This document shows, one piece after another, positions 1-35,325 of a DNA stretch of 35,325 nucleotides. The stretch's first letter is position 1. Each line of letters begins with the position of its first letter. Below the pieces are notes generated by a model. That model was not told where the DNA came from, made no database searches, and worked only from the letters and a program-made list of their open reading frames with translations. Origin of the DNA: Flavobacteriales bacterium. Its GTDB lineage: Bacteria > Bacteroidota > Bacteroidia > Flavobacteriales_D > Sanyastnellaceae. The stretch covers positions 1-35,325 of the forward strand of contig JADFAK010000217.1 in the NCBI GenBank assembly GCA_015665315.1. The letters are read 5' to 3'. The translations under genes and the position numbers were made by a program.

Positions 1-1487
1 GCATCCCCATCTCCATCCAAGTCGGCTGCATGTACATGGATCGCGAAATTTGCGGTCAAACTGATTATGTTTTCTTCAGAAAAATTTCCTGATCCATCGT
101 TCTGATACCACGCTATTTTATCGTCTCCACTCGATGCCGAAAGCACATCGAAATCTCCATCCCCGTCTAGATCTGAGGTGAAGACCGAAGCTGCTTCATT
201 GGCGTTGAGGCTCACAGTAATTTCATCCGAAAAACCCACCCCGCTTTCGTTTTGATACCAAGCAATTTTATCGTCGTCTCTGGACGATGCGAGCACATCG
301 TTGTATCCGTCGCCATTCAGGTCGGCCGCATGCACAGCACTGGGTTTGTAGGAAGTGGTGACCACGATAATATCATCCGACAAATTTCCATTTCCGTCGT
401 TTTCAAACCAGGATATTGTTCCCGAATCTTTCGAACTTACTACGACGTCGAGATCTCCATCGCCGTCCAAATCGGTACTTATGATTGATCTCGCGTATAC
501 GGCATCGCCGGTGATAACGATCTCATCAGAAAAATTACCGAGGCCGTCGTTTTTATACCAAGTAACACTATCGAAGTTAGGAGCACACAGTATATCCACG
601 TCGCCATCACCATCAAGATCACTTAGATGAACACTCCAAGCCATATTGGCTCCAGTAGTGAGGATGATTTCGCTTGAGAACCCACCCAATCCGTCGTTTT
701 CATACCAAGCAATTTTGTCGTCATTGTAGGAGCTGGAGACGAGGTCCATATCACCGTCACCATCCATGTCGGCCGCTTCTACCGAGGTTGGGCCATTGGA
801 ACTATCGCTCACTACCGCCCCAGTTAAGAACACTTCGTTTTGCCAATTTTCGAACCAGACGACTTGATCTCCACCAAATGCAGTAGTCATCACATCCATG
901 TCGCCATCTCCGTCTAAATCGGCGGCCGACACAGAGCTTGGTATGTAAACAAACAAAGGGAAAAATAATTCGTCTGAAAAACTGCCGTTTCCGTCGTTTT
1001 CGTGCCAGACCACCTTGTCATCTGTAGCGCAAGCGGCCAGTACATCCATGTCACCGTCGCCATCTAAATCGGCGGCATGTACCGACCTAGCTCCTCCTGC
1101 GTCGTTGTTGATGACAATTTTATTGGGAAAATTTCCTTGTCCGTCATTCTCGTACCACGATATTTGGTCATCATTGTAGGTGGCCGATAACACATCTAAA
1201 TCGCCGTCATTGTCCAGGTCTGCCGCATACACCGATCGAGCACCAGGAGCATTTGCATCAATAAGGATTGGCACGCCGAAATCGCCGCCATTATTCTTGA
1301 ACCATACCACTTTGTTATCGTCCGACGAGGCCGAGAGAATGTCCATGTCGCCATCTCCATCCAAATCTGCCGAAAAAACGGATTCCGGGCCGGCAAGTTG
1401 AGGTGTTATTAGGTTTTCTGGCCCAAAAACTTGGGCGGTGGTGGAAAAAGACAACAGTCCCAAAAGGGCTACGAATGCAATTTTCAT
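1..1487 (-). CDS. FG-GAP/VCBS repeat secreted protein (3' end outside window)
   Basis: The reading frame opens with ATG at 1487 and stays open to the left edge, giving 495 codons without a stop, so the C-terminus is missing. The start MKIAFVALLGLLSFSTTAQ is a typical Sec signal peptide. The rest is about ten repeats of roughly 45 residues, each with a calcium-binding-like core of the type DLDGDGDMD followed by a W-[FY]-[EK]-N-[DN]-G segment. This matches VCBS/FG-GAP repeats, which fold as integrin-alpha-like beta-propeller blades on extracellular proteins. In this phylum such proteins usually end in a T9SS sorting domain; that end is not visible here. It lies 47 bp downstream of the exonuclease gene on the same strand. 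The family call is firm. The ligand is unknown. Confidence 0.9.
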   Translation of the reverse strand, partial: MKIAFVALLGLLSFSTTAQVFGPENLITPQLAGPESVFSADLDGDGDMDILSASSDDNKVVWFKNNGGDFGVPILIDANAPGARSVYAADLDNDGDLDVLSATYNDDQISWYENDGQGNFPNKIVINNDAGGARSVHAADLDGDGDMDVLAACATDDKVVWHENDGNGSFSDELFFPLFVYIPSSVSAADLDGDGDMDVMTTAFGGDQVVWFENWQNEVFLTGAVVSDSSNGPTSVEAADMDGDGDMDLVSSSYNDDKIAWYENDGLGGFSSEIILTTGANMAWSVHLSDLDGDGDVDILCAPNFDSVTWYKNDGLGNFSDEIVITGDAVYARSIISTDLDGDGDLDVVVSSKDSGTISWFENDGNGNLSDDIIVVTTSYKPSAVHAADLNGDGYNDVLASSRDDDKIAWYQNESGVGFSDEITVSLNANEAASVFTSDLDGDGDFDVLSASSGDDKIAWYQNDGSGNFSEENIISLTANFAIHVHAADLDGDGD

Positions 1488-1534
1488 AGTCGGCTTATCT
1501 GAGGTTTAAACCAACAAGTTAAGAAATTTGAATC

Positions 1535-2254
1535 TTATACCTCAACAACATCCCCCTCATCCAAAAGCTCCTTCCCCATATACCGCAACATCAACTGGGC
1601 AACAGCCACCACATCTTTTTTGCAGTACTGCTCTATGCGATCAAGGTCATTCTCTTCCCAATAGGTCTTTCCTACTTGCGAACCATCAATATCATCTTTG
1701 GGTGTAGGAATGCCAAAAACCTTGGTCAGTAACTTGATTGAAGTGTAATGCTTGTAATCGCCAAACTTCCACAGTTCCATCGTGTCGAGATGGCGGACTT
1801 CCCAGGGTTTTTTTCCGGCTACATTGAGCGTGCGCGGAATTTTTATGCCCTTGATGAGCATGCGCCGACAGATATACGGGAAATCAAATTCCTTCGCGTT
1901 ATGTCCGCAAAGGAGGTGTTGCGGCTCGGAAAAGTGACCGTCGAGTAGGTTGGCGAATTCTTGGAGGAGCACCGCTTCATCGTCGCCGTAAAAGGAGGTA
2001 ACCCGAAATTTACGGTGGCCCGCTACTTGGCGGAAGTACCCCACGCTGATGCATACTATCTTGCCAAACTCGGCGTAGATGCCTGCGCGCTCGTAACTGT
2101 CTTCCACGCTTAGCTCCTCGCGCTCGCGTATGAATTTACTTTTGGCCTCCCACAGACTTTGGAAATCTGCATCGAGATCGGAAAAATGGGGTTCTTGGGA
2201 AACCGTTTCTATGTCGAGGAAAAGAACATCCTCAATGTCCAATTGATTAAGCAT
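1535..2254 (-). CDS. Predicted 3'-5' exonuclease, PolB-exo2 (DnaQ-like) family
   Basis: This 239-aa protein carries the three DEDD exonuclease motifs in order. Exo I is FLDIET near residue 13, with the metal-binding Asp and Glu. Exo II is the segment CGHNAKEFDFPYI. Exo III is YCKKDVVAVAQL near the C-terminus. This arrangement and length fit the PolB-like exonuclease domain family (PF10108) found as stand-alone proteins in Bacteroidota. The expected role is 3'-5' exonucleolytic processing of DNA or RNA in the cytoplasm; the substrate is not known. Its ATG overlaps the stop of the upstream 135-aa gene (TAATG), which implies translational coupling. There is no signal peptide. The family is clear; the biological role is inferred. 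Confidence 0.88.
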   Translation of the reverse strand: MLNQLDIEDVLFLDIETVSQEPHFSDLDADFQSLWEAKSKFIREREELSVEDSYERAGIYAEFGKIVCISVGYFRQVAGHRKFRVTSFYGDDEAVLLQEFANLLDGHFSEPQHLLCGHNAKEFDFPYICRRMLIKGIKIPRTLNVAGKKPWEVRHLDTMELWKFGDYKHYTSIKLLTKVFGIPTPKDDIDGSQVGKTYWEENDLDRIEQYCKKDVVAVAQLMLRYMGKELLDEGDVVEV

Positions 2255-2661
2255 TATCGAATTATTACGCCCTTGACGTCACCCATCCAGGGCAGTGGAA
2301 CCATGTATCGTTCATCTATGCTGCCTACAACAAATATGAACTTTTTATCCGTCAGCACCCCGTCAATCCAGCAGCTAACCCAAAACTGATTTGTAACTGC
2401 GCGCATTTCTTCCATAAACGGTTCGACCAACACGCTGTCCAAAGGCGAAACCTCTTCGAACATGTGTCGCAATTCGCTGGTCTTCACCTTTTCTCCATTG
2501 ATCTCTCCGTACCCGTTGGAGCGAACCAATACGCCTTCAATTTTAATATCGTTCAGGTTGAAAAGATAAACGTTCCAAATGTCGTTCATCAGGTTGTCTT
2601 TCTCCTTCGCAACCGCAACCGCTACATTTTCCATTGTAGGTGGATCGATGTCTTTCTTCAT
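2254..2661 (-). CDS. Conserved-looking hypothetical protein, 135 aa
   Basis: I do not recognise this family. The protein is 135 aa, has no signal peptide or membrane segment, and is rich in beta-strand-like stretches with charged residues. It contains a Gly-rich turn (SNGYGEINGEKVKTSELR), a WVSCWIDGVLTDKKFIFVVGS strand-turn-strand, and a hydrophobic C-terminal end. Its stop overlaps the start of the exonuclease gene by one base (TAATG), and it begins 8 bp after the serine hydrolase gene, so the three are probably one transcript. The tight coupling suggests that it works with, or is dosed with, the exonuclease. That is inference only. Confidence 0.75.
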   Translation of the reverse strand: MKKDIDPPTMENVAVAVAKEKDNLMNDIWNVYLFNLNDIKIEGVLVRSNGYGEINGEKVKTSELRHMFEEVSPLDSVLVEPFMEEMRAVTNQFWVSCWIDGVLTDKKFIFVVGSIDERYMVPLPWMGDVKGVIIR

Positions 2662-2669
2662 TCTTTTAT

Positions 2670-3866
2670 TTATTTGCCAGCGGCTAGATTATTTTCACTT
2701 TCCAATGCCTCAGCTATACGTGTCGCAAATTCCAAATGCCACTGCAAGTCCAAGGTCATGCCATCTACAGTTTCCGAAGGTCGGTCATGCCCAAGGCGCA
2801 CCACAACAGCATCCAAATGCGGCAAGGGAACAATGTACTGTCCGCGCATGCCCCTAAACGACGGGAAGGGATGTCCTTCGTATTCTCCCAGCCACCATTG
2901 CCAACCGTAATTGACGACATCTACGCCATCTTTGTCCGGAATATGAACCGGAATCCACGCTTTGTTAAAATAGTTTTCGGGGATCAATTGCACCCCCTTC
3001 CATCGCCCTGAATCCAAGGCCAGTTGCCCCAAACGAGCAAAATCACGCGCGCTTGCATAAACCGCCGAGAATGATTTTTCCAGTCCGCCCTCATCGTCCA
3101 AATTCCAAAAGGCATCTTGCTCCGTTCCTATCCTCGACCAGATCTTTTCTGAGAAGTAATCACTCAAGGTTTGCCCCGTCGCCTCTTCCAATGCCAAGCC
3201 CAGCAAGACCGTGTTTCCACCCTCGTATTTCCACACTTTTCCTGGCTCTTCTGTCACGCCATAGCGCATGGTTTCTTCCTTCAAGTGCCTACCATAATAC
3301 GCCTTCGCTTGATAACCAAACGGATTGCTATACGACTCACCATAATTAATTCCCGAGCTCATGGTAAGCAGGTTTTCGATGGTCAATTGACTATTCAAGC
3401 CTTCGGCAAATGCGGGGATATAGTCGCCCAGCTTAGCGTGTATTCCGTCAATTTTACCTTCTTCAATGGCCACTCCCACAGCCATCGAGGTAAGCGTTTT
3501 GGCCATCGAGAAACTGTTGGAGAGCGTCCTTTCGTCATACCCTTCCCAGTAGCGTTCGTAGCGAATCGTGTCGTGCACTATCACCAGCATAGCGCAGTTG
3601 CCGTATTGTTCCCAGCGTTCTTCGTAGTCTTTTTCAATGATCAGCCCTGCGGGCAAATGTTTGACAGCCCAAGGCTCACCTGTTCCCGATTTAATTGCAC
3701 GTAAATCGAAATGTTCCATGTCGTTGATGTCGGGCTTGGTTTCCCCACGCAAAAAAGTGAGCGGAATTCCGCGCAGGATATGCTCGTTGCCCGTCGCCCA
3801 CAGGAGGACTATGGCCAGACCAATAAGAAGCACGATGGTGATCAATATGCGCTTGACTAGATTCAC
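2670..3866 (-). CDS. Serine hydrolase of the beta-lactamase/PBP class C-like family (S12)
   Basis: This 398-aa protein has an N-terminal membrane anchor (about residues 7-24, hydrophobic after MNLVKR) followed by a beta-lactamase-fold domain. The nucleophile motif SxxK is visible as S120-M-A-K123. The family-typical LTMSSGINY segment lies at about 168-176. The second-motif tyrosine is probably Y214 in WKYEGGN, and a C-terminal RGQYIVPLP segment replaces the usual third motif region. Family members (PF00144) include D-alanyl-D-alanine carboxypeptidases, esterases and class C beta-lactamases. Antibiotic resistance should not be assumed from this fold. It probably acts at the periplasmic face of the inner membrane. 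It is the first gene of a three-gene cluster and has a plausible promoter upstream. Confidence 0.88.
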   Translation of the reverse strand: MNLVKRILITIVLLIGLAIVLLWATGNEHILRGIPLTFLRGETKPDINDMEHFDLRAIKSGTGEPWAVKHLPAGLIIEKDYEERWEQYGNCAMLVIVHDTIRYERYWEGYDERTLSNSFSMAKTLTSMAVGVAIEEGKIDGIHAKLGDYIPAFAEGLNSQLTIENLLTMSSGINYGESYSNPFGYQAKAYYGRHLKEETMRYGVTEEPGKVWKYEGGNTVLLGLALEEATGQTLSDYFSEKIWSRIGTEQDAFWNLDDEGGLEKSFSAVYASARDFARLGQLALDSGRWKGVQLIPENYFNKAWIPVHIPDKDGVDVVNYGWQWWLGEYEGHPFPSFRGMRGQYIVPLPHLDAVVVRLGHDRPSETVDGMTLDLQWHLEFATRIAEALESENNLAAGK

Positions 3867-3881
3867 AGGCAGATTTTAGTG

Positions 3882-3911
3882 CAAAGTAAAGGAAGCGAGC
3901 ACATTTGGCAA
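3882..3911 (-). promoter_or_regulatory. Candidate Bacteroidota promoter for the serine hydrolase cluster
   Basis: On the minus strand TTG (3911-3909) is followed about 20 bases later by TACTTTG (3888-3882). This resembles the Bacteroidota -33/-7 pair, but the -7 box has one base fewer than TAnnTTTG. It sits about 16 bp upstream of the ATG at 3866. Moderate support only. Confidence 0.4.
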
Positions 3912-3996
3912 GCCTTGGCCGACGAGTTAATAGCATTTTAATTTGGAAAACCTTTTGGCTATTTCGACGTATAAATTGTGACCCAAGAATTATAAC

Positions 3997-4839
3997 ATGA
4001 GATATCTGATTCTATTCCTATTCACTGCCCCATTTGCGCTTGTCGCTCAAAATCAATTGCAAGATGCCTACCTGGCCTTTGCCGACGAGAACTATGAACT
4101 TGCGGTAGAGCTAGTGACTGAGGTGGTTGAAAATGAAAAATTGGCCGAGGGATATATGCTTCGCGCGGATGCACTGCACAAGCAATCGAATTTTATCAAT
4201 GCGCTGGCCGACTATGATTTTGCCGAAAAATTGGGCTATGGCGGTGACGAACTATTTCAAAATCGTGGTATTTGTCGGTCGTCTTTGAGCATGTACGATG
4301 CAGCTGAAAAGGACTTGTGGAGGCACTTGGAAATTCATCCAGAGAATGCGAAGTCACACTATTATCTCGGTCAAATTGACTACATGAATGGGCTAATGAA
4401 GGATGCCATGGAGCACTTGGAGTATGCCTTGAAGTTTGATGATGAGTACATGCCGTCGTGGTATTTGAAAGGTGCCGTCTACAGTGAAATGGGCGATTAT
4501 AAAAAAGCTAAACAGTGCTTTGAACGAGCCGCTGAATTGGAGCCTGAGTTTCATCGTATTCAACTAAATATTGCACTGATTCACCTCGAACAAATGCGTT
4601 ATGCCGACGCCGAGTTTATGTTAAAAGAATTGAGACTCGTTGATGAGTCGATGGTGGCAGAGGTGCTTTACTATCGCGGAGAGGCTCGTTACTTTCAAAA
4701 GGATATTGAAGGTGCTTGTGAAGATTGGACCGAGGCTGCTGCTTTAGGTGATGAAGATGCACGGGTCAATTACGACCGAATTTGCGTGAAACAAAAGGAT
4801 AATCTCAAGAAGAAAAAGAGAACCTACGCCGAATTTTAA
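3997..4839 (+). CDS. Secreted/periplasmic TPR-repeat protein
   Basis: This 280-aa protein starts with a signal peptide (MRYLILFLFTAPFALVAQ, cleavage probably after ALVA). At least four tetratricopeptide-like helix pairs follow. The clearest are the segment beginning HYYLGQIDYMNGLMKDAMEH and the one containing YSEMGDYKKAKQCFERAAEL, with the usual G-Y-A-P spacing. The C-terminus is very basic (KKKKR). TPR domains are protein-protein interaction scaffolds and no enzymatic motif is present. The gene is convergent with lipB and their stop codons overlap by four bases. Its partner is unknown. Confidence 0.85.
   Translation: MRYLILFLFTAPFALVAQNQLQDAYLAFADENYELAVELVTEVVENEKLAEGYMLRADALHKQSNFINALADYDFAEKLGYGGDELFQNRGICRSSLSMYDAAEKDLWRHLEIHPENAKSHYYLGQIDYMNGLMKDAMEHLEYALKFDDEYMPSWYLKGAVYSEMGDYKKAKQCFERAAELEPEFHRIQLNIALIHLEQMRYADAEFMLKELRLVDESMVAEVLYYRGEARYFQKDIEGACEDWTEAAALGDEDARVNYDRICVKQKDNLKKKKRTYAEF
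4031..4047 (+). repeat. 17-base identical word, copy 1 of 3
   Basis: The word catttgcgcttgtcgct occurs here within the signal-peptide codons of the TPR gene. It recurs exactly at 7461-7477 and 24905-24921. Confidence 0.5.
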
Positions 4840-5534
4840 TCGACGAGGTCGAAGTCAAAGAGATTGGCCAAGTTTTCCAACAACAAGGTCGAAACTTCGG
4901 CTTGATCGACGGGCCGACCCAATTCCAAATGCAGAGAAGTGACTTGTTTGTCCACGATTCCACACGGAACAATATTCCCGAAATAATCCAAATCTACATT
5001 GACGTTGAAGGCAAAGCCGTGCATGGTTACCCACCGACTGCACTTGACGCCCATGGCCGCAATTTTACGGGCCTTGGTGGGATCATCGGCATCCAACCAC
5101 ACTCCGGTGAGTCCCTCGCTTCTTCCAGCGCTTATTCCGTATTCCCCCAAGGTGAGAATAATGGCCTCTTCGAGGTAGCGCAAGTACTTGTGAATGTCGG
5201 TGAAGAACTGGTCTAGGTCGAAGATGGGGTAGCCCACGATTTGTCCGGGTCCGTGGTAGGTAATATCTCCTCCGCGATTGATTTCGTAATACTTGGCTTC
5301 GGCTGTGTTGAGTTGCTTTTCGTCAATGAGCAAGTTTTCTCGTTGTCCGCTTTTTCCCAAAGTGTATACGTGCGGGTGCTCGACAAACAAGAGGTGATTC
5401 TCGGGCGTTACGTCTTCTTCCGAATCGCGGTTGAGGGTTTTTTGTGCAATGACAGCTCTGAACAAAGTCTCTTGGTAGTCCCAAGCTTCTTTGTAGTCCA
5501 TTTTCCCCAAGTCCTGGAACTTGACTTTTCGCAT
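4836..5534 (-). CDS. lipB: Lipoate-protein ligase B (octanoyl-[ACP]:protein N-octanoyltransferase)
   Basis: This 232-aa enzyme transfers octanoyl groups from acyl carrier protein to lipoyl domains of 2-oxoacid dehydrogenases and the glycine cleavage H protein, the first step of lipoate synthesis in the cytoplasm. Signature segments are present: RGGDITYHGPGQ at 87-98, the catalytic lysine in ARKIAAMGVK (K157), MHGFAFNVN at 171-179, and the catalytic cysteine in NIVPCGIVDKQVTS (C191). Length is normal for the family. Its ATG overlaps the stop of the PGI/PMI gene (TAATG), so the two are translationally coupled. No lipA is present in the window. Confidence 0.96.
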   Translation of the reverse strand: MRKVKFQDLGKMDYKEAWDYQETLFRAVIAQKTLNRDSEEDVTPENHLLFVEHPHVYTLGKSGQRENLLIDEKQLNTAEAKYYEINRGGDITYHGPGQIVGYPIFDLDQFFTDIHKYLRYLEEAIILTLGEYGISAGRSEGLTGVWLDADDPTKARKIAAMGVKCSRWVTMHGFAFNVNVDLDYFGNIVPCGIVDKQVTSLHLELGRPVDQAEVSTLLLENLANLFDFDLVD

Positions 5535-6514
5535 TAGAGCTTGGCTAGTTCCGACTTCAACAAGTCGATATTAACGATGGTGACGGGGTCTTGCTTGCCT
5601 ACAATCGCAAGGTGGTAGGAGAACCAATCTCCAAAATGAATCAAGTAAAACATGCGGGCCAACTTGCTGTCGCCTTCGGCTTGAATCGTTTCGACTAGAT
5701 CTACTTTTTTGGTAAAAATCCCACGACATATTTCTGTACGCACGGCATTTCTGTCGTATTCGAGTCCGTCGGAAAGTATGAGTACCCCCAAGTTGTTATT
5801 GGCTGTTTCCCATCCGATGAGCTCGTTGTGGTTCATTTCGGGGATGAGTCCGTGCCAACAAAGTTTCTTGCCGTTCTCGTTGATTTGCTGTCGCCATCTT
5901 ACGGCGACGCCTTCCAATCGAGCTTCGGTGTAGAGAATTGGTAGGCGATCTACGAATTGCTCGGCCAATTTGAGGGCTTTGGTACCGATGTTATCTTGAG
6001 ACGCGGTCAATTGCTTGACAATGGCTTCGAGGTCCTTTTCAAAATCTCCAGCCCATAGTCCGTTGAAATCCAGAATGAACAATTGCTGAATCAAGGAATA
6101 TGCGAGCATCGATCGTGGAGGATTACCGCCAGGAATGATGATGGTGTCTAGCTTGTTGGCCTCTGCGATTTCTTTTACTTTTCCTCCTGAAGTGACGCAT
6201 ACAATTTGGCATTTTCGCTCCAGGGCTACTTCCAAAGCAGCCAAGGTCTCCTCGGTACCCCCAGAATAACTCGATACGATCACCAAAGTATGCTCATCGG
6301 CCCAATTGGGGATGCTGTACTCGTTGTTGGTCAAAAAAGGAATGGTGCACGAGTCGCCCACAATTTGCGACGCGATTTTTCCGCCAATTCCCGATCCACC
6401 CAAACCGGTGGCCAGAATTGTACGAATACCCGTTTTCTTCGTGAGTTTGGCCTTGCGACCAATTTCAAGGGATTCTAGAATGTGAGTAGGAAATGCTTCA
6501 ATAAGGCTTCTCAT
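5534..6514 (-). CDS. Bifunctional phosphoglucose/phosphomannose isomerase (SIS domain)
   Basis: This 326-aa SIS-fold protein interconverts glucose-6-P or mannose-6-P with fructose-6-P, in glycolysis/gluconeogenesis and sugar-nucleotide supply. Visible signatures are GLGGSGIGG at 37-45, NEYSIPNW at about 64-71, the sugar-phosphate binding SSYSGGTEET at 81-90, GNPPRSMLAYS, and MNHNELIGWE in the C-terminal domain (PF10432 type). The length matches the short bacterial/archaeal bifunctional enzymes, not the 550-aa classical PGI. It is first in a two-gene operon with lipB, and a near-perfect -7 box lies about 20 bp upstream. Confidence 0.92.
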   Translation of the reverse strand: MRSLIEAFPTHILESLEIGRKAKLTKKTGIRTILATGLGGSGIGGKIASQIVGDSCTIPFLTNNEYSIPNWADEHTLVIVSSYSGGTEETLAALEVALERKCQIVCVTSGGKVKEIAEANKLDTIIIPGGNPPRSMLAYSLIQQLFILDFNGLWAGDFEKDLEAIVKQLTASQDNIGTKALKLAEQFVDRLPILYTEARLEGVAVRWRQQINENGKKLCWHGLIPEMNHNELIGWETANNNLGVLILSDGLEYDRNAVRTEICRGIFTKKVDLVETIQAEGDSKLARMFYLIHFGDWFSYHLAIVGKQDPVTIVNIDLLKSELAKL

Positions 6515-6533
6515 GCAATCGTTTTAAGGAGCG

Positions 6534-6541
6534 CAAAGGTA
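6534..6541 (-). promoter_or_regulatory. Bacteroidota -7 box (TACCTTTG) for the PGI/PMI-lipB operon
   Basis: Read on the minus strand, this is TACCTTTG followed by CGC, an exact match to the Bacteroidota consensus TAnnTTTG. It lies 19 bp upstream of the ATG at 6514. A T-rich stretch about 18 bases upstream may serve as the -33 element, but no clean TTTG is seen at that spacing. Confidence 0.6.
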
Positions 6542-6564
6542 AGTTTCCTTGCGCAATAGAAAAA

Positions 6565-9500
6565 CTATCGGATGAGAGTAACTGAACCGTAGAATTCAAG
6601 CGTCTTTGGTTCGTGGGCAGGAAGGATGAGCAAGCGCCAAGTGTACACGTCATTTGACGCATAATGGCTGCCCGATTTCACGTCACCTACCCATGGAGCA
6701 TTGGGATCATTTGTTTCGAAGATAAGTTCGCCCCACCGGTTCCAAATCTGGAAAGTGAATTCACTCATTTCAAAGCCCGACCATTGTGGGAAGAAGACAT
6801 CGTTGATACCATCGCCATCGGGAGTGAAAGCATTCGGCACGTAAACGAGCATGGTCGCGTCGACAAAAACAGTTTGATGGATGCTGTCCAAACAACCAAA
6901 TTCATTCACAACGACAAGCGACACGTCGTATTCACCGTAGTCAATAAAATTGTGGAGCGGATCAGGCTCCAGCGCTTGAACGCCATCACCAAAATTATAC
7001 AACCATCCATCGGCGCCGATCGAGGTGTCTTCAAATTGGATCGAAGGATCACCAAAAGCAGCGTTGTTGGCGTCGAAGTTGAAGTCGGCAACGGGCACTG
7101 GCCAAATGGTTAGGTAGTCGGTCACAACAGTATCTGCCGTGCATCCATTGGACGAAGTAAGTACCAGCTCAAGGTCAAAAGTACCTGACTCAAGCACTTC
7201 AAGATCTACTGTTTCACCATTGGCCGAGTTGTTTCCAAAATTCCATTCCCATGAGATAATTTGGTAAGGATCGGGAATGGTCGATAGGTCGGTGAGACTG
7301 ATCGTTCCTCCAGCACAAAAGGCCGTATCGCTTATGGCAAAATCAGGCGTTGGAGCAGGGAAAATCTCAATTTCTTGGGTGAGTGTGTCCGCGCATCCCT
7401 GATCGCTCAGTAAGATCAATTCTACCTCGTAAAAGCCATATTGATCGTAGTCATTTTCACCATTTGCGCTTGTCGCTGAGTTCCCATCACCAAAGGTCCA
7501 TTCATAGGAATCAATCGCACCACTTGGGAGGGTCGAAGTATTGGTAAAAGGAATCAGAGCATTGGCGCAGTCGTTGTCAAATTCAAAATCGGCAGTTGGA
7601 TTCGGATATACGTTGAGGTCGACCGTGATCGAGTCCACACAACCTTCGGCAGTTTCAACCAATAATTCGATCGAATACACGCCCCAGTCGTCCAATACTT
7701 GTGTCCAGTTTTGTTGGTCGTAAGTACCGATATTCTCCATATCCCAGGTCCAACTTGTAAGCACGCCGTCTCCAATGGTGGTTTGGTCGAGCAGACTAAA
7801 TTCATTGCCCGCGCAGCCGTCTTCCAGAGAAAATGCCGCGACTGGCGCTTCGAAAATTTCAAAATCTTGTGTGAGGGAATTTATACATCCTGCATCTGAT
7901 TCAAGCTCTACCGAAAAGGTGAGAATCCCCGTACTCCATGTGTCGAGCGGGTCAGGTTGGTAGTCGGAAGAAGTTCCTAGCGGACCGAAATCCCACTCGG
8001 CGCCGGCGATACTTCCATCGGCAATGGTACTTACATTGGTCACCGCGATCGCCTCGTTCACACACGGACTAACCAGCTCGAAAGCAGGCTCTGGAAGGGG
8101 GTTGACTTCTTGAGTTTCCGTCGCGGTATTCACGCAGCCGTTGGCATCGGTAAAGCTGTAGGTAATGTCGTAATCTCCCCAGCCTATTGACGGGTCGAAT
8201 TCGGTTACGTCGACATTGGCCAGACTGTAGGTTCCTAAAAGCGGACTTCCACCTTCGATCGTCGTGACGGGAGCATCTTCGCACAAAGGTGTAAAAGGCT
8301 CCAAAGCAACCACGGGTAAGGCGTAAATTTCAAATGCTGTTGTGTCGCTATTGATACAGCCATTCGCATCGGTGTAGGCATAAGTAATTTCGTAGAGGCC
8401 CGGAGCATTCGAGGGATCGAAGGTAGCTTCTGGAATATCATTGACGGTATAGATGCCTGGATTGTCATTTGGCAGACCACCGGATAGATCAAAGACATCC
8501 TGCTCGTTGCAGATTCCATCGTCCATTGTCAAAGTCACGAGCGGGAGTTGGTTTACCTCAATCGATAAAACTTCGGTCGCTTGGCAGTCGGCATAAAATC
8601 CAGTCACCTCCAGGTCCTGAGATACGGGCGGACTGAGCCAAAATTCTTCGTTGACTTCGGTGTAGACGTAGCTGTCGTCGAGCCATTCGTAGGTCGTTGC
8701 GCCGTCAAGTGTAAAGAGCAGACTATCGCCCGCACAAATAGGCTCCAGCAGGGAAGCATCCATCGTAAATTCCTCCACTTCGATGGGGTTGTCGCATTCG
8801 ATGAGTACGGGACAACCGTTGGCATCGGTCATGATGAGGGACGGGCAATACGTTCCTGGGAAGTCGTAAACGTGCGTGGTGTTGGTGTTACCCACAGGAT
8901 CGCCAAATCCATCGCCGAAGTCCCAGAAATAGTCAAAACTCACGTCGGTAAGATTAAAAGCTTCGAGGTCAACGGTGAAAGGGGCACATGTTACTGTGTC
9001 TAGAATCTGAGTGAACGGTCCGATAACATTGCTGTACTCAAAAATATCCTCTACGAATACGGTATCGGTGCAGCCAAATTCATTGCAAACGACCAATTGA
9101 AGGTCGAACACACCAATAGGGTAAGTATGGAAAACGGTAATTCCCGCTCCAAACTGGTTGTCGCCAAAACTCCATTGAGAGCATTCGACATTTCCTGCGG
9201 TTGTGTTTTCGAATTGGACTCCGAACAGACAGTTATTGATGCTTGCGTCAAAGGTAAATTCAGCAATAGGATTGATGATGTTTACCAAGTCGGGTTGGCA
9301 AACGGTAGTCTGACAACCGACACTATTCTCGGTGGTCAAACAAATATCGTAGGAGCCATTTTCATAGTAAACATGGTAGGCGTCCTCATCCGAACTAGTG
9401 TTTTCTGCGCCAGAAGCAGGATCTCCAAAGTCCCATTCGAAGGAAGTAATATTCCCCAGAGAGGCATTGATTACTTGAATACTGTCTCCTTGGCATGAAG

Positions 9501-12222
9501 GGTCCTGAACAACACTGAATTGAGGGGTAGTTGGAAAAACGAGATCCAAAGTTTGAGAAACCGTCGACCCGCACCCAATGTCGTTGTATGCCTGCAAGGT
9601 GACGACATAAGTCGTGTCGTAATTGTAGGGCAAGTCCCAAGTGAATGAAGGAGTGAGTTCGGTACTCGTCGAGCCATCGCTCATAGTCCATTCCCACGTA
9701 TCGAGGTTGGTGCCCGTTGGCTCAAAAAGGAAGGTCACCGGACCGCACGGATCTACAATCGTATAGTCGAAATTGGCAAAGTCCGGGCTACTGTTTACTT
9801 CTATCGCATCGACATAGGTCGTTGTCCCCTCACAGCCGTTTGGATCGATTGTGGTTACGGTAATATCAAAATCTCCAAGGCTGTTGTACTGAATGATAGG
9901 CCAGAAATTGGCGTTTCCTGCATAGGCCGAATCGACCACAGTCGACCCATCGTCTATACTCACATCCCACATGTTGCCCAGCGAATTGAAGTCGGCCGTC
10001 ATGGTCGTACCATTGCCAAAATCGACTTCCCAATAGATATTGTTGGCGTTCGGCGTGAATTCCACGTCCAATGGCGGACAACCGATGTTCGGAGAAAAAC
10101 TCAATCCGGGATCGGGGTCGCTGGCGATAATGGTCGCGCTGTAAATATCCGGACAACCAACATCGTCGTTGATGGCCGTGAGAATTACATTGTAACTACC
10201 TGGATCGGTGTAGGTATGCTCCGGTGTAAGATCGTCGTACACCAAATCACTGCCATCACCGAAATCCCAAATCAAGGAATCGGCCTCGATGGAGTCGTCT
10301 TGGAAGAAAACTGTAAGTCCGTCTCCACAAATAGTCGTCGTGGTAAACAAGGCTACCGGTGGCGTGATATAGATGTATTGGTAATGCGTTTCAAAGCTGC
10401 TGCAACCTTCATTGAAGACACTGATGGTCACATCGTAGTACCCGGTATCTTGGTACTCATGCATGATGCAGTTCTCCAATGCCGAGAGGTTTTGCCAACC
10501 GGTATCATCGCCAAAATTCCATGAATAGGTCACTCCTTCTTGTTCGTCGACACAAAATTCCAAGGGCAAACCAGCACAACTTTCATTGGCTGTGACGTTA
10601 ATGTCTGTGCTAACTTGTGTTTGTACTTCTATCGACTGCGAACTCGTGAAAGTCGCTTCGCAACCGCCCTCGGTTACAATTTCGAGGGTAATTTCATATT
10701 CGCCCAGATCGTCGTAGGAGAAGTCGGGGATTTGGCCTGTTACGTCGATGACATCATCTTCATCAAAGTCCCAATTCCAATCCGTTATCGGATCAAAGGT
10801 GTCTACAACAAGGTCGAAAATATCTACCACCACTCCGGTGCAAATAACTGTCGGATTGCTAAAGAATATTTCCGGTTCGAGGACACTGATGTAATCTTCC
10901 ATCAACACACTCTCTTCACAACCAGTGTCGCTTGTAACGATGAGCTCAACATCGTATACTCCGTAGTCGACGAAGGTGTAAGGAAAGGAAGCATCGGTTG
11001 AAACCAAGCTACCGTTCAGCAGCCATTGGTAGGTGAGGTTTCCGGGCCCCGTGGTGAGGTTTTCGAAGTTCACATCAAATGGAGCAATGCAGGAAATGGT
11101 GGTGTCGGCCTCAAAATCAACTAGCAGCTCTTCAAGAACTTGAATTTCTACCGAGCCGACATTCGAGTGCGAGCAATTTGGTGAATAGGTAACGGTGAGC
11201 GATGGGTAATACAGACCTTCATCGTTGTAGGTAAAGGTAGGATACTCCGAATTCGCATCTTGGTCGCCGTCGCCATCTAAATCCCAAGACCAAGAAACCG
11301 GATTGGGTTGTGTGATATCCGCAAATGAGACAGATGAACCAGCACATATCGTCGTGGGCGTTGTAGGCACATAACCCGCAACCGCTACGTCAAATATTTC
11401 AATTTCTACGCAATCTTCAGTCGCACAACCAATGTCATCAATGGCTGTTACGCACACGTTGTAAATCCCCAAGTCATCAAAAGTATTGGAGACCATTCCC
11501 GGATTGATGGTCGTAAGCGTATTTCCATCGCCAAAGTCGTACACATAGGTCAGGGCCGACGAACCGGCTGCCACATTGTTGAAATCCAAGGCTACAGGTG
11601 GGTTGCAATCTAGGTCGATAGGGGCGGTGATGTCAATCGTTGGAAAGTCGTCTACAACTTGGATAAGCCCCGAAAAGCTGATATCGCTGTAACACCCAAA
11701 TTCATCTTCAATCGAAAAAACTGGAGTGTATGTTCCTGGATCATCGTAGCAAAAAGATGGATTGGCGTCACTTGATATGGTTCCGTCTCCAAAATCCCAG
11801 GCCCACTCGACTATCTGGCCATCGCTTACAATACTCAAGTCTTCGAAATTGACACAAAGCGGATAACATCCAAGCGTCACATCGGCCGCAAAATTGGCCG
11901 TTGGCGGTTGGTGTACCGTGATATAGTCGGTGATGGTGAGGGTTTCACTTCCGTTGATGGTCAAACTTACATCGTAGGCACCTGGCTGTGAAAGGATGTC
12001 GACGTAAAGCGGGGTATTCGAATTCACCGTGCTTCCGTCGGGATAGGTGACGGTCCAAGCATAGGAAGAAATGGAGCCTGCAGGGGGATCGGTAACAGAT
12101 ATAGTTATTCCTAGCGGCGTGCAGCCTTGCGTTTGATTAGCTACAAACGTAAGCTGGCCGTTCATCCCGAAAAACGAGAAAAATACCGCTAAAAATATCG
12201 TAAATCTCATGCCCACTCGCAT
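6565..12222 (-). CDS. Giant PKD-repeat surface protein with gliding-motility-associated/T9SS type-B C-terminal domain
   Basis: This 1885-aa protein has a signal peptide (MRFTIFLAVFFSFFGMNGQ; ATG at 12222 or, equally plausible, at 12210). It contains about 17 PKD-like repeats recognisable by variants of WDFGDG and G-x-Y-x-V-x-L strands. A different module of two roughly 75-aa repeats sits at about residues 1222-1377, each ending in TDANGC. The last ~95 residues begin VYVPNAFTPDGDGIND and include FQIWNRWGELIFET and VYTWRL. This is the CHU_C/gliding-motility-associated domain (TIGR04131/PF13585), a type-B T9SS export signal. The protein is strongly acidic and Cys-containing. It is probably an exported adhesin or matrix protein. 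The gene is monocistronic, with 440 bp of non-coding DNA upstream. Confidence 0.92.
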   Translation of the reverse strand: MRVGMRFTIFLAVFFSFFGMNGQLTFVANQTQGCTPLGITISVTDPPAGSISSYAWTVTYPDGSTVNSNTPLYVDILSQPGAYDVSLTINGSETLTITDYITVHQPPTANFAADVTLGCYPLCVNFEDLSIVSDGQIVEWAWDFGDGTISSDANPSFCYDDPGTYTPVFSIEDEFGCYSDISFSGLIQVVDDFPTIDITAPIDLDCNPPVALDFNNVAAGSSALTYVYDFGDGNTLTTINPGMVSNTFDDLGIYNVCVTAIDDIGCATEDCVEIEIFDVAVAGYVPTTPTTICAGSSVSFADITQPNPVSWSWDLDGDGDQDANSEYPTFTYNDEGLYYPSLTVTYSPNCSHSNVGSVEIQVLEELLVDFEADTTISCIAPFDVNFENLTTGPGNLTYQWLLNGSLVSTDASFPYTFVDYGVYDVELIVTSDTGCEESVLMEDYISVLEPEIFFSNPTVICTGVVVDIFDLVVDTFDPITDWNWDFDEDDVIDVTGQIPDFSYDDLGEYEITLEIVTEGGCEATFTSSQSIEVQTQVSTDINVTANESCAGLPLEFCVDEQEGVTYSWNFGDDTGWQNLSALENCIMHEYQDTGYYDVTISVFNEGCSSFETHYQYIYITPPVALFTTTTICGDGLTVFFQDDSIEADSLIWDFGDGSDLVYDDLTPEHTYTDPGSYNVILTAINDDVGCPDIYSATIIASDPDPGLSFSPNIGCPPLDVEFTPNANNIYWEVDFGNGTTMTADFNSLGNMWDVSIDDGSTVVDSAYAGNANFWPIIQYNSLGDFDITVTTIDPNGCEGTTTYVDAIEVNSSPDFANFDYTIVDPCGPVTFLFEPTGTNLDTWEWTMSDGSTSTELTPSFTWDLPYNYDTTYVVTLQAYNDIGCGSTVSQTLDLVFPTTPQFSVVQDPSCQGDSIQVINASLGNITSFEWDFGDPASGAENTSSDEDAYHVYYENGSYDICLTTENSVGCQTTVCQPDLVNIINPIAEFTFDASINNCLFGVQFENTTAGNVECSQWSFGDNQFGAGITVFHTYPIGVFDLQLVVCNEFGCTDTVFVEDIFEYSNVIGPFTQILDTVTCAPFTVDLEAFNLTDVSFDYFWDFGDGFGDPVGNTNTTHVYDFPGTYCPSLIMTDANGCPVLIECDNPIEVEEFTMDASLLEPICAGDSLLFTLDGATTYEWLDDSYVYTEVNEEFWLSPPVSQDLEVTGFYADCQATEVLSIEVNQLPLVTLTMDDGICNEQDVFDLSGGLPNDNPGIYTVNDIPEATFDPSNAPGLYEITYAYTDANGCINSDTTAFEIYALPVVALEPFTPLCEDAPVTTIEGGSPLLGTYSLANVDVTEFDPSIGWGDYDITYSFTDANGCVNTATETQEVNPLPEPAFELVSPCVNEAIAVTNVSTIADGSIAGAEWDFGPLGTSSDYQPDPLDTWSTGILTFSVELESDAGCINSLTQDFEIFEAPVAAFSLEDGCAGNEFSLLDQTTIGDGVLTSWTWDMENIGTYDQQNWTQVLDDWGVYSIELLVETAEGCVDSITVDLNVYPNPTADFEFDNDCANALIPFTNTSTLPSGAIDSYEWTFGDGNSATSANGENDYDQYGFYEVELILLSDQGCADTLTQEIEIFPAPTPDFAISDTAFCAGGTISLTDLSTIPDPYQIISWEWNFGNNSANGETVDLEVLESGTFDLELVLTSSNGCTADTVVTDYLTIWPVPVADFNFDANNAAFGDPSIQFEDTSIGADGWLYNFGDGVQALEPDPLHNFIDYGEYDVSLVVVNEFGCLDSIHQTVFVDATMLVYVPNAFTPDGDGINDVFFPQWSGFEMSEFTFQIWNRWGELIFETNDPNAPWVGDVKSGSHYASNDVYTWRLLILPAHEPKTLEFYGSVTLIR
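7461..7477 (+). repeat. 17-base identical word, copy 2 of 3
   Basis: Exact copy of the word at 4031-4047 (18 bases identical here, including the preceding c). It lies inside the PKD gene, antisense to coding, where it encodes part of SATSANGEN. Confidence 0.5.
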
Positions 12223-12662
12223 AGTATTTAGTTGTAAGGCTTATAGGGCGGCTTACTTAAAAACTAAGTAGACTGTACCTTATTAACACGTATAGAAGTA
12301 GAATGGTTGCTTCAATTACGCGTTTAATTCACCTCAACCTTCGGTTCTACGTTAAGACGGCATAAGGGTTATCAGGTCACTTGTAAGGTCTTTCTGAATT
12401 TACTTGATTGGCCTAGAATGGTTTAGCCTAAAGGCAAATGCTCTTTCTCAGTCCAATGAATCATCCCCTCATATCCTTCTACTTAGGTGCAAAATTACCC
12501 AAAATTATTATGCGTGCCGAGCAGATGGACAATTTTCAGTAGAAATGGGCCTTTGACCAGACAAGTTGTAGAGATTGGCGAACAGGCGCACGCAAAAACC
12601 ACGTGTTTCAAGGTCCAAATCGTATCTTCGCTGCCTCAAACCATTTGAAAGATAATTTTACC
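12223..12662. other. 440-bp non-coding region between divergent PKD and lysS genes
   Basis: No gene or RNA gene is recognisable. On the minus strand TAATTTTG (12497-12490) matches the -7 consensus and could drive the PKD gene with a ~270-nt leader, though no -33 box is seen. On the plus strand TATCTTCG (about 12625-12632), one base off the consensus, may serve lysS. A weak dyad TACTTA-n5-TAAGTA lies at about 12255-12271. Confidence 0.4.
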
Positions 12663-14372
12663 ATGAGTCAGCGTTTATCAGAACAAGAAATTCAACGAAG
12701 AGAATCGTTGAATGCTATGCGCCAACTGGGCATTGAACCTTTTCCGGCGGCCCAATACCACGTAGATACTTTGGCTAGTTCTTTGAAACAGAATTTCCAA
12801 GAAGGAAAGCAGGTGTGTCTAGCAGGACGAATCATGATAAAACGTATCCAGGGAAAAGCATCTTTTTGCACCCTCAAAGATTCATCGGGTACCTTCCAAT
12901 TGTACATCAACCGCGACATTCTTTGTCCGGATGAAGACAAGACCATGTACAACGTTGTCTTCAAGAAGTTGCTCGATTTTGGTGACTTTATCGGTATTAA
13001 GGGCGAGACCTTTACTACGCAAGTGGGCGAACCATCGGTCAAAGTTACTGAGCTTACCGTACTTGGAAAATCTGTCAAGCCACTTCCAGTTGTGAAGGAA
13101 GACGAGGATGGAAAAATACACGATGCCTTTACCGATCCAGAATTGCGTTACCGTATGCGTTACGTGGATTTGGTTGTCAACGACCACGTAAAAGATACCT
13201 TCATCAAGCGATCGAAGATTATCAGCGCTATGCGCAAATACCTCACAGACAAGGGTTACCTGGAGGTTGAAACTCCCATTTTGCAGACTATCCCAGGTGG
13301 TGCAGCGGCTCGTCCGTTTATCACCCATCACAACGCATTGGACACACCCCTCTATTTGCGTATAGCCAATGAATTGTATCTCAAAAGATTGATTGTGGGC
13401 GGCTTTGACGGCGTATTTGAATTTGCCAAAGACTTCAGAAACGAAGGAATGGACCGCACACACAATCCGGAGTTCACGCAAATGGAAATGTATGTGAGCT
13501 ACAAGGATTACAACTGGATGATGGACTTTACCGAGTCTATGTTGGAGTATATCTGCATGGAAGTGCACGGTACAACCGACGTAATGATAGGCGAGAATAA
13601 AGTGAGTTTCAAAGCTCCTTTTCCACGTGTGCCCATGATTAAAGCGATTTTGGATCATACAGGAATCGACATTGCCGATATGGACGAGAAAGGATTGCGT
13701 GAAGTATGCGATCAACTCGGAGTGGAACACGAACCTTCGATGGGTAAAGGCAAGTTGATCGACGAGATTTTTGGAGAGAAGTGCGAGGGAAATTACATTC
13801 AGCCGACTTTCATTACCGACTATCCGATTGAGATGTCGCCATTGTGCAAAGTACACCGTGACAATCCCGAACTCACAGAGCGTTTTGAGCTGATGGTCAA
13901 CGGCAAAGAGCTGGCCAATGCCTATTCCGAGTTGAATGACCCGATCGATCAACGTGCTCGATTTGAAGAGCAAGCTGCTTTGTTGGAACGAGGAGATACG
14001 GAAGCGATGTTCATCGATCAAGACTTTTTGAGAGCCCTTGAATACGGCATGCCTCCTACTTCTGGAATGGGAATAGGGATTGACCGACTGACGATGTTTT
14101 TGACCAACAATAGTTCGATTCAAGAGGTTTTGTTCTTCCCTCAAATGCGTCCGGAGAAAGTTGAGGTACTACCTACGCCAGCCGATTTTGTGAATATTGG
14201 AGTGCCTTCGGAATGGGCCGAGCATATTATGGAAGCGGGATACCACGATGTGAACGCGTTTAAGTCGGCAAAAGCCACTGCTATTCACCAACAACTGAAC
14301 GGCTATCGTAAAAAGAACAAATTAGACATCCCTGCAGTTCAATTGGCGGATGTTGAATCTTGGTTGGCTTAA
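12663..14372 (+). CDS. lysS: Lysyl-tRNA synthetase, class II
   Basis: This 569-aa enzyme charges tRNA-Lys with lysine using ATP. An OB-fold anticodon-binding domain (about 50-160) precedes the class II catalytic core. Motif 2 is visible as FRNEGMDRTHNPEFTQME and motif 3 as GMGIGIDRLTM. A C-terminal extension of about 60 residues beyond FFPQMRPE, ending in a helical LADVESWLA segment, is longer than E. coli LysS (about 505 aa) but usual in Bacteroidota. I chose ATG 12663 (MSQRLSEQEIQRRE) over an in-frame ATG at 12603, because the 20 extra residues look like leader sequence and a -7-like box falls inside them. A strong hairpin terminator follows the stop codon. Confidence 0.97.
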   Translation: MSQRLSEQEIQRRESLNAMRQLGIEPFPAAQYHVDTLASSLKQNFQEGKQVCLAGRIMIKRIQGKASFCTLKDSSGTFQLYINRDILCPDEDKTMYNVVFKKLLDFGDFIGIKGETFTTQVGEPSVKVTELTVLGKSVKPLPVVKEDEDGKIHDAFTDPELRYRMRYVDLVVNDHVKDTFIKRSKIISAMRKYLTDKGYLEVETPILQTIPGGAAARPFITHHNALDTPLYLRIANELYLKRLIVGGFDGVFEFAKDFRNEGMDRTHNPEFTQMEMYVSYKDYNWMMDFTESMLEYICMEVHGTTDVMIGENKVSFKAPFPRVPMIKAILDHTGIDIADMDEKGLREVCDQLGVEHEPSMGKGKLIDEIFGEKCEGNYIQPTFITDYPIEMSPLCKVHRDNPELTERFELMVNGKELANAYSELNDPIDQRARFEEQAALLERGDTEAMFIDQDFLRALEYGMPPTSGMGIGIDRLTMFLTNNSSIQEVLFFPQMRPEKVEVLPTPADFVNIGVPSEWAEHIMEAGYHDVNAFKSAKATAIHQQLNGYRKKNKLDIPAVQLADVESWLA

Positions 14373-14385
14373 TACGTTGAACGGG

Positions 14386-14417
14386 AGAGTGCGCTACCAA
14401 GCCAAGTGCGCTCTTTT
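14386..14417 (+). terminator. Rho-independent terminator of lysS
   Basis: A 9-bp stem pairs AGAGTGCGC (14386-14394) with GTGCGCTCT (14406-14414), including two G-U pairs, across an 11-base loop. It is followed by T-rich sequence (TTTTCATTCTTTT). It lies 13 bp after the lysS stop and also abuts the stop of the convergent gene at 14417. Confidence 0.75.
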
Positions 14418-15754
14418 CATTCTTTTACAAGTCTTCTGGTGGCAAGAAGCATTCCTGTTTCCACGAGACTTACATAATAAATACCCGAGGAGAACAAACT
14501 GATATCCAGACTTATGTCCTGTTTCGCCGTGATTCTGGTCCTAAACAATTCTTGACCTTTGGCATTGGTGATAATAACGAGCCCCTCATTCAGGGTATTA
14601 TTGACAATATGACAATTTGAAGAAGCAGGATTTGGGAAAACATGAAAATCTTCTTTGTTTAAGATTATGTCATCGATATTATCTGGAACACCCCATGTCA
14701 CGCTATCGGGATGCAGATGCCAATTCACGATTCCATCCACCTCAAAATTCTCATCACCAGCCCATTCCAAAGCACCGACTACATATAGACGATCTTGAAA
14801 CACGTCCATGTCAAAGACATTGCCGCCAATTCCGTTTTCAAGAGGTTGCCAATGTACTCCGTCAAACCTAGCTATATGGTTCATTTCAGATCCGTCTGAG
14901 AGTTCGGTAAAACTACCCGCAGCATAAATCTGGTCTCGGTAAACACAAATAGCTTTAGCTGCATCATTAAACCCAATGGAACTTAATGGTGTGGTATTTA
15001 CTCCATCAAATTTTGCAATTCCTGGTGATGGTTCGCCATTAACGGTTGAAAACAATCCTCCCACATACATGTACCCGTGATCGGGAAAAGGATAAATTTC
15101 TAGAACTGTGCCCGAGGGGCCAGACTCAACCTCTATCCACTCGACACCATTCCAATGTGCTAGATTGGGAGAAGGAATGGTTCCATTGGCCAGGGTAAAA
15201 TCTCCACACACAAAAATTTCTCCATTATAGTTAATTGCTTTCCGTGGCTCTCCAATAAATCCAGTCACTCCGCCAATATTATTCCATTGATTCCCGTCCC
15301 ACATTCCTACTCTCCACAGCGGTTCCGTTCCACCTAACTCACTAAAACTTCCAACAGCAATAAGTTGGTCCCCAATTACTGAAACTCCATTTACAATTGA
15401 AGAAGGAGATTCTGCTCCACCATCAAGGCCTCTCCATTCACCGTTATAAAATGCGCCAATTGCACCACATTCATCATTGTCTAATTGCTCGTGAAAGCCT
15501 CCAACGAAGATTAGTGAATCACCATATAGCACTATGTCTTCTACTCCTTGAGAATTTGGCAAATCGGACCAACTTTGTCCATCCCATTTGGCTATCCCAT
15601 TAAACCCGATACTATTTACACTTTCGAAGAATCCACCAACAACCAATGTATCATCAATCACCTCCATTACCTGGGGTGATAAGCCAACAAAAATGGCATT
15701 GTCGCATGCTGACCATTGAGACCAAGAGGTCATGGTAATGTCTAATAAAATCAA
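14417..15754 (-). CDS. Secreted propeller-type protein with T9SS type-A sorting domain
   Basis: A 445-aa frame beginning at a TTG. The body is built of repeated segments such as VGGFFESVNSIGFNGIAKWDG, with V-G-[GS]-F and I-A-[KR]-[WF]-[DN]-G motifs about 50-60 residues apart, typical of a kelch-like beta-propeller. The C-terminus has the type-A T9SS sorting domain: FHVFPNPASSN, ITNAKGQELFRTRI, and SGIYYVSLVETG before RRLVKE. The frame stays open upstream of 15754 and encodes IKKLFIILILL, a signal-peptide core. The natural start is therefore probably the codon at 15775-15773. That codon is ATC, not ATG, and would overlap the preceding stop as TAATC. The first ATG, at 15733, would remove the signal peptide. 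Last gene of the minus-strand array. Confidence 0.82.
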   Translation of the reverse strand: MILLDITMTSWSQWSACDNAIFVGLSPQVMEVIDDTLVVGGFFESVNSIGFNGIAKWDGQSWSDLPNSQGVEDIVLYGDSLIFVGGFHEQLDNDECGAIGAFYNGEWRGLDGGAESPSSIVNGVSVIGDQLIAVGSFSELGGTEPLWRVGMWDGNQWNNIGGVTGFIGEPRKAINYNGEIFVCGDFTLANGTIPSPNLAHWNGVEWIEVESGPSGTVLEIYPFPDHGYMYVGGLFSTVNGEPSPGIAKFDGVNTTPLSSIGFNDAAKAICVYRDQIYAAGSFTELSDGSEMNHIARFDGVHWQPLENGIGGNVFDMDVFQDRLYVVGALEWAGDENFEVDGIVNWHLHPDSVTWGVPDNIDDIILNKEDFHVFPNPASSNCHIVNNTLNEGLVIITNAKGQELFRTRITAKQDISLDISLFSSGIYYVSLVETGMLLATRRLVKE

Positions 15755-15774
15755 TATGATGAATAGCTTTTTGA

Positions 15775-16185
15775 TTATTTCACGATGATTTTTCCTGATT
15801 TCATTTGAATTTTTGAAATAGACACTTCATAGGTGTATACTCCTTTGGCAATTTCTTCAAGTTTAATCAATCCAGGCCCGAAAAATGAATCCCCTTCCAA
15901 ATCAATCTTCATGACATTCATGCGGTTTGAGCCATTCGGATTTTCGTCGAAGTAGAATACGACATAACCATCCTCAAGAACTTCAATCGAACGCGCCACC
16001 TCAGGGTGGCCATTTCCTGGCACACCAAATCGCTTATTCCAGGTGATTTGACCATTTAAAAGTGATGGGCAAAAGGAAAATACAAGCAGAACCAGCACAA
16101 GGATTCTGCTTGTATTGTGCTTATCGAATAATTGTGAAATTCTCGCTTTCAACTTATTGGTTATTGACCAGTAAAGATAGAACAT
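15775..16185 (-). pseudogene. Internally deleted paralogue of the two downstream-array T9SS proteins (136 aa)
   Basis: From ATG 16185 the frame encodes the same N-terminal stretch as the neighbouring 16222-17805 gene (FSFCPSLLNGQITWNKR, GNGHPEVARS, EDGYVVF). After KIDLEGDSFF it jumps directly to a short sorting-domain-like tail (LEEIAKGVYTYEVSISKIQM, ending in GKIIVK). About 380 residues of the propeller body are absent. The tail resembles the orphan fragment at 19382-19579 (FAKGVYIVTLL). The frame is intact and might still be made and exported as a mini-protein, so 'truncated gene' is as fair a label as 'pseudogene'. At the site equivalent to the ATG of the 19407 copy it has GCG. Confidence 0.7.
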
Positions 16186-16630
16186 GAGTTCAAAGAGCAA
16201 GTCGCTCTCTATCAAGTAGATTTATTGGATTATTAGTCTTTCACTTTCCAAAACCTGGTTGTTTCGCTCAAGATTAATCATATAGATGCCAGTTTCGAAT
16301 CCATCAATGGGAATGATGATTGTTGAATCGCCTCCATGAACTTGTATTTTCTTGACCATTCGGCCTTGGGCGTCATATATCGCAAGTGAATGTGCTTGCA
16401 AACTGGCCAATTCAGAAATGTAGACATTGAGTAAATCTCCATTTGCCACCGGGTTGGGTCCTATTTTCATCAAACCTTCTTTGCGACGAAATTCTTCGAC
16501 TCCTACACCGCAGCCAGGGACAAAACATCCCATGCTGTCTAGCTTGTACACCCAGATGTCTTGGGAGGGAGAATTGGGTTCTGGAGGAAGAGTAATCATG
16601 TATCCACAACCAACGTAGCCGCCATCAGGA
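15940..16630. repeat. Junction-centred duplicated block, copy 1
   Basis: This block covers the last ~400 bp of the 16222-17805 gene, the intergenic junction and the first ~240 bp of the truncated paralogue. It aligns with 17560-18250 at a constant offset of 1620 nt, with only scattered substitutions. By eye, identity is above 85-90 percent near the junction and falls off outward. Confidence 0.75.
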
Positions 16631-17805
16631 GTAGGTTCCGTATCGAAGTTGTAATGCAGACTACCTAATATATCACTGTATTGGAAGCCACGTTCCCATA
16701 TTTGAGTTCCATCCGGTGCAATTTTACGAGCAAATCCTCTTGCCTGACCTGTCTCATTATGTTGACTTCCTGAGAGAATAATATAGTTAGAATAGTCTTC
16801 TTTTACATTAAACGTTCCTTGATTCTCATTCGGTTCACCATATGTGTTTTCCCAAATAATTGAGCCGAATTCAGGATCAATTCTTATTAGTCTTGTGACT
16901 TCATAGTCAGTCATACCCACCTCACTATCAAATTCTGCAGCACCAAAGAGGATTTCATCATTTGACATAACGAGGGGAACGGCCCAGCCACTATTGTGTT
17001 CAAAGTCATCGTAGGTCATGTCCCACATCATTTCTCCTTCGTAGTCAATTTTAATAATTCTGGGTGCATTGTTTCCTCCCAAATTGAGCTCTTTTGCTCC
17101 TCCGATATAAATACCATCGCCAGGCATCTCAGCCAAAGCAAAACCATAATCTTCATCGGACTCAAGGTCTCCATAATAATTCGTCCAAATATGATCGCCA
17201 TTGCTTTCGAATAAAGCGACCATAATTTGAAGATTTAAATTATCAATGTCACTGTAGCCCACCAAAGCAATTGTACCATCGGCTAATTCAACAGCATCTC
17301 TTCCAACTGTCCAATTGAGTGGATTGCCTATTTTTCGAGTCCAAAGCGTATCAAGCTCGCTATTCCACTTTGTAAGACAAGCATAGTTGATCGTGTCTCG
17401 GAATCCGCCACCAAGAACAAACTCACCGGCTTCGGTTTGGTCAACCGGATCCATCCATCCCAGATAGTAAGTATTTGGGCTCACAGACCAGGACTTTGTG
17501 AAGACTGAATCTCCATTTAGGTCAAGCTTCATCACATTGTTGCGATTTGTTTGGTCGGCGTTTTCATCAAGAAAAAACACAACATAACCGTCCTCAACAA
17601 CTTCCACTGAACGTGCCACTTCGGGGTGGCCATTTCCTGGTACACCATATCGCTTATTCCATGTGATTTGACCATTTAAAAGTGATGGGCAAAAGGAAAA
17701 CACAAGCAGAACCAGTAACAGGATTTTACTTGTATTGTGCTTATCGAATAATTGTGAAATTCTCACTTTCAACTTATTGGTTGTTGACCAGTAAAGATAG
17801 AACAT
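16222..17805 (-). CDS. Secreted repeat protein with T9SS type-A sorting domain, array paralogue B
   Basis: From ATG 17805 this is 527 aa (TTG 17835 and GTG 17766 are alternative starts). A long N-region precedes the hydrophobic core ILLLVLLVFSFCPSLLNGQ. The body has repeats around W-[ND]-[KS]-x-[LY] and [ED]-D-G-[YGF]-[VI] segments, like other outer-membrane-exported beta-propeller proteins: DGYVVFFLDEN, GEFVLGGGFRDT, DGTIALVGYSD, GDGIYIGGAKEL. The tail carries a type-A T9SS sorting domain, with KIGPNPVANGDLLNVYISE, the turn IYDAQGRMVKKIQV and TGIYMINLERNNQV. It is paralogous to the 17842-19407 protein: nearly identical at the N- and C-termini, less so in the middle. The molecular function is unknown. 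Confidence 0.85.
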   Translation of the reverse strand: MFYLYWSTTNKLKVRISQLFDKHNTSKILLLVLLVFSFCPSLLNGQITWNKRYGVPGNGHPEVARSVEVVEDGYVVFFLDENADQTNRNNVMKLDLNGDSVFTKSWSVSPNTYYLGWMDPVDQTEAGEFVLGGGFRDTINYACLTKWNSELDTLWTRKIGNPLNWTVGRDAVELADGTIALVGYSDIDNLNLQIMVALFESNGDHIWTNYYGDLESDEDYGFALAEMPGDGIYIGGAKELNLGGNNAPRIIKIDYEGEMMWDMTYDDFEHNSGWAVPLVMSNDEILFGAAEFDSEVGMTDYEVTRLIRIDPEFGSIIWENTYGEPNENQGTFNVKEDYSNYIILSGSQHNETGQARGFARKIAPDGTQIWERGFQYSDILGSLHYNFDTEPTPDGGYVGCGYMITLPPEPNSPSQDIWVYKLDSMGCFVPGCGVGVEEFRRKEGLMKIGPNPVANGDLLNVYISELASLQAHSLAIYDAQGRMVKKIQVHGGDSTIIIPIDGFETGIYMINLERNNQVLESERLIIQ

Positions 17806-18250
17806 GAGTTCAAAAAGCAAGTCGCTCGCTGGCAAGTAGATTCATTGGATAACAAGTCTTTCACTTTCCAAAACCTGGTTGTTGCTCTCAAGATTAATCA
17901 TATAGATGCCAGTTTCGAATCCATCAATGGGAATGATGATTGTTGAATCGCCTCCATGAACTTGTATTTTCTTGACCATTCGACCTTGGGCGTCATATAT
18001 CGCAAGTGAATGTGCTTGCGAACTGGCCAAGTCAGAAATGTAGATATTTAGTAAATCTCCATTTGCCACGGGGTTAGGTCCAATTTTCATCAAGCCCTCT
18101 TTCTTGCGAAATTCTTCTACTCCCACACCACAGCCAGGGACAAAACATCCCATGCTATCTAATTTGTAAATCCAAAGGTCTTGCGAAGGTGAATTGGGTT
18201 CAGGGGGAATTGTGATCATGTATCCGCAACCAACATAGCCTCCGTCTGGG
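17560..18250. repeat. Junction-centred duplicated block, copy 2
   Basis: Partner of 15940-16630. It covers the 3' end of the 17842-19407 gene, the junction and the 5' end of the 16222-17805 gene. Confidence 0.75.
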
Positions 18251-19407
18251 GTGGGTTCTGTGTCGAAATTGTAATGAATACTTCCGAGCACATCACTGTA
18301 TTGAAACCCCCTGTCCCAAAGCAATTCTCCTTCCGACGATATCTTTTTCAAGAATCCTTGGGATTGCCCTGTTTCATTTGCTTGGTCACCTGAGATAACA
18401 ATGTTTCCGCTAAAATCTTCTTTGACATTAAAACTTGCTTGATTTCTATTCGCTTCGCCATATGTGTCCTCCCATAGAATTGAACCATCTTGAGAATCAA
18501 CACCGACCAATCTGGTTACATCGTATTCATAGAATTCATCTTCATAATCAAACTGGTTAGCGCTAAAATAAAGTTTTCCATCGCTTGTTGCTAATGGTAC
18601 AGCCCATCCATTGTTGTGATCAAAATCATCGTAGATTTCGTCCCAAACAAGGTTACCATCGTAATCAATTTTAATAATCCTGGGGGCATTGATCCCACCA
18701 AGAACCAATTCTATTCCCCCGCCAATGTAGATTCCGTCACCTGGAATTTCAGTAACTACAAAACCATAATCTTCATCGGACTCAATGTCTCCATAATAAT
18801 TCGTCCAAATAAAATCTCCATTGCCTTCGAACAATGAAACCATAATTTGAAGATTCAGATTATCTCTGTCACTGTAGCCCACCAAAGCGATTCTACCATC
18901 CGATAGTTCAATTGCATCTCTGCCTGCATTCCAATTCGCGGTATCACCAATTTGTCTAGTCCAAAGCGTATCTAAGTCACTATCCCATTTTGTGAGAAGG
19001 GCATAGTTAATACCGGTTGCTTGGTCGAGATAACCGCCTCCAAGTACAAATCCATCATCTTGGGTTTTGTCGGCAGGGTCCATCCAACCTATGTAGTAAC
19101 TATTAGGTGAGTCTGACCATGATTTCGAGAACAATGAATCTCCCTCCAAATCAATCTTCATGACATTCATCCGATTTGAACCATTCGGATTTTCGTCGAA
19201 GTAAAAAACCACATAACCATCTTCCACAACTTCTACGGAACGTGAAACCTCTGGATGGCCATTGCCAGGCACACCATAACGCTTGTTCCAGGTGATTTGA
19301 CCATTTAAAAGTGATGGACAAAAGGAAAATACAAGCAGAACCAGTAACAGGATTCTGCCTGTACCCAAAACTATGTTCCGATTATCTAACAACTGTGAAT
19401 ATCTCAC
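17842..19407 (-). CDS. Secreted repeat protein with T9SS type-A sorting domain, array paralogue A
   Basis: This 521-aa protein from ATG 19407 (MRYSQLLDNRN) has a signal peptide core ILLLVLLVFSFCPSLLNGQ. The body of repeats matches paralogue B: DGYVVFYFDENPNGSNRMN, DDGFVLGGGYLD, DGRIALVGYSDR, GDGIYIGGG. The C-terminal type-A T9SS domain begins KIGPNPVANGD and ends with ESERLVIQ. Its start codon lies inside the end of the orphan sorting-domain fragment at 19382-19579 in another frame, so its promoter must lie upstream of or within that fragment. It is the first full gene of the array and has the cleanest start, so it may be the parental copy. The function is unknown. Confidence 0.87.
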   Translation of the reverse strand: MRYSQLLDNRNIVLGTGRILLLVLLVFSFCPSLLNGQITWNKRYGVPGNGHPEVSRSVEVVEDGYVVFYFDENPNGSNRMNVMKIDLEGDSLFSKSWSDSPNSYYIGWMDPADKTQDDGFVLGGGYLDQATGINYALLTKWDSDLDTLWTRQIGDTANWNAGRDAIELSDGRIALVGYSDRDNLNLQIMVSLFEGNGDFIWTNYYGDIESDEDYGFVVTEIPGDGIYIGGGIELVLGGINAPRIIKIDYDGNLVWDEIYDDFDHNNGWAVPLATSDGKLYFSANQFDYEDEFYEYDVTRLVGVDSQDGSILWEDTYGEANRNQASFNVKEDFSGNIVISGDQANETGQSQGFLKKISSEGELLWDRGFQYSDVLGSIHYNFDTEPTPDGGYVGCGYMITIPPEPNSPSQDLWIYKLDSMGCFVPGCGVGVEEFRKKEGLMKIGPNPVANGDLLNIYISDLASSQAHSLAIYDAQGRMVKKIQVHGGDSTIIIPIDGFETGIYMINLESNNQVLESERLVIQ

Positions 19408-19579
19408 TTTCTACTATTTGGTTATCAACCAGTAAAGTTACGATATAGACCCCTTTGGCAAATCGTTGCACATCAATTTGCTCGAAGCCTCGAAGTTGCC
19501 CGTACTCTTTATTAAATACAATCTTTCCGTTCGAATCCCGAATATATTCTAACGCGTGAAAGCACGGGTGTTGTTTCAA
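19382..19579 (-). pseudogene. Orphan T9SS type-A sorting-domain fragment
   Basis: A short frame whose last ~55 residues look like the end of a type-A sorting domain: IRDSNGKIVFNKEYG, a QRFAKGVYIVTLLVDNQIVE strand pair, then SEIFTVVR and a stop. No signal peptide or cargo domain precedes it; the sequence upstream to 19832 is unrelated. It is most simply the 3' remnant of a deleted T9SS cargo gene. Its 3' end is homologous at DNA level to the leader of both downstream paralogues (tttactggt-n-aaccaa and gaaagtgaga-n-ttcaca blocks), so it seems to have been carried along during duplication. Confidence 0.65.
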
Positions 19580-19832
19580 TTTTTCAAGCGATATTGTCTG
19601 AAATCATCTATGGATGATCAAATTCAATTTTGGTTGTTTTTTAAAACTATAGCCAAAACGACTCCCTGTTTATTGGCTAGTCGGCAAGGATTATTACTCG
19701 GAGAAAGTTATTGGAATCGAACGTGCAATTACATGCCAATATTCTGGCTTTTTAAGCAATAAAGAATAAGTTCGCTATTCTTGCTGCTCAATTGACCAAT
19801 GTCGAATATTGGCTAGCTTAATACCAGCTTAA
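19580..19832. other. Non-coding region upstream of the aminotransferase gene
   Basis: No gene recognised. It contains a 10-bp inverted repeat (GCCAATATTC 19735-19744, GAATATTGGC 19804-19813). TATTCTTG at 19776-19783 is one base off the -7 consensus and could serve the aminotransferase gene. Confidence 0.35.
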
Positions 19833-20993
19833 ATGAAAGAACTCACCTGCCAAAAGCACCTGTTTTCTCTTCCTGAAGAAGAGGTTTACATCAATTGTGC
19901 CTACCAAGGGCCCATGCTCAAAACAGTCGAGGAAGCCGCCATCGCTGAATTGTTGAAGCGTCGGTTTCCAATTGACATTCAAAAGGATGATTTCTTCGAA
20001 CCAGCCAAAAAGATAAAAGGACTCTTCAGTAAGTTGATTGGAAATCCTGATGCCGATCGTGTCGCGGTAATTCCATCGGCGTCGTACGGATTGGCAGTCG
20101 CTGCGGCCAATATTGACATGAGCGTTCGCAAGAATATCATTGTCGCCGCAGAGCAGTTCCCAAGTAATTTTTACTGCTGGGATCGATTGGCAAAAGAGAA
20201 TGGTGGTCAGATTATCACCGTAAGTCCCACAGACGAAAACAACCGCGGAAAGTCATGGAATGAGGCTATACTTGCCGCAATCGATGAAAACACAGCAGTC
20301 ATAGCTATGGCCAATGTCCACTGGGCCGATGGCACTCGATTTAACCTCAAAGCAATCGGCGAAAAAGCACGCTCTTGCGGAGCCAAACTGGTAATCGATG
20401 GCACACAAAGCATAGGAGCCCTGCCTTTCAATGTCGAAGAGATTCGTCCGGATGCGCTGATATGTGCGGGCTACAAATGGCTCATGGGACCTTATGGGAT
20501 AGGTTTGGCTTATTTCAGTGAGACCTTCGATTCGGGCCGACCGATAGAAGAAAACTGGATCAACCGAAAGGATAGTGACCAGTTTGAAAACCTGGTCAAC
20601 TACGAAGATCAATACCAAGATAAAGCAGCTCGCTACAATGCGGGTGAGCACAGCAACTTTATCTATTTGGCCATGCTCACCAAGTCTATTTCGCAGTTGA
20701 TCGAATGGACTCCGGAAGGCATCCAGGAATACTGCCGTGAGCTCACGGCACCAGCAATAGAAGAGTTAAAAGCTATTGGATGTATTATCGAGGATGAGCA
20801 ATACCGAGCGGCTCATTTATTTGGAATTCGCTTGCCAGAAGGATCGAATGTCATGGAGGTGAAAGATGCCCTGGCTCGTAAACGAATTTATGTGTCTATT
20901 CGTGGAAATGCAGTACGCATCGCGCCGCATGTGTACAACGATCGCTCACACATGGATAAGTTTGTCCAAGCGTTGAAAGAGGCCTTGACCTAG
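19833..20993 (+). CDS. PLP-dependent aminotransferase class V family protein
   Basis: This 386-aa cytoplasmic enzyme of fold type I has the class-V signature. D189 and Q192 in VIDGTQSIGALPFN should contact the PLP pyridine ring and phenolate oxygen. K215 in CAGYKWLMGPYGIGL should form the Schiff base. The glycine/serine-rich PSASYGLAVAAANI (about 81-94) fits the phosphate-binding region. The family includes cysteine desulfurases, kynureninases and isopenicillin-N-epimerase-like proteins. No clear desulfurase cysteine loop is seen, so the substrate is undetermined. The stop overlaps that of the convergent M23 peptidase gene by four bases. Confidence 0.88.
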   Translation: MKELTCQKHLFSLPEEEVYINCAYQGPMLKTVEEAAIAELLKRRFPIDIQKDDFFEPAKKIKGLFSKLIGNPDADRVAVIPSASYGLAVAAANIDMSVRKNIIVAAEQFPSNFYCWDRLAKENGGQIITVSPTDENNRGKSWNEAILAAIDENTAVIAMANVHWADGTRFNLKAIGEKARSCGAKLVIDGTQSIGALPFNVEEIRPDALICAGYKWLMGPYGIGLAYFSETFDSGRPIEENWINRKDSDQFENLVNYEDQYQDKAARYNAGEHSNFIYLAMLTKSISQLIEWTPEGIQEYCRELTAPAIEELKAIGCIIEDEQYRAAHLFGIRLPEGSNVMEVKDALARKRIYVSIRGNAVRIAPHVYNDRSHMDKFVQALKEALT

Positions 20994-22240
20994 ATATTCG
21001 GACTGCCTACCGGATTCACCTGAAGTGAATCGGTCATGGAGCGGACATGTGATTTGGTCGTTTCGAAAGCTGCTTTATTTTCTTCGTGGATAGGAATGGA
21101 AGGAGGGAACTTTTCTTTCAAGTGATCCACCTGTTGTCCGTTTTTCCAAAAGCGAAAACATACGTGCGGACCAGTCGCCAAGCCAGTACTTCCAACATAT
21201 CCAATGACATCGCCTTGACGCACATGATCGCCTACTTTACAGGCGCGTTTGCTCATGTGGAGGTATTGCGTTTCGTAGGTGCTGTTGTGTCGAATTTTCA
21301 CGTAGTTGCCATTGTTCGACTTGTACTGCGAATGACTCACAACACCATCGCCCACAGCAAGAATGGGCGTCCCACTTGGAGCTGCGTAATCGGTACCTAG
21401 ATGGGCTTTGTTTCTTTTGAGGACCGGGTGGAATCGCTTTTTTGAATAATGCGAGGAGATGCGACTGAACTTGAGCGGAGCTTTTAGAAAAGCCTTCTTT
21501 AAACTGTTGCCTGTTTCATCGAAGTAGTCTCCAATACCGTCTTGAACAAAGAAATACGATTGAAGACTTTCACCCGAATGATTGAAGTCGGCATACAGGA
21601 TATTCTTGATCCCAATCGACTCCCCATCGACCAGTTGTTCTTCGAATAATACGTTGAAATGATCTCCTTTTTGGATGCGGTAAAAATCGACTGTCCACGC
21701 ATATATTTCGGCGAGCTCCAGGGCGAGTGCTGGACCCATCCCAATGTCGTCCATGGCCTGGTATAGCGAGGAATTAATCACTCCGCTTACTGTGCGTGTG
21801 ACGACTTCAGTAGGGTGTTGTCCGGTATACGCGTAGCACGAATCACCCATGCAGAAAACCACGTATTCGAGTTTGTCTTTCTCGTAGATGAAGAAATTCG
21901 GGGGGGCATTTGCGGAATCGCTATCGCTGAGCACCCAAAACTTTTTCCCAGGCCGTATTGATCGCACGTCGAAAGTGTCAAGGCTATTTCTAACTAGTTC
22001 GTCAACCGTTGTATAATCAACATTGTAGCGCCCAAGAATGGAGGCCATAAACTCGTTCTTTTGGATTTCTCCTTGTTGAACTTGGTAGGTGTCAAGATCC
22101 AAACCAAAACGGATGTTCGCGGGTTTTGCCTTTACCGTATCAACAGGTGTTTGGGCAACTGGAGGCAGGGTTTTTTGGCTGTTTTGGCACGAGGCCAAAT
22201 GGATAAGCGCGAGGACGAAAAAGAGGGTGATTTTATTCAT
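20990..22240 (-). CDS. M23 family metallopeptidase (LytM-like) lipoprotein
   Basis: This 416-aa protein begins with a lipoprotein signal peptide whose lipobox is LASC (Cys18), so it is probably anchored in the outer or inner membrane facing the periplasm. An N-terminal half of about 250 residues precedes the LytM domain. The zinc and catalytic residues are visible as H280 and D284 (HLGTDYAAPSGTPI), H328 (YLHMS) and H359 in TGPHVCFRFWKNGQQVDH. Canonical LytM enzymes have H-x-H at the last site; here it is H359-V-C361, so a cysteine replaces the second histidine. As I recall, this variant is common in Bacteroidota M23 proteins. The likely role is peptidoglycan cross-link hydrolysis or regulation of division or envelope enzymes. 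Confidence 0.9.
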   Translation of the reverse strand: MNKITLFFVLALIHLASCQNSQKTLPPVAQTPVDTVKAKPANIRFGLDLDTYQVQQGEIQKNEFMASILGRYNVDYTTVDELVRNSLDTFDVRSIRPGKKFWVLSDSDSANAPPNFFIYEKDKLEYVVFCMGDSCYAYTGQHPTEVVTRTVSGVINSSLYQAMDDIGMGPALALELAEIYAWTVDFYRIQKGDHFNVLFEEQLVDGESIGIKNILYADFNHSGESLQSYFFVQDGIGDYFDETGNSLKKAFLKAPLKFSRISSHYSKKRFHPVLKRNKAHLGTDYAAPSGTPILAVGDGVVSHSQYKSNNGNYVKIRHNSTYETQYLHMSKRACKVGDHVRQGDVIGYVGSTGLATGPHVCFRFWKNGQQVDHLKEKFPPSIPIHEENKAAFETTKSHVRSMTDSLQVNPVGSPNI

Positions 22241-22353
22241 GAATTTCTGTAGCAGTACTTATGAAATGCTACGCTCACGAATATATTGTGTAAGTCGGCC
22301 AGTCATTTGCCAAAGGCTCAATAATTATCCAAAAGAAATGTTGATTGCGGATT

Positions 22354-23181
22354 TTAGTCCACTTTGGAGATTGGATTTGCAAGTCCGCTCCATTCGGTCA
22401 TTTCCATTTTTACGCTGCCCACCATCAAGCTCGACTCGGCCATGATTGGAATTTTGTTTTTGTCGTCGGTAATCCACACACTGAGGTCTTCTTCAGTTTT
22501 GAAGATGCGACCCTCTTGAACGACGGGAGCAAATTTCATACAACGGAATTTTCCAACGCGCAGCTTAACCGTTTCACGCTTGAGGAACTTGATTTTCATC
22601 GGATAAATTTTTCCGTCGACGATTGTTTCAATGGTGAAGATGTCTCCTTTTTTGGCATTGGAGAAATCCATGTTGCGGGTGTAGTAGTAGGCCGACATCA
22701 TGTCTTGGATGAAATCGGTAGTGAGCAAGGTATCGCCTTCATGCGTCGTCATGGTGCTCTTCTCCGGCTGAAATTTATAGTCTTGAAAAATCTTGTAGCC
22801 ACCTTCGTCGCAATTACGTACGAAGCGATAAGGGAAGAGGCCCTCCATGTCGATATGCGATTCGTAGCGATCGCGCACTTTGAAAAACCAATCGAAAGCA
22901 CCTAGGCTTGTTCCTTTGCCAATCACGTGGTAAGCTTCACGACCATTAAATGTATAAGGGGATTTTTTAACCTCAAGGGTAGCTTCGCCAGCATCCATCC
23001 AACCGTAGTGAACGACGTATTTGAGCTTCTCACCAACGCGAAAAGAACTGTTTTCAATGACGCGAAGATCATGTGTTTCCATGGTATCCAGGGCAACACG
23101 AATGGGCTCTTGAACCTGCGCAAATGCACAACCTGCAGCGATGGCTCCAGCCACAAATAGGGAAAGGACTTTTGTGTTCAT
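22354..23181 (-). CDS. DUF3108 domain secreted protein
   Basis: This 275-aa protein starts at ATG 23181 with signal peptide MNTKVLSLFVAGAIAAGCAFAQ. The frame is open further upstream to 23388, but the extra 69 residues look non-coding and would run over the divergent gene's promoter. The body matches the DUF3108 pattern: FRVGEKLKYVVHYGWMDAGE near the start, then segments of the type KVRDRYESHIDMEGLFPYRF, TDFIQDMMSAYYYTRNMD, and a late LSVWITDDKNKIPIM. DUF3108 proteins are periplasmic or outer-membrane beta-rich proteins of unknown function. The upstream gap to the M23 gene's 5' side is 113 bp, so the two could be co-transcribed in the order DUF3108 then M23. Confidence 0.85.
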   Translation of the reverse strand: MNTKVLSLFVAGAIAAGCAFAQVQEPIRVALDTMETHDLRVIENSSFRVGEKLKYVVHYGWMDAGEATLEVKKSPYTFNGREAYHVIGKGTSLGAFDWFFKVRDRYESHIDMEGLFPYRFVRNCDEGGYKIFQDYKFQPEKSTMTTHEGDTLLTTDFIQDMMSAYYYTRNMDFSNAKKGDIFTIETIVDGKIYPMKIKFLKRETVKLRVGKFRCMKFAPVVQEGRIFKTEEDLSVWITDDKNKIPIMAESSLMVGSVKMEMTEWSGLANPISKVD

Positions 23182-23334
23182 GCCAATAGATTTGCAAAAA
23201 GCTTGCCACATTCGCAATACCGCGAATACCTTGCGAGAATTAAACCCTTCTTTTAGCATCAAAATAGTGGTGAATGAACTGTTTCGTGTGGTCGGTATAA
23301 AACGACTTAAATATACGTTTATTGCAAAATTGTA

Positions 23335-23366
23335 TTTGCCGAAGGCTGCATGGCCTAGTACATTTG
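23335..23366 (+). promoter_or_regulatory. Bacteroidota promoter for the lipoprotein/outer-membrane gene pair
   Basis: TTTG (23335-23338), a 20-base spacer, and TACATTTG (23359-23366) form an exact match to the Bacteroidota -33/-7 consensus. It ends 20 bp before the ATG at 23387. Confidence 0.65.
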
Positions 23367-23386
23367 ACGCAATAAACGCACCGATC

Positions 23387-23992
23387 ATGAAAATACGTAT
23401 TTATTCTCTGGCGCTTGTCTTTTTGGGACTTGTTTCGATAACCGGCTGTCGAAAATTCGACCCTGAACCCGACGTAGAAATTCGCGTGAGGGATAGCTGG
23501 AATAAAAGCCCTATTGAGCATGCGCGGGTCGATATACTAGAAAACCAAGGAGGATATTGGGTGCCCGAACTGGTGGTGGTTCAAACAGCGTATACCAACG
23601 AGCTAGGTGCTTCTAGATTTGATAGGCAGCCATTTCATAATTTAATTGGAGCCTCCAACAATGACTATATCCCGTATTACGACTACGACGGTTTCGATAT
23701 CGAAATAATCGAATTGATAGAAATTGAAATGAATCCTGAAACATGGCTTAAAATGACCGTTCAAGATACGGGAATGGCCAATCCGAATATCGAGAGCATC
23801 CAAGTCGTAGGAGCAGGAATTTATACCACTTTTTACAATGTGGAAGATGGTGATTGGCGTATTCGAAAACCAGATACCGACCAGCCATTGCATGCATTGG
23901 AAATTGAGGTCAATGGCGAATTCGATTACAACTACACGGTAGAAATTGAATTGTTGCGCTTCGATACCTTGGAACTAATCATTAACTATTAA
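23387..23992 (+). CDS. Hypothetical lipoprotein, 201 aa
   Basis: The start ATG 23387 (MKIRIYSLALVFLGLVSITGC) gives a lipoprotein signal with Cys21 in the lipobox ITGC. The consensus promoter just upstream rules out the longer frame that begins at 23141. The mature part starts RKFDPEPDVEIRV and looks like a carboxypeptidase-regulatory/transthyretin-like beta-sandwich (segments on 'RVDILENQGGYWVPE' and 'TNELGASRF'), but this is a weak impression. It ends with regular beta-strands. The next gene starts 3 bp after its stop, so they form an operon. The function is unknown. Confidence 0.8.
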   Translation: MKIRIYSLALVFLGLVSITGCRKFDPEPDVEIRVRDSWNKSPIEHARVDILENQGGYWVPELVVVQTAYTNELGASRFDRQPFHNLIGASNNDYIPYYDYDGFDIEIIELIEIEMNPETWLKMTVQDTGMANPNIESIQVVGAGIYTTFYNVEDGDWRIRKPDTDQPLHALEIEVNGEFDYNYTVEIELLRFDTLELIINY

Positions 23993-23995
23993 GCC

Positions 23996-24763
23996 ATGAA
24001 AACATCTAAGCGAATTTCCTGTATCCTGCTCGTGGCGCTCATTTCCAATAGCCTTTTTTCACAAGAAGTGGAGCGAAAGGACTGGTTTATTGCAGCCAAT
24101 GTCGACGGTGTTGTGAGTCAGTTCAACATGAATGACTTCAATGAAAACATCCTAAAACCCATGGAGGAAACGTGGGGATTGAAAAGCACCAATATGTCCT
24201 ACGGTTTCGGAACCGAGCTGGGCCTTTCGATCAATAGTCGTACGTATGAGCTTGCTGTTGACGGACTGTACTTACGACGCAACATCAACGGAATGAAGCC
24301 TGCAATTGATGGCGTGGGGTCGGATTCTGAGTTTCGATTTGCTGTAGAAGGATTTGCCGTTACGCATTCGTTTGGTGTTAGGCTGCACAATTTCGGCCAG
24401 GAAATACTCAATATTCTTAGCGACGAGCGCAAATGGAATTTAACGATACGCTCAAAATTGGGTTTGGCGCAAACTGCGGTGTGGCGTGAGGACCATTATA
24501 TGTATGTAGATGGCGAAGACCAATCCTACGATTGGGGAAAGAAAAAAACTACGGTTTCCTGGGCCAATGAACTCGATGCTGGCTGGAGACTGACCGATTT
24601 GTTATCGGTACACCTGGGTGTAGGCTATCGCGTGATGCCTATTGGTAAGTACCGTAGGGTAGAATATACGGGAATACGACTATCGGAGCCCGATGTCAAA
24701 TACCGAGTGGGCCTGTCGGGTTTTTACGGGTCGCTAGGGCTAAGTTTTCGGTTGCCAGGATAG
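23996..24763 (+). CDS. Probable outer-membrane beta-barrel protein, 255 aa
   Basis: The signal peptide is MKTSKRISCILLVALISNSLFSQ. The rest alternates polar and hydrophobic residues in roughly ten strands with aromatic girdle residues (FGTELGLSINSRTYELAVDG, TIRSKLGLAQTAVW, LLSVHLGVGYRVMPIG, FYGSLGLSFRL). This fits a small outer-membrane barrel, although the last residue is Gly and not the usual Phe/Tyr. I do not recognise a named family. It follows the lipoprotein gene by 3 bp and probably shares its transcript; the two may form a surface complex. Confidence 0.75.
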   Translation: MKTSKRISCILLVALISNSLFSQEVERKDWFIAANVDGVVSQFNMNDFNENILKPMEETWGLKSTNMSYGFGTELGLSINSRTYELAVDGLYLRRNINGMKPAIDGVGSDSEFRFAVEGFAVTHSFGVRLHNFGQEILNILSDERKWNLTIRSKLGLAQTAVWREDHYMYVDGEDQSYDWGKKKTTVSWANELDAGWRLTDLLSVHLGVGYRVMPIGKYRRVEYTGIRLSEPDVKYRVGLSGFYGSLGLSFRLPG

Positions 24764-24873
24764 TTTGGAGGGCTTTGAACTCGAATAATACCACCATTTT
24801 ATTCCTTATTCTTAGCACGTTCACCGTGTGGTTGCCTATTTTGTGGTCGAATTCCCACATGTAATAGAGTACC

Positions 24874-27585
24874 ATGAAAAAAATAATTTCGATTCTACTT
24901 TTCGCATTTGCGCTTGTCGCTGTGAACGCTCAAGAATATAGACACAGTGAAGGTGATACACCAGCCAACTACAAGCAAATTCAACAACAGTTTGAACAAT
25001 GGTCGGCAGACAAAGACTTGAACGAAACCAAGGGCTGGAAATGGTACAAGCGTTGGGAGGAGCATTATAAAACGAGATTGAATGAACGTGGGGAATTGGT
25101 TGATCCTGTCTATTTTTTACGGGAGGCGAGTGACTATGTGACTACGAAAAAGGAAAAGCGCGCGGCCGATGATTCAAATTGGTTGCCGGCTGGTCCGGAT
25201 TATGTTCCGCAATCGGTGGGATCGGGTGCTTTTCACGGAATTGCTCGTGTAAACTGTATTACATTTCATCCTACGAATCCTGCTGTTTTTTGGATAGGCG
25301 CGTCGCAAGGAGGTGTGTGGAAGACCAGTGATGGTGGCGAGTCGTGGACACCTTTGAATGACGGACTGCCCATTTTGAGAATCAGTGATATTACGGTGAA
25401 TCCTGCGAATCCGGACATTCTTTATGCTTGTCTGGGAGATTTCGAATACAATGGAGTTTCATTGGAATTGGACGATCGCAAGCGCCATACGCATTATGGA
25501 TTGGGGCTGTACAAGACGATTGATGGTGGATTGAACTGGGAGCCAACGGGATTGACTGTTTTTATGGAAGATCTTGATTATTCGCTGCTTAGAAGAGCGA
25601 TTATCAATCCCAATAATCCAGATGAGTTGGTTGCAGGTGGTTTTGAGGGACTTTGGAGAACGACGGATGCCGGGGAAACGTGGACCAATGTGATGGAAGA
25701 TTTACTCATAAGTGATCTTGAGCAAGACGAAAACAATCCCTCGGTACTGTATGCGGCATCTACCTACGTAAGTACGTTGGACGAGGGAAATGCGCGCATT
25801 TATAAGTCGGTTGACTTCGGGGCGACGTGGGAGTCGTTGAATTCAGGTATTCCAGCAACGGGCTTCGTGGATCGAGTAGAATTGGCCTTGGCTCCTTCAA
25901 ATTCGGATGTGCTGTATGCAATCACCGCCGACTTGGCAGGAGGTATGTACGCTTTTTATAAATCGGCCGATGGTGGAGCTAACTGGACGCAGCAGAGTGA
26001 CCAGAATACGCCGAATATCTTGCATTGGTACGAGGGAACAAGTTCGGGCGGACAAGGAAGTTATGACCTGGCTTTGGTCGTTGATCCGAACGATGAAAAT
26101 ACGGTTTTTGCGGGTGGAGTGAATATGTGGGGAACGCATGATGGCGGACTTACCTGGGATCCTGCTTCGTATTGGGTGGATTATTATGGGCCTAGTCTGC
26201 ACGCCGACCAGCACCAATTCAAATACAACCCCTTGAACGACCGCATGTACGTGGCCAATGATGGAGGTGTGATGTATGCAGATGAGGTAGAGACAGTGAC
26301 TTGGAACGAGTTGAATGAGGAGGGCGTTCAATTTCCTACGGAGTGGACTAATATCAGTGATGGGATGCAGATCACTTCTTTTTATCGTGTAGGAACGAGT
26401 GCTGCTGATCCTGATTACATTATTTGTGGAAGCCAGGACAATGGCACATTTTATTACAATGGAGCGATATGGTATAAGATCATCGGGGGCGATGGAATGA
26501 ATTGCATTTTGCACCCGGAAGACCCTGGAACGCTCATGGGATCGTATCAATATGGCAGCATGGTGAGTTCGTTCAACGGAGGATTCAGTGCGAACTACGG
26601 CGTGAGCGATCCGATTTTACAGAATGAAGAAGGCGAATGGACTACTCCCTTCTTTTATCATGAAGGGGCGGATAGAATTTATGCGGGATTTGGAAACATG
26701 TGGTACTCGACCAATTGGGGCGACACGTGGGTGCAGAATTCGGATTTTGACAATCTGCCTTTAGAAGATTATCCAGCGCCGGCTTCGGCTATTGCTAGTT
26801 CGATTGACAATCCGGACGCGATGTACTTTGCTCGCCGACTGTGGTACTCGCAGGGCACTGAGTCGGAGATGTGGGTGAGCTTTTTGGACGGAGATGATTG
26901 GGAAGACGTTACGGAGGGTTTGCCTTCGACCTTGTTCTTCACGGATGTAGTCGTTGACAAAGTGGACCCGCTTATGGCTTGGGTTACTTGCAGTGGATTT
27001 GAGGACGGAGTGAAAGTATTTAGAACATTGGACGGCGGTCAGAATTGGGAAAACATGTCCTTTGACTTACCGAATATTCCGGTGAACTGCATAGCCTTGG
27101 ATTATATTGGCGACGAGCACCGCTTGTATTTAGGAACTGACTTGGGAATTTATACCATCGCCGATTTGGAGACATCGTGGGAGTCATTTGATGCAAATAT
27201 GCCACCTGTGATTGTGAGTGATTTGGACATCAATCCGGAATCGTTGGAACTATATGCCGCGACTTTCGGACGAGGAATATGGAAATCGAGTTTTACCCCG
27301 TACATTATTGACACCGACGTGGAGGATGTAAAAATTGACTTTGGAATGGAGGTTTATCCGAATCCATCGAATGGGATTTTCAATATCGCGGTGGACCAAA
27401 CTTTGGGGGATAAGGTGACTCTTTCGGTTATCGATATATTGGGCAAGACGGTCGTGAATGAAATCCTCGGCACGAATCAATTTAGGACCAGTTACGAACT
27501 TAAAACCGATTTGGGTTCTGGGGTTTATTATGTGCTGCTTCAAATGGGGGGTTCTTCGGAGACGGTGAAGGTTGTTGTTGAGTAA
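24874..27585 (+). CDS. Sortilin/BNR-repeat beta-propeller protein with T9SS type-A sorting domain
   Basis: This 903-aa secreted protein has signal peptide MKKIISILLFAFALVAVNAQ. A helical pre-domain (about 20-100) precedes a long propeller with BNR/VPS10-type Asp-box repeats: KTSDGGESWTPL near residue 150, YKTIDGGLNWEP, WRTTDAGETWTNV, YKSADGGANWTQ, GTHDGGLTWDP and FRTLDGGQNWENM. The C-terminal ~80 residues are a type-A T9SS sorting domain (VYPNPSNGIFNIAV, IDILGKTVVNEIL, LGSGVYYVLLQ). Such proteins resemble xyloglucanase/sortilin folds, but no catalytic residues can be assigned. It is likely a surface or secreted binding protein or glycan enzyme. A decayed copy of its 3' end lies at 28666-28778. 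Confidence 0.9.
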   Translation: MKKIISILLFAFALVAVNAQEYRHSEGDTPANYKQIQQQFEQWSADKDLNETKGWKWYKRWEEHYKTRLNERGELVDPVYFLREASDYVTTKKEKRAADDSNWLPAGPDYVPQSVGSGAFHGIARVNCITFHPTNPAVFWIGASQGGVWKTSDGGESWTPLNDGLPILRISDITVNPANPDILYACLGDFEYNGVSLELDDRKRHTHYGLGLYKTIDGGLNWEPTGLTVFMEDLDYSLLRRAIINPNNPDELVAGGFEGLWRTTDAGETWTNVMEDLLISDLEQDENNPSVLYAASTYVSTLDEGNARIYKSVDFGATWESLNSGIPATGFVDRVELALAPSNSDVLYAITADLAGGMYAFYKSADGGANWTQQSDQNTPNILHWYEGTSSGGQGSYDLALVVDPNDENTVFAGGVNMWGTHDGGLTWDPASYWVDYYGPSLHADQHQFKYNPLNDRMYVANDGGVMYADEVETVTWNELNEEGVQFPTEWTNISDGMQITSFYRVGTSAADPDYIICGSQDNGTFYYNGAIWYKIIGGDGMNCILHPEDPGTLMGSYQYGSMVSSFNGGFSANYGVSDPILQNEEGEWTTPFFYHEGADRIYAGFGNMWYSTNWGDTWVQNSDFDNLPLEDYPAPASAIASSIDNPDAMYFARRLWYSQGTESEMWVSFLDGDDWEDVTEGLPSTLFFTDVVVDKVDPLMAWVTCSGFEDGVKVFRTLDGGQNWENMSFDLPNIPVNCIALDYIGDEHRLYLGTDLGIYTIADLETSWESFDANMPPVIVSDLDINPESLELYAATFGRGIWKSSFTPYIIDTDVEDVKIDFGMEVYPNPSNGIFNIAVDQTLGDKVTLSVIDILGKTVVNEILGTNQFRTSYELKTDLGSGVYYVLLQMGGSSETVKVVVE
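24905..24921 (+). repeat. 17-base identical word, copy 3 of 3
   Basis: Exact copy of the word at 4031-4047 and 7461-7477, here again in signal-peptide codons (FALVA). Confidence 0.5.
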
Positions 27586-27616
27586 TGGAGAGGAAGAGGA
27601 AGGGAAAAGAGGAAGA

Positions 27617-27767
27617 GATAAGTGAACAGCCGTATTTCTCAATACTCGCGCTCACACTCGCGCTGGCCTTTAAGTTAATTCATGATTGTCGTTTCCTTGA
27701 TACGTCATTCAATGCAGTCGACGGCTAAAATCGTTCGTGCAATCTTAAAATTCAAGAGCAAGAGGAA
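27617..27767. repeat. Intergenic direct repeat, copy A
   Basis: About 150 bp, matching 27927-28069 at an offset of about 309. The core of 47 bases ending at 27746 is identical in both copies. The left part contains a (ctcgcgctcacactcgc)-type tract and the right edge passes into gaggaag-type purine sequence. Confidence 0.8.
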
Positions 27768-27926
27768 GTGAAAAGAGGAAGAGATAAGTGGGTGGTTGTC
27801 TTTCTCAATACTCGCTCTCGCTCTCGCACTCGTACTGGCTAGAATTTCACTTTGGGCTTTGGTGAAATAATGGGAAATGGATTTTGCAATTTGCACGTTG
27901 GATTTTGATTGGGGCAATCGTACGCG

Positions 27927-28069
27927 ATAAGTAGTCGGTCGTAGTTCTCAAGACTCGCGCTCACACTCACACTCGCCTTTAAGTCAATTTACGATTGTCG
28001 TTTCCTTAATACGTCATTCAATGCAGTCGACGGCTAAAATCGTTCGTGCAATCTTGAAATTTAAGAGGA
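27927..28069. repeat. Intergenic direct repeat, copy B
   Basis: Partner of copy A; its identical core ends at 28055. It lies immediately upstream of the small lipoprotein gene. Confidence 0.8.
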
Positions 28070-28114
28070 AGAGATAAATGGGGTTGGTCTTTCTTTGATG
28101 TGACCTTGTTTTGA

Positions 28115-28651
28115 ATGGATGGTAAGAAAACTTATCTGAATATCATACTAGTCTTGGGGTTGTTTTTCTTTGGATGTGTTAATTCAGAGGATGTGACAGA
28201 TGGTCAATTAATTCCCATGACGTTCGATGAGTTCGAGCACACGGCTTGCAAAGGATTGGATCAAATTTCTGTGGTAGATTACTTAAGGGGTCATTTGCTT
28301 CCGATAGGTGTAGACTCCAATATGAAACGGTTGATCGTGGAACAGCCATGTATTTTAGGCATTGGGGATTACTTGTTTATTACGTTGGATGAATTCGAAC
28401 CGAAGTGGATTTCACAGGATGAGTTGGAGTTTTTGTGGAGCCTGATTTATTCCAAACAACAATGCTTGCCCACGATGAACATTGTTTCTTCAATTGCACC
28501 ACGGGGATTGTCGACCATAGGAGTTGAAGCGATGTTTCTCATTACATTGTATAATGGAAGTTCTTGGCTTACAAGTGATCAACTTTTCGTTGAAATCGGT
28601 CAGGATAGTCTTGTTGAACGGATGTTGATGATTGAACGGTTCGGATGGTGA
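28115..28651 (+). CDS. Hypothetical lipoprotein, 178 aa
   Basis: ATG 28115 opens MDGKKTYLNIILVLGLFFFGC, a lipoprotein signal with lipobox FFGC (Cys21). The mature part has no family I recognise. It contains four further cysteines and an alternating strand/loop pattern (IGDYLFITLDEFEPKWIS, CLPTMNIVSSIAPRGLS). It stands alone between the direct repeats and the decayed sorting domain, in a region that looks like accessory DNA. No consensus promoter is seen. The function is unknown. Confidence 0.7.
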   Translation: MDGKKTYLNIILVLGLFFFGCVNSEDVTDGQLIPMTFDEFEHTACKGLDQISVVDYLRGHLLPIGVDSNMKRLIVEQPCILGIGDYLFITLDEFEPKWISQDELEFLWSLIYSKQQCLPTMNIVSSIAPRGLSTIGVEAMFLITLYNGSSWLTSDQLFVEIGQDSLVERMLMIERFGW

Positions 28652-28665
28652 GTGAAGTACTCTGG

Positions 28666-28778
28666 ACAAATCAATTTAGTAGCAGCAGCGAACCTAAAAC
28701 TGACTTAGGCGCTGCGGTTTATCATGTACCTATTCAAATGTAAGGATGTACTGAGACGGTAAGGTTGTTGAGTAATGA
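28666..28778 (+). pseudogene. Decayed T9SS sorting-domain copy (ghost of the 27473-27589 gene end)
   Basis: DNA here aligns with the last ~115 bp of the 24874-27585 gene. Shared blocks are aatcaatttag, cgaacnTaaaac, gacttgggn-type, ggtttat-atgt, ttcaaatg, gagacggt-aaggttgttg and agtaatg. Translation gives the same LKTDLG-GVYYV-like order interrupted by a stop after TATTCAAATG. No cargo region is attached. Confidence 0.7.
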
Positions 28779-28872
28779 GCGCACGAATTTTGAGTTGAGA
28801 GCCATATTATGAGTGCGAATTTTAAATGACTAGGTTTTCATAGTGTTGGAATATTATTACTATTCTTGGTTT

Positions 28873-30447
28873 ATGCGATCCAATAAACTTGGGCTAATCT
28901 GCCTATCTACAATCATGTTGTTGAACTGCCACTTACAGGCTCAGAATTACAGTACTGAATCCAAAGATGTTGAATTGTGCTTTCGAGCATTTAGTAATGA
29001 TTTAGGAGGCGGAGATGAAGAAATGATAGCAGTGCTTTCTAGAGCTGTGCTAACTGCTCAAGCACACCACAGAGGACGGGCTTATACTTTTACTGTGTAT
29101 GACGATGAGCTAAATGAGTCTTATTCAAAACTCGTCGATACTGAAGATTTTATTCCTGATGATATGACACTCAGTCAAGTCTTCGTCCAAGCAGACAAAG
29201 TCTTTGGATTGGGCTACAAAACGGACCCCAAGAAAAAAACTAACGAGCTTTATTTACTTGAGTTCGACAGGGAAAGATTTCGGTTTCTGCCAGATATGAA
29301 ATTGATCTCCCGCTTAGTTGGAAAGTCATATTTGCGGGATTTTCACCATGCTTTTACCAATGTAGATTTCTCAAATGATGGGTCTAAAGTCTTGATTTCT
29401 CATAGGTTTAATGAAATAAATGGTCTGCCTTCATTTCGAGTTATGACCTTCAATGAAAAGATGCAAATGACCGGAAGCCATGATGTAATATTTAGTCATG
29501 AGGAGAAAAAATTTTTACTGCAGGGGAAGGATTGGGAAATAATAGAAGGTAGTCGCAATATATTTTTTTCGGGAGCGGAGTCACCTTTTGAAATCGATGA
29601 TTTTGGCAATATTCACACCTATGGTCGCGATTTGAAGGATAGAAAGAATTGGTGGTTGTGCACTATTAATAACGGAGAAAAGCATTATTCACGGCTTGAA
29701 TCGAACGTAGATTTTCGAGTTAACCCGATTGAATTATCTCATCCCGAAAATTCCGAGAATACTTGGTTTGTAGGATGGTACTCCGACAAGGTTGAACGAC
29801 AGTCTGGATTAATAATTCAAAAATTGAACGGGGTTGTGCCAGAAGATCCGATTTATCTGGCATGGGACACTAAAACACTTGGAGAATTGATGGACCTGGA
29901 GCTGATTGTAGAAAAATATGAAAAGAAGGGGAAGGGTTTCCATGTGCCAATACACCCATTTAAAGAATGGTATCTTTTGGAGAATGATGAGTTAGTTCTT
30001 GTAATGGAACATAGGTATTTTATTGGAGAGCCCGAGTTTCCTATGCCTGAGACAAGGGGCCGCTTGCTTTTGACCAAAGTGGATTTTCGCGGGAGAATTT
30101 ATCAAACTGAAGTATTGCATAAACAAGGTCAATGCTATCTTTTCATGGAGAATGATAATTTGAATGTATTCTATCAGACGTCCTTTTATGAAGCTAGTGA
30201 AGATTATAATCAGATAAGTCAACTCGGATTGTCATCCTTGCACGACGTTTATGTTTTAAAGCAGGTAAGTTGTTCTGATTTGAAGATTTCGGATAAAATA
30301 GTTTTGTGGTCGCAATATCCGAATGGCCGCTTTCTGTTCAGAGAATATAAATTTGAGTTGAAGAAATTCGGTGATAAAGACCATATAACATGGTCTCAAG
30401 TAGGTGCTCAACGAGGAATATTTTTATTTAAAAGTCTAAAGAAGTAG
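28873..30447 (+). CDS. Unrecognised secreted protein, paralogue 1 of a tandem pair
   Basis: ATG 28873 gives 524 aa with signal peptide MRSNKLGLICLSTIMLLNCHLQAQ (a GTG 30 bp upstream also opens the frame but spoils the signal). I recognise no named family. Landmarks shared with the 30744-32345 protein are DVELCF, GGDE-MIAVL, ELYLLEFD-type strands, RDFHHAF-VDFSND, FEIDDFGNIHTYGR, W-C-I-GE-HYS and IYLAWD-TLG. The last residues are WSQVGAQRGIFLFKSL. Repeating strand-rich segments suggest a beta-propeller. There is no T9SS sorting domain or membrane anchor, so it should be periplasmic or exported by another route. Base composition is more AT-rich than the flanking housekeeping genes. Confidence 0.8.
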   Translation: MRSNKLGLICLSTIMLLNCHLQAQNYSTESKDVELCFRAFSNDLGGGDEEMIAVLSRAVLTAQAHHRGRAYTFTVYDDELNESYSKLVDTEDFIPDDMTLSQVFVQADKVFGLGYKTDPKKKTNELYLLEFDRERFRFLPDMKLISRLVGKSYLRDFHHAFTNVDFSNDGSKVLISHRFNEINGLPSFRVMTFNEKMQMTGSHDVIFSHEEKKFLLQGKDWEIIEGSRNIFFSGAESPFEIDDFGNIHTYGRDLKDRKNWWLCTINNGEKHYSRLESNVDFRVNPIELSHPENSENTWFVGWYSDKVERQSGLIIQKLNGVVPEDPIYLAWDTKTLGELMDLELIVEKYEKKGKGFHVPIHPFKEWYLLENDELVLVMEHRYFIGEPEFPMPETRGRLLLTKVDFRGRIYQTEVLHKQGQCYLFMENDNLNVFYQTSFYEASEDYNQISQLGLSSLHDVYVLKQVSCSDLKISDKIVLWSQYPNGRFLFREYKFELKKFGDKDHITWSQVGAQRGIFLFKSLKK

Positions 30448-30551
30448 TTGTGTTAATTCTTTCGGAGAATTGTACGAGTCTAATTTTGACTTTCAGGTAC
30501 TGGACTTTGTTCTGTCCACGGTTAAATAGTGAGATGGTAGCTTCATATAAT

Positions 30552-30577
30552 TTGACTTCGGAACACGCCCGAGTCAA
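30552..30577. other. Hairpin between the paralogue pair
   Basis: TTGACT and CGG pair with CCG and AGTCAA (one bulged T) across a 7-base loop. No T-run follows, so it is not a standard terminator. The 30448-30743 gap otherwise holds no gene. Confidence 0.35.
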
Positions 30578-30665
30578 CTTTGAGCATAGATCTACAATTA
30601 TGGATGTGTGAATATCTATCATTGGCATTTAAGCGACATGTGTATATTATCTCATCTCTACTAAG

Positions 30666-30673
30666 TAAATTTG
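30666..30673 (+). promoter_or_regulatory. Candidate -7 box (TAAATTTG) for the second paralogue
   Basis: Exact match to TAnnTTTG, 70 bp upstream of the ATG at 30744. No clear -33 TTTG at the right spacing. Confidence 0.4.
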
Positions 30674-30743
30674 CAATATGGGCGACAGCCTTGTTTTATC
30701 CAAGCATTGAAGGACGCCTTTTCTAACCGAAACAACTACCACT

Positions 30744-32345
30744 ATGTTAACTACCAAGCTCACCTTATTTTGCTCAGTCATACTTTTGTTGGTGAGTTTA
30801 AATAATCAAGCTCAGAATTTTAAAAATCGTTCCAGGGATGTAGAGCTCTGTTTCGGAGGTTTTAGCGAAAATTCAGAAGGGGGAGATGAACGAATGATTG
30901 CTGTCCTTAATGAAGTTGTCGTCACTGCGCAAGAACAGAGAGGCGGGTATACGCTGTTTAGAGTATATGACAGTGAATTGAATCTTTCCGATTCAGGTTT
31001 GGTTGAGACGAAGAGTATTGTACCTGAGTCGGTGATTTTAAGTCAAGTTTTCAGCAGCAAGAATAGTTTATTCGGTCTTGCGTATAAAACCGATAAAGAA
31101 CAAAAGATCAATGAACTCTATGTATTAGAATTTGATTTGAAAGAATTCCGTTTCCGCACCGAGAAGCAATTAATTTCTAGTGTTGTGGGAAGTCCATATT
31201 TTCGAGATTTTCATCATTCGTTTATTTATGTCGATTTCTCGAATGACAGCTCTTTAATACTTGTTTCACACAAGCTACCGACAAGCCGAGGAATACAATC
31301 GTTTCGGCTATTGACGTTTGATCGAGATATGAAATTGCGAGAAAGCCACGACGTGACATTTCAACTTGATCAGGGTGTTTTTATGCTTCAAGGCAAGGAG
31401 TGGGAGGCTTTAGAAGGAATCCGCAATATATACAGAGCTACAGGTAAGTCTGCCTTTGAAATCGATGATTATGGCACAATTCACACCTATGGACGTTATT
31501 CCAAGGATAAAAAACAATGGTGGACATGTTCAATAGACAAGGGAGAGCTTCACTATTCCAAAATCGAACAAAACAAGAATCTGAAGGTCAGGGTGGTTGA
31601 AATGTCACACCCAGTGAACTCTAAAGATACATGGCTTGTTGCTTGGTATAGGAATAAGTTAACGGGTAAAACTGGATTTGTAATTCGTAATTTAAATGTG
31701 GGCGTAACTCAAGAACCTATTTATTTGACGTGGGATAACGAAACCTTAGGAGATTTCCTGGACTGGAGTAAGTCTAATTTGAACAACTACAACAGAAAAG
31801 AAAAAGCAATTCGTGTATTCAGTACTCATTGGAAGTCTTGGTATGAATTGGATGATAATAGCTTAGTCATCGTAATGGAGAACAAAATTGTCATGCAACA
31901 ATCATCATCCTCAAAAGTAGCCCCTGTTACTGTGTCGTACTCGCAAACATGGATTAAGGATATTTTGGTGACTAAATTGAGCCAGAAAGGGGAAATAATT
32001 GAAACCAAAGTTATAGAAAAGGATGGGCAGTCGTACACCTACGTTGATAAGAACTTTTTAAATGTATTCTATGTGACGCATTTTAATGATAAGCACGATG
32101 AGTTTAAGGAAGTAAGTGAATTGGGTTTAAGGACACTAAGCACTGTGTTTGCCATGCGGCGAATAGACTGTCAGAATTTGCAAATGGATGAGGACATAGT
32201 CCTATGGAGTCAAAAAGCCGAGGAAACAATGAGCTTTCAACCTAGCAGTTTTAAATTGAACAAATTTGGCGAGCGCAATTACGTGGCATGGTCTAGATAT
32301 GGGGCCAAAAGACAGATGTTTCTATTTAAAAACCTAGACCACTAA
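30744..32345 (+). CDS. Unrecognised secreted protein, paralogue 2 of a tandem pair
   Basis: This 533-aa protein has signal peptide MLTTKLTLFCSVILLLVSLNNQAQ. It aligns along its whole length with the 28873-30447 protein, by eye at roughly half of positions. The most conserved blocks are DVELCF, GGDERMIAVL, the segment NELYVLEFDLKEFRF, RDFHHSF-YVDFSND, LQGKEWEALEGIRNIY, FEIDDYGTIHTYGR and the last ten residues (FLFKNL). Differences are spread evenly, as in an old duplication and unlike the patchy similarity of the 16-19 kb array. It has no sorting domain, enzymatic motif or known family. It has its own candidate promoter, so the pair need not be an operon. Confidence 0.82.
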   Translation: MLTTKLTLFCSVILLLVSLNNQAQNFKNRSRDVELCFGGFSENSEGGDERMIAVLNEVVVTAQEQRGGYTLFRVYDSELNLSDSGLVETKSIVPESVILSQVFSSKNSLFGLAYKTDKEQKINELYVLEFDLKEFRFRTEKQLISSVVGSPYFRDFHHSFIYVDFSNDSSLILVSHKLPTSRGIQSFRLLTFDRDMKLRESHDVTFQLDQGVFMLQGKEWEALEGIRNIYRATGKSAFEIDDYGTIHTYGRYSKDKKQWWTCSIDKGELHYSKIEQNKNLKVRVVEMSHPVNSKDTWLVAWYRNKLTGKTGFVIRNLNVGVTQEPIYLTWDNETLGDFLDWSKSNLNNYNRKEKAIRVFSTHWKSWYELDDNSLVIVMENKIVMQQSSSSKVAPVTVSYSQTWIKDILVTKLSQKGEIIETKVIEKDGQSYTYVDKNFLNVFYVTHFNDKHDEFKEVSELGLRTLSTVFAMRRIDCQNLQMDEDIVLWSQKAEETMSFQPSSFKLNKFGERNYVAWSRYGAKRQMFLFKNLDH

Positions 32346-32503
32346 AAATAGGTCTCATCGAATTAATTTGACGTTTGGATATCGGATAATCCCACACTTT
32401 TTAATGATTAGGCACCGAGCAAACACCATTTCCTATTTACAAAAGCCATTTATCCCTTCCCTTCCTCTCCCTCTCATTTAAAAAGGGACCTACTCAAAAT
32501 CAC

Positions 32504-32511
32504 TACCTTTG
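32504..32511 (+). promoter_or_regulatory. Bacteroidota -7 box (TACCTTTG) for the phosphoesterase gene
   Basis: Exact consensus TACCTTTG followed by CA, 26 bp upstream of the ATG at 32538. No clear -33 element; a pyrimidine-rich tract (32455-32480) precedes it. Confidence 0.55.
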
Positions 32512-32537
32512 CAAGAAGCCCTTGTAACCAACTAATC

Positions 32538-35096
32538 ATGAGAATACTTTTAAGTCTAGCCCTAGTCGTGGGCCTTTCGTTCGTGGGCTTTGCGCAGAAT
32601 TTCAAAATGCAACCTTATTTGGAGGATGCTGAGCCTGACCATATTCATATTTCTTGGATGACTAATTCTGGTGGGGAGACGACCGTGAATTGGGGATTAA
32701 CGGAGAGTTTGGGAACTACTGTTTCGGGGACTTCTTATACCAACTTGTTTGGTGATATCATGCATGAGGTGGAAATTACGGGGCTTGTGGCCAACACGAC
32801 CTATTTCTATCAAGTCACGACGGGGGCGCTTAATTCGGAGGTGATTCAATTCAAGACGCCGCCTTTGGCTTCGGCCGAGCAGTCGTTCAATTTCGTGGCG
32901 ATGAGTGACATGCAGCGGGATGGTGGGAACCCGACTATATTCGATCAGATAGTGAAGGACGGAGTTATTCCTGTTTCGAATGCCACGTATGGCGGACATA
33001 TATCGGATGATTTGGGCTTTGTGATTATTCCTGGAGACTTGGTGGACAATGGTTTGGATTATGGGAGTTGGCAGTCGGAGTTTTTTAATCCTGCAGAAGA
33101 TCTTTTTCAATCGGTTCCAGTTTATCCAGTACTTGGAAACCATGAAGTGAATACGCCTTATTATTTTGACTTCTTTCATTTGCCGAATAACGGTAGCGTG
33201 GGATACGAAGAACATTGGTGGTACAAGGATTATTCGAATGTGCGAATCATCGGGTTGGACTCCAACTCACCTTTTGACATTCAAGCTCAGCTCACATGGC
33301 TCCAAGGGGTGTTGAATCAGAGTTGTTCCGATACGGATATTGATTTTGTATTTGTGCAATTGCACCATCCGCATCATTCGGAATTGTGGCTACCTGGCGA
33401 GAGTGGATTTTCAACTTCGGTCGTTGGGATGCTCGAGACTTTTAGCACATCTTGTGGCAAACCAAGTATTCATTTCTTCGGTCACACGCACGGATATTCA
33501 CGCGGACAATCACAAGAGCACGATCACGTAATGGTGAACGTCGCCACGGCAGGTGGAAACATTGATTACTGGGGAGAATTTGCTCAGGCCGATTACCCAG
33601 AATTTACGGTTAGTCAGCCTGAATGGGGCTTTGTGATGTTGGAAGTAGAGGCCGGAGCTTCTCCAAAATTCAAACTCAAGCGATACAGCATTGGCAATGA
33701 ATTCAGTCCGCTGCAAAACGAATTGCGCGACTCGATCGAGGTAAAACGCAACAATGTTGAACCAAGCACCCCTGTTGCTATATCGCCTGTCAGCGAAGAG
33801 GTGAACCCAGATTGCCTATTGCTTATTGGAAGTCCATTTTCCGATTCGGACGGCGACTTTCATTTTGCAAGTCAGTGGCAAATTTCTACTTCGACGAACT
33901 TCAATGCACCCATTTACGATGAGTTTAGAAATCACGAGAACTGGTATTTTAATGTAGACACGCAGGCCGATGATATCATGATCGACGAGCGAGTTACGGG
34001 CATGCCTGAGGCATCGACTTTGTACTGGCGTGTGAGATACCGTGACTCATCATTGGGATGGAGTAACTGGACCAGTGCTACTCCTTTTTCTACTGGAACT
34101 TCCAATTCGACGGGCAATCTACTAGAGAATCAAGGCGCAGAGAACGCGATCAACAGTTGGACCGTGACGCAGGGTGTTTTGGAGTCGTTAACGGCTGGTG
34201 AATGCGATGGTACCAATCCTTACCAAGGAACGTACTATTTCTGCGTTGGAGGAGCCTGCGTGGAGTCGGCCTATGGCGAGGCTTGGCAGCTGGAGGACGT
34301 AAGTTCTATGTCGGTTGAAATCGACGAAGGCAATCAAATTGCCCATTTTGGAGCTTATATGTCGGACTACAGTGGTGTCGACATTCCGCAAGTACAAATC
34401 GAATGTTTGGATGTGAGCAATGCGATTTTAGCTACTTCGGAAAGTTTGGAAGGGAATCAGCCAGGGTGGCAATATTTTGAGGGCGAACTAGCGATTCCGG
34501 TGGGAACGCGAAAGATTCGATTCTACATGCGGGGAGAGCGCAATGGTGGTGCCGACAACGACAGTTATGTCGACGAAGTGTTCTTGAAAATCAGCGATGG
34601 CGGGTGTGACGAAAGTGCATTTGATGCCGATGGCGACGGTATTGTTGATAGTGTCGACAATTGCGTGGACTTGCCGAATGCGAACCAAGCTGATTTCAAC
34701 GACAACGGCATAGGCGATGCGTGTGAGGATTCGGATGGCGATGGGATTGACGATATTGATGAAATCCAGACATATGGAACGGATCCTGCCAACGGCGATA
34801 CAGATGCCGATGGAATCAGTGATTTTGACGAGATTTTCACGACCAATACCAATCCGTTGGTTCAAGATTCGGACGACGACGGACTTACCGACGGCCTGGA
34901 GATTAACCAATCGGGTACTGATCCGAACAATCCTGATACCGACGGCGATGGCTGTACGGATGACTTGGAATTTAGCATGATGTGTCCGGATAACCAGTGC
35001 AACGAATGCCCTGCCGATTTGAATAACGACCTGGCGATAAACGTAAGCGACTTGTTGATTTTCCTTGGATTATTTGGGCAGATTTGTGTGGAGTAG
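32538..35096 (+). CDS. Purple-acid-phosphatase-like metallophosphoesterase with TSP3 repeats and dockerin-like tail
   Basis: This 852-aa secreted protein has signal peptide MRILLSLALVVGLSFVGFAQ. A fibronectin-III-like N-domain (about 21-110, HIHISWMTNSGGETTVNWG) is typical of purple acid phosphatases. The calcineurin-like catalytic domain shows D124 (MSDMQ), GDLVDNG at 166-172, GNHE at 200-203, HHPHH at 276-280 and GHTH at 315-318, so the metal-binding set looks complete. A second Ig/FnIII-like module and a jelly-roll-like segment (about 540-690) follow. Next come thrombospondin-type-3 calcium repeats (DADGDGIVDSVDNC onwards, about 693-815). The C-terminus is a half-dockerin-like CPADLNNDLAINVSDLLIFL, not a T9SS type-A domain. 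It probably hydrolyses phosphomonoesters outside the cell; the substrate is unknown. Confidence 0.9.
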   Translation: MRILLSLALVVGLSFVGFAQNFKMQPYLEDAEPDHIHISWMTNSGGETTVNWGLTESLGTTVSGTSYTNLFGDIMHEVEITGLVANTTYFYQVTTGALNSEVIQFKTPPLASAEQSFNFVAMSDMQRDGGNPTIFDQIVKDGVIPVSNATYGGHISDDLGFVIIPGDLVDNGLDYGSWQSEFFNPAEDLFQSVPVYPVLGNHEVNTPYYFDFFHLPNNGSVGYEEHWWYKDYSNVRIIGLDSNSPFDIQAQLTWLQGVLNQSCSDTDIDFVFVQLHHPHHSELWLPGESGFSTSVVGMLETFSTSCGKPSIHFFGHTHGYSRGQSQEHDHVMVNVATAGGNIDYWGEFAQADYPEFTVSQPEWGFVMLEVEAGASPKFKLKRYSIGNEFSPLQNELRDSIEVKRNNVEPSTPVAISPVSEEVNPDCLLLIGSPFSDSDGDFHFASQWQISTSTNFNAPIYDEFRNHENWYFNVDTQADDIMIDERVTGMPEASTLYWRVRYRDSSLGWSNWTSATPFSTGTSNSTGNLLENQGAENAINSWTVTQGVLESLTAGECDGTNPYQGTYYFCVGGACVESAYGEAWQLEDVSSMSVEIDEGNQIAHFGAYMSDYSGVDIPQVQIECLDVSNAILATSESLEGNQPGWQYFEGELAIPVGTRKIRFYMRGERNGGADNDSYVDEVFLKISDGGCDESAFDADGDGIVDSVDNCVDLPNANQADFNDNGIGDACEDSDGDGIDDIDEIQTYGTDPANGDTDADGISDFDEIFTTNTNPLVQDSDDDGLTDGLEINQSGTDPNNPDTDGDGCTDDLEFSMMCPDNQCNECPADLNNDLAINVSDLLIFLGLFGQICVE

Positions 35097-35207
35097 GTGA
35101 AGAAACATTTGCACGCATGTGCTATGAATAATATAAAAGAAAAGCCGATCCCCTTTTTGTAGAGTGAAATTCAGTCTTTCACAGAACTGAGCCTGTTGAG
35201 GTCACAT

Positions 35208-35325
35208 TGAAGTACTCCCCATTGTTTGGACCAATTTAGCTAAAGTTATAAGTTTATAATTATGCTGCTTTCAGGTAACGATGTATTGGTTTGGTTCGCT
35301 GTATTCCCTGGTGTTTTCTGTTGTT
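35208..35325 (-). mobile_element. End of an insertion sequence with the C-terminus of a transposase (partial)
   Basis: On the minus strand the window edge carries 21 codons and a stop (35325-35260) reading NNRKHQGIQRTKPIHRYLKAA. This resembles the extreme C-terminus of DDE (rve) transposases of the IS3/IS481 type (YNN-R-HQGI---P---Y pattern). About 50 bp further on, TGAAGTACTCCCC at 35208-35220 resembles an IS3-type terminal end beginning with TGA. The rest of the element lies outside the window, so the family is provisional. The 110 bp between this and the phosphoesterase stop holds nothing recognisable. Confidence 0.55.

Follow-up and report, generated by a model that had tools for sequence, protein, structure and literature searches.

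Probable gene conversion between gene junctions in a tandem array of T9SS cargo genes of a Flavobacteriales bacterium

Tandem paralogs of T9SS cargo genes in a Flavobacteriales bacterium (GenBank assembly GCA_015665315.1, contig JADFAK010000217.1) are most alike around the junctions between successive genes, which raises the question of whether these ends have been kept alike by selection on the protein or by exchange of DNA. The window, which is the whole stretch of 35,325 nt that was analysed (positions 1 to 35,325 of the contig), carries the array on the minus strand, in the transcription order X, A, B, C and D. The genes and their parts are as follows.

14417..15754, minus strand: gene D, predicted T9SS cargo of another kind (DUF5122 repeats), array end
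15775..16215, minus strand: copy C, 146 aa, truncated; by alignment, 113 family codons (leader and N-terminus), then a foreign tail
15775-15876: foreign tail of copy C, 33 aa
16119..16179, minus strand: decayed X-tail copy within the C leader, by alignment and translation, with the same stop codon as in the B leader
16222..17835, minus strand: copy B, 537 aa
16225-16461: sorting domain of copy B (TIGR04183, 41.4 bits against a cut-off of 23)
17739..17799, minus strand: decayed X-tail copy within the B leader, by alignment and translation, with an internal stop codon
17842..19407, minus strand: copy A, 521 aa, predicted T9SS type A cargo from its TIGR04183 score and translation
17845-18081: sorting domain of copy A (TIGR04183, 43.9 bits against a cut-off of 23)
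19382..19603, minus strand: remnant X, a T9SS sorting-domain remnant upstream of A, its end overlapping the A open frame

The type A sorting domain scores above the curated cut-off in A, B and D (33.2 bits against 23 in D) and below it in X, and gives no match in C; from these scores A, B and D are predicted to be T9SS type A cargo, in a genome with at least 150 sorting domains (150 of 303 candidates were scored). Remnant X falls just under both cut-offs, with 21.9 bits (E 1.3e-4) against 23 for TIGR04183 and 24.9 bits against 27 for Pfam PF18962. Copy C has no TIGR04183 match and no NCBIfam match of any kind at E of at most 10, and its 33-aa tail alone has no Pfam match at E of at most 10. 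The first-pass annotation had counted three copies; A and B are full genes, 76% identical, but the third, C, is a truncated fusion, and no incomplete copy other than C and X was seen in the array. A hydrophobic leader ending in NGQ is present in A, B and C, as judged by eye from translations with uncertain start codons. Since no ATG precedes the leader in the translation of copy A, its start codon is probably GTG or TTG. An AlphaFold model built from two sequences has a mean pLDDT of 51 and was set aside as evidence, so that nothing rests on the PDB matches of the model, many of which we take to be beta-propeller proteins. A PQQ_2 match, weak and under its cut-off, agrees with these.

Comparison of 15940-16630 with the sequence lying 1620 nt further along gives 76 mismatches in 691 nt (89.0% identity), and the following 769 nt of the unit (16631-17399), with the offset of 1620 kept, are 69.7% identical; 2000 random ungapped comparisons of 691 nt in the window gave a mean of 25.2% and a maximum of 32.0%. 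The block across the 3' end of one gene, the gap and the 5' end of the next is thus present as initially described. Nucleotide likelihood places the best high-identity segment at 16006-16535, with 92.8% identity inside and 70.5% outside. That the middles have drifted was right as far as their lower identity goes, but they still align, at an offset of 1620 and then of 1629 in the 5' part, and homology extends over the entire unit, with its maximum at the junction.

The codon alignment of A and B (514 codons) divides into three parts, with pS of 0.26 in codons 1-34, 0.715 in codons 35-439 and 0.10 in codons 440-514, and this split gains 39.8 log-likelihood units, whereas the highest gain among 200 permutations is 17.8. 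The grid was coarser for these permutations than for the observed value, and likewise for those of the codon profiles of the relatives and the other pairs of the same genome. Neutral sites, both synonymous and in the spacer, place the homogenised tract and its partner as follows.

16009..16447: homogenised tract at the B–C junction, comprising the B 3' end, the spacer and the C 5' end
17629..18067: its partner 1620 nt further along, at the A–B junction, comprising the A end, the spacer and the B start

Inside 16009-16447, 13 of 124 fourfold and spacer sites differ, compared with 53 of 92 outside, and none of 500 permutations reached this. Allowing a margin of 2 log units, the edges fall in 15967-16084 and 16393-16450. 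The drop at neutral sites within this tract is beyond what protein constraint alone can give. The body of A and B has a pN of 0.17 and a pS of 0.71, near synonymous saturation. Such a low pN beside a near-saturated pS suggests that the bodies have been under long purifying selection rather than diversifying fast, and in windowed pN/pS, where pN lies well under pS, the A/B body gives no sign of positive selection. These values do not bear out the idea that the exposed body diversifies adaptively.

Other gene pairs of the same genome provide a control. From the list of at least 150 sorting domains, 27 sources were chosen, yielding 20 same-strand homologous pairs, of which 12 were profiled; the 8 left out were mostly matches in the C-terminal region only or extra pairings within sets already used. 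A sorting domain is present on both members in 9 of the 12, on one member in L074, and on neither in L070 (heme-enzyme family) and in a pair at 28.8-32.3 kb of the window. The last 80 codons have a pS of 0.15 in A/B and in one pair on contig C22, with bodies at 0.71 and 0.68, respectively, and of 0.53-0.91 in the other seven neighbour pairs with a sorting domain on both members. The three pairs with a sorting domain on one member or none give 0.75-0.87, and the 10 dispersed G000 paralog pairs listed give 0.73-0.93. A low rate of synonymous difference is thus no inherent property of the sorting domain, since the diverged sorting domains of the other pairs in this genome speak against any general protection of its synonymous sites. 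Within the genome, the DNA of the B sorting domain matches only itself and A.

The 5' end of copy C contains a change of nearest neighbour.

15970..15973: switch point in C from informative sites, B-like towards the leader and A-like towards the body

Among informative sites of the A, B and C 5' ends, those between the leader and 15973 mostly join B with C, and those from 15970 onwards join A with C almost exclusively, a split that none of 20,000 permutations reached. Beyond the switch, the pS of C is 0.44 to A and 0.97 to B, with about 18 sites in each comparison. The leader region is alike in all three copies, so that an exchange with A may also have occurred there. Junction-centred gene conversion, as first proposed, is supported by two of its expected signs, namely the tract of reduced synonymous and spacer divergence at 16009-16447 and the nearest-neighbour switch in C at 15970-15973.

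One alternative is that selection on the signal peptide and the sorting domain alone keeps the ends alike. This fits codons 361-440, which are part of the 690-nt block and combine a pN of 0.05 with a pS of 0.60-0.76 in A/B, so that the likeness there is of long standing and maintained by selection. In the last 75 codons and the spacer, however, the likeness extends to synonymous and non-coding sites, and the seven other neighbour pairs of this genome have synonymously diverged sorting domains. Selection alone is therefore rejected for 16009-16447 and kept for codons 361-440, and as an account of the whole pattern it is very improbable. Hence the statement that the ends are kept nearly identical is right for the junction, but part of the block is old DNA under protein constraint, and the two causes of conserved ends can be separated: recombination in the last 75 codons, the spacer and the leader, and protein constraint in the stretch before the sorting domain. 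The annotation had also named unequal crossing-over, and a shortened third copy, a 3' end common to A and B and a 5' end common to B and C are what crossing-over inside tandem genes, which duplicates junctions, could leave if it took place between an A-type and a B-type gene that had already diverged, giving rise to the third copy and to an exact duplicate of one junction. Yet this predicts likeness over a full unit, and the tract is only about 440 nt long; it also predicts that C is B-like across the shared N-terminus, when C is A-like from 15970 (pS values as given above), so that a later exchange from A to C would have to be added. Crossing-over is thus disfavoured as the source of the block, and we regard it as unlikely. 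A single conversion tract between the two junctions explains both the likeness of the A and B 3' ends and that of the B and C 5' ends.

Chimeric assembly would be conceivable in a draft of 219 contigs with repeats, but 14400-19620 contains no direct exact repeat of at least 97 nt and the differences are scattered throughout the tract, so that an artefact of this kind is barely credible. Dedicated swapping of surface modules by recombination at constant ends, as in antigenic variation, would agree with a G006 pair on different contigs that shares 333 nt of the C-terminal end at 97%, with bodies of 33% amino-acid identity, with the patchwork copies of G081, and with C, which joins an N-terminus to a foreign tail. 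Against it, the near-saturated pS of the bodies means that body swaps between A and B are not frequent, and windowed pN/pS gives no sign of positive selection. In addition, Tandem Repeats Finder detects no tandem repeats in the window, the leaders contain one imperfect inverted-repeat pair (42 nt, 71%), and no recombinase is among the 12 window proteins that were compared with Pfam (58 ORFs are listed). For A and B, the bodies of which are 72% identical, there is no support for a way to swap surface modules, as the annotation had put it; only the truncated C combines an A-like N-terminus with a foreign tail, and a dedicated system is hardly to be expected here. A repeated intergenic element in G012 was considered as a candidate recombination site and left aside; in the window, Tandem Repeats Finder has a null result.

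We consider it probable that an ancient tandem duplication was followed by divergence of the bodies and then by gene conversion in which the A–B and B–C junctions were partners over about 440 nt. A unit of 1.62 kb, consisting of the X end, a T9SS cargo gene of about 520 aa and a short 3' flank, would have been duplicated in tandem long ago. Judging from the alignment, the unit probably finished slightly past the gene, and the decayed X tails in the B and C leaders, together with the fuller X before A, indicate that it probably began inside the X end. The gene bodies would then have drifted to near synonymous saturation. Later, in a single event or a few overlapping ones, non-reciprocal conversion via homologous recombination would have copied about 440 nt between the two junctions, covering the last 75 or so codons, the spacer and the first 45-80 or so codons of the next gene, counted from the start of its open frame. 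The exchange may use the most-alike stretch because the diverged bodies pair poorly. Copy C, as its alignment suggests, would have lost its body and then been joined in frame to the 33-aa tail. The near-saturated bodies, the one contiguous tract of low neutral divergence and the neighbour switch in C are the parts of this course that are directly supported. Since 33 differences lie scattered over the 477 nt of 15973-16449, the tract is not recent and could be the product of several events.

Exchange of this kind is not confined to the window. The relatives are not a random sample but were picked for their protein similarity to A or to alignment A1, with at most 13 scored candidates per genome. 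The 39 family members in 10 genomes, that of the window included, form 92 within-genome pairs, of which 10 with fewer than 300 aligned codons were dropped to leave 82; the pairs are not independent. A homogenised C-terminal end (pS of at most 0.2 in the last 80 codons and at least 0.4 in the body) is found in 8 of the 82 pairs, namely A/B of the window, the C22 pair, two in one G012 cluster, two in G081, one in G008 and one in G006, and the reverse pattern is found in one (G045). In 12 pairs from six genomes, 5 of them supplied by G081, at least one 60-codon window has a pS of at most 0.2 with an overall pS of at least 0.35, and the mean share of the gene taken up by these low-pS windows is 84% in the ninth tenth, 65% in the last and at most 8% in each of the first three. 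In the G006 pair, 52 nt at the 5' end are also alike, at 87%. In G081, the genome of which is in 2 contigs, four copies are patchworks in which leader groups disagree with end groups. In L057 and L060, the homogenised stretch is far longer than the sorting domain. Among the relatives' pairs, L061 has a homogenised middle, the opposite of the A/B pattern, L059 is patchy and L051 shows no exchange, and so the junction is not always the target. In this small, similarity-chosen sample, exchange between T9SS cargo paralogs thus recurs and leans towards the C-terminal end. It is tentatively possible, with confidence somewhat short of even, that the sorting-domain end is an exchangeable module throughout this bacterial family, the C-terminal ends of cargo paralogs, and sometimes the leaders, being repeatedly overwritten by conversion between tandem as well as distant loci while the bodies remain independent.

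The likeness of the A–B and B–C junctions is most likely explained by an ordinary, familiar process, gene conversion; of more interest is that conversion leans towards the C-terminal end in several related genomes. In the concerted evolution of tandem paralogs, conversion depends on sequence, so that alike parts keep converting and diverged parts escape; the array would share this feature. In tubercle bacilli, the available part of a report describes non-reciprocal tract exchange between the neighbouring same-family paralogs PE_PGRS17 and PE_PGRS18, seen by comparison of strains (PMC1762029). The likeness to A and B lies in that exchange, but there the intergenic sequences do not follow conversion, whereas the present tract spans two genes and their spacer and is seen in one genome (PMC1762029, same part). 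Surface proteins of P. gingivalis, some with T9SS CTDs, undergo domain rearrangement and allelic exchange for which the authors, in the part of the article at hand, invoke gene conversion (PMC5266723). They resemble the present case in being T9SS cargo with mosaic variant domains that depart from the strain tree, and differ from it in that variant domains are exchanged between strains, whereas here the export end and the junction are exchanged within one genome (PMC5266723, same part). In the portions available of PMC5808330 and PMC5714932, gene conversion is named in reference titles only. In the literature on gene conversion or concerted evolution in T9SS cargo and on tandem duplication with sorting domains, as searched with subscription journals mostly uncovered, none of the papers listed has the present pattern in its title or in the abstract as displayed. 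If the C-terminal lean holds in a large unbiased sample, the sorting domains of paralogs would be unusable for dating duplications, and cargo bodies could gain new export ends through recombination. If the module reading is true, concerted evolution would affect the export signals and not the bodies.

The array lies in the following block.

14373..20989: 6.6-kb block that comprises the array plus a gene for a class V aminotransferase, between convergent lysS and M23 peptidase genes

Neither an orthologous array nor a close relative of A was found in 59 other genomes searched, where the highest-scoring match, in G006, has 30% identity across most of the length, and a GTDB scan, outside which this genome and very near ones may lie, returned two loci, both covering residues 50-80 only. 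The lysS and M23 genes are convergent neighbours in 6 of 35 other genomes searched (G001, G006, G010, G012, G015 and G016), and in none of the six were D, A or the aminotransferase found between them. The interval holds about 850 nt with no ORF judged to be a gene in G010, one ORF of about 200 aa in each of G006, G015 and G016, and several other genes in G012; in G002, lysS and the M23 gene lie on one strand with other genes between. G001, which belongs to the same genus, has no close relative of A, its best match having 26% identity. The G001 M23 gene is split by a contig end with its last part beside lysS, and the stop codons of the two genes are 23 nt apart. Since the 6.6-kb block is missing at this place in G001, the comparison indicates either a gain in the present lineage or a loss in that genome.

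The tandem cargo pair in a related genome, G045 (locus L061, 3513-6721), shows no synonymous difference over codons 101-336 while its ends have diverged, and this is the reverse of the pattern in the window, where the bodies of genes A and B have diverged and the junction is homogenised. Another genome, G081, carries four paralogs (loci L083, L084 and L085) in which the leader types are shuffled relative to the C-terminal types. On contig C22 of the window's own genome, an exact tandem duplication of 111 nt (locus L052, 7981-8202) lies behind another T9SS cargo pair, and further pieces resembling the junction of the window array are found at 8282-8577 of the same locus.

The array leaders contain an imperfect inverted repeat of 42 nt, with 71% complementarity between 16081-16122 and 19322-19363 of the window. 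In the stretch 15754-15790, no ATG was seen ahead of the hydrophobic leader of gene D, and the true start of this gene may overlap with the end of the truncated gene C. Elsewhere in the window, a second tandem pair at 28843-32345 encodes proteins of 534 and 533 amino acids with 44% identity; they diverge along their full length, and neither Pfam nor NCBIfam gives a match at E<=0.001. The 6565-12222 region encodes an 1885-residue protein that contains numerous PKD domains as well as a CHU_C type IX signal domain.

At locus L058 of genome G012, a composite repeat of about 200 nt occurs eight times between genes; it combines short repeated units with a palindromic segment.

Copies of the composite intergenic repeat (coordinates within L058)
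120-390, repeat copy
2050-2330, repeat copy
3900-4180, repeat copy
5690-5990, repeat copy
9280-9540, repeat copy
11040-11360, repeat copy
12980-13345, repeat copy
14850-15190, repeat copy

All of them share one orientation, although the adjoining genes face either way.
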